NCBI RefSeq assembly: GCF_001663775.1
Contig: NZ_KV467168.1
Coordinates: 472,420-536,419 of the forward strand
Direction: 5' to 3'
Source: Arthrobacter sp. B6
Lineage (GTDB): Bacteria > Actinomycetota > Actinomycetes > Actinomycetales > Micrococcaceae
DNA length: 64,000 bases
The notes below the pieces were generated by a model. It saw only the letters and a list, made by a program, of their open reading frames with translations. It was not told the DNA's origin and searched no databases. The translations under genes were made by a program, and so were the position numbers. Below are positions 1 to 64,000 of this stretch, in pieces. The stretch's first letter is position 1; every line of letters begins with the position of its first letter.

Positions 1-977
1 ATGAGTTCAACCCCGGGCAGCTCACCGGTCTCCGGTTCGAAGTCGCGGCTCAGGGCAAGGTCGACGACGATGAGACGCTCCTGCCCGGTCTGCCGGAACC
101 GCCTGAATTCATCTGCCCCAAGCCGGATGCCGCGGCCGCTGCAACCAATCACCACATCGGCGCCTTGGACTGCCTTAGGCAGTTCCGAGCGGCTCAGCCC
201 GGCAGCACCCCGGGCTCCCGCGAAGGTCTCGGCGCGTCCGGACCACGAAAAGACGGAGACGTTGTCACAGTGCCCGGCTGCAAGAAGTGCCAGGGTAGAC
301 CCGGCATAGGCTCCGGTGCCGATGACAACCACCGATAGCCCTGCCACCCCGCTGCTGCCCAGCTTCACGGCGGCCAGGTCCAGGGCGGCAGAGACCATAG
401 AGCGCCCGGCGTCGCCGAGCGTCGTCAGGGACCCGACGTCGCGTGCGGCGCGTGAGGCGGCCTGAAACAGGCGGATCAGGGCGCCGCTGGCCGTTCCCGA
501 TTCCTGGGCTGCTGTCAGAGACCGCCGAAGCTGGCCTGCAATTTCCCGTTCGCCGACCACCACTGAATCCAGGCCCGCACCTACGGAGAACAGGTGCTCC
601 GTCATCGCTTGCCCGGACAAAAAGTCCAGGGACGCGCGGAGTTCTTCGTCGGGGACGCCGGAGCAGTCGCTGATGATCGACAGCATCCGGCCCCGGGCTG
701 CTGATGGCTCCGTGCCGGCCGCGATCTCGAAGTAGACCTCGAAGCGGTTGCAGGTCGACAGCAGCACGGTGCCGGCTAGGTCGGGGGATGCGGCCAGGGC
801 TGCGGACGTGATCCGGCGTGGGCCTGCCCCCAGCCGCGCAAGGAAGTCCAGTCCGGTTCCGTGGTGGGAGGCGACCAGGGCAAACACCTGGCCGCCCGGG
901 GCTGACCGCGCAGCGGCATACTTCTCTGCTCCCACCGGCATCGCGTCACCTTCTGACACGGCATTCTCCGTGGCCAT
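1..977 (-). CDS. hemA: Glutamyl-tRNA reductase (partial, C-terminus outside window)
   Basis: Reduces glutamyl-tRNA(Glu) to glutamate-1-semialdehyde, the first committed step of C5-pathway heme synthesis. I read an open frame of 325 codons from ATG at 977 to the left edge. The N-terminal catalytic domain shows VLLSTCNRFEVY with the nucleophilic Cys, then GLDSVVVGEREIAGQ, then the NADPH-binding domain beginning VVVIGTGAYAG. The start is supported by GGAGG about 9 nt upstream. The family is usually 400-450 aa, so roughly the last quarter is missing here only because the window ends. It lies 155 bp downstream of the P450 operon on the same strand, an unusual place for hemA, which normally sits with other heme genes. 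Whether it is a second copy cannot be seen from this window. Confidence 0.9.
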   Translation of the reverse strand, partial: MATENAVSEGDAMPVGAEKYAAARSAPGGQVFALVASHHGTGLDFLARLGAGPRRITSAALAASPDLAGTVLLSTCNRFEVYFEIAAGTEPSAARGRMLSIISDCSGVPDEELRASLDFLSGQAMTEHLFSVGAGLDSVVVGEREIAGQLRRSLTAAQESGTASGALIRLFQAASRAARDVGSLTTLGDAGRSMVSAALDLAAVKLGSSGVAGLSVVVIGTGAYAGSTLALLAAGHCDNVSVFSWSGRAETFAGARGAAGLSRSELPKAVQGADVVIGCSGRGIRLGADEFRRFRQTGQERLIVVDLALSRDFEPETGELPGVEL

Positions 978-1111
978 TGGCTTCCCTCCGGGAACTTCCT
1001 CTGCGACGGGGATGCCCCTGCCCCGTTGGAAAGGCGCGTTGTCTGGCCACGGAACCTTGGACCGTGGAGACAGCGCCACCCGCGGGTGGATGTGACTCAG
1101 CAAATTAGTGA

Positions 1112-1123
1112 CGGACATGTCCG
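1112..1123. repeat. Perfect 12-bp palindrome between SDR and hemA
   Basis: CGGACATGTCCG lies between the end of the SDR gene and the start of hemA. There is no T-tract, so it is not an obvious terminator. It could be an operator for hemA or a chance palindrome. Confidence 0.3.
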
Positions 1124-1132
1124 GCTAGGCCG

Positions 1133-1915
1133 TTATGCATACAGGCCGCCGTTGACGTCGAGGATCATGCCGGTCATGAACGAGGCCGCGGGTGAGCACA
1201 GGAAGGCCATGGGGCGCCCGATGTCCTCGGGCGCACCGGTCCGTCCCAGTGGGATCGTCGGCCTCTGGGTGGCGCCGGTGTGGCTCGCTGCGGCCATCAT
1301 TGGTGTCTCGATCATGCCGGGGGCCACGGCGTTGACCACAATGCCGTGCGGCGCCATGGAACGTGACAGTGAACGCACCAGGGACTGGACCGCGCCCTTG
1401 GAAGCAACATAGGCCGGGTTGACGGCAGCGTTGCTGCCCCCATTGCGGGCGCCGAGCGAGCCGATCAATGCCACCCGTCCCCGTCCGCAACGCTGCATTT
1501 CAGGCAGCACCGCCCGGAGGACGTTCAGTGGCCCCAAAACGTTGATCCGCATGATGCGGTCGAAGTTTGTTTCCCATGAGTCGGGGTCGTCGTTTAACAG
1601 ATCGCCGTCAACGTAGATGCCGCTGCAGTCGGCGACCGCAGTGAAGGGCCCTAGCTCATCAATCATCCGGGCCACCTGCGCCTTGTCGCCGTTGTCGAGA
1701 GCGGCCCCGGCGACTCGGTCCTCACCTACGAGTGCCCGCAGTTGACGCACGTCCTCCTCTGGATCTCGCAGGTCGAGCAACGTGACATGGGCGTTGGCCC
1801 CCAGGCAGGCGGCCACAGTAGCGCGGCCGATTCCGCCTGTAGCACCAAGCACCAGGACCCGGTCTCCGGTCATGTCCACGGGAGGACGGACGAGATCTGC
1901 CCATGAGGTGGTCAC
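1133..1915 (-). CDS. SDR family NAD(P)-dependent oxidoreductase
   Basis: Classical short-chain dehydrogenase of 260 aa, predicted to oxidise or reduce a hydroxyl/keto group. It has the cofactor motif GATGGIG near residue 24, an acidic LLDLRD segment that usually favours NAD(H), a catalytic Ser in the ALIGSLG region, YVASK, and the NAVAPGMIETPM segment. It starts with GTG whose first base overlaps the last base of the TAG stop of the upstream aldolase, so the two are translationally coupled. An internal ATG at codon 15 (MTGDRVLV) is an alternative start just before the Rossmann fold. Last certain member of the P450-operon gene string before hemA. Substrate unknown. Confidence 0.85.
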   Translation of the reverse strand: MTTSWADLVRPPVDMTGDRVLVLGATGGIGRATVAACLGANAHVTLLDLRDPEEDVRQLRALVGEDRVAGAALDNGDKAQVARMIDELGPFTAVADCSGIYVDGDLLNDDPDSWETNFDRIMRINVLGPLNVLRAVLPEMQRCGRGRVALIGSLGARNGGSNAAVNPAYVASKGAVQSLVRSLSRSMAPHGIVVNAVAPGMIETPMMAAASHTGATQRPTIPLGRTGAPEDIGRPMAFLCSPAASFMTGMILDVNGGLYA

Positions 1916-2709
1916 TAGAGGGTCCCTTCTTGCCGTGCGGTTCGGACTCGCTTTACGGCATCGCCAATTAGAGTTGCGTAGGCGGAGCGTTCGGGTTGGT
2001 GCATCATGAAGTCAGCGTCGCGACCGAAGTACTCGGTGCCGACGATCAACTTCCCCGCCTTACGGCAACTCGTGAGCGCAGCTTCATACGCCTCACCGAC
2101 TCGCGAGTCCATGATGTCGACACCCATGTCTTCCGACAGGTCGCCGGCACCAAGAAAGACTGCGTCGACGCCGTCCTCGGCGACGATCTCGTCCAGCCGG
2201 TCGAGGCCGGCAACCGTCTCGACGATCGGGATGACCACTGCCCCGTCTCGCATTCGCTGCTTATAGATATGCCAGCCCGTCCAGCCGAAGCTTGCCGCGT
2301 ACCCCTGGGGGAACATCCCGCGCTGACCGCCAGGTGGGTAGCGAGTCGCCGCGACACCTGCGCGGACCTCCTCTGCGGACTCGATCTTGGGCACCACAAC
2401 GCCGGAAACCCCCAAATCGAGGAAGCTCTGGATGCGCGCGGCATCATTCACCCCCACTCTCACGAGGGCGAGGATCCCGGCCGCTTGGGCTGCGATAACG
2501 TGCGGTGCCACCTCTGCCGGGCTGAGGGGTGAGTGCTCGTTGTCGATCACGACGAAGTCGAGACCGGCGTAGCCGTTGATTAGGGTGAACGCGGGGTCGG
2601 GGGTCGTGACGAATGCCCCTTGGGCCGGTGGCGCGTGCCGCTTTCCCAATGAGCGAAACGCCTCCCGGAAGGTTCTTTCCTGTGCCGCGGATGGCGGTGA
2701 CTGTGACAT
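1915..2709 (-). CDS. HpcH/HpaI-family aldolase
   Basis: Class II pyruvate-type aldolase of 264 aa, related to 4-hydroxy-2-oxo-heptanedioate (HpaI) and 2-keto-3-deoxy-rhamnonate aldolases, which cleave hydroxy-oxo-acids using a divalent metal. Visible features are FVVIDNEHSPLS (active-site region), VVVPKIESAEEV and FLGAGDLSEDMG, which carry the expected Glu and Asp metal ligands. Length matches the family. GAGAGGAATAAC precedes the ATG. It lies between two SDR genes in the P450 operon, suggesting a late carbon-carbon cleavage step after ring or chain oxidation. The substrate cannot be inferred. Confidence 0.85.
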   Translation of the reverse strand: MSQSPPSAAQERTFREAFRSLGKRHAPPAQGAFVTTPDPAFTLINGYAGLDFVVIDNEHSPLSPAEVAPHVIAAQAAGILALVRVGVNDAARIQSFLDLGVSGVVVPKIESAEEVRAGVAATRYPPGGQRGMFPQGYAASFGWTGWHIYKQRMRDGAVVIPIVETVAGLDRLDEIVAEDGVDAVFLGAGDLSEDMGVDIMDSRVGEAYEAALTSCRKAGKLIVGTEYFGRDADFMMHQPERSAYATLIGDAVKRVRTARQEGTL

Positions 2710-2730
2710 TGTTATTCCTCTCGTACAGCG

Positions 2731-3498
2731 CTATACAGGGCCGCCGCCACCGTCGACGGTGTAGGTCGTGCCGTTAACGAATGAGGCCTCGTCCGACAGG
2801 AGGAACGTCACGATGGCCGCCACCTCCGTGGACGTGCCGAACCGGCCCATCGAGGACTTCGCGATCCGTTCCGCGAGCTGCTCCTGGGACAGCCGGAGGG
2901 TCATCGGGGTCTCGATCAGCCCGGGCGCAACAGCATTGATGCGGATGTTCTGCCGGGCGTACTCCATAGCAGCGGTCCGCGTGATACCGACCACGGCGTG
3001 CTTCGCCGCCACATAGGGCGAGGTGAGTGGGCTGCCACGCAAGCCTGCTCCCGATGCTGCGTTGACGATGGCTCCACCACCAGTGGCGAGCATTACACGC
3101 ACCTGGGCCTGCAGGCACCACACCAGACCGAGCACGTTAATCTCCAGTGTGCGCCGCCAGGTGTCCCGGTCAGTGTCGTGGAATGGGCGCGGACTGGGGT
3201 AGATGCCGGCACCGTTGAACGCCAAGTCGAGGCGGCCAAACCGCTCGACGGCCTGAGCCACAGTGCACTCAACGTCGTCGGGGTTGGAGACATCCACGGG
3301 GAGGAACAATGCTTCGCCCTTCTCCGACGTCAGCGTGGCCGCGGCCTTGTGCCCACGCTCCTCGTCGGCGTCGAGGAGAACGACGGCTGCACCGCTGTTC
3401 GCTAGCCGCCGCGCCACCTCCAAGCCGATCCCGGACGCTGCACCAGTCACCATCGCGACCCGACGCTCCGAAGTCGCGTTAGGCTCAGTCATTGACAT
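2731..3498 (-). CDS. SDR family oxidoreductase
   Basis: Short-chain dehydrogenase of about 255 aa with TGAASGIG at the N-terminus, VVLLDADEE (acidic end of beta-2, typical of NAD use), NGAG, a catalytic Ser in NAASGAG, YVAAK and the C-terminal TVDGGG signature. Two ATGs are possible (3498 and 3492); both overlap the 3' end of the upstream flavin monooxygenase gene (stop at 3485), which points to coupled translation rather than an independent ribosome binding site. It belongs to the P450 operon and probably oxidises an alcohol made by one of its monooxygenases (inference). Confidence 0.85.
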   Translation of the reverse strand: MSMTEPNATSERRVAMVTGAASGIGLEVARRLANSGAAVVLLDADEERGHKAAATLTSEKGEALFLPVDVSNPDDVECTVAQAVERFGRLDLAFNGAGIYPSPRPFHDTDRDTWRRTLEINVLGLVWCLQAQVRVMLATGGGAIVNAASGAGLRGSPLTSPYVAAKHAVVGITRTAAMEYARQNIRINAVAPGLIETPMTLRLSQEQLAERIAKSSMGRFGTSTEVAAIVTFLLSDEASFVNGTTYTVDGGGGPV

Positions 3499-5290
3499 CA
3501 ACAGCCAGCGTCGCGGCCAATGCAGCAGTCAGTTCCGCCTCAGGATCGACTGGCATCTTGTGAGCACGCCACGCGACGTGTCCGTCGGGTCGAACCAGGA
3601 TGACTCCATCGTCACCGACCTCGCGCACCTTCTCCCACGAGAGATAGACATCGTCATACTCACACGAGCGACCGAGTTGGAAAACGGGCACGTCGATGCC
3701 GATAGCTTTCCCAGCCCTCGCCGCTGCATCGATCCACATCTGGCCGGTGCGACCGGTGAACAGTCGGAACTGCGAAGCACCGATGTCGAGTGTGGACAGG
3801 CGGGTTCGTTTGTGTTCAATCCAAGCATGTGGAAGGCGGGCTCCCGCGTGAGTGGTTGGACGGTGATGTAGCTCAGGATCCACCGATCCTTCGTCCCAAG
3901 GCTCACCATCGTTGACTAATGCGCCATGCTGGTAGCGCTGGTCAATCTCTACACCTAACGCGTTGAACTGGTAATTCTGTAGTTGGATGGCCTCATCGAG
4001 TTTCCTCCGCCGTTCGGGTGCACCCTCCTCGGAAGAGAACAGGTGATGGAGCCGGGCCCAGCCTTCCTCCGGCGACTGACCGGGCTCGACACCGATTGCC
4101 TGGCTGATTGGCAGCATATCCGCGACACTCTTCATCGCCCGGTCGACTACCTGCTCTCCGATGGGCTGGCGCTCGAGGTGGTAGGTCTCGAGCAGCTCAG
4201 TACCAGCGACACCCTCCAGGACCATCTTCAGCTTCCAGCACAGGTTGTAAGCATCCTGGATCGATGTATTGGTTCCGAGGCCATTCGCTGGCGGGTGCCT
4301 ATGGGCGGCGTCACCAGCGAGGAAGACTCGACCGATCGAATATCGCTCGGCCACCACATGGTTGATCTGCCAGGTGCCGACAGACTTGATGCGGACATCG
4401 ATGTCGGGATCACCGATGGTGGTGTGCGCCCGGGCCCTCAGCGCCTCCTCCGACAGGTCCGGTTCCCCCTCCGCGGGGTCATACATAAACAGCAGAACCC
4501 ACTCGGTCCACGGCTTCACGCAGATCCATGTCCCGGAACCGACCCAGTAGTCATTACCGGGTTGGGTCATCCAGTACAGCGTTCCCGGGCGGTGCTCGGT
4601 GTATTTAGTTAGGTCGGCCTCAATCCAGACGCTCACTGCCGCACCGAGATTGCTTTCCCCTCTAAAGGGGAAGTCCAACAGCTCAGCCGCGCGGGACCGA
4701 CCACCGTCCGCGGCGATCACATATTTGGCCCGCACCAACTGGCGGGCACCGCTGTCACGGTCCTGCACCACCACGTCCACACCGTCATCGTCCTGGCGAA
4801 TCCCGACCATCTCGCTGGAGAACCGGATATCAGCGCCTTGGTCGAGAGCAGCGTCCCGAAGCTCTGGCTCGAGGATGTGCTGGGGAATATTGCACATCTC
4901 CGATGGGCTGGCTTTCTGGTACTCGTGGTGTCGCTCCACGCCCGATCCCCAAGTCATGAGCCGAGCGATTTCCTGACCTGCGAAGCTCGTCGCCCAGACG
5001 TTGTGGCCCATCAACTCATTCGGCACCGCGACGGCGCGTACCTGTTCTTCCACCCCCAGATCGCGCAGCACCTCCATGGTGCGCTGATTGGTAATGTGTG
5101 CGCGCGGGCTATTTGCGGTCCCGGGATACTTGGTGACAGTCAAGGCCGACACCCCGTCGCGCGCCAGGGCCAGTGAAGCGGTCAGCCCGGCAGGACCGGC
5201 GCCGATGACAAGGACGTCGACATTCACGTCCGGGCGGCCGAGGCCGGCAAATACATCGGTGCTGCTTTCGATGGTGGTCATCTCTCTCAT
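3485..5290 (-). CDS. FAD-dependent aromatic monooxygenase (TfdB/MhpA-like)
   Basis: Group A flavoprotein hydroxylase of 601 aa. The N-terminal Rossmann motif is VLVIGAGPAGL near residue 30, the middle region has AADGGRS, and the second FAD motif is RVFLAGDAAHRHPP near residue 320. A C-terminal thioredoxin-like domain accounts for the length, as in phenol 2-monooxygenase, 2,4-dichlorophenol hydroxylase and 3-(3-hydroxyphenyl)propionate hydroxylase. Such enzymes hydroxylate aromatic rings with NAD(P)H and O2. The ATG at 5290 overlaps the MFS stop by 4 bp (ATGA); a second in-frame ATG at 5281 has GAGAGAG ahead of it. Exact substrate not assignable. Confidence 0.88.
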   Translation of the reverse strand: MREMTTIESSTDVFAGLGRPDVNVDVLVIGAGPAGLTASLALARDGVSALTVTKYPGTANSPRAHITNQRTMEVLRDLGVEEQVRAVAVPNELMGHNVWATSFAGQEIARLMTWGSGVERHHEYQKASPSEMCNIPQHILEPELRDAALDQGADIRFSSEMVGIRQDDDGVDVVVQDRDSGARQLVRAKYVIAADGGRSRAAELLDFPFRGESNLGAAVSVWIEADLTKYTEHRPGTLYWMTQPGNDYWVGSGTWICVKPWTEWVLLFMYDPAEGEPDLSEEALRARAHTTIGDPDIDVRIKSVGTWQINHVVAERYSIGRVFLAGDAAHRHPPANGLGTNTSIQDAYNLCWKLKMVLEGVAGTELLETYHLERQPIGEQVVDRAMKSVADMLPISQAIGVEPGQSPEEGWARLHHLFSSEEGAPERRRKLDEAIQLQNYQFNALGVEIDQRYQHGALVNDGEPWDEGSVDPELHHRPTTHAGARLPHAWIEHKRTRLSTLDIGASQFRLFTGRTGQMWIDAAARAGKAIGIDVPVFQLGRSCEYDDVYLSWEKVREVGDDGVILVRPDGHVAWRAHKMPVDPEAELTAALAATLAVDVND

Positions 5291-6561
5291 TTCCTTTCGA
5301 ATTCCTTACTCGTGCCAGGTCGTGTAGCCCGCGAGCTGTGGCCGCTCGAAGGGTCCGAACGTTCGGTTTCGGCTATTTGGGCCCGTGACGCCATCAAGCC
5401 TGCAACCGCGTAAATCGGGCTGAAGGCGCCGACTATGGCAAAAATCAGCCGGCTGTCCAGCTGGGCCCCGATCAGCGCACCCACCAACAGAGGTGCGAGT
5501 GCCGCCATCCCGTAACCGATCAGGTTGACTCGAGCCGTAACCCACATGGCCGCTTGCGAGTCTTGGGACCGTTCGGCGATTCTGGTCAACGTCCAGGGGT
5601 AGGCGGCCATGGACAACCCGAAGAGGACCACCCAGACGATGTACCACGAGGGCACGATCGTGAGCCCGGCCCATCCGAGGGCCGTCGACACTGCCGACCC
5701 AACGGGGAGGAGCCAGACAGGCGCCCATACCTTCCTGGCCAACAACGTCGGCAGGAGCAGCGCCGCGGGGACGCCGACGACCGAGAAGAGGCCGACAGCA
5801 AGCCCGGCCGAGGAAGCCGATATTCCCTCCTGGGCGAGCAGGCCAGGCAGCCACGCAATGACTATTGTCCCGTTCGCGGAGTGCATTCCGAAGAATGTAG
5901 CGGTCCAGCCGATCGACATCCGGCGTTTCGGGACACTGGTCTTCTTGGGCGCCGCCTCGGGCGTCGACGACCGGGGAACGAACAGCCAGAGCACAAGCGG
6001 GACGACCGCCAATACACCCCACAGGCCCAGCCCGTACCGCCATGATCCGGTAGCCGCCGCCACTGCGGGCGTCACCGCGGAACCGAGCGCCGTGCCCGCG
6101 ATGATGCCGGCGGCCGTGATCGCACTCATCTGCGGGATGTGTCGAGGGAACCACCGCATAATGAGGCTGGGGATGAGCACGGTAGCCAGCGCCCCGCAAG
6201 CGGCGGCAATAGCGGTTGCCACTGAAAATACCGTCCAGTGGACGATCAGTGCACGGGTGAGCGAGCCCAGCACCAGGCCGATCGAAACCACGACCATGAG
6301 GGTTTTCAGGTCTGCCTTCGACGCGGCCCCCGCGGCCACCAAACCGAGCAGGGCGAGGCACAGCGATCCCAGGCCCTGAAGGAATCCTGCCCACACCGGC
6401 CCCACGCCGAGGTCGATTTGGACGCTCGTGATCACCGGACCGAGTGCCGACGTCGGCGGCCTTAGCAAGCAAGCGATCGTGATGAGCGCCACTGCCGTAA
6501 GGACGATACTCGTGCTTCTGGATGGACGAACGCCCAGGCGGGCGGCGCCGCGCGCGTTCAC
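5287..6561 (-). CDS. MFS transporter, CynX/NimT-like
   Basis: Major facilitator permease of about 424 aa with roughly 12 hydrophobic segments, resembling the cyanate/nitroimidazole (CynX/NimT) branch. I place the start at GTG 6561, which overlaps the TGA of the upstream reductase by 4 bp (GTGA) and has GGAG 5 nt ahead; a longer frame to 6600 would put 13 polar residues inside the reductase gene. The hydrophilic C-terminal tail is rich in Ser, Arg and Glu. Within the P450 operon it probably imports the pathway substrate (inference). Confidence 0.8.
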   Translation of the reverse strand: MNARGAARLGVRPSRSTSIVLTAVALITIACLLRPPTSALGPVITSVQIDLGVGPVWAGFLQGLGSLCLALLGLVAAGAASKADLKTLMVVVSIGLVLGSLTRALIVHWTVFSVATAIAAACGALATVLIPSLIMRWFPRHIPQMSAITAAGIIAGTALGSAVTPAVAAATGSWRYGLGLWGVLAVVPLVLWLFVPRSSTPEAAPKKTSVPKRRMSIGWTATFFGMHSANGTIVIAWLPGLLAQEGISASSAGLAVGLFSVVGVPAALLLPTLLARKVWAPVWLLPVGSAVSTALGWAGLTIVPSWYIVWVVLFGLSMAAYPWTLTRIAERSQDSQAAMWVTARVNLIGYGMAALAPLLVGALIGAQLDSRLIFAIVGAFSPIYAVAGLMASRAQIAETERSDPSSGHSSRATRPGTSKEFERK

Positions 6562-7517
6562 AACTCCAGCGTCAATGTGCCGGTGGCCCTGGACACGCAC
6601 GGCATGACCAGCTCACCGGCCCGTTGCTCCGCCTTCGTGAGAACCGCGTCTCGGTGATCGATCTTCCCCCGAAGCACGGAGACCTCACAGGCGCCGCAGG
6701 TACCTTCCATGCATGAGAAGTCGACCTTGGTGCCAGCCTTTCTCAAGGCGTCCAGCATGGATTCATTCGCGGCCACCTCGATCGTTTCTCCCGACAGGGC
6801 CAACTCGACCTTGAAGGGCTGGTCACCACCGACTGGCTGCGGTGCTTCGACCGCGGCGAAACGCTCGATACGGAGCATTGACTCCGGCAGATGCGCCATG
6901 GCCGCTTCAACGGCGTTCAGCATCGGGCCGGGCCCACAGCTGTAGACCAAGGTGGCCGGATCGAGTCCTGCGGTCAGCTCCCCGAGGGGAATTCGCCCCG
7001 TCCGATCCTCTGGGTACAGCGTGACGCGGTCGCCGTATTGGCTCAGTCGGTCTTCAAATGCGAGGGCTTCGTTGCACCGGGCTCCATAGTGGAGTTCCCA
7101 GCTGCGACCCGCCTCCTCGGCGGCCTCGATCATCGGCAGGATCGGCGTGATACCGATTCCGCCTGCGAGGAAGAGGTACCGCGGTGAGTCCTCGAACCCG
7201 AAGTGGTTCCGCGTCCCAAATATCTCGACCTTGTCACCTATGCCCAGGGTGTCGCACAGCTGCACGCTGCCGCCTCGCCCTGCTTCGGACCGGAGAACAG
7301 CGATTTCCCAGAAGCGGTCTGTGGAACGGCTGCAAAGGGAGTATTGCCGAATCAAACCCTCGCCCAGGCGGATCTCAACATGAGAACCGGGCGCCCACTG
7401 GGGGAATGTGCCATTGCCGACGGGTACGAACCTGAACAGGAAGGTGTCCTCGGCCACCAACTTTTTCTCGGTGATGCACACCTCCCCCTCGAATGTATTA
7501 AGGGCGTGTGCTGTCAT
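6558..7517 (-). CDS. PDR/VanB-type oxidoreductase (flavin plus 2Fe-2S)
   Basis: NAD(P)H-dependent electron-transfer protein of 319 aa. Domain order: flavin-binding barrel with RQYSLCS at residues 57-63, NAD-binding domain with GGIGITP at 119-125, and a C-terminal plant-type [2Fe-2S] ferredoxin with Cys 269, 274, 277 and 307. The start at 7517 is chosen because GGAGGTG lies just upstream; an earlier ATG at 7544 would lie inside the ferredoxin gene. It overlaps the ferredoxin gene by 20 nt. Phthalate dioxygenase reductase and vanillate demethylase reductase are the best-known relatives. Here it presumably supplies electrons to the P450, directly or through the small ferredoxin. Confidence 0.88.
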   Translation of the reverse strand: MTAHALNTFEGEVCITEKKLVAEDTFLFRFVPVGNGTFPQWAPGSHVEIRLGEGLIRQYSLCSRSTDRFWEIAVLRSEAGRGGSVQLCDTLGIGDKVEIFGTRNHFGFEDSPRYLFLAGGIGITPILPMIEAAEEAGRSWELHYGARCNEALAFEDRLSQYGDRVTLYPEDRTGRIPLGELTAGLDPATLVYSCGPGPMLNAVEAAMAHLPESMLRIERFAAVEAPQPVGGDQPFKVELALSGETIEVAANESMLDALRKAGTKVDFSCMEGTCGACEVSVLRGKIDHRDAVLTKAEQRAGELVMPCVSRATGTLTLEL

Positions 7518-7734
7518 CTGAATCACCTCCGTCACTTGAATCACCCCTCAGCAGCTTGATCGCACGTGCGGGGCACATATCAGCTGCCTCTTGTGCCTGC
7601 GCTTCTTCATCGGGTCGGGGGTCTCGGACTGCATGTGCCCTGCCGTCGATGTCGTCCTGCTGGAAGACCTCGGGCAGCGTCATCTCACAGAGCCCGGAAC
7701 TCGCACAAATCTGTGGGTCCACGACCGCCCTCAT
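7498..7734 (-). CDS. Three-cysteine ferredoxin, P450 partner
   Basis: Acidic 78-aa protein with only three cluster Cys: Cys10, Cys16 and Cys54 (the last followed by Pro), the spacing of [3Fe-4S] ferredoxins such as SuaB/SoyB that serve bacterial P450s. Its ATG overlaps the P450 stop by 4 bp (ATGA), so the two are made together. The C-terminal tail is Asp/Ser-rich. Expected role is to shuttle single electrons to the heme protein encoded immediately upstream. Confidence 0.88.
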   Translation of the reverse strand: MRAVVDPQICASSGLCEMTLPEVFQQDDIDGRAHAVRDPRPDEEAQAQEAADMCPARAIKLLRGDSSDGGDSDDSTRP

Positions 7735-8954
7735 TGGACCGAACCTGCGTCCCAGATAACGGGAACGTAATCGACACCGATGATCGGACGATCCTCGACG
7801 AAGTCGAGCTCGGTGATCGGTTTGGCCAGCGCTAAACTCGGGACGCGGCGCCACAGAGTACTGTGCACGACCTGCAACTCGACCCGGCTCAGGGTCTGTC
7901 CCAGGCACTGGTGGATGCCGAATCCGAAGGCCAGCGCGGTTTTTGCGTTCTGCCGCCGGATATCGAGAGTCGCCGGCTCCGGGAACTGGTCAGGATCACG
8001 GTCGGCGATGTGATTGCCAACGATGACACCTTCACCAGCCTTGATGAGCTGGTCACCGACCATGACGTCGGCGATAGCCACGCGTCGGCGTCCGGTGTGG
8101 GCCACCGAGAGGTACCGCAACAGCTCGTCGACGGCGTTCGGAATCAACTCGGGATCGCTCTTCATGGCCTCGAGCTGATCAGGGTGCTGCAGCAGGGCAA
8201 GCACGCTGAGGGTGATTGTATTGGCCGTCGTCTCGTGCCCCGCGATAAGTAGAAACCGGATCAACTCGATCGTGTCCTTACGACTGAGGGCGCCCGCCTG
8301 GAGCTGTTCGTGGACCAGCCGACTGGTGAGGTCCTCTCCAGGAGTTGCAAGCTTCACGTCCAGCAACTTGTCGATGTAGTCGTAGAGATCCTGGCCAGCA
8401 GCCGCCGCTTCCTCAACCGAGACACCGGCCGAGGTAGCGGTGAGGCTCAGCCCGGTAAACCAGTTTCGATCCTCAACAGGCACTCCGAGAAGGTCACAAA
8501 TGATGCGTGTTGGAATCTCGAGCGCGAACCCATGGTGGAACTCGAATGGCTGAGGCGAATCAAGCATTTCGTCAATCAGCTCGTCCACAAGATCCTGCAT
8601 TTTCGGCCGGAGCGACTCGACCTTCCTTACCGTGAAGTCACGCACGAGCATTCGCTTCTGCTCACCGTGCTCGGGCGGATCCATTGTCCGTAGGTTGTGG
8701 TCTCGACCCATCACCGCGGTGTACGCGGCGTTCTTCTCGGGAAATCCCGGGTTAGCCGGGTTCACGCTGAAGTGCTCGTTGTCAGAGAGCACCGCTCGCG
8801 CCTCCTCGTATCCCGTGACCAGCCACGCAACGATCCCATCCCACTGACGGACCCTTGTGACAGTCGATTTTCGGGCCAGTTCCATCGTGGCCGGCGGTGG
8901 GTCGAACGGGCACCGCATATCACGGGGCGCCCTGTACTCCGGCAGCGTTGACAT
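7731..8954 (-). CDS. Cytochrome P450
   Basis: Soluble bacterial P450 of 407 aa that would insert oxygen into, or O-dealkylate, an unidentified substrate. Seen in order: I-helix AGHETTAN (acid-alcohol pair for O2 activation) near residue 240, K-helix ELLR followed by the beta-sheet Arg, and the heme loop FGFGIHQCLG with the proximal Cys at 350. RBS AAAGGAG stands 5 nt before the ATG. It is the first gene of the operon that includes its ferredoxin and reductase. No membrane anchor or signal is present. The family subgroup cannot be fixed without alignment. Confidence 0.93.
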   Translation of the reverse strand: MSTLPEYRAPRDMRCPFDPPPATMELARKSTVTRVRQWDGIVAWLVTGYEEARAVLSDNEHFSVNPANPGFPEKNAAYTAVMGRDHNLRTMDPPEHGEQKRMLVRDFTVRKVESLRPKMQDLVDELIDEMLDSPQPFEFHHGFALEIPTRIICDLLGVPVEDRNWFTGLSLTATSAGVSVEEAAAAGQDLYDYIDKLLDVKLATPGEDLTSRLVHEQLQAGALSRKDTIELIRFLLIAGHETTANTITLSVLALLQHPDQLEAMKSDPELIPNAVDELLRYLSVAHTGRRRVAIADVMVGDQLIKAGEGVIVGNHIADRDPDQFPEPATLDIRRQNAKTALAFGFGIHQCLGQTLSRVELQVVHSTLWRRVPSLALAKPITELDFVEDRPIIGVDYVPVIWDAGSVQ

Positions 8955-9605
8955 CCAAACTCCTTTGTTAGCGATCCAGCTGAATACGAAACTATTACAA
9001 TCAATGGTTATTAATACTATGTGTGAACACCATCTCTAAGTCAAGAGATGATCATGATCAATAGTGCTGATTACGTCACGGATTCCCGCTACGATTGGGG
9101 TCTGTGAGCACGATCGCAAAGCCAAGTGTTGAATCACTAGAGGGGATGGCCCAGCGGGCGGGCACTTGCCCTGCGTCAGGGACGCGATGCGCGTGATTCT
9201 GCGTGTGGTGCATGGGTGATGTCGGGGGTGCCATTACAAGACCACCGGAAAGACTTCAGGCGGCCGGGCCAGGAACGCTTCACGGGTCATGCACCAAGGG
9301 GGTGCTGCCGGCTGCCAGTTGAAACCGTGAGGTCTGCAACCGTGAGGGCAGATCACGGTTCAAGATCGGACGTTTGCTTTCCTCTTATGCCTGTCTTTTG
9401 CTGTGCCTCTTTCGCGGTTGCTTTTCAGCGCACCCCCTTTCGCTAAGACTCAGTCCGTCGCCGCTTTGTAACCCTGAATGCCTGACACCCCCGTTCGACA
9501 GCGTGATCGCTAGCGGTTGATCAGGCCCGAACGGGGGATCAGGCCCTTCAGTCTTCCTCGTCTACCGCTACGGACAGGAACGACCGACAAGAAAAGGAGT
9601 TCCTC
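8955..9605. other. Intergenic regulatory region upstream of P450 operon
   Basis: No intact gene seen. The 110 bp next to the P450 start are AT-rich and should hold its promoter. A perfect palindrome TGATCATGATCA lies at 9049-9060, a good operator candidate. On the plus strand a GTG at 9104 opens a 30-codon frame that ends at 9196 and resembles nothing I recognise; it may be the stub of a lost divergent regulator. CGCTAGCG occurs near 9510. The rest shows no coding signal. Confidence 0.4.
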
Positions 9606-9650
9606 GTGGACGATCTGCTATCACTAGACGGGAAAGTCGCCCTCGTAGAG
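9606..9650 (+). pseudogene. 5' stub of an SDR gene
   Basis: GTG at 9606 with AGGAG 6 nt upstream starts a peptide VDDLLSLDGKVALV, the typical N-terminus of a short-chain dehydrogenase just before its glycine-rich motif. Similarity stops after about 15 codons, where unrelated sequence with a hairpin follows. The RBS is intact, so this is a deletion scar of a formerly expressed gene at the head of the decayed operon. Confidence 0.55.
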
Positions 9651-9754
9651 CCGAGGCAAACCTTCCAGACCCCTGCTCTATATCGGCGCCTTGGCGCCCC
9701 TCCGGCTGCCCCTACGTGGCAACCGGCGTGGGCGCCAGCGCCTGACCATCTCTG

Positions 9755-9784
9755 GAGGTGCGGGCGGTGTCCCGTCCGCACCTC
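9755..9784. terminator. Hairpin, possible terminator
   Basis: GAGGTGCGG (9755-9763) pairs with CCGCACCTC (9776-9784) around a 12-nt loop, a perfect 9-bp stem. No T-run follows on either strand, so it may instead act on mRNA structure. Confidence 0.35.
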
Positions 9785-9797
9785 TAACCCGCGAGCC

Positions 9798-9829
9798 CCG
9801 ACATGCCGACATACCGACATACCGACACC
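9798..9829. repeat. Four tandem 8-bp repeats
   Basis: CCGACATG, CCGACATA, CCGACATA and CCGACACC occur head to tail, immediately before an AAGGA-ATG pair at 9834-9843. It is too short and lacks spacers to be a CRISPR; it could be a slippage product or iterated binding site. Confidence 0.6.
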
Positions 9830-10000
9830 ATAAGGACACCATGACCGAGACCAAGCCATACGTGAAGGCCCGAGAACGGTCTGAAGGCGACCTCATATGG
9901 GATCGCCGGGGAGCTAAAGTAGACGCAGACACACATAGGCATGACAAGAACGTCAGGACGACAACGCACCCTCATCGGCTACCAACAGAATGGATCGATT

Positions 10001-10936
10001 ATGAAAGCCTGGCGCCTCTTGGCCGCACACGAACCGCTGATCTACGTCGACGTCCCCGATCCGGTAGCCGGGCCGAACGAAGTCGTGGTCGAGGTCAAGG
10101 CCGCGGGCATCTGTCACACCGACGTCGGTTATCTCGATGGCACGCTGACGGGAATTCTGGGCTTCACTCCGATCACTCTCGGACACGAAATTGCCGGGAT
10201 TGTTTCGGAGCTCGGAGCTGACGTCACTGGCTTTGACGTCGGACAGCGTGTGGCCATCCCCGCTACTGTGGCGGGTCCGGGCACCGGCACCGACGGCGGC
10301 TTCGCCGATAAGGTCAAAGCGTTCGATTACCAAGTCATCCCCGTTCCGGATGCGGTGCCGTGGGAACAGGCCGCACCCGCCACCGACGCCGGCATGACGT
10401 CATACCACGCGCTGAAAGTCGGCGGCGTGAAGGCGGGGACCCGGCTCGGGATCATCGGCGCCGGCGGCCTCGGCAGCTTGGCAATCCAGTTCGCGAAGGC
10501 GATAGGTGCCAAGATCTACGTGGCCGAGGTGAACCGAGGGGCATGGGAACGGGTTGAGGGACTGGGAGTCGACGGCCTCGCTGAGAACATCCGCGACTTC
10601 ACGGACAAGCACCTCGACGTGATCGTGGACTACGCGGGCTTCGATTCCACCACAGACGATGCGATTGAAACTGTTGGCTTCCGCGGCACCGTCGTACAGG
10701 TCGGAATGGGGACCGAGCGCACGAACATCTCGACCACGACAATGATCCTCAAACAGCTGACCTACATCGGCTCCAACGGCGGAACCAATGAGGACTGCGC
10801 GGAAGTGCTGGATCTGATTGCCGCAGGGACAGTGTCATCCCACGTTGAGATCGTCGGATTCGACGACGTCTACGACGCGATCCTGCGTTTCGAGCGCGGC
10901 GAGGTCAACGGCCGTCTGGTCGCAATGCGACCGTAA
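10001..10936 (+). CDS. Zinc-dependent alcohol dehydrogenase, shortened
   Basis: Medium-chain dehydrogenase of 311 aa. Catalytic zinc ligands are present (Cys38 in GICHTD and His62-Glu63 in LGHEIAG), as is the NAD-binding motif GAGGLGSLA near residue 150. The structural-zinc loop with four Cys, normally between these parts, is replaced by a short Gly/Thr stretch (AGPGTGTDGG), which explains why it is about 30 residues shorter than the usual 340. The ATG at 10001 begins the canonical MKAWRL start; no strong RBS is visible. It is the only intact gene in a decayed operon from 9606 to 12731. Confidence 0.85.
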   Translation: MKAWRLLAAHEPLIYVDVPDPVAGPNEVVVEVKAAGICHTDVGYLDGTLTGILGFTPITLGHEIAGIVSELGADVTGFDVGQRVAIPATVAGPGTGTDGGFADKVKAFDYQVIPVPDAVPWEQAAPATDAGMTSYHALKVGGVKAGTRLGIIGAGGLGSLAIQFAKAIGAKIYVAEVNRGAWERVEGLGVDGLAENIRDFTDKHLDVIVDYAGFDSTTDDAIETVGFRGTVVQVGMGTERTNISTTTMILKQLTYIGSNGGTNEDCAEVLDLIAAGTVSSHVEIVGFDDVYDAILRFERGEVNGRLVAMRP

Positions 10937-11189
10937 AAGTTCCAGCAGTCACGACGAGCAGCAAATGGAGAAACAACCAGGCTATTTACCCGTTCCGATA
11001 CCAGAACTTTCATGCACTTCTCTCTCCTCAGATACCTGGCTGGCTCTTCAAGGAATAGGGCATGCAGAACGGCCACAAAACGCCACGAAACTGGAAGTTG
11101 TTACCAAAGACAAGTGCGCTTACTTCGTCGGTCGCGACGGTGCGCCCGGGCCCACCCGAAGAGCATGACTCACGGCGCACGGCTTGAGC

Positions 11190-11842
11190 TAGACTGTGTG
11201 GCCGTTCCCCCAGAGCTGCAAAGCGTCGGCGAGTATCCGGCTGCCCGGCCCGGGTTCGCACTCGACGCGCTCTGCATGCGAAGAAGGCCGGAGTCTCCGT
11301 CCCGGCACACGTCGGTCTGTCTCTGTCCCCATCAAGCCCCGCAAACTCGGACATACCGTCATCGGCACCGTGAATTTCGAAGCAGCCATGCGGGTCTTCA
11401 CCGAAGGCATCGGCTTCAGGGTCAGCGATTACATTTCTGACAAAGGCGCCTTGATGCGCTGCTCGGTGGACCACAACGTTCTGGCCCTCGCCGCGCCCCG
11501 TGAACGTCCTGCATCACACCTCCGGGCCGGACGACGACATCGACGACGTCGGACGCGGCGCCAAGGCCATGCTCGAAAACAACCCCGAACGCCACATCTG
11601 GGGCCCCTGCCGCCACCACGCCGGCTCGAATTTCTTCTGGAACCTCAAAGACCCGCGGGAAACTTCTCTGACTACTACTCCGACGAAATCTGGACCCCGA
11701 AACTTCAAAGGCGCCCAAGGGCTCTTCAACTGGGGGCCGCCACCTCCCGCCAGGGTTCTTCAACCGGGGGCCGCCACCTCCCCCCTCCTTCCTCGAACCC
11801 GACGACCTCGCCGCCCTCGGGATCCACTCACAGCCCGTCTAA
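11190..11842 (+). pseudogene. Broken extradiol dioxygenase-like (VOC) gene
   Basis: Three reading frames together give a vicinal-oxygen-chelate protein: PRKLGHTVIGTVNFEAA in one frame (from 11330), DDIDDVGRGAKAMLENN through HHAGSNFFWNLKDP in the next, AGNFSDYYSDEIW in the third, and a tail FLEPDDLAALGIHSQPV ending in TAA at 11840-11842. The His-containing LGH and HHAG elements are metal-site regions of this superfamily. A 20-bp GC-rich block is duplicated near 11735 and 11769 (GGGGGCCGCCACCTCCC), adding damage. The 5' limit is uncertain; fragments resembling the first domain lie from about 11190. Confidence 0.65.
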
Positions 11843-11865
11843 GAGCGCGGGTAGAAGATAAAGAT

Positions 11866-12174
11866 GTCTGAAAGGCTTCGCCAAGTTCGTCATTAACATC
11901 AGCTACACAGCACCCGCCGATGTCGTAGCTGCTCACCGTCATCCCCACATCGAGTGGCTCCATGCGGCCGTCGACTCCGGCCTGATCGCAGCCGCCGGCA
12001 GCAAGGCGACCCGCAACGGCAGTATCCGGCTCTCCATGGTGCAGGACAGGAAGCACCTCGAGGTCGAACTGGCGAAAAGATCCCTATGCCACCGCAGGCG
12101 TGGCCGCTCACCAACTTACTGAGGTCAATATGTCGATGGTCGCCAGCGGGCTCGAACAGCTAAGAAGCCGATAG
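11866..12174 (+). pseudogene. YciI-like gene, frameshifted
   Basis: The frame reads FVINISYTAPADVVAAHR, HIEWLHAAVDSGLIAAAGSK and LSMVQDRKHLEVELAK, then a one-base shift in a run of A's (near 12075) moves it to DPYATAGVAAHQLTEVNMS and on to a TAG at 12172-12174. The pattern fits the YCII family, small proteins often found in aromatic degradation operons. No good start codon is left at the 5' end. Follows the broken VOC gene. Confidence 0.6.
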
Positions 12175-12283
12175 CTCACGGATCTCTGGTTGGCACGCAC
12201 TGGTCGCCAGAGGCGCCCGCACCCAGGCTGTGTGTAATTGCTATGAATTCATCCCTTAGGCAGCCTGCTAATCCGTTCCCCAA

Positions 12284-12731
12284 TTGCATTCGACGCGAAA
12301 GGTCAGTCGAGCCGACGAGTTGATAGGAAGAGGAAGACTTTTGAGCCTTGGAGAGCCAAAGACAGCAAAGCACTTTGAGGGCTTGCATCCGGAAAGGGTG
12401 ATGAGACAAAGGAAGGTCGACAGGGCGCTTGAACTGGCAATCGTTTTCCGCCGTCCAGTCCAAGAGTTTGCTACAGAGTATGCATGGGGTCAGATCTGGT
12501 GCAGGCCAAGGCTCGATTTGAAGGCGAGGAGCATGCTCAATCTCGCCATGCTGACAGCCCTTAACCGTTCGCACGAACTGGAAGGGCACGTCCATGGGGC
12601 CCTCAACAAGGGGGTCAATAAAGGAGATTCAGGAGGTCCTGCTACAGACCTTGACATATTGTGGTGCTCCAGCCGCCGCGCTAGAAGCCCTCCGTGTCGC
12701 AGAAATAGCCATCACAGATCATAGGAGCTAG
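12284..12731 (+). pseudogene. Carboxymuconolactone-decarboxylase-like gene, frameshifted
   Basis: The first frame gives VDRALELAIVFRRPVQEF, then EYAWGQIWCRP, then MLTALNRSHELEGHVHGALNKGV, the core of the CMD/AhpD family. A small deletion near 12625 shifts to KEIQEVLLQTLTYCGAP and ALEALRVAEIAITDH, ending at TAG 12729-12731. The CMD active-site region (HVHGAL) is present but split from the C-terminal helix. In protocatechuate pathways CMD decarboxylates gamma-carboxymuconolactone; here it is inactive by frameshift. Confidence 0.7.
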
Positions 12732-13257
12732 AACCCGCTCAGCCCCCGCTCAGGAAGTCGCCCGTGGACGCCTGACCGGTTATGGCACGCCCAAACCTAC
12801 CGTCAGGCTTTCACGCAAATAACGTCAGAATAGGGTCCAAAGGCGTTTATACACTCCCTCTGTGAAGAGTCTTAGATCCCCCTGACTGATGGTTGCCCGA
12901 GGCCGTCCTTTGCTGCCAGGCCGACCGTATAGTCCAACCACGTCCGCTGCCATCAGGCTGCCTTGTACCGGGTGAAGGCCCGGCTCCCTGCTCGACTCTC
13001 CTCGACTCACGGCTGTGCTGCCCGCTCCGGCTTGCGAACTGCCCTGCTCCACGCCTCATTAAGTGCTTGGCATTCGAAAAATGGTCACGATCCTGTCCCG
13101 GCCGACCGCCCGGCCGGTCTTAAGGATGGAACTCCCCCGGGTCCCGCGAATCCGACGCTGTGCGGACCGGATTACACCGTGAAAGGATTACCGCTCCAGT
13201 CCATGCCGGGATGCGGATTGAAGTGAAGTCATGACTGCGTCCACACTTCACCGGAAG

Positions 13258-13269
13258 TTTGTACACACG
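13258..13269. repeat. Direct repeat TTTGTACACACG, copy 1
   Basis: The same 12-mer recurs at 13722-13733, 464 bp downstream in the same orientation; TGTACA at its core is palindromic. It may be a recombination or protein-binding site. Confidence 0.45.
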
Positions 13270-13399
13270 CTTAGCCTGACACGCCTCTTAACTGCGGGAC
13301 CCTGGGTCGACAGGTGGTCTACGGTCCCACACACCTTCAGTCCCCGCCGCTCCCCCGCACTCCTACGCCACAAGAAGGACTCAATAAAGCAGACGTAAA

Positions 13400-13416
13400 T
13401 GTGGACAGTGTCCACA
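13400..13416. promoter_or_regulatory. Palindrome TGTGGACANTGTCCACA, copy 1
   Basis: TGTGGACAGTGTCCACA is a perfect 8+1+8 inverted repeat followed by CACA. A near-identical site lies at 13884-13900. This is the form expected of a dimeric repressor or a replication/transfer-control protein. Confidence 0.5.
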
Positions 13417-13721
13417 CACACTTTGATAGGACAAAACGCGCACATACGACTCCCCTGACGTCTAAGAGGAACCCTCCAAGAAGAATTTCCCGCCACAGTC
13501 GGCGACGTCATGTTGTCCCCGCAACCCCGAACCATGAATGAGTGTTGGGCACCCCGACCAACCCCTAGAACCGAAACGAGGAACCACATAATCCCAGCCC
13601 ACAGCAGGCGGAGGACCCACTAGCCAGGGCCCTGAACCCGCCACCCACACACCTGAATAGGCCCCCGCAGCGGCCAGGCCACAGCCCGCGAACCTAGCGT
13701 CAGAGGGACGCCACCACAATC

Positions 13722-13733
13722 TTTGTACACACG
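13722..13733. repeat. Direct repeat TTTGTACACACG, copy 2
   Basis: Exact second copy of the 12-mer at 13258-13269, lying just before the hairpin and the tRNA-like end. Confidence 0.45.
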
Positions 13734-13743
13734 TTAAAGCAAA

Positions 13744-13763
13744 ATCCCCTCTGACGAGGGGAT
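13744..13763 (-). terminator. Rho-independent terminator
   Basis: ATCCCCTC and GAGGGGAT form a perfect 8-bp stem with a TGAC loop, followed on the minus strand by TTTTGCTTT. It is placed directly downstream of the tRNA-like 3' end, as a tRNA terminator would be. Confidence 0.7.
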
Positions 13764-13768
13764 CTCTT

Positions 13769-13790
13769 GTGCCCGAGGTGGGACTCGAAC
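13769..13790 (-). other. tRNA 3'-end remnant (possible att site)
   Basis: On the minus strand the bases GTTCGAGTCCCACCTCGGGCA match a T-loop plus 3' acceptor half of an actinobacterial tRNA-Leu type gene. The bases upstream do not complete a T-stem, D-arm or 5' acceptor, so no full tRNA is present. Integrases of mobile elements commonly recombine at exactly this part of tRNA genes, so this may be an attachment-site scar. Confidence 0.45.
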
Positions 13791-13883
13791 TGTCTTCCGG
13801 GTCTTGCAAACCCTGGGAACCCGCGAAAAAACGCTGAATCCACGACGGTTCGAGGGCTGTACGACGCGGTCCGAAGCCGAATC

Positions 13884-13900
13884 TGTGGACATTGTCCACA
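13884..13900. promoter_or_regulatory. Palindrome TGTGGACANTGTCCACA, copy 2
   Basis: TGTGGACATTGTCCACA differs from the first copy only at the central base, and is again followed by CACA. No intact gene starts within 200 bp, so the regulated gene may be lost. Confidence 0.5.
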
Positions 13901-14194
13901 CACCATTTCCGTCACCTTAGAGTCTTCGGACCAACGATGGCACCCCCAAGCGGCAGGATGCGGTTCTCTTGGTCCTGATAGGTTTTGCCCAGCTGGAAGA
14001 ACGGCCGCGGCTTCAACATCCGGCAACCACGAACCGCCACAAAAGCACCAGACCTACGTTCGCCTGCTGGCCAGCTTCCAGGAGCTTCATGGTCGCTGCC
14101 ACCTCCTTTGGGCCATCCCTTGAACCGGCCTGCACCGCTTTCAAGGACGACGCGTGAGGAAACCGTCCAGCCGGCAAGCTCCCGAACCCGTTAG
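13901..14194. other. Region without recognised gene
   Basis: No recognisable coding sequence between the second palindrome and the end of the Doc gene. Confidence 0.4.
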
Positions 14195-14563
14195 TTAGCG
14201 CCTGATGAGATGCTTGCCAATCTGCCCGGCGCTGACTTCAAGTGAGACATCACCGGCGGCCACCCCGATCACGAGATCAAATGCCGCATCAGTGCTGAAG
14301 TCATGCCGGTAACCGTTGACCCAGAGCATCAAAACCATCAGTGTCCACGCTGTGCGTTTGTTGCCGTCGATCAGCGGGTGGAAGCGCGCCACTGACTCCA
14401 TCAAGGCCGCCGCCTTCATCGCCAACTGCGGATAAGCTTCCACACCCATGACTGTCGTTGCCGGCCGGGCCAGAGCCGAGGCCAGCAGACCGATATCCCG
14501 GATATGGAACCCGAACCGGTCAACGACCTGCAGCGCGTCTTCAATCTCGAAGTACTCGCTCAC
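14195..14563 (-). CDS. doc: Doc-type (Fic-fold) toxin
   Basis: Protein of 122 aa with the motif HPLIDGNKRTAW, the Doc/Fic active site (H-x-x-x-D-G-N-K-R). Doc of phage P1 phosphorylates elongation factor Tu and stops translation; the Asp in place of Glu/Phe in HPFxxGN is typical of Doc rather than AMPylating Fic proteins. Its ATG overlaps the antitoxin stop by 4 bp, so antitoxin is translated first. Full family length; no frameshift. Stabilises the element that carries it, or acts as a stress module. Confidence 0.88.
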   Translation of the reverse strand: MSEYFEIEDALQVVDRFGFHIRDIGLLASALARPATTVMGVEAYPQLAMKAAALMESVARFHPLIDGNKRTAWTLMVLMLWVNGYRHDFSTDAAFDLVIGVAAGDVSLEVSAGQIGKHLIRR

Positions 14564-14766
14564 GCATCCTCAAGGCGCGTCAAAAGCTCGGCGTCATGGC
14601 TCATCACGAAATCCAGGCCCTCACCGATCTCACGAGTGCGCCGGTGACGCTCGAGCACCAACTCCGCACCCTGCAGCAACAAAGCCGACTTCGAGGTGTG
14701 TTCCTCGGCGGCAAGTTGGTCCAGACGACGATCAAGATCTTCCGGGACACGCAGATTCATAGCCAT
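14560..14766 (-). CDS. Antitoxin, ribbon-helix-helix type
   Basis: Protein of 68 aa. The N-terminus MNLRVPEDLDRRLDQLAAEE followed by SKSALLLQGAE is the beta-strand, helix, helix pattern of Arc/MetJ-fold DNA-binding antitoxins. The C-terminal half is charged and likely binds the toxin. It is first in a two-gene operon and is expected to repress its own promoter at the inverted repeat just upstream (14774-14792). Confidence 0.82.
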   Translation of the reverse strand: MAMNLRVPEDLDRRLDQLAAEEHTSKSALLLQGAELVLERHRRTREIGEGLDFVMSHDAELLTRLEDA

Positions 14767-14773
14767 CCACCAA

Positions 14774-14792
14774 TGGTACCGGACCAGTACCA
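14774..14792. promoter_or_regulatory. Probable antitoxin operator
   Basis: TGGTAC and GTACCA form an inverted repeat with a 7-bp spacer, 8 bp upstream of the antitoxin start. This is the expected position of an autoregulatory site in a toxin-antitoxin operon. Confidence 0.55.
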
Positions 14793-15425
14793 GATCAGAT
14801 CACATTTAGGGTAATCGCGACAACCGGGGAGTGCCCTGCAGAACCGAGCGCTTCTCGCAGTTGGGTCAGATTACCGGCAATGGAATGTGGCTGCCGGCGC
14901 GTTCCAGGACGCTCTGCTGAGAACGCCGGGTCTCGCCTACGAGTGTCTCTGTGCCGACACCGGGCAGGTTCAGCAAAACGTATCGCGTGACCGGTGCAGA
15001 GGGCGATTCTTGGATTGCACTCAGGCCTTCATTCCCTTTAGTCATCACAGCTGCCACACACGATGGCTAAACAATGCCCGGCCACAGGACGAAGGCAGGG
15101 TATTCGCCGGAAGTCATGCGGCTTGATGCGTTGACTTCGATGAACAAGTAAAAGCATCACCGCTGCTTGTCATTCTGATATGCCCCATGATCGCTGGACG
15201 GGTCCTCCGCGCAACCAGGGCGCTACCGCGCCGACCCCGAACCGAAAACTTCTTCATCAGACCGGTGCAGCACTAACCGCCACATGAAGTTTTCGCCCCG
15301 GCGCCGGTCCCCCAAGTTGCACTCCGGCCCCTCAGCCCAGCGGGTGGTCCCCTACCAGAACGACGCCCACAACGAACAACCGCAGAAAACACAGCAAAAC
15401 AAAGGGTGAAGGGAAACCACTGGTC
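14793..15425. other. Intergenic stretch before DUF4192 gene
   Basis: Over 600 bp with no gene I can support. The last 20 bp carry AAAGGGTGAAGGG ahead of the DUF4192 start. Confidence 0.4.
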
Positions 15426-16454
15426 ATGGAAAAGCTCACGATCAAAACACCATCAGATGTACTCAGCTTTATCGGGCACACCCTGGGCTTCTGGCCACAG
15501 GAAAGCCTGGTCTGCATCACCCTGAACGAGAACAGCATCGGCGCAACCCTGCGCATCGATCTCCCCCGTCAACCAGGCCAGGAACTTCCCTACGCACGCA
15601 CCGTCGCCCATTACCTCACCAGCGACACGACCGCCACATCAATCCTCTTCGCCGTCTACACCAGCGAAACAGCCCAGCACGGCCAGGCCAGACCCCGGGC
15701 CGGCACCATTGCAGCGCTCACCGGGGTCCTCGCTGAACAGGGCATCACCATCCGGGACGGGCTTTTCGTCGGTGACGAAACGTTCTCCCCCTACGACGGC
15801 GACCCCGGCACCAGCCTCGCGCTGCCCGTCAGTTCCACCCAGACCAGCGCGATCAACGCCGAATTTATCTACCGTGGCAGCTTCGTTGAATCCACCGACC
15901 ACATTACCCTCCCTAGGACCAGCCAGGGAGAAGCCAAAGCGGCCGCCGTCGAACACCACATGGAAACCATCGCCTCCCAACCAACCGACACCGCGCTCCA
16001 GCAAGGCCGGAAGCTCTGGGCAGACATGCTCGACTCCAAAACCTTCCCCAGCGACGACGACTGCCACGCCCTCGTCGCCAACCTGCAATTCCCCGCGATC
16101 CGCGACCGGCTCATCGCAGACATCCCAGGGGTGGACGAACCCATGCAGCAGATCCTGTTCGCCCAAACAGAAGCCGCACCGAAGTGGTCACGCATCGAGT
16201 GGGCGCAACAGTTGCTGCTGCACGCCTACACCCGCACCAGCGCCGAACACGCAGCACCAGTCCTCACAACCATTGGGTACATCAACTGGTGGGAAGGTAG
16301 AGGCAGCAAAGCCCACCAGTTTCTCCAGCTCGCCCTCGACACCGACCCTGCTTACCGCCTCGCCCGCCTTAGCGACCAAATGATCGGCTCAGGCATCGTC
16401 GCCGGCTGGAACATAAACAAAAACACCGCCTACAAAGCATTACCGTTCGACTAG
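15426..16454 (+). CDS. DUF4192 family protein
   Basis: Protein of 342 aa beginning MEKLTIKTPSDVLSFIGHTLGFWPQ with ESLVCITL, the diagnostic start of DUF4192, an actinobacterial family without known function that is frequent on Arthrobacter and Rhodococcus plasmids and islands. The C-terminal half is helical and includes YINWWEGRG and LALDTDP. No signal peptide or membrane helix. It is intact in the middle of decayed DNA, and monocistronic. No function is offered. Confidence 0.85.
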   Translation: MEKLTIKTPSDVLSFIGHTLGFWPQESLVCITLNENSIGATLRIDLPRQPGQELPYARTVAHYLTSDTTATSILFAVYTSETAQHGQARPRAGTIAALTGVLAEQGITIRDGLFVGDETFSPYDGDPGTSLALPVSSTQTSAINAEFIYRGSFVESTDHITLPRTSQGEAKAAAVEHHMETIASQPTDTALQQGRKLWADMLDSKTFPSDDDCHALVANLQFPAIRDRLIADIPGVDEPMQQILFAQTEAAPKWSRIEWAQQLLLHAYTRTSAEHAAPVLTTIGYINWWEGRGSKAHQFLQLALDTDPAYRLARLSDQMIGSGIVAGWNINKNTAYKALPFD

Positions 16455-16934
16455 CCCTTTCGGAAAAATTAGAGATTCAATTAGCCCCTGCCAGCGTGCC
16501 CTTGACTACGCCCACGCGTGAGAGGCTTTCCGAGGCGCAGTCGCAGGGAAATGCCCATGCTGGTTGTTTCCACCTTCCCGAAGGAAGCGCAGAACTTCTT
16601 GAAGGGCCCCTCGCCACTACCTCGCCCACCGTTCTAACCGGCACGGAAGCGACCGTGAGTCTCGTTACGGAACAACTCCTCGACCATTCCTCCGTGCACA
16701 TCCATGCTCATGGCGAGCAAGACTTACAGGAGTACTTCTCCTCAAACACGGCGATCCCGCCCGGCAGGAATTCCCAAGTCTCGGTCAGGGCGGTCCCGGT
16801 ATCTTCAGGGGTCAGGAGGTAACCCCAGCGGACAAAGCGGACACCCACCACCCTCCACGCGTCGGTTCCTGCGGGGCCTACACTACTTCAAATAAGCAAG
16901 CCACGAAAGGTCTTTCATTGAACGGGACTTTGAG
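16455..16934. other. Region without recognised gene
   Basis: About 480 bp; both strands have short open frames but none with family character or an RBS. It separates two convergent transcription units, yet I see no strong terminator hairpin. Confidence 0.4.
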
Positions 16935-17687
16935 TTATCGAGCGGTATAGCCGCCGTCAATTGTAAACTGCGATCCCGTTATGAAGGAGGCCTTATCGGA
17001 GAATAGGAACAAAGCCATCTCAGCGATTTCAGCAGCTGTTCCGAGTCGGCCTATGGGATGTTTGGCGACAATGTTCGAGTAGCTTTTTTCAGGCAGTTTC
17101 TCCAGTAGCGGAGTGTCGATGTAGCCGGGATGAATCGAATTTACCCGCACGCCCTGATCCGCGTACCCCAGCGCAGCAGCCTTGGTTAGACCCGTCAATC
17201 CATGCTTTGCAGCGACGTAAGGTGCTGCCAAAGGATCGCCGACCAAGCCCAAAACTGAAGACGTATTGACAATCGAACCGCCCCCCGCAGCGATTATCGC
17301 TGGAATCTCATAACGCATGGCGTAGAACGCCGCATGTAAGTTGACTTCCATTACACGCGTGTAGTCGTTGACATCAGTATCAGCGAGGAGACTGAGTGGT
17401 CCACCGATGCCGGCATTATTAAACGCCAGGTGGAGGCCACCAAATTCTGATGATGCGGTCTCGACGGCTCTCTTCATGTCTTCCGGATTGGCCACATCGG
17501 CCCGAAAAGCGATGGCTCTGCCCCCAAGGCTTGAAGCTGCGGTAGAGACTGAGGATGCGGCCTCTTCGTTCAGATCGACGACAAGGATTGAGGCCCCTTC
17601 TGCCGCCATCTTCAGGACAACGGCTTCACCGATGCCCGATCCTCCCCCGGTTACAAGGAGGGTTTTTCCGTTGAATTCCTGGCCCAT
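16935..17687 (-). CDS. SDR family oxidoreductase
   Basis: Short-chain dehydrogenase of 250 aa: TGGGSGIG cofactor motif, VVDLNEE (NAD-type acidic residue), NNAG, NTSSVLG with the catalytic Ser, YVAAKHG and the C-terminal TIDGG. Start at ATG 17687 is preferred over 17714 because GGGAGAAAG lies 6 nt upstream. Separated from the OYE-type gene by 142 bp on the same strand. Probably oxidises a cyclic or secondary alcohol in the same pathway as the downstream-regulated genes of this region (inference). Confidence 0.87.
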   Translation of the reverse strand: MGQEFNGKTLLVTGGGSGIGEAVVLKMAAEGASILVVDLNEEAASSVSTAASSLGGRAIAFRADVANPEDMKRAVETASSEFGGLHLAFNNAGIGGPLSLLADTDVNDYTRVMEVNLHAAFYAMRYEIPAIIAAGGGSIVNTSSVLGLVGDPLAAPYVAAKHGLTGLTKAAALGYADQGVRVNSIHPGYIDTPLLEKLPEKSYSNIVAKHPIGRLGTAAEIAEMALFLFSDKASFITGSQFTIDGGYTAR

Positions 17688-17829
17688 GTTCGACTTTCTC
17701 CCTTGATTACTCAATCAGCAGATTCTGGACTTCTCCCCGATCTAATCGGACTGTTTAGTTCCTAGCTCCTACACGTGAATACGGGCAGGAGGCTGGTCCA
17801 GTTGTTTGGTTCGTGTTCCGCAGGGTGGG

Positions 17830-19863
17830 TCATTTGATGAGGCGCGCTGCTTTTTCTGCAGCGAATACGGCCTCGTCAACGTCGCCGGGAGCGTCGCAGT
17901 CGCCGATGGCTTGGGTGGGGATGCCGGTTTGGGCGAGTGCCCGGGTCAGTTCATCGTTTTGTTGCCGCATCAGGGCCAGTACGACGGAATCGACTTCGGC
18001 TTTCCGGCTTTCACCGCCGTAGACGGAGTTGATGGTGACCGATCCGGGGGAGACTTCTGATAGGTAGGACGACGCTGTAACACGAACACCGGCTTGTGCG
18101 GCGCGCGAGACCACCCAAGGTGCCTCCACTGATGCGTAGAGATTGGCTCCGATGTGACTTCGTGGTGTGACCAACTCCACCTGGTGGCCGCGTTCTGCTA
18201 GGAGGGTGGCGATTCCAAGCGCTGTGTAGTCGCCTCTGTCTTCCATCACCACGACGCGCTTCCCGACGAGTGCAGGGTTTTCCAGCACTGATATCGGATC
18301 CAGAACGGTATTGTCGGATGCGCCGCCAATGCCGGAGAGCTGGAATGGCAGAAGGCTTGAATAGCCGGAATGATCAAAACGGGCACCGGTTGCGACGATG
18401 ACGTGATCTGGTTTCAGGTCCGAAATAAGCTCTGGAGTGGCATCTACGCCCAGCCGCACGTCGACCCCGAGTCGGTACGCGGCAGCCGTCAGGTCATCTG
18501 TCAGGGTCGCCCATTGTGCGCGCCCTGGCAGTACACGCATGTGGCGGAATTGCCCGCCGAGCTCTCCCTGTCGTTCCAGCAGGGTTACTCTGTGGCCTCG
18601 CTCAGCCGCGATAACCGCTGCTTTCAAGCCAGCCGGTCCCCCGCCGACGATTACAACGAAACGTGAGGAAGCCGCCTGCCCATCAGGCCACTCGCCTTCA
18701 CGGCCCACGTGGGGATTGACCGAACAAGCGAGGTACTTATCGGTCGACGCACGCTTCCAGCACGTGTTGGATCCAATGCAGTGTCTGATTTCAGCCGCAC
18801 GGCCCTCCTGTGCTTTTTTGACCAGATCGGGGTCAGCGATATGAGCCCGCGCCATGGCGACCATGTCTGCAGAGCCGCTGGCCAGCACCGCTGCTGCCAC
18901 CTCAACAGTACGGATTGCGCCGGCGACCAGCACTGGGATTGAGTCTCCGACGATCGCCTTCGCGCGCGCGGAATTGTCAATCCGGTTGGCCACGAGCCCA
19001 CTCGAGGACGGCGGAATCATATGGTGCATCGTGTGGTAGTTACCGCCACTCACACTGACGTAATCGAAGAGCTCGCTCCCACTGATTTCCCGCAGGAGCT
19101 CATCAGAGACATCGGGAGTGAGGCCGGCCTCCCCCAGATATTCGTCATATGACAGACGGATACCCAGGGCAAAGTCACGACCAGCATGCCGTCTGACGGA
19201 CTGTGCGATTTCGATAGCAAACCGAGCGCGGTTTTCCACTGAGCCCCCGTACCGATCCTCACGCCGATTGGTCAACGGGGACAAGAACTGGCAAACGAGG
19301 TATCCGTGGCCGGCACTGAGCTCTACTCCATCGAATCCCCCGCTTTTCGCGTTGGCTGCTGCACGCCCGTAGAGTTCGACGATCTCGGCGATCTCCGCCT
19401 CGGTCAGAGCGTGGGCTGTCCGACCAAGAGTCGGCGACACGAGCGCCGATGCGGACACAGGGGTGCTCCAGTTGAGGTCAATGGAGTTATCAGCGTGGTA
19501 ACCGCCGTGGTAGAGCTGAGTAAAAATCCTCGCGCCATGTTTCTGAACACGCCGCGTAAGGTCACGAGCAAGCGGGATATTACGCTCATCGAAGAGGTGA
19601 ATCCCTGAGGGCCCCGCCGATCGCGGATCTACCGCGGCCGCCATGGTCACAAGAAGTCCGGCTCCGCCTTCCGCCCTGCGCTCGAGGTACCGTGCATATC
19701 TTTCTGAAATGAGGCCCCCGCCACTGTCGCGGGTGTAAGACGTTCCATGAGCCGGCAACAGCACCCGGTTCTTAATCTCCAGCCCGCCGATCATGATGGG
19801 TTGCCACAACATCTCCAGGTCCGAAATGCCCGCCCCGACAGCCTCACGATCGATCGTTCTCAT
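17830..19863 (-). CDS. Old-yellow-enzyme/FAD oxidoreductase (2,4-dienoyl-CoA reductase or TMADH type)
   Basis: Two-part flavoprotein of 677 aa. The N-terminal TIM barrel binds FMN and shows KNRVLLPAHGTSY, SAGHGYLVCQFLSP and NRREDRYGGS; the C-terminal half binds FAD/NAD with VVIVGGGPAGL. Between them the cluster motif reads CIGSNTC, then a further Cys in LACSVNP: relative to trimethylamine dehydrogenase (C-x2-C-x2-C) the second Cys is Ser. The start at 19863 has GGAG 7 nt upstream. Relatives reduce enoyl-CoAs or enones or demethylate amines; the substrate is unknown. A TetR-type palindrome sits in its promoter. Confidence 0.87.
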   Translation of the reverse strand: MRTIDREAVGAGISDLEMLWQPIMIGGLEIKNRVLLPAHGTSYTRDSGGGLISERYARYLERRAEGGAGLLVTMAAAVDPRSAGPSGIHLFDERNIPLARDLTRRVQKHGARIFTQLYHGGYHADNSIDLNWSTPVSASALVSPTLGRTAHALTEAEIAEIVELYGRAAANAKSGGFDGVELSAGHGYLVCQFLSPLTNRREDRYGGSVENRARFAIEIAQSVRRHAGRDFALGIRLSYDEYLGEAGLTPDVSDELLREISGSELFDYVSVSGGNYHTMHHMIPPSSSGLVANRIDNSARAKAIVGDSIPVLVAGAIRTVEVAAAVLASGSADMVAMARAHIADPDLVKKAQEGRAAEIRHCIGSNTCWKRASTDKYLACSVNPHVGREGEWPDGQAASSRFVVIVGGGPAGLKAAVIAAERGHRVTLLERQGELGGQFRHMRVLPGRAQWATLTDDLTAAAYRLGVDVRLGVDATPELISDLKPDHVIVATGARFDHSGYSSLLPFQLSGIGGASDNTVLDPISVLENPALVGKRVVVMEDRGDYTALGIATLLAERGHQVELVTPRSHIGANLYASVEAPWVVSRAAQAGVRVTASSYLSEVSPGSVTINSVYGGESRKAEVDSVVLALMRQQNDELTRALAQTGIPTQAIGDCDAPGDVDEAVFAAEKAARLIK

Positions 19864-19962
19864 GTGATCTCCAATTGATTTCCAACGTCCCTCAGCCCTG
19901 CTAGCAACAGGGAGGCCTGCCGGGTGTGTGGTGAGACACACTACGACGTAGCGACTGAAGGC

Positions 19963-19986
19963 TATCGAGCGCTATGAAATAAGTCA
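19963..19986 (-). promoter_or_regulatory. Promoter with TATCGAGCGCTA operator
   Basis: On the minus strand TTGACT (19986-19981) and TAGCCT are spaced 17 bp. The spacer holds the 12-bp site 19963-19974, TATCGAGCGCTA, one base from the perfect palindrome found upstream of the ABC/hydantoinase unit and the BVMO gene. It is about 100 bp upstream of the OYE-type start. Confidence 0.55.
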
Positions 19987-20136
19987 ACTTCCTGCCTTGT
20001 CTTGTGAAACCCGAGTAGACCAATTAGTTGCCTCAGTTGAGCCCTCCTCTTAGGGGCGTGGTTCTCTGCAGCGGCAACGGAAGGGGGCTCTGCACGTTTT
20101 CATTGGGCTAACGGTGATGCACTGGAAGGCTGGGAC

Positions 20137-20508
20137 GATAAGAAGGCCTCGTCTTACAAGACCTCGGATCGGGCAGTGAAGTCCCGGATCTTGAATGAGC
20201 TAGTGGACCTGACCGGGTGCCAACGCGGTTACGTCCGGGCGATTCTGCGGGGCGCCTTGGTCCTGAAAGTTGTCCGGCGCAGGCCGGGCCACATCCGGAA
20301 TACGGAGCTGATCTCCTGCCCCCGTTGGTCAGGTGCTGGGCGTGCTGCGCGCCCCTGAAAGCAGGCTGCTGGCCCGATGCTTCCGGTCCTTGTGCCGATG
20401 CTGCGCCGGGAGAAAGAGCTCGCGATCAGCGACGGACAGGCTGATTTGCTGGCGCGCATGAGCGCGGCGCCGATCGACCGCAAACTAGCTTTTCAAATGA
20501 GGCAATGA
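20137..20508 (+). pseudogene. Fragment of DDE-integrase-type transposase (N-terminal part)
   Basis: One frame gives SYKTSDRAVKSRILNELVDL then ALVLKVVR; after a frameshift another gives PVLVPMLRREKELAISDG then ADLLARMSAAPIDRKLA, closing at TGA 20506-20508. This is the N-terminal region of integrase-core transposases, and the catalytic domain is missing. A fragment of the middle part of the same family lies at 31200-31480. Confidence 0.6.
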
Positions 20509-20560
20509 ATCGCCCTTCCCGGAGGTATTTCCTGGCGCAGCGTCGATTCGAGCAACCAAA

Positions 20561-20599
20561 ACCGCTGCCGGCACCCAGGTGAAGGGTGTCGGCAGCGGT
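20561..20599 (-). terminator. Strong hairpin terminator of the hydantoinase unit
   Basis: ACCGCTGCCGGCACCC (20561-20576) pairs with GGGTGTCGGCAGCGGT (20584-20599), a 16-bp stem with one G-U pair and a 7-nt loop. It lies 46 bp past the hyuB stop, and TTTGGTTGCT follows in the direction of transcription. Confidence 0.7.
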
Positions 20600-20644
20600 A
20601 TGGAGGCATTCCCTGCCGGAACTACGGCGCAGCTGGAGCCGTCC

Positions 20645-22753
20645 TCACATCCCCGCAGTGACCCATCGGTCAGGCAATGATGCGAAGGTGCGAGGTTCTC
20701 CCATAGGAATTACTTCGGAGTGAAGTAGGCGTCCAGATTTGGGATCCAGATATCCTCGCCGCTGGACAGAGTCGCCGGCGGATTCAAGGATGACGGGGCA
20801 ACCAGCGGTCCAGTGCTGTGGTGCCTTTGCGAGCACTGCTCCCGTGTCGATTGCCACAGCGAACATTCCCCTTTGTTCGACGCCAGGTGCGATAGGGAGC
20901 CCCGGGACGTCAAGATCCATGGAGGCATCGAGAGCCACTGGTTCGTCTGTAGGTAGTGACGCCCGCCGAAGACGCTCAGCACCGATTTGCGTCCGAGTCG
21001 ACATCGTCGTCTCGAGATCCCCGACGGCTACGCCGTAAATCTCACGGGCTTCTGATTCGGTGAGCAGTCCCTGACGGACGTCTTCTTCGACCAGTTCAAC
21101 GCTCCGGTCAAGGGGGTCGCCCCAGGCCGCACCGCTCCCTCCCCAGGAACGGAACTCCTCGCCCGGTTTGACCTCAAATTGCTGGGCAGTGTGTTTGAGC
21201 TCAGTCTCCGTGCCGTCATGATGACCGACAGCGATTCGTGTACGGGGACCTTCCAATCCGCCGGCTGAACCGTCGCACGGAAGGAGATCGTGCTGTCCCA
21301 CGGAAGTTCCGAACAGAGAGGTGGACCCGATCGGTTCCCACGTTGCCTGTCCACCGATGCCACCGCGCTGAGCTCCGTGCGCGAAACGCACATCGCGGCG
21401 GCGGTGGTGGTAACGGACGGGGTACCACGCCTCTGTACTCTCCACATCGGCTTGCTCCCAGAGGGTCTGCTTGCCTACCGTTTCCCAGTAGTAGTCCATT
21501 CCATCCCGATCGGGCGTGGCGCCGGAGCCTCTGAGGAGAGTGTCCCCTGCCAGCCACACGAAGAACTCTCCGGCGCGGTTCTCTCCACTAAACATGGTCA
21601 GCGCCTGTTCGGAATGGGGTGGTACTACGGAGAGGAATTTGCTCACGTAACTTCCCGGCGACGCCACCGCAGCGGCGAGTAGGCACCGGAGGGCAGCCTC
21701 AACGGCATCCATGGCGGAGAGGAGATGGTTCGCGGCAGTCGGTGCGGGCGGTCGACTGTCGAGGATAGAACCCTCCGAGCAGATAACCTCGAAGGAGTCT
21801 AGGTAACCCTGATTATGTGGCAGGTCTCCGAGCAAGTAGTTGCCGAGATACATGCTGATCATGCTCTTAACCACGTGCTGCTTGGAATTGAGAAAACTTT
21901 TCACCTGTGGTGCGGCCCCGGTGAAGTCGAAAGTCAGCAATGCATCCTCAACGCGGAGGGAGCATGGGATTCGGTGGAACGAACCGTTCCACTCAGACCA
22001 CGTCGTGTTGGAATACGTCCCCTCGGCCAGTTCTGCGATGCGTCCGCGTACGGCGAGTTCGGTCCGCCTGTTCAGTTCTGCTATGCCGTAGAGAAACCGC
22101 TGGAGGCCCGTGGACTCGATAAGCTCTTTCAGACGCTCGCTGCCCACGTTCACTCCGGAAACCAGTGCGCGAAGATCCATTTCGACCAGTTTTGCCATGC
22201 GCACGTTGTTCATAAAGATCGACCATACGTCCACTTGCTCAACGCCGGCGCGCACCAAATGCACGGGCGGGAATCGGAGCGCTTCTTGATAGCACTCGGT
22301 GGCATCTGGTGAAAGCGAGCCGGGGACCATTCCGCCCATGTCCATCAGGTGAGCATCGTTGGCCAGCCAGGCCGAAAGCTCACCTTCGACGAAGACGGGT
22401 CGGAGCACGATGACGTCCTGTGGCTGCAGACCGCCAGCGCCGTGGGGGTCATTCGCCAGGAATACGTCTCCCTCAGAGATATCGCTCCGAACCTTCAATA
22501 TGCCGCGAACTGCGTTAGTTGCCTCGTTGAATTGCATGGTGATCTGCCCACCGCCCACGATGAGGTTTCCCCGTGCGTCGAGCATGGCGCAGCTGTAGTC
22601 GCCGCTCTCAACGATGATGGGGCTGACTGCGGTGCGTTGGATGATGAGAGCAGCCTCATCCACTAGAGCCTGAAGCCGATGACGCAGGACTTCGACTTCA
22701 ATGATGTTCATCGAGTCGGCGACTGTTGCAGTGGTTGCGTCGATGAGAGTCAT
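20645..22753 (-). CDS. hyuB: Hydantoinase B / oxoprolinase family subunit
   Basis: Protein of 702 aa of the HyuB family, which covers N-methylhydantoinase B, the 5-oxoprolinase C-terminal half, acetone or acetophenone carboxylase subunits and caprolactamase CapB. Typical elements are SGDYSCAMLDARGNLIVGG near residue 50, FLANDPHGAGG, DAHLMDMGG and a late GGIGGQATWEP. Length is above the usual 520-600 aa, with an extended C-terminus. ATG overlaps the hyuA stop by 4 bp. With HyuA it should form an ATP-dependent enzyme that opens an amide ring or carboxylates a ketone; which one is not decided by sequence alone. Confidence 0.87.
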   Translation of the reverse strand: MTLIDATTATVADSMNIIEVEVLRHRLQALVDEAALIIQRTAVSPIIVESGDYSCAMLDARGNLIVGGGQITMQFNEATNAVRGILKVRSDISEGDVFLANDPHGAGGLQPQDVIVLRPVFVEGELSAWLANDAHLMDMGGMVPGSLSPDATECYQEALRFPPVHLVRAGVEQVDVWSIFMNNVRMAKLVEMDLRALVSGVNVGSERLKELIESTGLQRFLYGIAELNRRTELAVRGRIAELAEGTYSNTTWSEWNGSFHRIPCSLRVEDALLTFDFTGAAPQVKSFLNSKQHVVKSMISMYLGNYLLGDLPHNQGYLDSFEVICSEGSILDSRPPAPTAANHLLSAMDAVEAALRCLLAAAVASPGSYVSKFLSVVPPHSEQALTMFSGENRAGEFFVWLAGDTLLRGSGATPDRDGMDYYWETVGKQTLWEQADVESTEAWYPVRYHHRRRDVRFAHGAQRGGIGGQATWEPIGSTSLFGTSVGQHDLLPCDGSAGGLEGPRTRIAVGHHDGTETELKHTAQQFEVKPGEEFRSWGGSGAAWGDPLDRSVELVEEDVRQGLLTESEAREIYGVAVGDLETTMSTRTQIGAERLRRASLPTDEPVALDASMDLDVPGLPIAPGVEQRGMFAVAIDTGAVLAKAPQHWTAGCPVILESAGDSVQRRGYLDPKSGRLLHSEVIPMGEPRTFASLPDRWVTAGM

Positions 22754-24801
22754 GAGATTGCCTCCATAAGTAGTGAATGACGTGAGTCACGCGTCGCTCG
22801 ATAACCTTCCGGTACCACAATCGTGGTATCGCCCTGATCGACGAGGGCGGGCCCGAGGAAGCTGTGCTGTGGGAGTAAATCCTCGGCTTGATAGGTCTTG
22901 ACCTTTGTGCGTTCGGTCCCCTCGAGAAGGACCATCCTGAAACTGTTCACAGGCGGTTCTGAGCTCGCGCCGTAGTTTTTGTCTTCAAGAACCGCCGCAC
23001 TCGGTATCTCTCCAAAACCGACGGCTCTAACCGAGGCCACCTCCACCGGAGTTCCAAGAGCGACCGCACTCCTTCCATATCGCTGAGAATACTGCGCGAT
23101 GAACGTTTCTTTGAGGGTCTCAAAGTCAAGAGCATCCACATCGATGGGAATAGTAAGCTCGAACGCTTGGCGCTGGAACCTCATATCGGCCTCGTACATC
23201 ACGGATCGGTTATGTTCGGGCACGTTGGTGCGTGCCACGTCGCCGTCAACTTCAACCCCGAGCGACTTCAGCTGAGCCATGAGGGTTTCGACTTGGACCT
23301 TATCGACCGATTCGTTCACAGACAGGATGCGCTCGCTTCGAACGTCAACCGACGCAGCACCACCGGCCGACAGCACAGACGCTGCAAGCGGCACCAAAAC
23401 CGTAGGTAGACCAGCTATCGCGGCGAGTTCACCGGCAAAAAGCGGCCCTGCTCCGCCATATCCGAGGAACACGACGCTCGACGGATCCAGGCCCGATGAC
23501 GTTGCCAGAAGGCGCGCTGCCGTTCCCATCTGCTGGACGGCGATAGAGTGAATCCCCAACGCAACCTGTTCTGCATCAAGGCCAAGCTGCTCCCCCAGGG
23601 AACCACAAGCCCGAAGCGCAGCATTGACGTCGAGTGGCATCGCACCACCCAAAAACTTCAGTGGATCAATATATCCCAATACCAACATTGCATCGGTGAT
23701 CGTCGGCGCAACCCCGCCCCGCCCATAGCAAGCAGGCCCAGGGTAAGCACGCGCCGATTCAGGACCAACGCGAAGCAGCCCTCTTTCATCAACCCAGGCG
23801 ATGGAACCCCCGCCAGCGCCGATCGACTCGATGTCCACAGTTGATTGCGCCACAATTGCACCGTGCAGGGACTTGCGTTGCGTACGCTCTGGCCGCCCCT
23901 CTCGAATGAGCGCCACATCGAAACTAGTACCACCGGTGTCACCACAGATAACATTGCCAAACTCAGACTTAGAAGCGATCTCAGCAGCCCACATCACCCC
24001 AGCAGCCGGCCCTGACGCATTCAGACTGAACGGTGACCGGCGTACCTCATCCAGCGTCGTCAAGCCACCATTGGCTTGCAACAACATCATCGGAACAGCC
24101 AGACCCTCGTCTTCGAGATCCTCCGCTAGATCCGAGATCCCATCCAGCGCATGCCCACAATAAGCATTGAGAACGGCGACCATTGTGCGTTCATACTCTC
24201 GAATCGTCGGGTGCAAACCAGAACCAGAAAAAACCGGGATATTCGGGTGCCTCTCGCGCACGAGGGCTGCCAGTCGGTCCTCATGCACAGGGTTAGCAAA
24301 CGACCAAAGCAACGAGATCGCAATGGCCTCCACCGCTTGAACATTTACGAGATCGTCAATTGCTTCGATAGCCTGTGCCTCATTAAGAGGCTCAACCACG
24401 ACTCCGCCCTGCCCGATTCGTTCGCTCACTCCCAACGTGCAATGCCTCTCGACAGGTTGCCACGGCACCTCCAGCCACCCATCCACTGACGCGCGTCGGC
24501 CCCTGGCCATCGAAAGCACGTCCTCGAACCCTGCCGTTGTCAAGAGCCCCACTTTGCGGCCCTTCTGCACGGTGATGACATTGGTAACCGCTGTCGTACC
24601 TAACCCGAAACGGTCCACTCGCGAAAGCATCTCCGCCCGAGAAAGGCCGACCTGATCCGCAACAAGGGTGCATGCTTCCTTCACACCTCGACCAAACTCC
24701 TGCGGGTACGTCGACGCTTTACTACGCCAGCTCTGCTGGCCATCGCTGAGCATAATATCGGTAAAAGTACCTCCGACATCAACGCCAATAGTGAAACTCA
24801 C
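22750..24801 (-). CDS. hyuA: Hydantoinase A / oxoprolinase family ATP-binding subunit
   Basis: Protein of 683 aa with the actin-like ATPase start IGVDVGGTFTDIML, then GTTAVTNVI, ARGRRASVDGW, CGDTGGTSFDVALI and FLGYGGAGP, the standard landmarks of the HyuA/acetone carboxylase beta family. It phosphorylates or activates the substrate with ATP for the HyuB partner encoded directly downstream. Starts 61 bp after the truncated ABC ATPase gene. The neighbouring BVMO and enone-reductase-type genes make a cyclic ketone or lactam pathway plausible (inference). Confidence 0.87.
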   Translation of the reverse strand: MSFTIGVDVGGTFTDIMLSDGQQSWRSKASTYPQEFGRGVKEACTLVADQVGLSRAEMLSRVDRFGLGTTAVTNVITVQKGRKVGLLTTAGFEDVLSMARGRRASVDGWLEVPWQPVERHCTLGVSERIGQGGVVVEPLNEAQAIEAIDDLVNVQAVEAIAISLLWSFANPVHEDRLAALVRERHPNIPVFSGSGLHPTIREYERTMVAVLNAYCGHALDGISDLAEDLEDEGLAVPMMLLQANGGLTTLDEVRRSPFSLNASGPAAGVMWAAEIASKSEFGNVICGDTGGTSFDVALIREGRPERTQRKSLHGAIVAQSTVDIESIGAGGGSIAWVDERGLLRVGPESARAYPGPACYGRGGVAPTITDAMLVLGYIDPLKFLGGAMPLDVNAALRACGSLGEQLGLDAEQVALGIHSIAVQQMGTAARLLATSSGLDPSSVVFLGYGGAGPLFAGELAAIAGLPTVLVPLAASVLSAGGAASVDVRSERILSVNESVDKVQVETLMAQLKSLGVEVDGDVARTNVPEHNRSVMYEADMRFQRQAFELTIPIDVDALDFETLKETFIAQYSQRYGRSAVALGTPVEVASVRAVGFGEIPSAAVLEDKNYGASSEPPVNSFRMVLLEGTERTKVKTYQAEDLLPQHSFLGPALVDQGDTTIVVPEGYRATRDSRHSLLMEAIS

Positions 24802-24862
24802 TGCAACTCCTTTGTGTCAAATGAAAGTTCGAAAAGGGCTTTGTGCACGTCATTGGATTCAC

Positions 24863-25159
24863 CTAACACACGCTCACGCCGTCAACGAACAAAATCGCTC
24901 GGGGGTTGGCCTCGTGGAACCCCGCGAGGACCTTGATAAGCGTTGATTTGCCCGACCCGGTCTGGCCCATGAGCGCGTGGACCTCACCCGGCAGAGCGGT
25001 GAGTGCGACATCATGCAGCACGTGAGCGCTGCCGAATGTCTTCGACACGTCTAGCATCTGAAGTCGCGGTGGTTTGACGCGTTCATGTCTCTCCTTTGAG
25101 GCTTCTCGCATGTTAGAGAGCGGCGATTCGCCAGCGGGAGGCGTCCTTGTAAGAGGCAT
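24863..25159 (-). pseudogene. Truncated ABC transporter ATPase (sugar/RbsA type)
   Basis: A 98-codon frame reads [19 protein letters not shown] then [26 protein letters not shown] (Walker A) and soon stops with VSVC. The Q-loop, signature, Walker B and the whole second half are absent, so it cannot be an active ATPase. The matching permease and binding protein genes are not in the window. It is first in the hydantoinase transcription unit, with a palindrome 32 bp upstream of its start. Confidence 0.7.
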
Positions 25160-25190
25160 CGTCGACTCAGTCGCTTGAGCAACGATGCTC

Positions 25191-25202
25191 TAGCGTTCGC
25201 TA
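25191..25202. promoter_or_regulatory. Palindromic operator TAGCGTTCGCTA
   Basis: Perfect TAGCG-NN-CGCTA inverted repeat 32 bp upstream of the ABC fragment that leads into hyuAB. A TTGACT -35-like box lies at 25230-25225 on the minus strand. Same site type as at 19963 and 31161. Confidence 0.6.
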
Positions 25203-25479
25203 TGTTTCCACAGACGCGAACGGCAGTCAACCATTAAAGGAAATCCTTTGGAAATTCTGCAAAAGTGCGCCTGCAGCATTTACTCGTCGGGGCGGCGGGC
25301 ATATGTTGACAATCGCGCTCCCCGGTGGAGCGGGGATGCCTCAGCGCGTCTCGTTCGCCTCTTGCACCCGACCAAACTCTGGGAATTCCATGCTTTTCAC
25401 TCCATGACCTTTCTCTCCAACAGAAGAGCCCCAAACGCAGTGTCCGAGGCGTGGTCTGCCCATCTGGCGGCGATTCCTC
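25203..25479. other. No recognisable gene
   Basis: Contains the -35 region of the hydantoinase unit and otherwise no supported feature. Confidence 0.4.
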
Positions 25480-25745
25480 CGCGCACCTTCGGATCTCATC
25501 GGGGACTACAGCTACCCAAACATCTCCAGCTCCTCCGGGAATCAGGCTCCAGCCGCTTCCGGCAAGAGGGCAAGGAACGCATCTTCGACGTCTCCAACCT
25601 GCCGAACCGAACCGCGGCCGCGCCGTCGCCCTCGCCTCCGGCGCTCCCGCCACGCTGGTCCGCACGATCCCCTGGTACATCGGACCCCACAAGGGCGCCC
25701 GTCGCAACGTCAGGCTGGGAACTGAGCAGTCCACAGTTGGGGTCA
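25480..25745 (+). pseudogene. C-terminal fragment of TraG/TraM-recognition conjugation protein
   Basis: DLIGDYSYPNISSSSGNQAP in one frame, then FDVSNLPN and, after a shift, GRAVALASGAPATLVRTIPW with GPHKGARRNVR. This resembles the C-terminal end of actinobacterial TraG/VirD4-like coupling proteins. Only about 85 codons remain, frameshifted. It suggests that the region once belonged to a conjugative element. Confidence 0.5.
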
Positions 25746-26189
25746 ATCCGGTTATCCACGGCCGGGATCGGGGAGTAATTGGGGGTAGCTCCCTCAGCAG
25801 CAGTAGCGGGAACACGCGCGACAAGCCGTAGATCACAGACAGGCCGGGCGAAATTGTGCCTTACTACTCCACCGGATGTGGATTCGTCCTAGAAATCAGT
25901 TAGGAACGGGGTATTGTGCCTGTAGATAAAAGTGCGTGAACAACATGCTTGTAATACATCATCTTGGTCTTCCTAAGAGCCGTTGCACCCCACCGGCCAT
26001 GGGAGTATGGGAATGCCCACTGACTTCCCGTGAACGCGAGAACCCCCTCCCGCAGCGGCGTTCAGGGGTCGGCTCCTGGATGAAGCTGAAAGCGGGGCAA
26101 CCGTCAGGTCTGGAAAGCGACGGGGTCATTCCGCCCGGTTGCGTTCATTTGCATCAGATCTAGGCGTCATACAATGGTTTATCAATGGC
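25746..26189. other. Region without recognised gene
   Basis: About 440 bp between the conjugation-gene fragment and the transposase fragment; no supported coding sequence. Confidence 0.4.
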
Positions 26190-26570
26190 CGGGTTTGAAC
26201 AGTGGAATATCCGAGTGCCCATCCCTCGTGCAAGGTCAGCCCGGGTTGGAGGAGCCTGCACAGGTCAACTCCCACGATCCGCAGTTTGCAGCCAGGCGTT
26301 GTCCCTACTGATGCCGAGGTGGGGAAGGCGGCGGTTGCCGCAGGTGAGCCAAGCAAAAAACCGCTCGACCATCGGCCAGTGCATGGGTAGTCGTTTTGGA
26401 AGGCCGGGCCCGCGGCACGTTGGCGGTGTTCGACCGCAACGCCTCGTGTTCGTGAAGAGCGTCCCCGTGGTGAACATGAGACCCACCACGGCCCGCGCCG
26501 CCAACGAAGCGACCTCCCCGCCCAAGGCACTGGTGCGCGGGCCGAGATCAGCACCCCAGCCCGAGACCAC
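26190..26570 (-). pseudogene. C-terminal fragment of IS5-like transposase
   Basis: The minus strand reads HWPMVERFFAWLTCGNRRLP then NAWLQT, and in another frame LRIVGVDLCRLLQPGLTL with a short tail. The VERxxAWLxxxNRR element with NAWL and LxRLLxxGLTL is the C-terminal DDE region of IS5-type transposases. Frameshifted, with the N-terminal half missing. It abuts the TetR gene stop. Confidence 0.55.
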
Positions 26571-26571
26571 G

Positions 26572-27213
26572 TCAGCCAGCGCCGTTGTGCGCGACCAAAC
26601 GAAGAGCATTTCGCGCATACTCTTCGGCAATTTCCCCGGCGCTTAAGCGACCGTCTTCGTTGTACCAGTCTGGGATGCTCGTCAACATGCCGAGGATGAG
26701 CCGCGAGGTGAATCGGATGTCCTCGACGTCAAAGATGTCCTCGGCGACGCCGGCTTCCAATAGCTCCACTAAGATTTCCTCAACAATTCTGCGCTTAGCG
26801 ACGTACCGTGCACGGAAGTCGGAGCCGAGAAAACGAAATTCGTCATGGAGTCGCGCCAGGTCATGCCGGAGAGTGTTATGCAAGGCGACGGCGGAAACAA
26901 ACTTGGAAAATCGAGCCTTGGTATCGCCACCAGCTTGTTCCAGACCGCCTTGAATGCGCGCTAGGAGATCATCCATCGCTATTTCGAGAAGGGCGAAAAG
27001 TATACCCTCCTTGTTGCCATAGTGGTAGTACAACGATGGCATGGTTAAGCCGACGCGCGACGCAATCCCGCGCACGGTCGTTCCGTGGTATCCGTGCTCC
27101 TTGAGTTCGGTAAGGGCGGCGGCGAGAATTGGTGAGAGTGGCAACTGGTCAGACACTCCTACACGGTCGGACTCGTCCGCTGTTTGAAGCGCGGGGACGT
27201 TCACAGTAGGCAT
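26572..27213 (-). CDS. TetR family regulator
   Basis: Protein of 213 aa. The helix-turn-helix spans about residues 28-75: SPILAAALTELKEHGYHGTT, IASRVGLTMPSLYYHYGNKEGI. The long C-terminal ligand domain contains LHNTLRHDLARLHDEFRFLG, a pattern seen in KstR2-like acyl-CoA-responsive repressors (family inference). It lies between the hydantoinase and BVMO genes and is the natural candidate to bind the TAGCG-NN-CGCTA sites at 19963, 25191 and 31161. The protein at 60531-61154 is a close paralogue. Confidence 0.88.
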   Translation of the reverse strand: MPTVNVPALQTADESDRVGVSDQLPLSPILAAALTELKEHGYHGTTVRGIASRVGLTMPSLYYHYGNKEGILFALLEIAMDDLLARIQGGLEQAGGDTKARFSKFVSAVALHNTLRHDLARLHDEFRFLGSDFRARYVAKRRIVEEILVELLEAGVAEDIFDVEDIRFTSRLILGMLTSIPDWYNEDGRLSAGEIAEEYARNALRLVAHNGAG

Positions 27214-27251
27214 GGCTTGATCCCGTTCGGAGGTCTAGTGGTTTGTGTCTT

Positions 27252-27272
27252 GCGCTAGCTAAATAATAGCGC
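27252..27272. promoter_or_regulatory. Inverted repeat upstream of TetR gene
   Basis: GCGCTA and TAGCGC are separated by 9 bp, 39 bp upstream of the TetR start; TATTAT on the minus strand inside it could be a -10 box. It uses the same CGCTA/TAGCG half-sites as the other candidate operators but with different spacing. Confidence 0.45.
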
Positions 27273-27749
27273 GAAACGCCGCGGTCGGGATATGTTTACG
27301 GCTTCTCGGAGCGCGCCCCGGACAGCATATTGATTGACCGTAAAGGATGCAGCGTATTCCCGCCAGATAGTCCCCCATTTACAAGATACGCCCCAGGAGC
27401 GTGGGCGGTAGGTGGCTCAGTGGGTTGACGTATTGTGATCTGAGCTGCTGCGCGTCGCCGGCTGCCGTACTGGTTCTCTGGTTTGCGGTGAGGGCGCGCG
27501 AACTGGCCAAGTTTGTCGGAGGTCTCGGACTCTTTGGCGGGGTAGTAGGGAGCTCCGTGGCTGAGACACCCCTCTCTTAGTTCCTGTTGTAGCGAGGAAC
27601 CTGGTGTGTTCCAGTTCGGGACAAATTGCTGCATGTCCACTGCGGTGTTATTCAATTCGGTCGAGACGATGACCTATGGCCTGCGTCAACCGGAGCCCTG
27701 GGCGGCGCTACAGCAATTGTGGTAGGAGGCGTCGGCGGTCTTCATGATA
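27273..27749. other. Region without recognised gene
   Basis: A 119-codon open frame exists on the minus strand (27296-27655) but has no RBS, no family similarity I recognise and a mixed composition; I do not call it a gene. Confidence 0.35.
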
Positions 27750-29165
27750 CGGGAGTCAGGGTCCGTGAAGGTTCGTGACCGGGCGCTGAGCGGCGGGTCT
27801 CGCTGCATGCATGGGGAAGGAGAGGCGGGCGACGCCGGCAAGCCTGATGGTCCGGGGGACCCGCGAAACACAATGGACAATGATCTCTTGAAAAAGTTTC
27901 GGCGTTCTTCGCCAAAGAACAACGGTGATTTTCCACGCGGCTGTGAAGAGCCGGTAGTGCCAGCGTTTGATGTCCCGGGCTTTGGCATGGTGACCGTCCA
28001 GGAGTGCGGCGAGTTGGATCCAGGAGACGAGATTAGAGGCCAGTGCGGCGACGTTTGCCCAGGCCTGGTTGGCGGCGAAATCAAAGAAGGGCAGCTTGCC
28101 CAGTCAGTGTTCTTCAGGGTCTTGATCCGGTTCTCGCATCGGCCCCGGCGCGGTGCCGGGCATCGCAGGCTTCGTGCCAGCGCGGCGAGGTGGTCAGAAG
28201 AGCAGTGATCCGATGCCCATCAGCATGGAGCAGGGTCGGCTGCGCGCCGGGGTGCAGCGACCCGGCGCGGAGGAAAAGTTTGGTGCCTGGCGGGTAAATC
28301 GGTGAGCGGAAATGACGTCGGTGACGTTGATGACCTAAGCATCGGTCCGGTCGTTCCCTGGCTGGTCCAGGGGCAGGCTGCCAGAACTCCTTGTCGCTAA
28401 TCCAGTCGCGCATGTTGCTTTGCGAACGGGAGTGTTTAGCTGGTGGAAAACTGCACTCCGAAGCTGTGCAGATGCCAGAGGGATCTCCGTGAGGCCCCGG
28501 CGCTGTCGTTGTGGACCAGGATCTTCTCCCTGGCCAGGGCCCCGGTGTCGTTGAAGAGGCTCTCGGGGAGTTGGGCTGCTGCGGTGGAAGACGCAGATGT
28601 GGTCCTCGGCGCTGTTCGGTCCGGCTTGCCGGGCCGCAGCGAGCAGGCGAGCATTTCCCTAGAACCCTTATCGGTGCCGTCATCGACCCTGGCGATGAAC
28701 GGGGGAACCCGTAGCCGCCCTTGTAGGTTCCGGCGACGTCTTCCTTATCCGACGAGCGGGTCCGCGGCTGGGGCGGCCAGGGCCGGTTCCGGTTCCCTAC
28801 TGCATGCCAGGCCCGGGTGCGGGTTTCAAAGCCGTAGCTGAACGAGTTCCGGGTAGGTGACGGTGCCTTCGACGAACCAGGACAAGGTCGCGTTCGAGGG
28901 CAGTTGAACGAAGACCCCCTGGTGAGGGCCGCAGGATGTCGAGATCCGAGGCGCGTTCGCCGGCGGCGAGCATCGCGGCCAGGGATCCAACCAGCCGGCC
29001 AGACCGGTGCCGCGCGCCGGAGGGAACAAACTGGCCGATTCTGTCTTCGCAGAGACTGCCCGGGTCCATGAAGCCGGCGAGGACCGAGGCTCCGGCGCGG
29101 GAGATCAGCAACTGGCTGGTGAAACTGACCGGCAGGGACGGGAACATGCGACTATATTTTTGCAT
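27750..29165 (-). pseudogene. Degenerate IS1380-family transposase
   Basis: Fragments of one transposase follow in order on the minus strand but in different frames: SFTSQLLISRAGASVLAGFM near the ATG at 29165, GRLVGSLAAMLAAGERASDL with DILRPSPGGL, FVEGTVTYPELVQLR, MRDWISDKEFWQPA, and towards the end FAANQAWANVAALASNLVSW with IQLAAL. These are the landmarks of IS1380 transposases. At least four shifts make it inactive. It separates the TetR gene from the BVMO gene it may control. Confidence 0.7.
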
Positions 29166-29170
29166 TGAAA

Positions 29171-29233
29171 GGGTGCTCCTTCGCAGGCAAATAATTGTCT
29201 CGACAACAACTATTTTCCCAGCTCAGAGCACCC
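29171..29233. repeat. Inverted repeat next to IS1380 remnant
   Basis: GGGTGCTC (29171-29178) and GAGCACCC (29226-29233) enclose a second imperfect pair, AAATAATTGT and ACAACTATTT. It could be a hairpin in the transposase leader or part of the IS end. Confidence 0.4.
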
Positions 29234-29436
29234 CTCCCCCTGATTAACTTGCCGTCCCGACGGACCCGCCATGAAAACTCCGGGCTAATAGGAAGGGACT
29301 GAAATCCTGAGGGTGACGCCCATCGGTACCAACGAGACGTCACCCGTTCCATCCCCTTGCGGGGTTCAAAGCTGAAGCGGCATGGCGCCCAAGCTTCTCT
29401 GCCGGCTGTGACACCTGCAAAGTTGAGCACTGAATG

Positions 29437-31098
29437 CTAGGAGAATTCGAATCCTTCGTAGTCTGCTTCCCGAATCTTATTCAGCTTAGCAATGTAAGTA
29501 TCTAGGCCTCCGGCAAAGAAGCGGTAGGCAACCGTCTTTGCCCCAGGGACATTGGCACCTGATCTCCAGTCCTTAGCGTTTTCAAACACAGTACCGGCTA
29601 TGCGGTCTGCCACTTCTTGGGTCCACGCTTCGGCGGCCTCGCTTGTTGTTTCCAGGCGCGCATGGTCCTCTCGGAGGGCCTTCACTAAAAGTTCCGTCAC
29701 GAAATGGATCTGGGGTTCAGCGCAGCGAGGCACGTTACCACCCGGGCTGTGCGGCCCGTATCCAAACAGCAAGTTGGGGAATCCGGGAGTCTGGATTCCG
29801 TGATTCGTGAGCAGTCCGTGTTCCCACGCTTCCTTCAGTGTAGTGTCACCGGCGCGGATATCGATCTGGTTGTAAGGTCCTGTGATGGCGTCAAAGCCCG
29901 TGGCGAAAATAATGACATCGAACTCGAACTCTTGCTCCGTGGTTTTGATGCCCCGCTCGGTGATCTCCACCATGGGCGTCTTCAGGAGGTCAACCAAAGC
30001 CACATTGTCCTTGTTGAAAACTTCATAATATCCATCTTCGAAAGGGGGGCGCTTCTCGCCGAAGCGATGGTCCTTCGGGATCAGAGTTTCCGCGGTTTCT
30101 GGATCCTTGACCCGCTCACGAATCGTATCTGCAATAAACCCGCAAAACTCGTCGTTAAGTTCAGGAGAGGTTCGAAACTCGCTGTAGTTGGCGTAAAACT
30201 TCGCAAACCCTTGTAGCGCCCAGATCTTTTCGAAGTGGGCGCGGCGCTGTTCGGGAGTGTGCTCCTGCCACGGAGGCAGGGCTTCCAGATCATAGCTGAG
30301 GAAGCCTGCGAAAGAATTGCTGGAACTGTGGTGAAGTTCCTTCATCGACGTCTTCAGCTTGGCCTGTTCTTCGGGCGTGATCGGCCGGTTGCGCAATGGC
30401 GAACACCAGTTAGCCGTGCGCTGAAAAACAGTCATCTCGGCGACTTCATCGGCTTTGCCAATTGCCGTCACGACCTGCACGCCACTAGCGCCGACACCGA
30501 CGACGGCCACTCGCTTGTTCTTCAGGTCCACGCCATCGGGCCACTCACCCGTGTGGTAGGCCTCCCCGGCGAACTTCTCGCGACCTGGAACCGGTGGATA
30601 CAAGGGCACCGACAGAAGTCCCAGAGTGGCCACCACAAACCGAGCACGGATGGTCTCACCTGTATTGGTTACAACTTCCCAGCGATTGTTTTCTTGATCA
30701 AAAGTTGCACTCTCGACCCGGGTGTTGAACGTCATGAGTTGTCGCAGATCGGTCTTATCGACTACGTAATTAACGTAGCGCTCGATCTCCTCATAGCCAG
30801 CGTAATGTTCGCTCCACTCCCACCCCTCGTAGATTTCCTTCGAGAAGAAATATCCGTAGATATAGCTGTCCGAATCAAAACGTGACCCAGGATACCGATT
30901 GAAATGCCAAGTCCCCCCCGGACCCGCGCCCGCATCCACGGACCGGACATTAAGACCTTCTTCACGAAGTTTGTAGAGCTGATACACACCATTAACCCCA
31001 GCGCCGATGACGAGTGCATCCAGAACATCCGAGTCAATGTCGGCTGACGTAGCTGCGTGAGGTGAATTTAAAACTGTTGCATTGGTTGAGTGCCCCAT
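29437..31098 (-). CDS. Baeyer-Villiger monooxygenase (flavin-containing)
   Basis: Type I BVMO of 553 aa that would convert a ketone to an ester or lactone using NADPH and O2. It has the FAD motif VIGAGVNGVY near residue 32, the diagnostic fingerprint FAGEAYHTGEWPD, the NADPH motif VVGVGASGVQ and the late ATGFDAITG. Length and order match cyclohexanone and phenylacetone monooxygenases. A short 5' leader separates it from a promoter with the operator TAGCGAGCGCTA 63 bp upstream. Most likely acts on the same ring compound as the OYE-type and hydantoinase-type enzymes (inference). Confidence 0.9.
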   Translation of the reverse strand: MGHSTNATVLNSPHAATSADIDSDVLDALVIGAGVNGVYQLYKLREEGLNVRSVDAGAGPGGTWHFNRYPGSRFDSDSYIYGYFFSKEIYEGWEWSEHYAGYEEIERYVNYVVDKTDLRQLMTFNTRVESATFDQENNRWEVVTNTGETIRARFVVATLGLLSVPLYPPVPGREKFAGEAYHTGEWPDGVDLKNKRVAVVGVGASGVQVVTAIGKADEVAEMTVFQRTANWCSPLRNRPITPEEQAKLKTSMKELHHSSSNSFAGFLSYDLEALPPWQEHTPEQRRAHFEKIWALQGFAKFYANYSEFRTSPELNDEFCGFIADTIRERVKDPETAETLIPKDHRFGEKRPPFEDGYYEVFNKDNVALVDLLKTPMVEITERGIKTTEQEFEFDVIIFATGFDAITGPYNQIDIRAGDTTLKEAWEHGLLTNHGIQTPGFPNLLFGYGPHSPGGNVPRCAEPQIHFVTELLVKALREDHARLETTSEAAEAWTQEVADRIAGTVFENAKDWRSGANVPGAKTVAYRFFAGGLDTYIAKLNKIREADYEGFEFS

Positions 31099-31154
31099 TG
31101 CTCTCCATTCGAATGATAATCCTGCAAAAGGTCTGCGGTTACAACGGCCAGACT

Positions 31155-31178
31155 AGCCCTTAGCGAGCGCTACGTCAA
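31155..31178 (-). promoter_or_regulatory. BVMO promoter with operator TAGCGAGCGCTA
   Basis: On the minus strand TTGACG is followed after 17 bp by TAGTCT, and the perfect palindrome at 31161-31172 fills most of the spacer. A repressor bound here would block RNA polymerase. Confidence 0.6.
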
Positions 31179-31199
31179 TGCTCTAAGGCTTCTACAATG

Positions 31200-31480
31200 A
31201 TACTGTGAAGGTCCTTTGAGGAACTGGACGCGGGGCGGCTGACACCGGCTGTGGCGACCAACTGATGGAAGCCTCGGGGGCCACGATCGACTGGCTTCTC
31301 AAACCCACCGATGCAGCCAAACGGGGACTGTCGGCGACCAAGGCCGGGCCGCTGCTGCGGAACTCGATCAGGGTCGGCAAGGCAGGGGACTAGCACGAAC
31401 AGGTTTCTGGGTTCATGGGTTCATCGAAGCGGACGTGGTCATCCACTGCGGCCCCGCCTGGCAGGGAAACGCGCCAGAGC
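31200..31480 (+). pseudogene. Fragment of DDE-integrase-type transposase (middle part)
   Basis: Plus-strand fragments LMEASGATIDWLLKPTDAAK, GLSATKAGPLLRNSIRVGKAGD, a stop, then GFIEADVVIHCGPA match the region between the N-terminal domain and the first catalytic Asp (EADxVxHCGP) of the transposase family whose N-terminal part remains at 20137-20508. Confidence 0.6.
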
Positions 31481-31739
31481 CCCCACCTACGCAGTCATCG
31501 ACACCTCTGCCAGTGCATGCATCGCAACCGAATCGATCCCCGCCACGGCAGCTGCCATCGGGCGGAGCCTCGATTGTATGGCCTCGAGCACGAACGGCAA
31601 CAAGTCGTTGCCGTCGAGGGGCTCATCCTACGGCGCCGGGCTAATCCGCGCCCCGGAGGGCGGCCGGAATCGCCGTGGCGGAGATGAAACCGGGGCGCCG
31701 ACAGGGCCGAGCCGGTGTCGGCATCCGACCCGGTTGATG

Positions 31740-32050
31740 CGGATTCAATGCACCACCGAACCTCTCCTTGGAGCAGCTGCTTACTGCCATTGAGGTACGA
31801 GCTCAGGGTCTCGCACCGGACGCATGGGTACTGGGTGGCAGCTGGGGCTCGGGTTAATACCGGCTTGAATTCACCCAAAGCGCTGGGCCGGCTTGATGCC
31901 GCAACTGGCAGAATCCCCGCACTGTTGAAGGATGGCAGCAAGCACAACGCTGGTTAACCCTAAGGCCCTGAACTGGCAGGGATAGACCACAGCACTGCGG
32001 ACCCTGAACGCGGTCAGATTCTGCGCGATGACTCAGGTGTCAGCGATGGT
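31740..32050 (+). pseudogene. Fragment of YtcJ-like amidohydrolase
   Basis: Spread over frames: SLEQLLTAIEVRAQGLAPDA with WVLGGSWGSG, SPKALGRLDAATGRIPALLK with DGSKHNAG, then NPKALNW and ILRDDSGV. This is the N-terminal third of an amidohydrolase-3 (YtcJ-type) enzyme, which hydrolyses amides or related bonds. Two shifts and a stop are present, and the metal-binding C-terminal part is gone. Confidence 0.55.
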
Positions 32051-32072
32051 CGAAAAGTGAGCCATTTCGCGG

Positions 32073-32145
32073 GCTGAGTTCAAAGGCAAATCTCTCCTTT
32101 TTACCGGTGGAGGATCCGGCATCGCCCTAGATTTTGTCTTAAGAA
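32073..32145 (+). pseudogene. N-terminal stub of an SDR gene
   Basis: AEFKGKSLLFTGGGSGIALDF is the cofactor-binding start of a short-chain dehydrogenase; a stop follows within 24 codons of the start of the match. No start codon is left. Confidence 0.55.
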
Positions 32146-32207
32146 CTTCTGCGGCGCGCGCCTGTGATGAGTCGCCGGGTGGAATCACTGAGGAGCTGGG
32201 CCCGACC

Positions 32208-32642
32208 TCACCGCCCGCGTACGTTGACGGGCGGCCCGCTGAAATGTTCAAGGACTGCCTTCGCAGGAACCGGGAGTGTACGAGGGCGGCCGGTCGAAAC
32301 GTCAACTAGCACGATAGATGTTGCAGCAATCGCGCACTCAACTTCTCCGTCACGAACGGTGTAGGCGATATCAAAGCTCGATCGCCCCACCCGTGTCACC
32401 CATGCGGCCACCTCGACAGTCTGGACGTTCGGCCCGATCGGAGCTCGATAGGCGATCTCTTGATAGCCGATCACGATCCCGGCCCCTTCACCCGAGAGAC
32501 TTTCCACCGAAGCTCCGCGCGACTCGTCCTGAAAGATCCGGAGACGTGCGAGCTCGATATAGGTCAAGTAGACTGCGTTGTTGATGTGGCCGAAGCGGTC
32601 GACGTCCGAAAATCGCACCTGCATGGGTGTGATAAGTTTCAC
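32208..32642 (-). CDS. Acyl-CoA thioesterase, hotdog fold (4HBT-like)
   Basis: Protein of 144 aa with RFSDVDRFGHINNAVYLTY, the active-site signature of 4-hydroxybenzoyl-CoA thioesterase/FcbC-like enzymes (catalytic Asp in D-x-x-G-H-x-N-N-x-x-Y). It hydrolyses an acyl-CoA to acid and CoA. Full length for the family. It is 73 bp downstream of the MBL hydrolase stop on the same strand, so possibly cotranscribed with it. Confidence 0.85.
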   Translation of the reverse strand: MKLITPMQVRFSDVDRFGHINNAVYLTYIELARLRIFQDESRGASVESLSGEGAGIVIGYQEIAYRAPIGPNVQTVEVAAWVTRVGRSSFDIAYTVRDGEVECAIAATSIVLVDVSTGRPRTLPVPAKAVLEHFSGPPVNVRGR

Positions 32643-32715
32643 AAGTTCTCCTACGTTTCGTGGTCGAGCACTTTCTAGGCTCGCTCCAATCGGGAGCTTG
32701 CCCGGCGGCTTGCCG

Positions 32716-33768
32716 TCATTGGGACATAGCTGTGCGGGGTTCGGTGACGGGTACGTCGATGGCGTGTCCCTGGGAACGCAGGTACACGACGTGGCTGGCA
32801 GTTTCGGAAACCGCCAAGCGCAGCGAGAAGGCCTGCAGAGACTCCCATCCGCGGGACCACGTCAGGTGCCGGGCGATGTCCCAGACACTTTCGGGCCGAT
32901 GCGCCTCCAGCACCCGCAGGACCTCGGCGGAGCGTTCGCGATTGTGGTGGATCAGCTGTGCGACCCGCCGCTGCATGCCGCGGAACCGGTACTCGTGCGC
33001 CGGACAGATCTCCATCTCGTCCTCGAACCCAATCAGGTCCAGAGAATGGTAGTAGTCTGCCAGCGGGTTTTCTGGCCCCGGCACCTCCAGCGCTATATGC
33101 GGGGAAATGCGCGGCAGGACGTGGTCCCCGCTAAAGATCAGGCCGTGCGGCTCATCGACCAGGCAGATATGCCCCGGTGAATGCCCGGGGGTCATAACCA
33201 CGCGCAGGTCAAGACCCTTGGCGGGCACGAGGCTGCCGTCGGTGAGACGCAGGTCCGGATCGGCGAGGTTCTGCAGATGGGTGAAATGCGCGTGGTCCAG
33301 GGCCGCTTCGGGCAGCCGGTCCGCCGGCACGCCCCAGAGCGTCAGCTCCTCGAGGTCGTTGTTCAGAACAACATCAGGGTCCTCGCCGGCGGTAAGCCGG
33401 CGGACTTCCCGGTCACCCAGGGCAACCCACGCGCCCGTGGCCGTCCGCAGGCGGGCAGCCATCCCCAGATGGTCCGAGTGATAGTGGGTGGCGACAATGC
33501 CGGTCAGGTCGGGCAGGCCAAGGCCGGCCTGCCGCACTCCGGCCGCCAAATGCTCAATGCCGACGTCGCTGTCCCAGCCCGGATCGATCAGGACCGCGTC
33601 GCCGTCCCCCAGGAGCAGGTAACTGAGGGTGTAACGCATGGGATTATCCGGAAACGGCACGGGAATGGACCACACCTCCGTAGCGAGCCGCTCCACGGGC
33701 GGCAGGACCCTGTTCCTCCACGCCTCCTTCTGTGCGTGGCCGGTCAGGGTAATCGGCGGCAGGTTCAT
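32716..33768 (-). CDS. MBL-fold metallo-hydrolase
   Basis: Protein of 350 aa. The metallo-beta-lactamase zinc motif is ATHYHSDHLG, with later ligands in TPGHSPGHICL, IFSGDHVLP and the CPAHEYRF His. The C-terminal 90 residues form an added helical domain seen in glyoxalase-II-like hydrolases of this group, used on thioesters or lactones. GAGAGGAAATAATG-like sequence precedes the start. Context with a thioesterase suggests release of an acyl intermediate (inference). Confidence 0.85.
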   Translation of the reverse strand: MNLPPITLTGHAQKEAWRNRVLPPVERLATEVWSIPVPFPDNPMRYTLSYLLLGDGDAVLIDPGWDSDVGIEHLAAGVRQAGLGLPDLTGIVATHYHSDHLGMAARLRTATGAWVALGDREVRRLTAGEDPDVVLNNDLEELTLWGVPADRLPEAALDHAHFTHLQNLADPDLRLTDGSLVPAKGLDLRVVMTPGHSPGHICLVDEPHGLIFSGDHVLPRISPHIALEVPGPENPLADYYHSLDLIGFEDEMEICPAHEYRFRGMQRRVAQLIHHNRERSAEVLRVLEAHRPESVWDIARHLTWSRGWESLQAFSLRLAVSETASHVVYLRSQGHAIDVPVTEPRTAMSQ

Positions 33769-34407
33769 TATTTCCTCTCAAACAGCAAAATGGGTTGCGG
33801 CGCCTCCCGCCAGCCCCGCCCTTGCATGAATGCGGGGCGTGGCTAGCCGGAAGACGCTCAGGAGCTTCTGCGGTCCCTTATGAATGGGAGCCTACGCAGC
33901 GGCCTGCGTGCAGGAAGAAGTAATGACGGGGCTGGTCGCGGCCGGAATCGCTGATTCCGATGATCTATGAGGCATATCCGGCTACTTTGAAATCGAGTAT
34001 GCCCGGCCCTCTACCCCCTGCTTGTCTCACGCACTCTACTAGTCTCTCTTTGTCCGAAGCCCCCAGCTAGTCCTTCGGATGCTGCTCTAACAGCTCGTGC
34101 CTGTAGTGGAGCAAGAATTCGTGCTTGTAGTGAAGACCAATCCAGGGGGATGCGGTCAGTTCGTCGATGTTAATGGCCTGACGGGGTACTGGTGTTTCTT
34201 CAGCGCAGGGAGTCCGATCCGGCGCACACAGCGTCGGAAGGTCTGCAGAGGGTACTTTGGAGGAACCTGGCGTTTGGGCATGGTCTCGTCGTCTCATCTC
34301 TCTCTTCTGTCGTCTGCCTCGTAAACGGATCCGGTTGTGTAACCCGGACTAGCGCCACCCCGGTGTTGTTATATTGACCAGCAGAAAGGCTACGCGGGCG
34401 CTATTGG
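33769..34407. other. Region without recognised gene
   Basis: Over 600 bp. A 76-codon frame on the minus strand (34067-34297) ends INIDELTASPWIGLHYKHEF and so on, but I recognise no family. An imperfect direct repeat (CGTGCTTGTAGTG/CGTGCCTGTAGTG) lies near 34096-34132. Confidence 0.35.
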
Positions 34408-35886
34408 TTAGAACGCGCGGAGGATGTCTTCGACGCGCTGTTTGGCGTCGCCGAAGAGCATTTGGGAGTTGTCGCGGTAGAAGAGCGGGTTTTGGACTCC
34501 TGCGTAGCCGGCGGCCATGGAGCGTTTGAAGACGATGACGTTTTCGGCTTCCCAGACCTTCAGGACGGGCATCCCGGCGATGGGGCTGCCGGGGTCTTCG
34601 GCGGCGGCGGGGTTGACGGTGTCGTTGGCGCCGATGACGAGGACCACGGAGGTGTCGCCGAGGTCGTCGTTGATTTCGTCCATTTCCAGGACGATGTCGT
34701 AAGGGACTTTGGCTTCGGCGAGGAGCACGTTCATGTGCCCGGGCAGGCGCCCGGCGACGGGGTGGATTCCGAACCGGACGTTCACGCCGCGTTCGCGGAG
34801 TTGGTGGGCGAGTTCAGCGACGGGGTACTGGGCTTGGGCGACGGCCATGCCGTAGCCGGGAGTGATGACGACGGACGAGGCGTTCGTCAGCATTTCCGCT
34901 GTCGCCTCGGCGGTGATCTCGCGGTGCTCGCCGTGGTCCGTGTCCCCTTTGCTGGCGGGGGCGGCGATGCCAAACCCTCCTGCGATCACGGAGATGAAGG
35001 ATCGGTTCATGGCCTTGCACATGATGTACGACAGGTACGCACCCGAGGAGCCGACCAGGGCGCCGGTGATGATGAGCAGGTCGTTGTTCAGCAGGAAGCC
35101 GGCCGCGGCGGCGGCCCAGCCGGAGTAGCTGTTGAGCATGGACACGACGACGGGCATGTCGCCGCCGCCGATGGAGGCAACCAGGTGCCAGCCCAGCCCC
35201 AGAGCCAGGAGGGTGACCACGATGAGGAGCCAGAGCTGGGAGTCGTTGACGTACCAGACGGTGAGGGCGATGAACGCGGCGAGGGCGCCGAGATTGATGG
35301 CGTTCTTGCCTGGCAGCATCAGGGGTGCGGATTTCATCCGGGCGGAAAGTTTGAGGAACGCCACGATCGAGCCGGTGAAGGTTACCGCGCCGATGAACAC
35401 GCCGATGAAGACCTCGGCGTGGTGAATCGCCATCAGGTCCGACGACAGCGCGGGGGCTTCGAGGTGGCCGTTCCAGCCCACCAGGACCGCTGCGAGGCCG
35501 ACGAAGCTGTGCAGCAGGGCGATGAGTTCGGGCATGCCGGTCATTTCGACCACCCGGGCGCGCCAGAGTCCGATGGCCCCGCCGACCAGAACCGCGGCGA
35601 CCAGCAGGCCCAGGCCGGTCAGGGCGTGGCCGGTGCCCCAGGCGTCCTGCAGGGTTAGCCAGATCGTGGCGGCAAGGGCGATGACCATGCCCGTGATGCC
35701 GTAGACGACCCCGGCGCGGGCTTTTTCGTGCTTGCTCAGCCCGGCGAGGCTGAGGATGAACAGCAGGGCCGCGACGATGTAGGCCGCCCCCGCTATGGAG
35801 TCGGCGGTCAATGGACCGGAGACGGTGTCGGTCACGGTGAAGCTCCTCGTAAGTGTTGCTGCTGCTGTTGCGGTGGCGGCGCTCAT
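34408..35886 (-). CDS. pntB: NAD(P) transhydrogenase subunit beta
   Basis: Membrane subunit of 492 aa. About nine transmembrane helices fill residues 25-300, followed by the NADP-binding domain III with [20 protein letters not shown] and [22 protein letters not shown], the standard PntB signatures, and [20 protein letters not shown]. With PntA it couples the proton gradient to hydride transfer from NADH to NADP+. ATG overlaps the pntA stop by 4 bp. Confidence 0.95.
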
Positions 35887-37442
35887 GAACGTGCCTTCCC
35901 GGCCGAGAACATGGCGAGCATCCGCCGGGTGACAGCGAAGCCGCCGAAAATGTTGATGCTGGCGAGCAACACCGCGACGGCGGCGAGGACCTGCATGACG
36001 ATGTTCTCGGAGGTGACCTGGAGCAGGGCGCCGACGACGATGATTCCGGAGATCGCGTTCGTGACGGACATCAGCGGGGTGTGCAGGGCGTGGTGGACTT
36101 TCCCGATGACGTAGAAGCCGACCACGATCGAGAGCATCAGGACTGTGAAGTGCTGGGGCAGCGGCGCGGGAGCGACCGCGTTGATCCCGAACAGCACCGC
36201 GATCCCGGCGGCAAACAAGCCGACCTTGCCGGCGGGGCTGAGTCCTTCCTTCTTCTTCGGCGCGGTGCTTCCGGCGGCCGGGGCCTGGGTCGTTGCCGCG
36301 GGTGCGGCGGAGACCTGGACCGGGGGCGGCGGCCAGGTCTTCTCACCCTCGCGCACCACCGTCACGGAACGCTGCACGACGTCGTCGAAATCGATCCGAA
36401 GCTGCCCGTCCTTGTCCGGGGTCAGGAGCTTGAGCAGGTTCACCATGTTCGTCCCGTACAGCTGCGATGCCTGGGCCGGGAGCCGGGCCGGAAGATCCGT
36501 GTAGCCCAGGATCACCACACCGTTGTCAGTGACCACGCGTTCCCCGGCGACGGAGCCTTCGACGTTCCCGCCCTGGCCCGCCGCCATGTCCACGATCACG
36601 CTGCCGGACTTCATGGCGGCAACGTCTTCGGCGGTGAGCAGCTTCGGCGCCGGGCGTCCCGGGATGAGTGCGGTGGTGATGATGATGTCCACATCCGCTG
36701 CCTGCTCGGAGTAAATTTCCGCAGCCCGGGCGTTGTATGCCTCCGACGTGGCCTTCGCGTACCCGTCGGAGGACCTCATCTCTTCGGCGACCTCCACCTC
36801 GACCTTGAGGTAGGTTCCGCCAATGGACTTCACCTGGTCGGCGACCTCGGGCCGGGGGTCCGTCGCCCGGACAATCGCGCCCAGGCTGGACGCGGCCCCG
36901 ATCGCCGCCAGCCCGGCGACACCGGCGCCGGCGACCAGGACCTTGGCGGGCGGGACCTTGCCCGCCGCGGTCACCTGTCCCGTGAAAAACCGGCCAAACT
37001 CGTGCGCCGCCTCGATCACGGCACGGTAACCGGCAATGTTCGCCATCGAACTGAGAACGTCCATCGACTGGGCCCGCGAGATCCGCGGCACCGCATCCAA
37101 CGCCAGCGCCGTGATCGGACGCGCCGCCAGCGCCTCCACCAACTCCGGCCGCAACCCAGGGCTCAACGACCCGATCAGCGTGGCACCCTCGGCCAGGCGG
37201 GCGATCTCATCCTCAGTGGGCGGATTGACCCGCAACACCACCTCGCTCCCCCACGCCTCATCAGCACCCACAATCACAGCACCGGCCTCGGCATAAGCCT
37301 CATCACGGAACGACGCGGACTCCCCCGCACCCTTCTCGACCACAACCTCGTAGCCCAATCCCAATAATTGCTTCACGGTGGTGGGCGTCGCCGCCACCCG
37401 CGTCTCGCGACCCAACTCGGCCACAACGCCAATAAGTGCCAC
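35883..37442 (-). CDS. pntA: NAD(P) transhydrogenase subunit alpha (fused)
   Basis: Protein of 519 aa fusing domain I (NAD-binding, residues 1-375: [35 protein letters not shown]) to an Ala/Pro-rich linker and a C-terminal part with about four membrane helices. In many actinobacteria these are two genes; here they are one. Starts at GTG 37442 (MALIGVV) with GAAAGAGAG upstream. Divergent from the GntR-prp operon and sharing its intergenic region with four TGTATACA boxes, so NADPH supply may be co-controlled with propionate use (inference). Confidence 0.94.
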
Positions 37443-37666
37443 GTTAACTCTCTTTCATCCAGCCGGGGCAAGCAGAAATTTACTGCCCAGGGCGCGGTAT
37501 CGATTGATTTCTCTTGTAGGGATCGTCCGCAGGCTTGACGTGTCCCTGACCCTCGCTGGTGTTGTGGGAATGCCATTGGGCAGAAGTAGGAACGTCGAGC
37601 ATCACCATCACCGGCACAGCCGAACGCTCTGTCTGGGATCCAGAACACGGGAGTAATCGAAACCAG

Positions 37667-37728
37667 TGTATACATTTGGGGAGCACTCGTCCATGGTGGT
37701 CCAGAAAATATACTGCAGGTTGTATACA
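37667..37728. promoter_or_regulatory. TGTATACA boxes 1 and 2
   Basis: Two perfect 8-bp palindromes at 37667-37674 and 37721-37728, 54 bp apart, 225-286 bp upstream of pntA and 200-250 bp upstream of the GntR gene. The site type fits FCD-class GntR regulators. With the next pair, this makes four copies in 247 bp. Confidence 0.6.
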
Positions 37729-37862
37729 TTATGCTCGCAGCGATTCCGCCTGCTAACTAACCCTTATAGGGAACGGTGTGCCAACTACGGCCACGCTAGG
37801 CCCAGACGCGGACGATTTATGGCTGGCCACTTAGCTATTCAACGGCCTTCAAGCCCCCGTCG

Positions 37863-37913
37863 TGTATACATAAGTGTTCCACCCCGTTGCTGTGTCCAAA
37901 ATATTTGTATACA
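37863..37913. promoter_or_regulatory. TGTATACA boxes 3 and 4, GntR promoter
   Basis: Palindromes at 37863-37870 and 37906-37913. The second contains TATACA, a likely -10 box, only 8 bp before the GntR ATG at 37922. This implies a leaderless transcript and direct autorepression. Confidence 0.6.
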
Positions 37914-37921
37914 CTGCTTTC

Positions 37922-38581
37922 ATGCGTGCTAGTGAGCGGGCTTACCAAGTTCTTCGTGAAGACATTGTCGAATGGCGTCTATTACCCGGAACAGTTCTGG
38001 CTGAAGTCGAACAATCGGAACGGCTTGGCGTTTCCCGAACACCATTACGGGAGGCCCTTGGCCGACTAAGCGCTGAGGGTCTCACCCAGGCTGCCGGCGG
38101 TCGAGGTGTCGTCGTGACTGACATCTCGTTGGACGACGTTGATGAACTCTTCGAGCTGCGCGAAATACTGGAGTGCAGAGCCGCTGTTCTGGCTGCGCAA
38201 CGGGGCACCGCCAGTGTTTTTGCTTCGCTCCATCGGGAACTTCGGGATGCTCCAACGCTCCTCACCGCAGCTGACCCTACCCGACACGCGTATTACGCCC
38301 TGGTAGCCCGGTTGGATCAGGCCATCGACTCCTCCATCTCCAACTCCTACCTCGTCCAGGCAACGCGGACCCTCCGTGTGCACCTCGTGCGGATCCGACG
38401 GCTGGCCGCGGAAGTGGACGATCGGCTCATAGCCGCAGCGGCCGAGCACGCAGCCATCGCCGAGGCCATCGCCGATGGGAAGCCGCGACTGGCCGAAGCA
38501 GCCACCACACTCCATTTGCACCGCAGTCTTGCCCATATCAAAGCCACTCACCCCGCACTCCCGAAGGAGCCCCATGGTTAA
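37922..38581 (+). CDS. GntR family (FCD) transcriptional regulator of prp operon
   Basis: Protein of 219 aa. The winged helix-turn-helix is [51 protein letters not shown]; the FCD domain follows with helices ending [19 protein letters not shown]. The start at 37922 is chosen because the helix-turn-helix begins at once and a -10-like box lies 8 bp upstream; a frame open to 37874 would run through the promoter. Its 3' end overlaps prpD by 8 bp. In Arthrobacter relatives this gene precedes prpDBC and is presumed to respond to propionate metabolites. Confidence 0.9.
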
Positions 38582-40094
38582 GAAGCACCACGTCCGCGTG
38601 TACAAAAGTGAGGAAAACCTCGCCCGCGAGGACCAGTTGGCGCACAAGATCGCCGTGGTAGCCGCTGACCCCGTGGACGTAGCGGCCGAAGTAACCGACA
38701 TGGTGATTAATCGGATCATCGACAACTCCTCGGTGGCTATAGCATCGCTGAACCGGGCCCCGATCGTCGCGGCCCGTGCCCAGGCTCTGGCGCACGCCCC
38801 GAGCACCGGTGGCAAAGGCGCGAAGATCTATGGCATCGGCGAACGCGTCTCCCCGGAGTGGGCCGCGTGGGCCAACGGGGTAGCAGTGCGCGAACTGGAT
38901 TACCACGACACCTTCCTTGCTGCGGAGTACTCCCACCCCGGCGATAACATCCCGCCCATCCTCGCCGTCGCACAGCACGTGGGAGCCAGCGGCACGAATC
39001 TCATCCGGGGCATCGCCACCGGGTATGAGATCCAGGTGAACCTGGTGAAGGCGATCTGCCTGCACAAGCACAAGATCGACCACGTGGCCCACCTTGGCCC
39101 CTCCGCCGCGGCCGGCATCGGCACCCTGCTGGGCCTCGACGTTGAGACGATCTTCCAGTCCGTGGGCCAGGCGCTGCACACCACCACCGCCACGCGGCAG
39201 TCCCGTAAGGGCGAGATTTCCACGTGGAAGGCCCACGCCCCCGCGTTCGCCGGGAAGATGGCGGTCGAGGCGGCGGACCGTGCAATACGTGGGCAGACTT
39301 CCCCGGTGCCGATCTACGAGGGCGAAGACGGTGTGATTGCCTGGCTGCTCGATGGCCTGGAGGCGTCCTACATGGTCCCGCTTCCCACTCCCGGGGAGGC
39401 CAAGCGTGCCATCCTGGACACCTACACCAAGGAACACTCCGCCGAGTACCAGGCCCAGGCCTGGATCGACCTCGCCCGGAAACTCCACAAAGAGCACCCC
39501 GAAGCCACGGACCCGGGAAACGTGAAGTCGGTGCTGATCAGGACCAGCCACCACACCCACTACGTGATCGGTTCCGGCGCGAACGATCCGCAGAAGTACT
39601 CCCCCACAGCTTCGAGGGAGACGCTGGACCACTCGATCCCGTACATCTTCACCGTCGCGTTGCAGGACGGCGCCTGGCACCACGTGGACTCCTACTCCCC
39701 GGAACGTGCCGCCCGGCCGGACACCGTGGAGCTGTGGCAGAAGGTCTCCACCGAGGAAGACCCGGAATGGACCCGGCGCTACCACTCCCTGGACATCGCA
39801 GAGAAGGCCTTCGGCGGGTCCGTGGAAATCACCCTGGCCGACGGCACCGTGATCCGTGATGAGATCGCCCTCGCCGACGCCCACCCTCTCGGTGCCCGCC
39901 CCTTCGGCCGCGAACAGTACATCCACAAGTTCCGCACCCTGGCCGCTGGCCTCGTAGAGGAAGCCGAAATCGAACGGTTCCTCACCGCCGTCGAACGCCT
40001 CCCCCAACTCGGTCATGGGGAACTGGACCAGCTGAACATCACCGCTGCCCCCGGCGTCATCAACCTGAGCGCCGCACCCAAGGGACTCTTCTGA
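38574..40094 (+). CDS. prpD: 2-methylcitrate dehydratase
   Basis: MmgE/PrpD-family protein of 506 aa that dehydrates 2-methylcitrate in the methylcitrate cycle, which turns propionyl-CoA and oxaloacetate into pyruvate and succinate. Seen: [20 protein letters not shown] near residue 110, [20 protein letters not shown], and the C-terminal [10 protein letters not shown]-like and [12 protein letters not shown] segments of the family. ATG at 38574 has GAAGGAG 6 nt upstream; it overlaps the GntR gene. Order GntR-prpD-prpB-prpC is the usual actinobacterial one. Confidence 0.95.
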
Positions 40095-41002
40095 TGCTGT
40101 ATTCCAAGGTCACGCCCGAGCAGAAGCGAATCGATTTCCACAACCTGCTTGCTTCGGGCACCATCGCCCAGTTCCCCGGCGCATTCAACCCGCTCTCAGC
40201 CAGGCTGATCGAGGAGAAAGGTTTCGGCGGGGTCTACATCTCCGGCGCCGTCCTCGCCAACGACCTCGGCCTGCCCGACATCGGCCTGACCACCCTCACC
40301 GAAGTCGCCACCCGCGCCGGGCAGATCGCCCGCATGACCGACCTGCCCGCCATCGTGGACGCCGACACCGGCTTCGGCGAACCCATGAACGTCGCCCGCA
40401 CCGTCCAGGAAATCGAAAACGCCGGCCTAGCCGGCCTGCACATCGAAGACCAGTTCAACCCCAAACGCTGCGGCCACCTCGACGGCAAAAACGTGGTGGA
40501 CCTGGACACCGCCACCAAACGCATCCGCGCCGCAGCCGACGCCCGTCGCGACCCAAACTTCCTCATCATGGCCCGCACCGACATCCGCGCCACCGACGGA
40601 CTGCAAGCAGCCAAAGATCGCGCCAAAGCCCTGGTGGACGCCGGCGCCGACGCCATCTTCCCCGAAGCCATGCGCGACCTGCACGAATTCCGTGCGATCC
40701 GGGACGCCGTGGACGTTCCCATCCTGGCCAACATGACCGAATTCGGCAAAAGCGACCTCTTCTCGACGAGAGAGCTCCAGGCCGTGGGCGTCAACATGGT
40801 CATCTACCCGGTCACCCTGCTCCGCAGCGCCATGGGGGCAGCTGAACGTGTCCTGGACACGCTCAAGAGTCTGGGAACACAAGAAGTACTTGTTCCTGAG
40901 ATGCTGACGCGGGCACGCCTCTATGAGCTCGTGGACTACGAGGCATACAACAAATTCGATTCCGGTATCTTCAACTTCCAAATCCCCCACACTCGCTTGT
41001 AA
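40094..41002 (+). CDS. prpB: Methylisocitrate lyase
   Basis: Protein of 302 aa of the isocitrate lyase/PEP mutase family. Mg and substrate residues lie in VDADTGFGEP and the catalytic loop KRCGH (in FNPKRCGHLDGK). It cleaves 2-methylisocitrate to pyruvate and succinate. The prpD stop and prpB start share one base (TGATG), so translation is coupled. Full length. Confidence 0.96.
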   Translation: MLYSKVTPEQKRIDFHNLLASGTIAQFPGAFNPLSARLIEEKGFGGVYISGAVLANDLGLPDIGLTTLTEVATRAGQIARMTDLPAIVDADTGFGEPMNVARTVQEIENAGLAGLHIEDQFNPKRCGHLDGKNVVDLDTATKRIRAAADARRDPNFLIMARTDIRATDGLQAAKDRAKALVDAGADAIFPEAMRDLHEFRAIRDAVDVPILANMTEFGKSDLFSTRELQAVGVNMVIYPVTLLRSAMGAAERVLDTLKSLGTQEVLVPEMLTRARLYELVDYEAYNKFDSGIFNFQIPHTRL

Positions 41003-41026
41003 AGGGCTGCAACGAAGGAGTTCAGC

Positions 41027-42163
41027 ATGACTGACACAGACATCAAAAAGGGCCTCGCCGGCGTTGTGGTGGACTACACCGCCGTCTCCAAGGTCAACCC
41101 CGACACCAACTCACTGCTGTATCGCGGGTACCCGGTCCAGGAGCTTGCCGCAAAGTGCAGCTTCGAGGAAGTGGCCTACCTGCTTTGGAACGGCGAGCTG
41201 CCCACCCAGCAGCAGTTGGCCGAGTTTACTGCACGCGAACGGGCCGGTCGGGCACTCGACCCTACACTCCAAGCCATCATCGACACCTTGCCTAAGAACG
41301 CCCACCCGATGGACGTGTGCCGCACTGCGGCGTCGGTGCTCGGAGCGCGCCATAAGCTGGCAGAGGATTCCTCGCCCGGGGCCAACATGAACAAAGCCAT
41401 CGACCTCTGGGCAGCAATGCCCGCAGTCGTCGCCTACGACCAGCGCCGCCGCCACGGACACGACGTCATCGAGCCGCGCGATGACCTCGGCTACTCCGCC
41501 AACTTCCTCTGGATGACCTTCGGCGAAGAGCCCGTGGACGAGGTCACCGAGGCCTTCAACGTCTCGATGATCCTGTACGCAGAACACTCCTTCAACGCCT
41601 CCACCTTCACCGCCCGCGTCGTCACGTCCACCCTCTCAGATCTCCACTCGGCCGTGACCGCAGCCATCGGAGCCCTCAAAGGCCCTCTGCACGGTGGCGC
41701 CAACGAAGCCGTCATGCACACCTTCGACGAGATCGGCATCCGCAAGGAGGAGTCCCTCGAAGAAGCTGCCTCACGTGCCAAGGCCTGGATGGAAGATGCC
41801 CTTGCGCAGAAGAAAAAGGTCATGGGCTTCGGCCACCGCGTCTACAAACAGGGCGACTCCCGGGTGCCCACCATGAAGGCAGCCCTCGACAAAATGATCG
41901 CCTACTACGGCCGGCCTGAAGTCCTGGGCCTGTACAACGGCCTGGAACAGGCCATGGACCAGGCCAAGGCCATCAAACCCAACCTCGACTACCCCGCCGG
42001 GCCGACCTACCACCTCATGGGCTTCGACACTCCCACTTTCACCCCGATCTTCGTCGCCAGCCGCATCACCGGTTGGACCGCCCACATCATGGAACAAGCC
42101 GCTTCCAACTCCCTCATCCGTCCTCTGAGCGAATACAACGGGCACGAACAGCGTTCCCTGTAG
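41027..42163 (+). CDS. prpC: 2-methylcitrate synthase
   Basis: Citrate-synthase-family enzyme of 378 aa: catalytic His residues in GPLHGGANEAV and GFGHRVYK, Asp in the C-terminal GFDTPTFTP region. Condenses propionyl-CoA with oxaloacetate. 24 bp downstream of prpB, with AAGGAG before the ATG. Shorter than typical citrate synthases (about 430 aa), as PrpC usually is; some citrate synthase side activity is possible. Confidence 0.94.
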   Translation: MTDTDIKKGLAGVVVDYTAVSKVNPDTNSLLYRGYPVQELAAKCSFEEVAYLLWNGELPTQQQLAEFTARERAGRALDPTLQAIIDTLPKNAHPMDVCRTAASVLGARHKLAEDSSPGANMNKAIDLWAAMPAVVAYDQRRRHGHDVIEPRDDLGYSANFLWMTFGEEPVDEVTEAFNVSMILYAEHSFNASTFTARVVTSTLSDLHSAVTAAIGALKGPLHGGANEAVMHTFDEIGIRKEESLEEAASRAKAWMEDALAQKKKVMGFGHRVYKQGDSRVPTMKAALDKMIAYYGRPEVLGLYNGLEQAMDQAKAIKPNLDYPAGPTYHLMGFDTPTFTPIFVASRITGWTAHIMEQAASNSLIRPLSEYNGHEQRSL

Positions 42164-42192
42164 CTGGCAATTGAATTGCCTCTCGATTCCAG

Positions 42193-42254
42193 CGGTGAGG
42201 TGCCGGATGATCACCCGGATCATCAAACATCGCAACGGCTACGGCACCTCACCG
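42193..42254. terminator. Nested inverted repeats after prpC
   Basis: CGGTGAGGTGCCG (42193-42205) and CGGCACCTCACCG (42242-42254) are perfect 13-bp arms; inside, GATGATC (42206-42212) and GATCATC (42218-42224) form a second stem. It could fold as a forked hairpin and end the prp transcript before panD, or be a small mobile repeat. Confidence 0.55.
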
Positions 42255-42313
42255 TCTGCTCGCCAAGCAACACGACGCCGCCTGCGTCCTCAAACTAGTC
42301 AGGGGTAATCTCC

Positions 42314-42751
42314 GTGAATCTGATGACTCGCACGATGTTCAAATCAAAAATTCACCGGGCCACCGTCACACACGCCGACCTGCACTACGTTGGCTCGGTC
42401 ACCGTGGATCTGGACCTGCTGGAGGCGGCCGACATCCTGCCCGGAGAGCTCGTAGCGATCGTCGACGTTACCAACGGTGCCCGCTTGGAGACCTACACCA
42501 TCGCCGGCCAACGGGGCACCGGTGTAGTCGGCATAAACGGACCTGCTGCGCACGTGATCCATGAGAATGACACTGTCATTCTCATCTCCTATGCGAATAT
42601 GACCACCGAAGAAGCCAGGTCCTTCGAACCCAGGATTGTGCATGTAGACCAGCACAACAGGATCCTCCAGCTCGGCAACGACCCCGCCGAAGGAGTCACC
42701 CCCGGCTTGGTCCGCCCGCCCTTAGCATTGAACAACAGCGCGGTGAACTGA
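42314..42751 (+). CDS. panD: Aspartate 1-decarboxylase
   Basis: Pyruvoyl enzyme precursor of 145 aa: [20 protein letters not shown] then YVGSVTVD, where self-cleavage between Gly and Ser creates the pyruvoyl group, and the C-terminal [13 protein letters not shown]. It makes beta-alanine for pantothenate and CoA. GTG at 42314 has AGGGG 9 nt upstream; ATG at 42323 is the alternative. It is separated from prpC by a nested hairpin. Its place beside prp genes rather than panB/panC is unusual and may reflect CoA demand (inference). Confidence 0.92.
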
Positions 42752-43299
42752 GTCGTGGTCATGAGCAACAGCTCCGAAAGCATCTCTGCAGAAGTCCCGG
42801 CACATACGAAAACGGCCCTATAAGAACCGGCGCTCAAACTACGGATAAGGCAACGAAACCCGGAGGTCGGATCCGGACCCATCACCTGCAGCAACCACAG
42901 ACGACAGTCTCCGCTTCGCTATGCTCACAGCCTGCGCGGACTACATTAGGAACTGGACAAGGCTGGCGAGCGGAGACAGCGTTCTACTTGTCGAAAACGA
43001 CGGCCTGACCTAGCGGGCCAAGTTGATGTTGTAACTGAGAATGGCCTGGTCCTTTGGCTTCATCTTGAAGCTGGCGCAGGACGAAGACTATTTACTTGCG
43101 CTGACGGCGTTCTTATTTTGCGCGTCTGCCGGGAGTCGGGTACCAACCGCTCCGATCGGTCGAGGACATAAGGGAAAGCCGGGACGACCTCTAGGGCGAC
43201 TGGCACCGCCGGGTAAAGCACTTTCAGAGCAACGAGACCGAAGGTGGAAACATACGCTTACGAACGCCGAAGTGCACGAATCGCCCGTCCATACCTAGT
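42752..43299. other. Region without recognised gene
   Basis: About 550 bp between panD and an SDR stub. No frame with a recognised family. Confidence 0.35.
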
Positions 43300-43445
43300 T
43301 CGGCTGTTGTCGCGGCACCCGCTTCGCCGAGCGCTTCACCGATTACAACCCTCGCGCCTTCCTAAACGAGTCGCCGGGATGCAGCTGCGCCCATTCCGCG
43401 TCCCCCTCCACTAATGATGGCAATTTTTCCACCTACACGTCCCAT
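43300..43445 (-). pseudogene. N-terminal stub of an SDR gene
   Basis: From ATG 43445 the minus strand reads MGRVGGKIAIISGGGRGMGA then ASRRLV, a stop, EGARVVIGEALGEAGA: the nucleotide-binding start of a short-chain dehydrogenase, interrupted by a stop codon and ending near 43300. Confidence 0.6.
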
Positions 43446-43487
43446 TTTTCTTCTTCCTATTCCCCGGAGCTACCGGGCTGGAAACCA

Positions 43488-44395
43488 TAGACTTGGGCGT
43501 ACCCCACACAGCGCTCCCACATGGCCGTGATCGCTGACACGGTTGGCAGCAGCTGGCAGTCAAGACGATCGGCACGACCAGTAGCGACCATCTCTCCTGC
43601 TGGCATGGGCGAACAAACAAGATGATCAGGAACGGCTCTGGGCGATCGAGGACTGGCGGCACCTGAGGAGACGATTGGAAGGCGACCTCCTTGCGGCGCG
43701 TGTGAATCCCACGTTCGGGACAGCGCCCCCACGTTCGGCAAGTCCGCCCCATAGACGCTCTCGCGATCGCACGTTCCGCCCTGCGAGAACCCGATCTGCC
43801 CGTCGCCCGTCCTGGTCAACCACCACGAGGACATCGCCGCTGAACGGACCCGCGTGATCAGCCAGCTACGCTGGCACCTGCACGAGCTCGATCCTGCCCG
43901 GCCAACTTCGACCAGGGCACGTTCGCACGCATCAAATTCCGCCTGGATGACTTCTCCGGGGTCGTCGCCAACCTCGCTCAACGGCTCCTCACCCATCTGC
44001 ACCGCCTCACCGAGGAGATCGATGAACTCACAGCCGAACCCAGCCGGCGGACCCCAGTCATCGCTGCGGCACGGATGGCGATCGTCAGCTGTGGGTCCTT
44101 GACGGCAGCGAAGAAGATCCTGGGAGAGACCGCCGGTGTGGTCTTCGAACAAGGCCCGGCACCGACTCTCCCGAACCGGGAACAGACAGCTGAACGCTGC
44201 GCTGCACGGAATCGTCCTGACTCAGGCCCGCTGCCATCAAGGCGCGCGGGAACTTCTGGCCCGCCTAAAGCAGGCGGGGACGGCAGCATGGAAGCACTGC
44301 CTATCCTCAAACGCCGACTATCCGACGTCGTATACCGGGTTCTGAGCGGGGATCACAAGACCTCCGCGGCCAGCACGCTCATCCAGGTGGCTTGA
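43488..44395 (+). pseudogene. Degenerate IS110-family transposase
   Basis: Plus-strand pieces in several frames follow the IS110 order: RLWAIEDWRHLRRRLEGDLL, DALAIARSALREPDLPVAR, VISQLRWHLHELD, GSLTAAKKILGETAGVV, RHRLSRTGNRQLNAALHGIV, LTQARCHQGARELLARLKQA and MEALPILKRRLSDVVYRVL, ending TGA at 44393-44395. Stops and shifts throughout make it inactive. Confidence 0.7.
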
Positions 44396-44499
44396 CAGAG
44401 GGGCCAGAGACAGTCCTCCGGGAGTTACGCGGAGAGGGGTCATCCGCTCCCGGTCACCGTCCCGCAACCAAGTGTTTGCCACTGACGGCAATTGGCGGG

Positions 44500-44815
44500 G
44501 GTTCATTTGGGGCGGACCAAGTATCCATTCCGAGAGGTGCTCCGCCTGCACCGTCCAGTGTTACTCCGGTGATGTCGCGGTTGTCCGGATCGGCCAGGAA
44601 AAGGATGGCGCGGGCGACTTCGTCGGTTCAGCAAACCGGCGCATTGGCAGCTGCGCGGCCCGCGTGGCACGATTGGCAGCCGCGTCGGGGCCTGCGTTCT
44701 CTGCGAACTGTGCCCACATGGGAGTGTTCACCGGGCCGCGTGCGATCGCGTTGACAAAAATGCCATTGGGGCCGAGCAGCTCAGCGAATGACCACATGAT
44801 GTGGAGTAAGGTGAG
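44500..44815 (-). pseudogene. C-terminal fragment of an SDR gene
   Basis: The minus strand reads FAELLGPNGIFVNAIARGPV, NTPMWAQFAENAGPDAAANR, LPMRRFAEPTEVARAILFLA and DPDNRDITGVTLDGAGG (one shift near 44615). This is the second half of a short-chain dehydrogenase with the usual GPxNTPMW and final ITGxxLDxDGG features. The first half is not upstream on the same strand. Confidence 0.6.
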
Positions 44816-45046
44816 CTTGTTTTCGTTGTAGGACAGATCCCAGATTCAATTGAGCTTCTCAAAGTTCGGGGTGGTGTCGTGGTAGTAGTAGACCACCACC
44901 AGTTCGGACACGGGCCCAGTTCTTCTGTTCCACATGGGCCCCGTCGTTTTGCTTCCCGGCCGGGGCGTGGTGAAGCTGATCTGCCGGGCATGGCAGTACC
45001 TTTGCGTTGTGGTCCTTACTGCCGGGCGCGGGGTCGCTGCGGGAGC

Positions 45047-45514
45047 TCATCGTACAACTCGCGAGTAGGTTTCCCGCACGACTACTTCACCACCACGGGA
45101 GTAGTCGCGTCGGAAGGTGTAGATCTCGAATGGACCTGAACGGCCGGCCTTCGCCACGGATCCGATGAACGTCTGTGTGACTGTGATTATGTCTCCGGCG
45201 ACGATGTCACCGAACCAGCGGACCGTCGTCTCGCCCGCCATGACTTTCTTCGCAGCAAGGGGGTCATCGTTCGGGATCCCGCCGTCGCTTAGCTCCCGTC
45301 GCGTGAGGATTCGACTCATGGTCAGTCCCAACGAGACGAAGAAGTACGGCGGTGCGACGAGGTCGGAGAAACCCGCGAGTCGCGCCGCGGCGATGTCGTG
45401 ATGTGTGGCTGCGGTGATGCCGGCAGCGGCGGCGAACCGGCTGATGGCGTCACGGGTGACAAGGACCTCGACATGCCGCGGTTCGAGAAGGTCGTCGCTG
45501 CCGTCGTCAAGCAA
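45047..45514 (-). CDS. MaoC-type (FAS1-like) hydratase subunit
   Basis: Hotdog-fold protein of 155 aa matching MaoC dehydratase N-terminal domains: VTRDAISRFAAAAGITAATH, the APPYFFVSLGLTMS segment, GETTVRWFGDIVAGDIITVT and a last strand VRETYSRVV. Such units pair with a second MaoC subunit to form an enoyl-CoA hydratase. It overlaps the DUF35 gene by 8 bp and is the last gene of the operon. In steroid degradation the corresponding domain is fused to DUF35 (ChsH2); here the two are separate. Confidence 0.78.
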   Translation of the reverse strand: MLDDGSDDLLEPRHVEVLVTRDAISRFAAAAGITAATHHDIAAARLAGFSDLVAPPYFFVSLGLTMSRILTRRELSDGGIPNDDPLAAKKVMAGETTVRWFGDIVAGDIITVTQTFIGSVAKAGRSGPFEIYTFRRDYSRGGEVVVRETYSRVVR

Positions 45515-45932
45515 TGATGTTCCAGACGAGCAAAGGGACTCCTTCTGCGGATCGCTCGCGCGTCCCCTGGACGCGCAGGCCTACACGAAGTGATGGCGCT
45601 TCGTTCGTCGGTGCGAGCCGACCGAGGAGCCGGATGCGGTGCGGCTCATCAAGCGCGACCACGACGATTGTGTAGGGCACCAGGTGGGCGAACTCGGGAG
45701 TGGGAGCCCGGTGCGTCGTCGTCCACGAGTAGATCGTGCCGACTGGGTCCACAGGCGTTGAGACGAACTCCGTGCTTCTACACACGGCGCATGAGGGGCG
45801 TGGCGGCCACTGGTGGGTACCACAAGCGACACAACGCGGTACCGCGAGCGGTGCGGCGTCGGAACCGTCGAGGTGTGGCGCGAGTTCCGGCGCGAGGAGC
45901 TGCGCCCGGCTCATGTGTTCCTCGGCATTCAT
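45507..45932 (-). CDS. DUF35 OB-fold, zinc-ribbon protein
   Basis: Protein of 141 aa with the rubredoxin-like zinc ribbon CVACGTHQWPPRPSCAVC (two C-x2-C pairs) near residue 34 and an OB fold after it (GTIYSWTTTHRAP, PYTIVVVALDEP). DUF35 proteins are partners of thiolase-like enzymes and are needed for activity of Ltp2-type aldolases. It sits between the thiolase-like gene (4-bp overlap) and a MaoC-type gene (8-bp overlap), the expected gene context. Confidence 0.87.
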   Translation of the reverse strand: MNAEEHMSRAQLLAPELAPHLDGSDAAPLAVPRCVACGTHQWPPRPSCAVCRSTEFVSTPVDPVGTIYSWTTTHRAPTPEFAHLVPYTIVVVALDEPHRIRLLGRLAPTNEAPSLRVGLRVQGTRERSAEGVPLLVWNIIA

Positions 45933-47083
45933 TCCACACCCCTTCCGCCGAACAGCGCCATCGAGCCGTCCCCCCAGTCTCCCCAGCCCGTCACTGCGGC
46001 GACCCTGGCGTGAGGGACCTGCCGGTCCCCGGCCTCCCCACGCACCTGACGCACAGCCTCGACGACGTGCGAAAGTCCGAGAAGGTGCCCCTCGGAGAGA
46101 AGGCCGCCATGGGTGTTCGTCGGAAGACGTCCGCCCAACCGCAGAGCACCGGAAAGCACGAACGCGCCGGCCTCGCCCCGTGGGCAGAAGCCCGCCTCTT
46201 CGAGCTGGTGGAGCACCTCGAATGTGAAGCAGTCGTAAATCATAGCGGTGTCGACGTCGGCCGGACCGATTCCCGCCCGCTCGTAGACCGCCGGAGCGGC
46301 AGTGGTCAGCCCTATCCGAAACCAGTCCTCGCGGTTGGTGAGATCGTCGGCGCTCTGAGGACGCGCGGAGCTAAAAGCGAGCAGCCGGACGTCGCGCTCC
46401 CCCGCCGGATTGGATCGTCGGTCGCGCGATGTCAGGACTACCGCCACCGCGCCATCGGTCTCAAGACAGCAATCGAACAGTCGGTACGGGTCGCTCACCA
46501 TCGGCGAGGCGTCGTAGTGTTCACGCGTCATAGGCTTGCCGAACATCATCGCGTGCGGGTTCAACTGTGCGTGGGCCCGCATCGTCAGGGCGACCTCGGC
46601 GAGGGCGTCCGTACTCGTCCCGTGCAAGGCCATATGTCTCTGCGCGATCATCGCGTACCACTGTGCCGGAGCGACCCATCCATAGGGGCGCTCTAGGAAC
46701 TCCCGAAACTGTTGGCCGGGCAGATCGGACACACGGCGTCCGATTCGGCTCGCCGACCGCCCGTTGCGGGCGAACACGGCGACCGCGACATCGGCTGCTC
46801 CGGCCCGGAGGATCAGCTCTGCGGCGCCGACGGAGTTGAGGCCGCCGTTTCCACCAGGTGGCGGCAGCACGTCAAGGACGTCATCACGCAGACCCAACCC
46901 GGCGACGACGTCCTCGGTGAAGAGAGAACCGCCAACGGGCACGACCGCGCCAAGGTCGGCCGGTGACATGCCCGCGTCGGCGAGGGCGAGAAGTGTCGCC
47001 TCGCGGGCCAGCGCGGGGACGGACCTCCCGCTCGCGCGCGTGAATGCGCTCGATCCGACGCCCGCGATAGAGATGCTGCTCAC
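45929..47083 (-). CDS. Thiolase-like protein, Ltp2-type retro-aldolase candidate
   Basis: Lipid-transfer-protein-type thiolase fold of 384 aa starting at GTG 47083, which overlaps the upstream MaoC stop (GTGA). The position of the thiolase nucleophilic Cys reads GGNGGLNSVGAAELI, with Gly instead of Cys, and the C-terminal Cys-Gly-Gly motif is replaced by GWGDWGDG. NTHGGLLSEGHLLGL is kept. This pattern fits Ltp2-like aldolases, which cleave beta-hydroxyacyl-CoA to an aldehyde or ketone plus a shorter acyl-CoA, and not true thiolases. Adjacent DUF35 and MaoC genes and a downstream-acting ALDH fit that reaction (inference from family). Confidence 0.82.
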   Translation of the reverse strand: MSSISIAGVGSSAFTRASGRSVPALAREATLLALADAGMSPADLGAVVPVGGSLFTEDVVAGLGLRDDVLDVLPPPGGNGGLNSVGAAELILRAGAADVAVAVFARNGRSASRIGRRVSDLPGQQFREFLERPYGWVAPAQWYAMIAQRHMALHGTSTDALAEVALTMRAHAQLNPHAMMFGKPMTREHYDASPMVSDPYRLFDCCLETDGAVAVVLTSRDRRSNPAGERDVRLLAFSSARPQSADDLTNREDWFRIGLTTAAPAVYERAGIGPADVDTAMIYDCFTFEVLHQLEEAGFCPRGEAGAFVLSGALRLGGRLPTNTHGGLLSEGHLLGLSHVVEAVRQVRGEAGDRQVPHARVAAVTGWGDWGDGSMALFGGRGVE

Positions 47084-47520
47084 GGCGACCCTCCACCGTC
47101 GCGGGACGCGCCACGGGGGACGATGGTGGCGGTCCCGGTCGTGGTGACCGTGCCGTCTTCCTTCGCGAGACGAAGCTCGAGGACAATCCCGTTGTCCTCG
47201 AGCTCGGAATCGGCGACGGTGAGGTAGGCGCGCAGCAGCTCGCGAGGATAGGCGGGTTTCAGATGTCGCACCGAGGACGACTGGAGCGTCGCTCCGTGCT
47301 GAACAGCCCATTCGGATGCGAGTTGGGTGAGCCAGGTCGCCTGCAGGGGGCCGTGCACGGGTACGTTTGCGAGCCCCTCCAAGCGCGCGAACTCCGGGTC
47401 GTAGTGAATGCGGTGTGGCAGCGAGCAAGCGGCACTAAACAGGAACAGGTCGATCTCATCGACACGGTGATCTCGCGACGCAACTACTGTGCCGGGCGTG
47501 AGGGCGGCGATGCCACTCAC
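47080..47520 (-). CDS. MaoC-type hydratase subunit (HTD/ChsH1-like)
   Basis: Hotdog protein of 146 aa. The segment FLFSAACSLPHRIHYDPEFA followed by VPVHGPLQATWL carries the hydratase features (Asp/His near HRIHYD and the VHGP loop) of mesaconyl-CoA and 3-hydroxyacyl-thioester hydratases. The GTG start overlaps the ALDH stop (GTGA). It is the likely catalytic partner of the MaoC-type subunit at 45047. Confidence 0.82.
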   Translation of the reverse strand: MSGIAALTPGTVVASRDHRVDEIDLFLFSAACSLPHRIHYDPEFARLEGLANVPVHGPLQATWLTQLASEWAVQHGATLQSSSVRHLKPAYPRELLRAYLTVADSELEDNGIVLELRLAKEDGTVTTTGTATIVPRGASRDGGGSP

Positions 47521-48992
47521 GAGGGCGCCATCCCTTGGCGATGCGCGGAGAGGACCTGCACGTTTGTGTACTGCAGCACCCCGTCGATCCCGTTCTCGCT
47601 TCCCACACCGGACATCTTGTGGCCGCCGAGCGGGAACCGCGCCGACAGCCGCTGCACTTCATTGATCCAGACGATGCCGGAGTCGATGCGTCGCGCGATG
47701 CCTTCGGCGAGTTCGGGGTCCGCGCACCACACCGATCCGCCGAGTCCGTACGGCGACGCGTTGACGCGCTCGATAACCTCGTTCACGTCGGAAAACTTGA
47801 GGAACGGAACGATGGGGCCGAACGACTCCTCCGCAACGACTGGGGCGTCGTCCGGCGGGTTGTCGATTATTGACGGGTGGATATAGAACCCCTTACCCTC
47901 GGGGATCTCGCCGCGTAGCAGGAACGTGAGTCCGGACTTCTCGACATCGTCGATGATCGCGCGCACACGGGTGTACTGATCGTGGTTCGCGACCGGTCCG
48001 AGGTCGACCTCGGGATCGAGCCCGTTGCCCACCCGGATGCTCCTGGCGTACGCGACCACGCGCGCCGCGAACTCGTCGTAGATGCTCTCGTGAATGTAGA
48101 CGCGCTTGGATGCTAGGCAGTATTGGGCGTTATTCGTAAACGACGTCCAGAATACCTGCCCCGCAACGGTGTCGAGGTCGACGTCGGGCATGACGATTGC
48201 CGCGTCGTTGCCGCCCAGCTCGAGCGTGACGCTCGCGAGGGTCGCAGCGGCCGAACGCATCACCGCCGAACCTGTGCTTGTTGACCCGGTGAAGACGATC
48301 CGATCAATCCGCGGGTCGCTCGTCAGGAGCGGCCCGAGGTCGTGGTCGCCGGCGACGACGTTGAACACTCCGGCGGGGACCACCCCGTTGATGAGCTCGG
48401 CGATACGAAGGTTCGTGACGGGCGTGTACGGCGAGGGCTTGAGCACCACGGTGTTGCCCGTCAGCAGCGCCGGGGCGACCTTCCACATGGCCAAGGTGAC
48501 CGGGAAGTTCCACGGGGACAGCGCGGCGACGACGCCCATGGGAACGCGCCGGATGCGCACCACTCGCTCGTCGTCCTCCTCGACGACGACATCCCACGGG
48601 ACGTCGAGCGTAGCCATCTCACTGAACCATAGCGCGGCCCGACCGATCTCGCCACGCGCCTCGGTGATGCGCTTGCCCTGCTCGGAGGTGAGGAGCGTCG
48701 CGAGTTCCTCCTGATGTTCGCTGATCAGCTCGCCGATCCTGCGCACTGCGGCGCGCCGCTCGTCGACGGGAGTGTCGCGCCACCCGGGGAACGCGGTCTT
48801 CGCGGCATCAATCGCCGCGGAAAGTTGTTCGGGCGACGCGCTGGCGGAGAGGGCGAACACCGTCTCGTCCGCCGGGTTGAGGATCGCCATCGACGGGCGG
48901 TCGCCGTCGACGAGCCTGCCACCAATCAGCAGCTGGGGCGTCAGGGGAGAGGTCACCTGGGGGACGGGAAAGGCGGTATAGGTCATGTTCAT
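47517..48992 (-). CDS. Aldehyde dehydrogenase
   Basis: NAD(P)-dependent ALDH of 491 aa: PWNFPVTLAMWKVAPALLTG, cofactor loop FTGSTSTGSAV, catalytic Glu in TLELGGND and the nucleophilic Cys in NAQYCLASKRVYI. Two ATGs are close (48992 and 48986); GCAGGA fits the second better. The substrate range of relatives includes succinate semialdehyde and benzaldehyde-type aldehydes. In this operon it probably oxidises the aldehyde released by the aldolase encoded downstream (inference). Confidence 0.92.
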   Translation of the reverse strand: MNMTYTAFPVPQVTSPLTPQLLIGGRLVDGDRPSMAILNPADETVFALSASASPEQLSAAIDAAKTAFPGWRDTPVDERRAAVRRIGELISEHQEELATLLTSEQGKRITEARGEIGRAALWFSEMATLDVPWDVVVEEDDERVVRIRRVPMGVVAALSPWNFPVTLAMWKVAPALLTGNTVVLKPSPYTPVTNLRIAELINGVVPAGVFNVVAGDHDLGPLLTSDPRIDRIVFTGSTSTGSAVMRSAAATLASVTLELGGNDAAIVMPDVDLDTVAGQVFWTSFTNNAQYCLASKRVYIHESIYDEFAARVVAYARSIRVGNGLDPEVDLGPVANHDQYTRVRAIIDDVEKSGLTFLLRGEIPEGKGFYIHPSIIDNPPDDAPVVAEESFGPIVPFLKFSDVNEVIERVNASPYGLGGSVWCADPELAEGIARRIDSGIVWINEVQRLSARFPLGGHKMSGVGSENGIDGVLQYTNVQVLSAHRQGMAPS

Positions 48993-49018
48993 TCCTGCGA
49001 TTCGCGAGGGGGTGAAGG

Positions 49019-49786
49019 TCAGCGAGGTGCCATGCGGATGGCGCCGTCGAGCCTGATGGTTTCCCCGTTGAGCATCGGGTTGGCGATGATGTGCATCACG
49101 AGGGCTGCGTATTCGTCGGGCACGCCGAGCCGGGAGGGGTGGGGAACCTGCTCGCCCAAGGCGTCGCGGTATTCCTGGCTGAGGCTGTTCAGGAGCATAG
49201 GGGTTTCGAACAGTCCCGGGGCGATCGTCGCGACGCGTACCTTCGCGCGGGCAAACTCGCGGGCGAGCGGGAGGGTCAATCCGGCCACGCCGGCCTTGGA
49301 AGCGGCGTAGGCTGCCTGTCCGATCTGACCGTCGAAGGCGGCGACAGAGGCCGTGTTGACGATGACGCCGCGCTCCTCACCCACCTCGTCGGTCGCGACC
49401 ATCGCGGGAGCGGCGAGACGGATGGCGTTGAACGTGCCGATGAGATTGACGCGAACCACACGCTCGAACTCCTCGAGAGGCATGGGGACACCCTTGCGCA
49501 GGATCATCCCCGGGGTGCCGATGCCCGCGCAGTTGACGAGCACGCGCAGTGGACCGAGATCTCTTGCCCGATCGACGGCGGCGCCGACGGACTCCGAGTT
49601 CGTGACGTCACCCTCGACGAACGCCACGCGGTCACGGAGTTCGGCTGATACCTGGGCTCCGGCTGCCGGAGACATATCGAGGATGGTCACGAATGCGCCT
49701 GCGGCGTGCAGACGGCGGGCGGCACTAAGTCCGAGACCTGAGGCCCCACCTGTGACGAGTGCGCTGGCCCCTGTGAGATCAAGCAT
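49019..49786 (-). CDS. SDR, 17-beta-HSD type 10-like 3-hydroxyacyl-CoA dehydrogenase
   Basis: Protein of 255 aa with TGGASGLG, VTILDMSP (NAD), NCAGIGTPG, catalytic Ser in NTASVAAFDGQIGQ and YAASK; the sequence LAREFARAKVRVATIAPGLF with TPML is typical of HSD10/type II 3-hydroxyacyl-CoA dehydrogenases that act on straight and 2-methyl-branched 3-hydroxyacyl-CoAs. RBS AGAAGGG before ATG 49786. It is the first gene of the operon running to 45047; 26 bp separate it from the ALDH gene. Confidence 0.88.
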   Translation of the reverse strand: MLDLTGASALVTGGASGLGLSAARRLHAAGAFVTILDMSPAAGAQVSAELRDRVAFVEGDVTNSESVGAAVDRARDLGPLRVLVNCAGIGTPGMILRKGVPMPLEEFERVVRVNLIGTFNAIRLAAPAMVATDEVGEERGVIVNTASVAAFDGQIGQAAYAASKAGVAGLTLPLAREFARAKVRVATIAPGLFETPMLLNSLSQEYRDALGEQVPHPSRLGVPDEYAALVMHIIANPMLNGETIRLDGAIRMAPR

Positions 49787-49816
49787 CTGAACCCTTCTGA
49801 GCTGATCGGGTAAAAA

Positions 49817-49834
49817 ACAGTCGTGATTGACTGT
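49817..49834. promoter_or_regulatory. Inverted repeat ACAGTC-N6-GACTGT
   Basis: Perfect 6-bp arms 31 bp upstream of the SDR-ALDH operon start. The ACAGTCAA half recurs at 50616 between the TetR and CaiB genes, so both may be bound by the TetR encoded between them. Confidence 0.5.
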
Positions 49835-49865
49835 ATTGGACCTTAGCGGGGGGCGAGGCGATGCG

Positions 49866-50534
49866 TCAAGTGAGTGGTCCCGCAGGCGCGGCGGGCTGAG
49901 GGGCTGGGGTGCCCGTTGACATCCCGAGCACGCTACGGGCGACGAATTTCCACTCGTCGAGCGGCTGCGGCGACGTCGAAGGTCCCGTGAGCGCGTGCGT
50001 CATGGCCGTCCCGCGCATCGACGTCAGAAGGACATCAATCAGAAGACGGAAGTTCGGCAGTTCGGAGAGTTCCGAACCGAAGAACGAGCGGATCGTGTCG
50101 TGGATCAGCCTGGCGAGGGCGCGCTCCCGCGGCAGGAGCGCAGCTCGGAGTCGGTCGTCATGCCGTGCGGCCATCCACAGTTCGCTGGATGCCCAGAAGT
50201 AGCTCTGCTGATGCGTTTCCCACATCGCGTCGATTGCCGCGTCCAGGCGCTCATGCCGGTCCTCGGGCCACGTCGAACGCTCACGAAGCAGGCCCATACG
50301 TGCGGCGGCGAGTTGCTGAACCGCCGCGATCAGAAGCTCATCTCGCGACCGGAAATGATGCAACAGCCTGCCCCGGGTCACTCGGGCCGTCTCCTGGATC
50401 CGAGTGGTCGTCGCGCCCGAGTAGCCGTAGGTCGTCAGCACCTCGATTGCTGCCTCAAGGATCCGTGACCTGGTCTGGACACTCCGCTCCTGAACTGCCC
50501 GCGAACGTGCCTGCGTTGAATAGGCTGCCTTCAT
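49866..50534 (-). CDS. TetR family regulator
   Basis: Protein of 222 aa: RSRILEAAIEVLTTYGYSGA, RIQETARVTRGRLLHHFRSR form the helix-turn-helix; the rest is the helical ligand domain with Trp-rich QQSYFWASSELWMAARHD. ATG 50534 with GGAGG 8 nt upstream is preferred to TTG 50537. It lies in front of the aldolase operon and divergent to the CaiB gene, so it likely controls both. Ligand unknown, an acyl-CoA being the usual type. Confidence 0.87.
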   Translation of the reverse strand: MKAAYSTQARSRAVQERSVQTRSRILEAAIEVLTTYGYSGATTTRIQETARVTRGRLLHHFRSRDELLIAAVQQLAAARMGLLRERSTWPEDRHERLDAAIDAMWETHQQSYFWASSELWMAARHDDRLRAALLPRERALARLIHDTIRSFFGSELSELPNFRLLIDVLLTSMRGTAMTHALTGPSTSPQPLDEWKFVARSVLGMSTGTPAPQPAAPAGPLT

Positions 50535-50615
50535 CAATGCGCCTCCCTTGTGTTGAATCGCCCTTTTATGATGTCGGAATTGCGGAGCGGGGCGAAGTCC
50601 CCTACCGTCGTAATA

Positions 50616-50627
50616 ACAGTCAACTGT
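50616..50627. promoter_or_regulatory. Palindrome ACAGTCAACTGT
   Basis: ACAGT and ACTGT with a 2-bp centre in the divergent TetR-CaiB promoter region. It shares the ACAGTCAA sequence with the inverted repeat at 49817-49834. Confidence 0.5.
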
Positions 50628-50667
50628 GCCTGTTTAGTATCCCTCACATGCAACGAAGGAGTCGTGC

Positions 50668-52992
50668 GTGAACCACGATCCCGATGGTGAATCCCACTCC
50701 AAGCCCCTCGCCGGACTTAGAATCTTGGATCTTGTCAGCGGCCCGGCGCGATACACAACGCGGTTGCTCGCCGATCTCGGGGCGGATGTCATCGCCGTCG
50801 GTGACGATCGCGACGACATCGCGGATGGAGTTCGGCAGCACAACAAGCGCCTAGGCCGGGCGGAGGATCTGACGAGGCTCGCCGCCAACGCGGATGTCGT
50901 GATTACCGACCGAAGCGAGGATCGGCTCTGCGCGGACGGCCTCGTAGAGACGACGCTGCGGCGAGCCCGGCCGCAGCTCATCTGGGTCCGCATCAGCGAA
51001 TTCGGAACGTCCGGTCGGCGGTCGGAATGGTCGGGTTCGCCGGGCGTCCACTTTGCGCAGTCGGGAGCGCTCGCGCGTTCGGGTCTGCCCGAGAAGCGGA
51101 CGCCTCTCATCCCGCCGGCGTACATCGTTGACGTCACGGTCGCCGTTCACTGCCTCTGGACGGTGCTTCTCGCTCTCGTCGCGACTGCACGCAGCGGCGT
51201 TGGGCAGACCATCCAATTTGCGGTCTCCGATGCCATGATCCACGCGCTCGACCCGCCATTTGGGATCAAGGGCAGCGTCCTCGGTGCCCAGAACATGAGC
51301 GCGACGATCGGCCGACCCGACGCGGCGGGGCTCTACCCGGTCTTTCGTGTCGCCGACGGCTGGGTACGCTTGTGCATCTTGAGCCCGGGTCAGTGGCGGA
51401 GCATGTTCGGATGGCTCGGCGAGCCAGCGGAATTCGCCGACGAGCGCTTCGGCCGCGGAGATGTCCGACTCGCCGCCGCCGCAAGGCTCTATCCGCTCAT
51501 CGCTGCCCACCTCGCTTCGATGACACGTTCGGAGGCAATCGCCGCGGGTCAGTCGCGCGGGGTGCCCATCGTGGGCGTCGATTCGCTGGCGGCCGCCGCG
51601 AGTTCGGAGGCCATGGCCGAGTCGGGCGTCATCCTCACCGTGGTCGACGGGGACGGCCGCTGCCATCGTGAAGTCCAGAGCATGTTCGTGATCGACGGCG
51701 AGCGGGTGCGCTCCAGCGAACCGAAGTCCGGCCTGGACTGGCGCTCCGCCGCATCCTTGCTTGACCAACTCGGCCCGTGGTCGCCGGGTTCCTCACCCCT
51801 GCAGGGACTCCGGGTGCTAGACCTCGGCGTCATCGTTGCGGGGGCCGAAGCCGGGCGGCTTCTTGCCGATCACGGCGCCGATGTGATCAAGATCGAGAGC
51901 CGTGACCACCTCGACGGGTCGCGCCTGGCCACCCTCGCAACGGGGATGTCGGCGAGCTTTGCGCGGGGGCACCGCAACAAGCGGAGCTTGGGTCTGGATC
52001 TGCGGAGCGACCACGGAAAGGAGATTTTCCGCCGGCTCGCCGAAGTTTCGGATGTGGTTCTTAGCAACTTCAAACCCGGAACGCTTGAATCCCTCGGAAT
52101 CGATCACCCCGCGCTCTCCGCTTGCAACGAGGAAATCGTCACCGTGGAGTCGAGTGCGTTCGGGGAATCTCCGGCATTCCGCGGGTTCTTCGGGTACGGA
52201 CCGCTCGTGCGGGCGGTGTCGGGCTTGACCCATCAATGGCGTTATCCCGACCTCGAGGAGGGTTTCGGCGATGGGCTCACGGTCTTCCCGGATCACCTCG
52301 CCGGACGGCTCAGTGCGTCGATCGCCCTCGCCCTCGTGCTGCGCCGGCGTCGCACCGGCCGCGGCGGTGACGCCAAGACCGCGCAGATCGACATCATCAT
52401 GAACGCGGCAGCCGAGGCGATCGCGGAGCTGGACCGGCCGCAGGGCCTGGGTGATGCACCCCGGGGTGTGTTCGCTGCAGCCGGTGACCCGGATCAGGAC
52501 CAATGGATCTATCTCGAGGTGGACGGGGATGCGTCCTTCCGCGCGCTGTGCGAATCGATGGCGCGGCCTGATCTCGCCGACGATAGGCGATTCGCCTCAG
52601 CTTCTCGACGCGTCGAGCACCGCGCCGAGCTCGAAGAGATCGTGAAAGTCTGGACAGCGGGACTCGTGGCCGAGACGATGGCCGCCGCTCTGCAACGAGC
52701 AGGAGTGAAGGCCGCCCCGGTCGTGCATGAGGTGAACCTACCCGACGACCCGGTCCTGGTGGCGCGCTCTGCGTTCACGATGCTCGCCCAGCCGCACTAT
52801 CCGGAGGGTTTGTGCGTCCACGGTGCCGAGGTGGAATTCACAAATCTAGGCATGCCTCTCCGGCATCCTGCGCCACTCCTGGCTGAGCACACGCGCGAGG
52901 TCGTGGCCGATGTTCTCGGGATGGCCGACGATGAGATTGACGCGCTCGTGAAGGACCGCGTCCTGTTCGTCCACGAGGCACCGGAGTCGTAG
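50668..52992 (+). CDS. CaiB/BaiF CoA-transferase, double length
   Basis: Family III CoA-transferase of 774 aa containing two copies of the roughly 380-residue fold. Copy 1: LAGLRILDLVSGPARYTTRL, LLADLGADVIAVGD. Copy 2 from about residue 380: LQGLRVLDLGVIVAGAEAGR, LLADHGADVIKIES, with RGHRNKRSLGLDLRS and FPDHLAGRLSAS, where the Asp is in the active-site position. The first copy lacks several of these conserved residues and may be structural. It moves CoA between acids. Starts at GTG with GAAGGAG upstream. Placed before the TRAP transporter, it could activate the imported acid. Confidence 0.88.
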   Translation: MNHDPDGESHSKPLAGLRILDLVSGPARYTTRLLADLGADVIAVGDDRDDIADGVRQHNKRLGRAEDLTRLAANADVVITDRSEDRLCADGLVETTLRRARPQLIWVRISEFGTSGRRSEWSGSPGVHFAQSGALARSGLPEKRTPLIPPAYIVDVTVAVHCLWTVLLALVATARSGVGQTIQFAVSDAMIHALDPPFGIKGSVLGAQNMSATIGRPDAAGLYPVFRVADGWVRLCILSPGQWRSMFGWLGEPAEFADERFGRGDVRLAAAARLYPLIAAHLASMTRSEAIAAGQSRGVPIVGVDSLAAAASSEAMAESGVILTVVDGDGRCHREVQSMFVIDGERVRSSEPKSGLDWRSAASLLDQLGPWSPGSSPLQGLRVLDLGVIVAGAEAGRLLADHGADVIKIESRDHLDGSRLATLATGMSASFARGHRNKRSLGLDLRSDHGKEIFRRLAEVSDVVLSNFKPGTLESLGIDHPALSACNEEIVTVESSAFGESPAFRGFFGYGPLVRAVSGLTHQWRYPDLEEGFGDGLTVFPDHLAGRLSASIALALVLRRRRTGRGGDAKTAQIDIIMNAAAEAIAELDRPQGLGDAPRGVFAAAGDPDQDQWIYLEVDGDASFRALCESMARPDLADDRRFASASRRVEHRAELEEIVKVWTAGLVAETMAAALQRAGVKAAPVVHEVNLPDDPVLVARSAFTMLAQPHYPEGLCVHGAEVEFTNLGMPLRHPAPLLAEHTREVVADVLGMADDEIDALVKDRVLFVHEAPES

Positions 52993-53132
52993 CGTCATCG
53001 CGCAGCCCCAAATTGGAACCTGCGTAGTCGTCTTCGATCAGACAGGGTTCGTTGAACAATGCACTCCAATCGATCGCCTCCACGGAGCGCGGATCGGGCG
53101 GCGAGGTCTAACGACGACCACGGTAGCGGACA

Positions 53133-53162
53133 TTGACCTATTGAGCGATAGCTATATATAAT
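53133..53162 (+). promoter_or_regulatory. Promoter of the TRAP transporter operon
   Basis: TTGACC (53133-53138) and TATAAT (53157-53162) with an 18-bp spacer, 87 bp upstream of the dctP start; a near-consensus housekeeping sigma promoter. A TAGCTATA palindrome overlaps the -10 side. Confidence 0.6.
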
Positions 53163-53248
53163 TTGTGAATTGCTTTGCGACCGAATCCGATAAATCACCG
53201 GGTTAGGATCGGCACTGCTCTAACACTTTTTTCAGACAAGGAAGTCAC

Positions 53249-54496
53249 ATGCTCTATGCCTCAACCAACTCATCGCCCGGCATTGGCAAACGCATCATTG
53301 CAGCGGCCGTGGTCGCCGCTAGTGCAATCACGCTAGCAGCGTGCACGGGCTCGGGGACTACAAATGCCGACGGCCCCACCCTGAAAGACATGGAGCCGGT
53401 CACGCTGACGTACAGCGAAGCCTTCGGGGAAGGTTCGCTGTCGCAGAAGGCGACGGCGAACTTCATGGAGGCCGTCACCGAACGCACGGAGGGCAAGGTC
53501 ACGTTCGATGTATATCTCTCCGGATCGCTGCACCCCGTGACAGAAGGCCTGGCGGCGGTTCAGTCCGGCCTGACCGACATGACGAACTACATTCCGGGCT
53601 ACTTCGGCGACTCGCTCCCCGGGGGCCAGTGGGCAAACGCGCTTGCGACTCTGCAGTGGGGCGGCTACCCGCAGGACATGCTCAGCGGAACTGCCGCTAG
53701 CCAGGAGTTTACCCTCAGCACGCCGGAGTTAAGCGCCGAACTCGAGAAATGGAACGCCGTTCCCCTCGGTTCCTATACGGGGCCGTCGTTGTTCCTGCTG
53801 TGCACGAAGCCGATCGAGACACTGGCGGATGCCCAGGGCGTGCAGACCCGCACCGCGGGCTGGCCGTTCTCAGACGACATCGAGGCGCTGGGCATGACGA
53901 ACGTATTCACCCCCGACCTCGAAATCTTCGAAGCCCTGCAGCGCGGCGTCATCGACTGCGCGGTCACCGCACCGTCGGTCGCTATGGGTGCCGGCCTATG
54001 GGACGTTGCGACTTATGTGCACCCCCTCCCGCTCCCGAATTCGGCGGGTTCCGGCTACATGGTCAGCAAAGATGTTTGGGAAGCGTTCCCTGAGGAGGTC
54101 CGGACGATCTTCCGTGAGGAAGCGACCGGTCTGGCGGGAGACTACCTCCGCGGCTACGCGGAGGTGAACGCCCGATGGGCCACCGAGAGCGAGGCGCACG
54201 GGGTCACCTGGGTCGACACAAGTGAGCTGCTTCCGACCATCGAAAAAGCTCACCAAGCGCGCATCGAGAACATCGCAGGCCTGGCTCCCGACACAATAAA
54301 GGACCCGGAATCAGTGATCGAGAGGTACAAGGCCACGGTAGACGAGTGGGACGCTTACCTCAATGATGACCTGGGGTACGTTCTCAATAAAGAGCCCAAC
54401 GGCAAGGAACTAAAGCAGGCCTACCTGGACGCCGCCGAATCGTTTTCTTGGGATGACTACCGCGAGCGGCTGGCTGCGGCGGCGGTAGGTGGATAA
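53249..54496 (+). CDS. dctP: TRAP transporter solute-binding lipoprotein
   Basis: DctP-type extracytoplasmic binding protein of 415 aa. An N-terminal signal ends in the lipobox LAAC (AITLAACTGSG), so it should be anchored to the outer face of the membrane. The mature part has the DctP core, including GVQTRTAGWPFSDDIEALGM with the Arg that usually binds the substrate carboxylate. RBS AAGGAAG. First gene of dctPQM; the substrate is expected to be an organic acid. Confidence 0.9.
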   Translation: MLYASTNSSPGIGKRIIAAAVVAASAITLAACTGSGTTNADGPTLKDMEPVTLTYSEAFGEGSLSQKATANFMEAVTERTEGKVTFDVYLSGSLHPVTEGLAAVQSGLTDMTNYIPGYFGDSLPGGQWANALATLQWGGYPQDMLSGTAASQEFTLSTPELSAELEKWNAVPLGSYTGPSLFLLCTKPIETLADAQGVQTRTAGWPFSDDIEALGMTNVFTPDLEIFEALQRGVIDCAVTAPSVAMGAGLWDVATYVHPLPLPNSAGSGYMVSKDVWEAFPEEVRTIFREEATGLAGDYLRGYAEVNARWATESEAHGVTWVDTSELLPTIEKAHQARIENIAGLAPDTIKDPESVIERYKATVDEWDAYLNDDLGYVLNKEPNGKELKQAYLDAAESFSWDDYRERLAAAAVGG

Positions 54497-54499
54497 ATA

Positions 54500-55057
54500 A
54501 TGACGACCGCGAGCCTGCCCCCCAGCTCATCCCCGGCCTGGATCCGCATCATCGATCGCATCACGGTTGTAGCGGTGGGGGTCGCGGCCGGACTTGTCGC
54601 CCTGATGATGGTTCACGTGATCATCGATGTAACCGCCCGCAATCTCCTGAGTGCGCCACTGCCAGGAACCCTGGACGTCGTCGCGTACTTCTGGATGCCC
54701 GGGGTGTCCCTTCTGGCGCTTGGATACGCTCAGTTCCGGAACGAGCAGATACGTGTGACCCTTCTGCTCGAGGCGCTGGATAGCGTTTCCAAACGCCGAC
54801 TGGACGCACTGGTGGAGGTAATCACTTTGCTGATCGTTGCCTGGCTTTCGTTCGTCTCATTCGAGGCGCTGCTTGGCTCGATCGATCACGGGGAGCGGGC
54901 GAATGGGACCCGATGGGTGCCGTTCTGGCCGGGCAGGCTCGTAGTCGTTGTTTCCTTCGTCATACTCGCGTTGGCTTCCGTCGCGAACCTATACAAACTT
55001 GGCAAGCGCATCGACACGACAGAACAGATTCCCCCTGAGGAGAACGTACTGGTATGA
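54500..55057 (+). CDS. dctQ: TRAP transporter small permease
   Basis: Membrane protein of 185 aa with four hydrophobic helices, and the DctQ pattern HVIIDVTARNLLSAPLPGTL near residue 40. Begins 3 bp after dctP and overlaps dctM by 4 bp (ATGA). It connects the binding protein with the large permease. Confidence 0.87.
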   Translation: MTTASLPPSSSPAWIRIIDRITVVAVGVAAGLVALMMVHVIIDVTARNLLSAPLPGTLDVVAYFWMPGVSLLALGYAQFRNEQIRVTLLLEALDSVSKRRLDALVEVITLLIVAWLSFVSFEALLGSIDHGERANGTRWVPFWPGRLVVVVSFVILALASVANLYKLGKRIDTTEQIPPEENVLV

Positions 55058-56541
55058 ATACCCACACCCAGTTTCTGCCACCGCTGGCGGAGGACGGCAC
55101 GGTCCGCAAGCGATTTCCTGTATGGTTGACGGTTGCATTCGTGGTCGCTACAGCTGTCGTCGTGGCCGTAATGCTGCTCGGCGAGGCGCCGAAACTTATG
55201 ATCGGCGTCCTGACTATCGTGCTCTTGCTCTTGCTCTTGGCGCTTACCGTTCCGATCGGCATCGCGATGATCGCAGCGTCCGTCGTCGGGCTTGCTGCGG
55301 TGTCGTCGTACAAGACAGCAGGAGCTTCCGCGGGGGAGGTCGCCTTCACTGGAGTCGCTTCGTGGTCGCTCAGCGTCATCCCGCTCTTCATTGTCATGGG
55401 CATCGCAATGTGGAAGGGCGGGGTGACCGCCAAAGCGTATACGGCCGCTCGACATTGGCTGGGCTGGCTGCCCGGGGGCTTAGCGTTCGCGACGAACGCC
55501 GCCGGGGCCAGTCTCGCCTCGACAAGCGGCAGCACGATGGGCATCACCTTTGCCCTCGGCAAGATGGCTCTTCCCGAGATGCTCGACGCCCGTTACAAAC
55601 CGACGCTCGCAACGGCTTCGGTCGCGATGGCGGGGACGCTTGGCCAAGTTCTCCCGCCAAGTATCATGCTCGTTATCTACGCGGGCGTCGCCGAGGTTCC
55701 GGTGGGCCCGCAATTGTTGGCCGGCCTCATCCCCGGCCTCATGCTCGCGGCCGGGTTCGGACTGGTGATCGTCCTATGGGCAAGCCTGAAGCCATCAGTC
55801 GCGCCTCGATCTACTGATCCGTCGGCGACCTGGGGCGTGCGCCTGCGCTCGCTAGTCGGCACCATCCCGCTGGTACTTATCGCGTTCCTCGTGGTTGGTG
55901 GCATTTTCGTCGGCGTTTTCACGGCAACTGAGGCTGCGGCATTTGGCGCTGTGTTTGCGCTCATCGTCGGTTGGTTTGGCCTCGCGCGCGGTAACCGCGG
56001 CTTCATTTCAACCTTGAAATTCGTCGGAGATATCTTCCGCGAGGCGATCATCTCAATGGCGGGGCTGTTCATCCTCATGATCGGAGCACTGCTGCTCACT
56101 CGCGTGATCGCGCTCAGCGGGATTGCCCAGAACCTGACGACTTGGCTCATTAGCCTCGATCTCGACCGGGTCCAGTTCATGCTTGTACTTATCCTGGTCT
56201 ACATCGTTCTCGGGATGTTCCTCGAATCGCTCCCGATGATCCTTCTGACCGTGCCGCTGCTAATCGCTCCACTGCAGGCAATGGATGTCGACCTGCTGTG
56301 GTTCGGAGTGTTCATCGTGATCATGTGCGAGATCGGTATGGTGTTCCCGCCGATCGGGTTGCTTACCTTTGTGGTGCACCGCATCGCGCAAGATCCGAAG
56401 GTCAATCGGGGTGTTAAGGTGACGCTCGGTAACGTGTTCCTCGGAATTATGCCCTTCACGGCCATCTCGATCGTGGTGGTGGTGATCCTGATTTTTCTAC
56501 CGGACATACCGCTCTTCATACCCTCGCTCGCAGCCAAGTAA
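55054..56541 (+). CDS. dctM: TRAP transporter large permease
   Basis: Membrane protein of 495 aa with about 12-13 transmembrane segments. Family features include NAAGASLASTSGSTMGITFA, LPEMLDARYKPTLATASVAM, GTLGQVLPPSIMLVIYAGV and GMFLESLPMILLTVPLL. It is the sodium-coupled transport channel of the TRAP system. The N-terminus carries about 20 polar residues before the first helix. Confidence 0.9.
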   Translation: MNTHTQFLPPLAEDGTVRKRFPVWLTVAFVVATAVVVAVMLLGEAPKLMIGVLTIVLLLLLLALTVPIGIAMIAASVVGLAAVSSYKTAGASAGEVAFTGVASWSLSVIPLFIVMGIAMWKGGVTAKAYTAARHWLGWLPGGLAFATNAAGASLASTSGSTMGITFALGKMALPEMLDARYKPTLATASVAMAGTLGQVLPPSIMLVIYAGVAEVPVGPQLLAGLIPGLMLAAGFGLVIVLWASLKPSVAPRSTDPSATWGVRLRSLVGTIPLVLIAFLVVGGIFVGVFTATEAAAFGAVFALIVGWFGLARGNRGFISTLKFVGDIFREAIISMAGLFILMIGALLLTRVIALSGIAQNLTTWLISLDLDRVQFMLVLILVYIVLGMFLESLPMILLTVPLLIAPLQAMDVDLLWFGVFIVIMCEIGMVFPPIGLLTFVVHRIAQDPKVNRGVKVTLGNVFLGIMPFTAISIVVVVILIFLPDIPLFIPSLAAK

Positions 56542-56565
56542 TCACTTCTCGAAAGAAGCAAGCTA

Positions 56566-57261
56566 ATGACTGAACTCATCGGGCACGTCATCGACGATCC
56601 TCCCTACCACTACGACAAGGGCGACGAGGTTACTGTCGTGTTTCGCACGGACCGCGCCGTGGTCGCTTCGGTGCTTCCGCCGGTGCTCTCGCTTCCTGAG
56701 GGTGAGGCTTATGGTGTGCTGCGTGCGGTTCATCATCGGCGCAGCACGTTCGGCCCCTACGTCGGTGTGTACCTGAGCGTGCGTGCCGAGTTGGAGGGCA
56801 AGCCGGTTTTGTACGGGATTACCGGGATGAAGACGACGTTCACAGGCGTCATCGCGGGCCGCGAGATCTGGGGCATGCCGCTCCAGACCGGCGAGGCGCA
56901 GATGCAATGGGATGGCGACGTACTCATCCTCACGGCGGGCCGGCACGGGTTCGATTACGTGCGCATGGTCATGCGTCTCGGGGTACGGACCGATCCACCG
57001 GCGAGCTTGGGCATGCTTACCTATGCGACGCGACTCAACCCATTCGAACCTGAAGCCCGCTACGGACTGCTGTCGCCCCTAGGACAGGTCTTCGAACCGG
57101 CCGAGGTGCAGTTCTGGTCGGCGACTGCGGTATTGAAGCTGCTGGGGGGGGATCCTGGCGACGACTGGTCTTTGCTACCGGTGCTAGAGGTCGTCGATGC
57201 CCGATACAACCGGGGCGGCCGGAGTTCTCTGGACCGCGGCTCGCTGATCACCGAATGGTGA
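56566..57261 (+). CDS. Acetoacetate-decarboxylase-fold protein lacking catalytic Lys
   Basis: Protein of 231 aa with the ADC superfamily layout: YHYDKGDEVTVVFRTDRAVV, PPVLSLPEGEAYGVLRAVHH, GPYVGVYLSVRAELEGKPVL and GREIWGMPLQTGEAQMQWDG. In acetoacetate decarboxylase the last element is a Glu-x-x-G-x-P-Lys-Lys motif supplying the Schiff-base Lys; here the residues after Pro are Leu-Gln, so classic decarboxylation is unlikely. Relatives with altered sites act as aldolase-dehydratases or have unknown roles. Follows dctM by 24 bp and is probably in the same transcript. Confidence 0.82.
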   Translation: MTELIGHVIDDPPYHYDKGDEVTVVFRTDRAVVASVLPPVLSLPEGEAYGVLRAVHHRRSTFGPYVGVYLSVRAELEGKPVLYGITGMKTTFTGVIAGREIWGMPLQTGEAQMQWDGDVLILTAGRHGFDYVRMVMRLGVRTDPPASLGMLTYATRLNPFEPEARYGLLSPLGQVFEPAEVQFWSATAVLKLLGGDPGDDWSLLPVLEVVDARYNRGGRSSLDRGSLITEW

Positions 57262-57814
57262 CCGGTGCCCGCGGACGGCGGTCGACGAATAGTGGTGACA
57301 GAGGCCGAGCGCAGACTTGCAGCCTGTCCTACACGCTGCGAATTCTGAAACAGGCTTGCCATGCTTGATAGCAAATGTGTGGGTGCCTAGTGCATTAGAT
57401 GCTGTAAGCACGGTGAAACGATTACGGTATCAGGGAGACCACCTGCTGGCATATCAGGAGTTGGCCGTGAAGCACGACCGCTACGCAGCCGGTGGGAATA
57501 CGGTTCCGCCGGATTCTGGTCCTGACGAGCAAGATCGTGTTCAAGGCTGCAGGGCAACCTGTTACGGCGGAGGACCGCAAAAATGCCGGATCCGGTCGGC
57601 TCCGGGTCGGTGAGGGCACCACCCTGTCCGAGTGTCTTCAGCAAAGTCGCGAACGGTACGTTCACGCCACCCGACCGCGGTACCGCTGGCGGACGCGGGA
57701 CAGCGTCCTCTCCCAACGGGGCAGCGCAGTACGTCGGCAAGTACGTCTTCACGCCCGGACCACACCCCCGGGCACCGCGCACCACTGATCACCCAACAGA
57801 GGAGCACCACGACC
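57262..57814. other. Region without recognised gene
   Basis: About 550 bp. Reading LTSKIVFKAAGQPVTAEDRK at 57506-57565 looks protein-like but I cannot name it, and the frame opens into non-coding sequence; possibly a decayed gene. Confidence 0.35.
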
Positions 57815-58537
57815 GTGATCCAGAACTCAACAGCCGACGGAGACGACGAGTGTGCCCTGGCCTTCCGCCGGCTCCTGAGCGAGCGGTGGAGCTGCCGTGC
57901 CTTCCTCCCCGCGCCGGTACCCACGGCTGTCGTCTCGGACATGTTCGCGCTGGCGCAACGGACCGCCTCCTGGTGCAACACGCAGCCGTGGCACGTGTAC
58001 GTTGCCAGCGGCGACGCAAAGCGCGCGTTAGCGGACAAGCTCGTGGCTCGTGCCCAGGAGGAGGGCGAAAGCCCCGACTTCCCGCCGCCTGTCGAATACG
58101 TCGGCGTCTACAAGGACCGGCGGCGCAAATCTGGATTCGCGCTCTACGACAGCCTCAGCATCGAGAAGTCGGACATGCCAGGCCGTGCCCGTCAGCTGCT
58201 GCGGAACTTCGAGTTCTTCGACGCTCCGCACGTCGCGATCGTCACGACCGACCGGAACCAGGGTGTTTACGGTGCGATCGACTGCGGTGGCTACGTCGCC
58301 AACCTGGTGAACGCGGCATCGTCGCTCGGTGTCGCCACCATCGCGCAGGCCGCCATTGCCATGTACTCGGACGTAGTCCGTCAGTTCTTCGAGATTCCGC
58401 AGGACCGATTGGTGGTCTGTGCGGTCTCGTTCGGCTACGCCGATCTCGACCACCCGGTCAACGCGTTCCGCACGGACCGGGCGACACTCACCGATGCCGT
58501 GACGTTCGTCGAGGGAAAGCCGCCCAGTGGGCCATGA
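57815..58537 (+). CDS. Nitroreductase family protein
   Basis: FMN-dependent oxidoreductase of 240 aa. Core features: RRLLSERWSCRAFLPAPVP, ASWCNTQPWHVYVASG, VYGAIDCGGYVANLVNAASS, and a C-terminal CAVSFGYADLDHPVN. The start is GTG 57815 with GAGGAG 10 nt upstream; the open frame reaching further upstream is of non-coding character. Relatives reduce nitro groups, enones or flavins; role here unknown. It is the last intact gene before transposase remains. Confidence 0.85.
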   Translation: MIQNSTADGDDECALAFRRLLSERWSCRAFLPAPVPTAVVSDMFALAQRTASWCNTQPWHVYVASGDAKRALADKLVARAQEEGESPDFPPPVEYVGVYKDRRRKSGFALYDSLSIEKSDMPGRARQLLRNFEFFDAPHVAIVTTDRNQGVYGAIDCGGYVANLVNAASSLGVATIAQAAIAMYSDVVRQFFEIPQDRLVVCAVSFGYADLDHPVNAFRTDRATLTDAVTFVEGKPPSGP

Positions 58538-58736
58538 CCGTGCAGCGCATGGAGCCCGCCGACGGACAACCAGGAGGTCATCGACGCGTGGTTCGACAGC
58601 TGCTTTTCCGTACTCGATCAGCGATCTGAGAGCGACTTCTACCCGTTTTCCTGAATTGGCTCACGGGCTGTGGTTTCGCGAGCCAGCGGGTCGCTGAGCT
58701 GCGGTAATGTTCGCGGGGGTGTCCCTATGCTTTTGG

Positions 58737-58838
58737 TCAAGCGGCCAGGGCGGGTTTTTCCTCGTAGAAGGTGCCTTGTCTGAGCATTGAGTAGATGACG
58801 TCGCAGCGCCGGCGGGCCAGGCAGATGACGGCAGGCAT
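58737..58838 (-). pseudogene. C-terminal fragment of IS110-family transposase
   Basis: MPAVICLARRRCDVIYSMLR then QGTFYE and a stop at 58737-58739: the ARRRCDVxxxMLRxGTFY ending of IS110 transposases. Nothing upstream on this strand continues it. Confidence 0.6.
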
Positions 58839-59106
58839 TGTGCTTCTTCCCCTATGGCCCCAGTCACGACACCCGATGCTGGCACCCACGTTACAAAGAG
58901 ACCTGGCCCCATCGGAAGGAACCGGCCGTGTCCCTATCGGCAGTCAACGCGTGCCTCCGAACCCGGGCGACAACACCCCCGGATCATCAAAGACAGGGCA
59001 AGAAAGTCATACCGGATCCAGCGACCATATCCCCGACCCTCGGGGACCCAATAAATATAACGGGCAGCTTTTCACGCACTAATGGGTTTTGTCCTAGTGT
59101 CACCGC

Positions 59107-60290
59107 GTGGCTTTCATTAGGCGGGTGCGGACGGACTCGAGCGCGACCGGGGTGCTGATCGCGGAGGATGTCAGGGGCCGGTAGCGCATGGTTAAGCACG
59201 TCGACTCGGCGCATACCGAGGCTGAGCTCGGTGTGCTGCTTGAGAACCCCGCCCATGGGTGTCCTCGAGCTTGAAGTTCAGCCCGCGTCGCCCCTGAAAG
59301 GCCTGCTCGCTCGGGCGGGCGATCCGGCCCTGTTCGACATCCCCGGCACGGCCGCGGACACTGCTGGGCGCACCGGCTCTGCCCCGCGGTGTCGTCACGG
59401 ACTCACAGCTGCGCAAGGTCGGGTACTCCAAGGACGTCGCGTCAATTCCCAGACCCTCGTCGGCCTGCTCGTTGACCGCGGCGGCTTCCTGTTCCAGATC
59501 GGCTGCTTCGAAGGCAACAAGGCCGAAACCGCAACCATCATCCCGATCATCAAGCAGGTCCAGGCCCGCCACTGCCGGGCCGACATGGTCGTCGTCGCCG
59601 ACGCCGACGCCGACATGCTCTCAGCGGGAACCTGCGCGAGCTGGACGAGGCGAACTTTCGGTTCATTGTCGGTTCCCGGATGAGGAAGGCGCCGAACAAT
59701 CTGGCCTCGCACTTCCGCTGGGACGGCGACGCGGTTACCGACGGGAAAACTGATCGACACCACCACGCCCGGAACCGGCCACAAGCAGAAGAATGACTCC
59801 GACCTGCGCGCCAAGTCCGTCTGGGATGATCCCACGCTTCATCCAGACCACGGGCGGCAAACGCAGCCTGGACGAAGCCTCGCTGGCACGGGCCTGGCAA
59901 CTTGACGGGGTGAAAGGCTACGGGAGCGACATCCCGGCGGACCTCATATCCGCGTCCGAAGTATCATCAGTTCCTACCAAGACCTATGGCACGTCGAGCA
60001 GTCCTACCGGATGAGCAAGTCAGACCTGCGGGGCCAGGCCCATGCTCCACCGCACCCGCAACGCGATAGAAGCTCACTTGACCATCGTCTTCACAGCGCT
60101 TGCGGTCTCCCGGACTGTCCAGTCCAGGACCGGGCTCGGAGTGCGCAATGTCATCGAGCAGCTCCGGCCGTTACGCTCAGCAACCATCACCATCAACGGC
60201 ACCACGCAGGCGTTCGCACCCGTCATCACGCCCGAGCAACAGGCCATTCTCAAGGCACTTCAAAGCCCAAAAGTCACGCACCAAGCAAAT
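59107..60290 (+). pseudogene. Degenerate IS1634-family transposase
   Basis: From GTG 59107: VAFIRRVRTDSSATGVLIAE, a stop, then VKHVDSAHTEAELGVLLE; later VVGLLVDRGGF-like text (LVGLLVDRGGFLFQIGCFEG, NKAETATIIPIIKQVQARHC, ADMVVVADAD), LRELDEANFRFIVGSRM, TTGGKRSLDEASLARAWQ, YRMSKSDLRG and IEAHLTIVFTALAVSRTVQS, PLRSATITINGTTQ. Order and motifs fit IS1634, but with several shifts and a large internal deletion before IGCFEG. Confidence 0.72.
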
Positions 60291-60530
60291 GAGCCAAGTC
60301 AGGTCAGACAGCGTCTTCTACCCGTTCCCGGGTGATGACTCCCCACAACCTCGAGTCAACCCGGCTCGGTTCCGGTCTGCACTGAGGACTACGAGGACCA
60401 ATTCAAGGCACTCTGGCAGCTCAACTGACTGAGTACTTCCGGAGCGAGCGCGATGGCCCCCATGGAAGTCTGTGTTGAACGGAGACGGCTTTGCCGCAGT
60501 TTGCCGTCTGCGCGGCATCACTGACAGCAG

Positions 60531-61154
60531 TCAGTGATCCGGTTCGGCCGCCACCATTCGGAGCGTGCACCTAGCGTATCGGTCGGCGATCTCCTCCGCC
60601 TGAAGTGACCCGCCAGGGCTGTACCAGTCGATGATTCCGCTCACCGTACCGAGCATCACGCGCGCTGTGAACCTCGGGTCCTGGACGTCGAACTTGCCCG
60701 CGGCCGTTCCCGCGATCAGCAGATCGACGAGAATGTCTTGCACCTTTGACCGCTTCTCCACGTACTTGGCACGCAGGTCGGGACCCAGATAACGGAACTC
60801 GTCGTGCAATCGAGCGAGGTCGTAGTGGAGAGTGTTGTGCAGAGCAACAGAGGCAACGTAGTTCGACAAGCCCTTGTAGTCGTCGCCGGCGGCTTCATCC
60901 ACGGCTTGTTCGATTCGCGCTAGGAGCCTGTCCATCGCGATGTCAAGGAGGGCGAAGAGGATGCCCTCCTTACTGCCGTAGTGGTAGTACAACGACGGCA
61001 TCGTTAGACCGACGCCGGCAGCTATGCTGCGCACGGTCGTCCCGTGGTAGCCGTGCTGTTGGAGGTCCTTCAGTGCGGCTTCGAGAATGGGCGAGAGCGA
61101 CAAATCACTGTCTGTGCGCCACGTCGATGTTGCCATTTGGGTCGCGTCTGCCAC
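60531..61154 (-). CDS. TetR family regulator, paralogue of the one at 26572
   Basis: Protein of 207 aa: SPILEAALKDLQQHGYHGTT, IAAGVGLTMPSLYYHYGSKE and LHNTLHYDLARLHDEFRYLG match the TetR protein at 26572-27213 almost residue for residue over these segments, including the ligand domain. It is 338 bp from the thiolase gene end on the same strand. A half-matching operator (AACGAACGCTAG on the minus strand) lies about 135 bp upstream of its start. Likely an acyl-CoA-responsive repressor (inference). Confidence 0.88.
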   Translation of the reverse strand: MADATQMATSTWRTDSDLSLSPILEAALKDLQQHGYHGTTVRSIAAGVGLTMPSLYYHYGSKEGILFALLDIAMDRLLARIEQAVDEAAGDDYKGLSNYVASVALHNTLHYDLARLHDEFRYLGPDLRAKYVEKRSKVQDILVDLLIAGTAAGKFDVQDPRFTARVMLGTVSGIIDWYSPGGSLQAEEIADRYARCTLRMVAAEPDH

Positions 61155-61492
61155 GTCGATCAGGTCCTTTTCTTATCGACCGGCTAAAACCCCCAACTAC
61201 TGATCTAACACCCCTGTGGCTTATCCAGCGCCACGTCAGGCGTCTCGAATGAGCAGCTGGGGGTCGCGGCTGAGGCTCCGCCGTGCGCTAGCGTTCGTTC
61301 GATATAGTATACATCGATTGTAGGGCACCCTATTTCCTAGGGCGCACGCAACCGGTCGTCTAGGGCGAAGAAATACCAGCTATGGAAGCCCATGATTCGA
61401 GCATAGAGGACTACGCTGCGCTCGACCCCGACATCCAACCGTCAGTTCCGGGATCACGAGGGCCGTCCGCCCGCCGTGGGGCCTCCTCAAGT
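61155..61492. promoter_or_regulatory. Promoter region of TetR gene
   Basis: Minus-strand TATACT (near 61311) can serve as -10, and CGCTAGCG at 61286-61293 with a TAGCGTTCG stretch follows downstream of it, resembling the operator set at 19963, 25191 and 31161 but with one altered half. No gene in this interval. Confidence 0.4.
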
Positions 61493-62674
61493 TCAGATTC
61501 GCTCGATGATGGTGACGTTGGCGATGCCGCCCGCTTCGCACACGGCCTGAAGCCCGAAGCGCCCGCCCGTGTCCTCCAGGTAGTTAAGCATGGTGGTCAG
61601 GATGCGTGTGCCTGATGCCCCGAGTGGATGGCCGAGCGCAATCGCGCCGCCGCGGGGATTGAGCCGCTGGGAGTCGGCTCCGAGTTCCGCGGCCCACGCC
61701 AACGGCACAGGTGCGAAAGCCTCGTTTACCTCGTAGGCGTCGAAGTCCTCGATCTTCATGCCGGTGCGTTCGAGGATGTGCCGCGTGGCGTCAATGGGCC
61801 CGGTGAGCATGATTTCGGGATCGGATCCGCGCACCGCGAACGCGTGAAAGCGGGCGCGTGCGCGCATCCCGAGCTGGAGTGCCCGCTCTTCCGACATGAT
61901 CAACATTGCGGATGCGCCGTCGGTCAACGGGGATGCGTTTCCCGCGGTGATGCTCCACGCGATCTCGGGATAGCGCTCCCAGTACTCGGGGCTCTTGAAT
62001 GCCGGAGAGAGTGCGGCGAGTCCCTCCACTGTGGTCGCCGGGCGTACGGTCTCATCTCGAGTATGGAGTGACCCGTCGGCGACAGTGACAGGGATGATCT
62101 CGCCATCGAACGCCCCGCTTTCGGCAGCGCGCGCGGCGTGTGTGTGTGACCGCGCCGAGAATTCGTCAAGATCGTTCCGGGTCAGCCCCCAGCGCGATGC
62201 GATGAGTTCGGCACCGATGCCCTGAGGCGGCAAGCTCGGGAAGCGCCGGGCGAGCGGTGCGAGCGGATCTCCGCCGCCGGTATTCGAGTACATCGGAATC
62301 CGGCTCATGGATTCGACCCCGCCGGCGATGACGATGTCGTAGGCACCGGCCATTACGCCCTGCGCGGCGAAATGCGCGGCTTGCTGGCTGGACCCGCACT
62401 GACGGTCGACGGTGGTGCCAGGAACATGGATCGGCAGTCCGGCCCCGAGCGCCGCGGTCCGGGCGATGTTAAGCGCCTGATCGCCGACCTGGCTGACGCA
62501 TCCGGCGATGACGTCGTCAATGAGGCCCGGATCGATGCCGGTCCGTTCCACGAGTGCCGCAATCGTTGTCCCCAAGAGATCGGCCGGATGCACGCCGGAG
62601 AGGGCCCCGCCAGGCTTTCCCTTCCCGGACGCCGTGCGAACGGCGTCGACGATCACTGCGTTTCGTATCATCAC
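61493..62674 (-). CDS. Acetyl-CoA C-acyltransferase (thiolase)
   Basis: True thiolase of 393 aa: nucleophilic Cys in VDRQCGSSQQAAHFAAQ near residue 91, NEAFAPVPLAWA, GGAIALGHPLGASG with the catalytic His, and the second Cys in CEAGGIANVTIIERI, where the usual C-x-G-G-G is C-x-A-G-G. It would cleave 3-ketoacyl-CoA at the end of a beta-oxidation turn. ATG overlaps the acyl-CoA synthetase stop by 4 bp. Unlike the protein at 45929 it keeps all catalytic residues. Confidence 0.92.
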   Translation of the reverse strand: MMIRNAVIVDAVRTASGKGKPGGALSGVHPADLLGTTIAALVERTGIDPGLIDDVIAGCVSQVGDQALNIARTAALGAGLPIHVPGTTVDRQCGSSQQAAHFAAQGVMAGAYDIVIAGGVESMSRIPMYSNTGGGDPLAPLARRFPSLPPQGIGAELIASRWGLTRNDLDEFSARSHTHAARAAESGAFDGEIIPVTVADGSLHTRDETVRPATTVEGLAALSPAFKSPEYWERYPEIAWSITAGNASPLTDGASAMLIMSEERALQLGMRARARFHAFAVRGSDPEIMLTGPIDATRHILERTGMKIEDFDAYEVNEAFAPVPLAWAAELGADSQRLNPRGGAIALGHPLGASGTRILTTMLNYLEDTGGRFGLQAVCEAGGIANVTIIERI

Positions 62675-64000
62675 TTCTCAATTCCTGTCTTGTCGTTAAT
62701 CTCCTTGAGCCGCGCGCGAAGCGCCTTCTTGTCGAACTTCCCAGTGGTGCTACGCGGAATGCTGTCGAGACGCTCGAACGTTTCTGGTACCCACCACTTC
62801 GGGACGCGCGAGAGCAGATGCTTCCGCAGCCCATCCACGTCCAGATCCTTCGGCGAGACGATGAATGCGTGCGGGCGCTCCGTCCACCGTTCGTCAGGTC
62901 GGCCGACGACCGCCACCTCGTTGACGTCCGGATGATCCTGTAGCGCGACTTCCAGGTCAACCGACGAAATCCACTCGCCGCCCGACTTGATCATGTCCTT
63001 CGCGCGATCCGTGAGGGTGATCCATCCCTCCCGATCGATCGTCGCGATGTCTCCAGTCCGCAACCATCCGTCGCGGAACTTGCCGGCGACCTCCTCCGGT
63101 TCCAGCCCGTAGTAGTGCGAAGCGACCATCGGGCCGCGCACCTCGATCTCACCGTGCGCCTCACCGTCGTGAGGCAGGATGACGCCTTGGTCGTCGACGA
63201 GCCGCACTTCGTAAAGCGGGCTCACCTTTCCGCCGCGAACGCGCTTGGGCAGGCTCTGCTCGTGGGTCTCGGAGGGGTCAACGACCGTCACGGCGGCACC
63301 CGGATAGGTCTCGGTCATGCCCCACCCCGATACAACCTCGACATCAAAGTCGTGCATTCGGGTGATGAGGTCCCGGGGAACTTGGGTGCCACCCAGCAGG
63401 AGCTTGCGCAGCGACGAGAGAGTGTCCCAGCGGCGATCGTCCTCTTTGTGCTCGTCGAGGTGGTTGAGGAGGTCCATCCAGATCGTCGGCACGCCGCTCG
63501 ACCACGTGATGCCATGATCCCGAATGGTGCGCGCCAAGCTGGCCGGCTGGAGGAAGCGCCCCGGCATGACGAGATTGGAACCCGTCAGGATCGAGATAAA
63601 CGGCAGTCCCCATCCCATCGCGTGGAACAGCGATACCGCCGCGAGCACGACATCATGGCGTCGGATGCCGAAGACGTCTCCCCCAACCATCGTCAACGCA
63701 TGGAGGACGATGGATCGGTGCGAGTAGAGCACCCCCTTCGGATCGCCCGTCGTCCCCGACGTGTAGCAGAGTGCCGCGGCGCTGCGTTCGTCGAACTCGG
63801 GGAAGGCGTAGTCGCCGACCTCCTCGGCGATGAGTTCGTCGTAGCGGAAGATCGGTCGATCGATGCCAGGGACGTCGCCTGAGCCGATCACGACGACGAA
63901 CTCGACGTCCGGCATTTGGTCGAGTAGCGTGAAAATCTGAGGAGCGAGGGAGTCATCGACGATAAGGGCACGGTCACCAGCGTGGCGGGCAGTCCACGCG
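62671..64000 (-). CDS. Acyl-CoA synthetase (partial, N-terminus outside window)
   Basis: AMP-forming ligase; 442 codons of the C-terminal part are visible and the frame stays open to the right edge (AGDRALIVDDSLAPQIFTLL precedes the first internal Met). Seen: ATP loop YTSGTTGDPKGVLYSHRS, GWGMTETYPG, GEIEVRGP, WLRTGDIATIDREGWI and the C-terminal Lys in RSTTGKFDKKAL. These fit medium/long-chain fatty acyl-CoA synthetases. It activates a carboxylic acid for the thiolase encoded directly downstream. Confidence 0.92.
   Translation of the reverse strand, partial: AWTARHAGDRALIVDDSLAPQIFTLLDQMPDVEFVVVIGSGDVPGIDRPIFRYDELIAEEVGDYAFPEFDERSAAALCYTSGTTGDPKGVLYSHRSIVLHALTMVGGDVFGIRRHDVVLAAVSLFHAMGWGLPFISILTGSNLVMPGRFLQPASLARTIRDHGITWSSGVPTIWMDLLNHLDEHKEDDRRWDTLSSLRKLLLGGTQVPRDLITRMHDFDVEVVSGWGMTETYPGAAVTVVDPSETHEQSLPKRVRGGKVSPLYEVRLVDDQGVILPHDGEAHGEIEVRGPMVASHYYGLEPEEVAGKFRDGWLRTGDIATIDREGWITLTDRAKDMIKSGGEWISSVDLEVALQDHPDVNEVAVVGRPDERWTERPHAFIVSPKDLDVDGLRKHLLSRVPKWWVPETFERLDSIPRSTTGKFDKKALRARLKEINDKTGIEK

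Follow-up and report, generated by a model that had tools for sequence, protein, structure and literature searches.

The nearest described analogue that we found is KstR2, a TetR repressor in the cholesterol catabolism of mycobacteria and Rhodococcus, for which the accessible part of the source gives the operator AnCAAGnnCTTGnT and the half-site AnCAAG (PMC3068626). As far as that part of the paper goes, the island of Arthrobacter sp. B6 described here would resemble the KstR2 system in two respects: a TetR repressor would govern scattered acyl-CoA-type catabolic units in an actinomycete, and it would do so through a short palindromic operator with a 2-bp centre, present at several promoters near the regulator gene (PMC3068626). 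The operators themselves differ, however, that of the island reading TAKCG-NN-CGMTA, and the island genes concerned include OYE, Baeyer-Villiger monooxygenase (BVMO), hydantoinase and BioY genes. In addition, KstR2 is not the nearest solved structure to TetR 1 of the island, 3vpr and 3dcf being nearer. Membership in the KstR2 regulon was excluded, as the island palindrome does not match the half-site AnCAAG given in the accessible text (PMC3068626).

BkaR, a TetR repressor of branched-chain keto-acid genes in mycobacteria, is described in the accessible part of its source as recognizing a 16-bp core, GTTA(N)T(N4)A(N)TAAC (PMC3920632). It shares with the proposed system a TetR dimer on a palindrome in target promoters, whereas its core sequence and genes are different and, according to the same text (PMC3920632), BkaR is also autoregulatory, while the island TetR promoters lack the canonical site. 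For the biotin importer of the island, the comparison is the bioYMN operon of Corynebacterium glutamicum, which likewise has BioY with an ABC ATPase behind it. That operon is reported to be biotin-inducible, in contrast to the island BioY promoter with its catabolic-type operator.

Based on the comparisons below, we propose with a probability of roughly 0.78 that TAKCG-AR-CGMTA is the operator of a TetR subfamily that represses about eight units of the island, is released by a ligand, and thus allows the units to be induced jointly. The mechanism would be ordinary TetR repression; the regulator/operator pair appears new, its kind known. Open-access text, to which the search applied, contained no description of the TetR subfamily, of the operator 12-mers or of the consensus, and the 12-mer matches that it returned were unrelated. 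A survey of mycobacterial TetRs presents its operator motifs as logos (PMC4482099), and with the search confined to open-access text the novelty of the operator is provisional. The pattern gives a TetR subfamily of Rhodococcus, Nocardia, Streptomyces, Frankia and others an operator that can be put to the test. Furthermore, a regulon shows which of the scattered island genes belong together, commonly a bottleneck in assigning a pathway.

Clustering and promoter placement of the palindrome

The window, the 64-kb stretch C1:472420-536419, belongs to a genome of 4,663,437 bases in 8 contigs, all of which was scanned. The initial annotation had reported three palindromes in the promoters of catabolic units, TATCGAGCGCTA, TAGCGTTCGCTA and TAGCGAGCGCTA, and each was recovered exactly at its position (Table 1). 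These are the only exact matches to TAKCGNNCGCTA in the window. The statistics of the window alone are only suggestive: with up to one mismatch there are 10 strand-matches against 4.19 expected, and 3 of 100 shuffles reach 10. The genome-wide scan that the annotation had called for was more informative in its distribution, with the pattern TAKCG-NN-CGMTA (TAKCGNNCGMTA) occurring exactly nine times, eight of them inside 72 kb (C1:492382-564141). Sites 492382, 497610 and 503580 are the three of the window.

Read on the appropriate strand, each of the eight island sites conforms to TAKCGARCGMTA, yielding the consensus TAKCG-AR-CGMTA, and all eight fall outside gene calls, which cover 74% of C1:490000-568000. 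The ninth, TAGCGCCCGATA, departs from TAKCGARCGMTA and is located inside an ORF that, by reading, is leuC-like. Thus the possibility raised at the outset, that the motif is equally frequent in coding DNA, is not borne out: the island sites are non-coding and the stray exact match is coding. Since the site at 560347 is a copy of that at 19963 within an exact 2,263-bp duplication, the eight amount to seven independent sites, and these seven have differing flanks. Four distinct sites lie in 27.7 kb beyond the window, for which P is ~2e-7 if sites are taken to occur as often as the reversed control (8 per genome).

The signal is this clustering together with promoter placement, abundance being unremarkable. 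The genome holds 9 exact palindromes versus 8 for the reversed pattern, and among 198 genus genomes one other also has 8 sites, scattered over megabases. Allowing one mismatch puts the motif below its reversed control (98 versus 267), and a looser genome-wide motif was rejected on this ground. On the island itself, C1:490000-568060 contains 14 sites at up to one mismatch and the other 62 kb read contain 2. Six one-mismatch sites belong to the island, 3 of them well inside genes; such sites within genes (489355, 495720, 503195, 527900, 579553) were treated as chance.

Table 1. Features of the window, with exact palindrome sites of the whole genome (positions are those of the window unless prefixed C1)
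Feature	Position	Strand	Remarks
Short-chain dehydrogenase (SDR) behind OYE gene	16935..17714	-	
OYE-type flavoenzyme	17830..19941	-	Oxidored_FMN + Pyr_redox_2; second identical copy C1:558214-560325
Operator, OYE promoter	19963..19974	.	TATCGAGCGCTA; spacer 17 bp, TTGACT/TAGCCT; outside called genes; identical copy C1:560347
Hydantoinase B-type subunit	20645..22753	-	
Hydantoinase A-type subunit	22750..24801	-	
Truncated ABC ATPase, 98 aa	24863..25159	-	covers 39/137 profile positions
Operator before truncated-ABC/hydantoinase unit	25191..25202	.	exact match, TAGCGTTCGCTA; 32 bp from next gene's called start
TetR 1, proposed repressor, 213 aa	26572..27213	-	TetR_N E 2.1e-15, TetR_C_24 E 2.7e-24
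Everted half-sites CGCTA...TAGCG before TetR 1	27253..27271	-	non-canonical
BVMO 1	29437..31098	-	site 503580
Operator, BVMO 1 promoter	31161..31172	.	exact match, TAGCGAGCGCTA; within spacer TTGACG-N17-TAGTCT
Probable weaker operator, one mismatch	53139..53150 (C1:525558)	.	TATTGAGCGATA; directly after TTGACC; TATAAT 18 bp on; precedes TRAP transporter
TRAP transporter DctP, DctQ, DctM + acetoacetate-decarboxylase-family gene	53249..57261	+	probably in regulon
TetR 2, paralogue	60531..61154	-	TetR_N E 1.9e-14, TetR_C_24 E 5.5e-23
TATCG-N6-CGCTA before TetR 2	61289..61304	-	non-canonical
Thiolase, last enzyme gene of ECH-CaiB-CoA ligase-thiolase run	61493..62674	-	
CoA ligase, window part	62671..64000	-	gene continues to C1:536799
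Exact genome sites	C1: 492382, 497610, 503580, 538876, 539652, 553930, 560347, 564130, 2290791		

The sites were said to fill the spacer between the -35 and -10 boxes upstream of the BVMO and OYE genes. This description is accurate for BVMO 1, where the site comes immediately after TTGACG and is contained entirely in the spacer. For the OYE gene it is accurate in part, with the site occupying the 3' part of the spacer and overlapping the first two bases of the -10 box. At 25191 the first base of the site coincides with the final base of a weak -10 box (AAACAT). Averaged across the seven distinct sites, the best-matching sigma-70-like promoter that overlaps a site scores 8.14 of 12 bases compared with 6.61 at 2,000 random intergenic positions, and 1 of 20,000 resamples reached 8.14. 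Of these best-scoring promoters, those at 492382, 503580, 553930 and 564130 have the site within the spacer or overlapping it, and those at 497610, 538876 and 539652 have it at the -10 box or just after it. The clearest promoter is that of 564130 (TTGACA-[TAGCGTTCGCTAACGAA]-TATGTT, 10 of 12 bases).

A second TRAP transporter has one-mismatch sites on either side of its divergent start, at 567905 and 567990. The former overlaps the TTG from which the DctP gene was called, a GTG downstream being, by reading, the likelier start of that gene. No such one-mismatch site was found at a third TRAP transporter (C1:459499-462894).

Genes behind the sites

The gene content of the island was named from Pfam and NCBIfam profiles. 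The OYE gene, whose true start may lie downstream of the GTG that was called, is probably on the same transcript as the SDR gene behind it. Downstream of site 497610 come, in order, the truncated ABC ATPase, hydantoinase A and hydantoinase B. The nearest PDB chain to BVMO 1 is 6jdk, named as a Baeyer-Villiger monooxygenase. Outside the window, site 538876 precedes a run of enoyl-CoA hydratase (ECH), CaiB, CoA ligase and thiolase genes, followed after a 338-bp gap by the TetR 2 gene. The CaiB identity rests on reading and on resemblance to known CaiB genes, the protein having no NCBIfam match at 1e-70.

Site 539652 precedes the gene of an Amidohydro_2 protein, and site 553930 precedes BioY, then an ABC ATPase, then a 211-aa protein that is presumably the ECF membrane part. 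The gene presumed to belong to 564130 encodes a beta-lactamase-family esterase and begins as far as 323 bp downstream of the site. BVMO 2, whose nearest PDB match is OTEMO, is not obviously controlled by this site because it is transcribed towards it from the other side. The island genes without sites of their own include BVMO 2 and the biotin carboxylase unit; the split biotin carboxylase (C1:542998-546473) has an IclR gene adjoining it, and the acetovanillone (Hpe) pathway was considered for this unit. The biotin importer may serve the split carboxylase. A second BioY gene, 42% identical, is found on contig C2, and therefore the island BioY may be dedicated to the pathway.

Several more specific names stayed below the equivalog cut-off. 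For these names of target enzymes the scores were 532.7 of 793 bits for mycofactocin-associated OYE 2, 437 of 1000 for caprolactamase and 303.1 of 1500 for acetophenone carboxylase.

TetR regulators and the palindrome around their relatives

TetR 1 and TetR 2 both have TetR_N matches above the curated cut-off. They are 60% identical, with identical recognition helices and diverged ligand domains, and form sisters in a tree of 82 rows (support 98/75), where the TetRs of Trujillonella endophytica and Nocardia aurantia are nearest to the pair (99/85). NCBIfam TetR equivalogs (FadR, SACE_7040, RefZ and others) were below cut-off, the best being 46.1 versus 200 for TetR 1 and 44.1 versus 180 for TetR 2. 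Among 12 PDB matches of TetR 1, 3vpr and 3dcf are nearest (~6e-18), with KstR2 structures at E 7e-12. A further, unrelated-looking TetR is encoded at 49866-50537.

Half-sites had been noted ahead of both TetR genes, and indeed they are present there (Table 1). The canonical operator is absent from both TetR promoters, and we are unsure of autoregulation of TetR 1 and TetR 2.

At E<=1e-40 TetR 1 was found in 1 of 206 genus genomes, its own, which left no orthologous promoters to compare within the genus, and an order-level search of 297 genomes at E<=1e-36 likewise returned only its own genome. Among 396 phylum-level genomes, matches at E<=1e-37 occur in four besides its own, and at one of these four loci an exact TAGCGAGCGCTA is situated between the TetR and a divergent gene that reads as CaiB. 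Scanning named genomes with six TetRs gave 303 relatives, of which the best 80 yielded 76 loci (1,399,672 bases). The palindrome occurs 40 times in these loci compared with 4 times for the reversed pattern; it is present in exact form in 29 of the 76 and missing from the other 47. The mean for 120 permuted palindromes was 5.4, and two of them were commoner than the motif, KTCGANNTCGAM with 101 occurrences and GTCKANNTMGAC with 57.

Between -400 and +30 of the estimated TetR start, an exact site is present at 10 of 76 loci versus a permutation mean of 0.2. The reversed control is found there at 1 of 76 loci, and the next-best permuted pattern, which contains the motif itself, at 5. With up to one mismatch, 45 of 80 loci have a site near the start; grouped by similarity of their upstream DNA, this amounts to 20 of 37 clusters, versus a permutation mean of 2.4. 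When the exact palindromes close to TetR starts were enumerated blindly, the motif did not come first (3 clusters and 6 loci, compared with 4 clusters for the best). As judged with a crude gene caller, 25 of the relatives' 40 sites are outside called ORFs, compared with ~12% of the DNA, and 27 of the 40 are within 180 bp of a called 5' end. The near-start palindromes occur in Rhodococcus, Nocardia and Streptomyces and are spread across the TetR tree. Because the palindrome recurs in this way around TetR relatives in other genera, a member of the subfamily, TetR 1 or TetR 2, is supported as its putative binder.

The neighboring genes, considered as context for the site-bearing loci alone, include a thiolase relative at 20 of 29 loci (19 at 62–66% identity, one at 44%) and CaiB relatives (47–53%) at 3 of 29, adjoining the site in L092, L105 and L115. 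In Trujillonella (TetR 60% identical) the site precedes an SDR and then an ECH 54% identical to that of the island. In Nocardia aurantia (TetR 59%) it lies 170 bp before a gene that reads as an ABC-transporter binding protein. TetR relatives within the family (15 loci, 34–39% identical, mostly with an SVPG-type recognition helix) had no exact site in 53,280 bases, which proves little, since the site density of the other loci predicts no more than ~1.5.

Proposed regulon, alternatives and island history

In the proposed mechanism, a TetR dimer would bind the 5-2-5 palindrome between the -35 and -10 boxes, at the -10 box or immediately downstream of it, and would thereby block RNA polymerase at about eight transcription units over 72–76 kb. 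These would comprise the OYE (two identical copies), hydantoinase A/B, BVMO 1, ECH-CaiB-CoA ligase-thiolase, amidohydrolase, BioY importer and esterase units, with two TRAP transporters as probable additions. The repressor would be freed by an intermediate of the pathway, in all likelihood an acyl-CoA, and the units would be switched on together. Binding, repression, ligand and substrate are what we infer from these data; release by a CoA-thioester is suggested because the companion genes of the subfamily elsewhere handle acyl-CoAs. OYE, BVMO, SDR, esterase, CoA ligase and thiolase together suit the chemistry of an alicyclic or terpenoid ketone, which is probably the substrate.

The initial annotation had envisaged a compact regulon. 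The clustered non-coding sites support this strongly, with the qualification that its extent is larger, reaching ~28 kb past the window. Its corollary of one inducer, hence one pathway, is unproven, because two intact TetR paralogues share a recognition helix and neither promoter has a canonical site. It is conceivable, if somewhat doubtful, that the paralogues respond to different inducers with overlapping recognition, making the island two or more cross-talking modules rather than one pathway. Only 60% identity and diverged ligand domains in two intact proteins would suit such an arrangement, as would the IclR-flanked carboxylase/thiolase/CoA-transferase unit, which carries no site, and the TetR at 49866-50537. 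However, the eight sites share one consensus, TAKCGARCGMTA, and do not split into two types.

That the palindrome is bound by some regulator other than TetR 1 or TetR 2 seems improbable. The island does hold an IclR type and the TetR type at 49866, neither TetR 1 nor TetR 2 has a canonical operator at its promoter, and 47 of 76 relatives' loci are without an exact site, yet the recurrence of the palindrome near TetR starts in three genera and across the tree, with the reversed control at a single locus, argues for the TetR pair. We consider it very improbable that the sites arose by chance, or by the spread of a mobile or repeated element, and play no regulatory role. The exact duplication of the OYE gene with its site and the pieces of mobile elements on the island fit such an origin, but the seven distinct sites differ in flanks and genes and overlap promoters, and the palindrome recurs in other genera.

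The history of the island bears on the preferred reading of a TetR regulon. Beside the second OYE copy and its operator, decayed TetR pieces occur on both strands (C1:560646-561031), with 27 residues 70% identical (E 1e-5) and 78 residues 31% identical with stops. A possible second remnant at approximately C1:538975-539640 is weakly supported, being an ORF without Pfam match whose sole match covers 16 residues (E 0.043). At E<=1e-80 the ECH was found in 1 of 204 genus genomes; at E<=1e-130 the OYE was found in 2 of 204, with 37% identity in the second genome. The site-bearing part of the window is 58–60% G+C, and the island carries an IS4/5-type transposase piece and an integrase piece. The TetR remains, the lack of close TetR, OYE or ECH relatives in the genus, the G+C content and the transposase and integrase pieces thus fit an acquired, reshuffled island that would have lost at least one local regulator and kept its operator.

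More tentatively, TAKCG-NN-CGMTA could be the ancestral operator of an uncharacterised actinomycete TetR subfamily guarding acyl-CoA modules. Several such modules might have fused on the island, their local regulators decaying while the operators stayed, and the two surviving paralogues might control the whole island in trans. BioY would then have been captured, so that induction of vitamin uptake would accompany that of the pathway instead of following biotin status. The weak support for the second TetR remnant makes this reading somewhat less likely. If true, the merging of regulons would be illustrated concretely by a biotin importer under a catabolic operator and by regulator remnants adjoining an operator that persisted.

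Plasmid searches with the TetR, OYE, amidohydrolase and hydantoinase A gave only matches below 60% identity, among them a stretch of a Rhodococcus koreensis plasmid matching hydantoinase A (50%). The best plasmid match was to Arthrobacter dokdonellae, 89% over ~1.6 kb with NAD(P) transhydrogenase genes.

Duplicated and decayed genes

The gene for the OYE-type flavoenzyme and its predicted operator (the palindrome TAKCG-NN-CGMTA) both lie inside an exact direct repeat of 2,263 bp, whose copies stand 68 kb apart on C1, the contig that contains the window. To the left of the window, C1 also holds an inverted duplication of ~1.85 kb, one copy of which includes a fumarylacetoacetate-hydrolase-family gene. 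The decayed remains of a TetR gene, in pieces on opposite strands, adjoin an operator, and a further stretch could, as a weak reading of its sequence, be a second such remnant.

Coordinates of the features (L054, the Rhodococcus locus, is numbered locally)
Feature	Position	Remark
OYE repeat, copy 1	C1:490248-492510	window 17829-20091
OYE repeat, copy 2	C1:558213-560475	
Inverted duplication	C1:454860-456708; C1:466902-468749	
TetR gene remains	C1:560646-561031	
Possible second remnant	C1:538975-539640	beside operator
Truncated ABC ATPase gene	window 24863-25159	98 aa; immediately after operator at 25191
BioY gene stretch	C1:552416-553871	exact operator at C1:553930
Biotin carboxylase unit	C1:542998-551340	
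TetR-like gene 1, Rhodococcus	L054:9926-10576	
TetR-like gene 2, Rhodococcus	L054:15462-16085	identified by eye

Biotin-related units

Within the catabolic island, a BioY biotin-transporter gene is preceded by the operator; contig C2 of the same genome carries another BioY gene. A separate stretch, with an IclR gene at its flank, encodes a split biotin carboxylase, a thiolase, 3-oxoacid CoA-transferase subunits and an AMP-binding enzyme. The palindrome is absent from this unit, which is probably a module of its own.

Paired TetR genes in Rhodococcus

One acyl-CoA cluster in Rhodococcus has two TetR-like genes of the island kind, and the island likewise has two.
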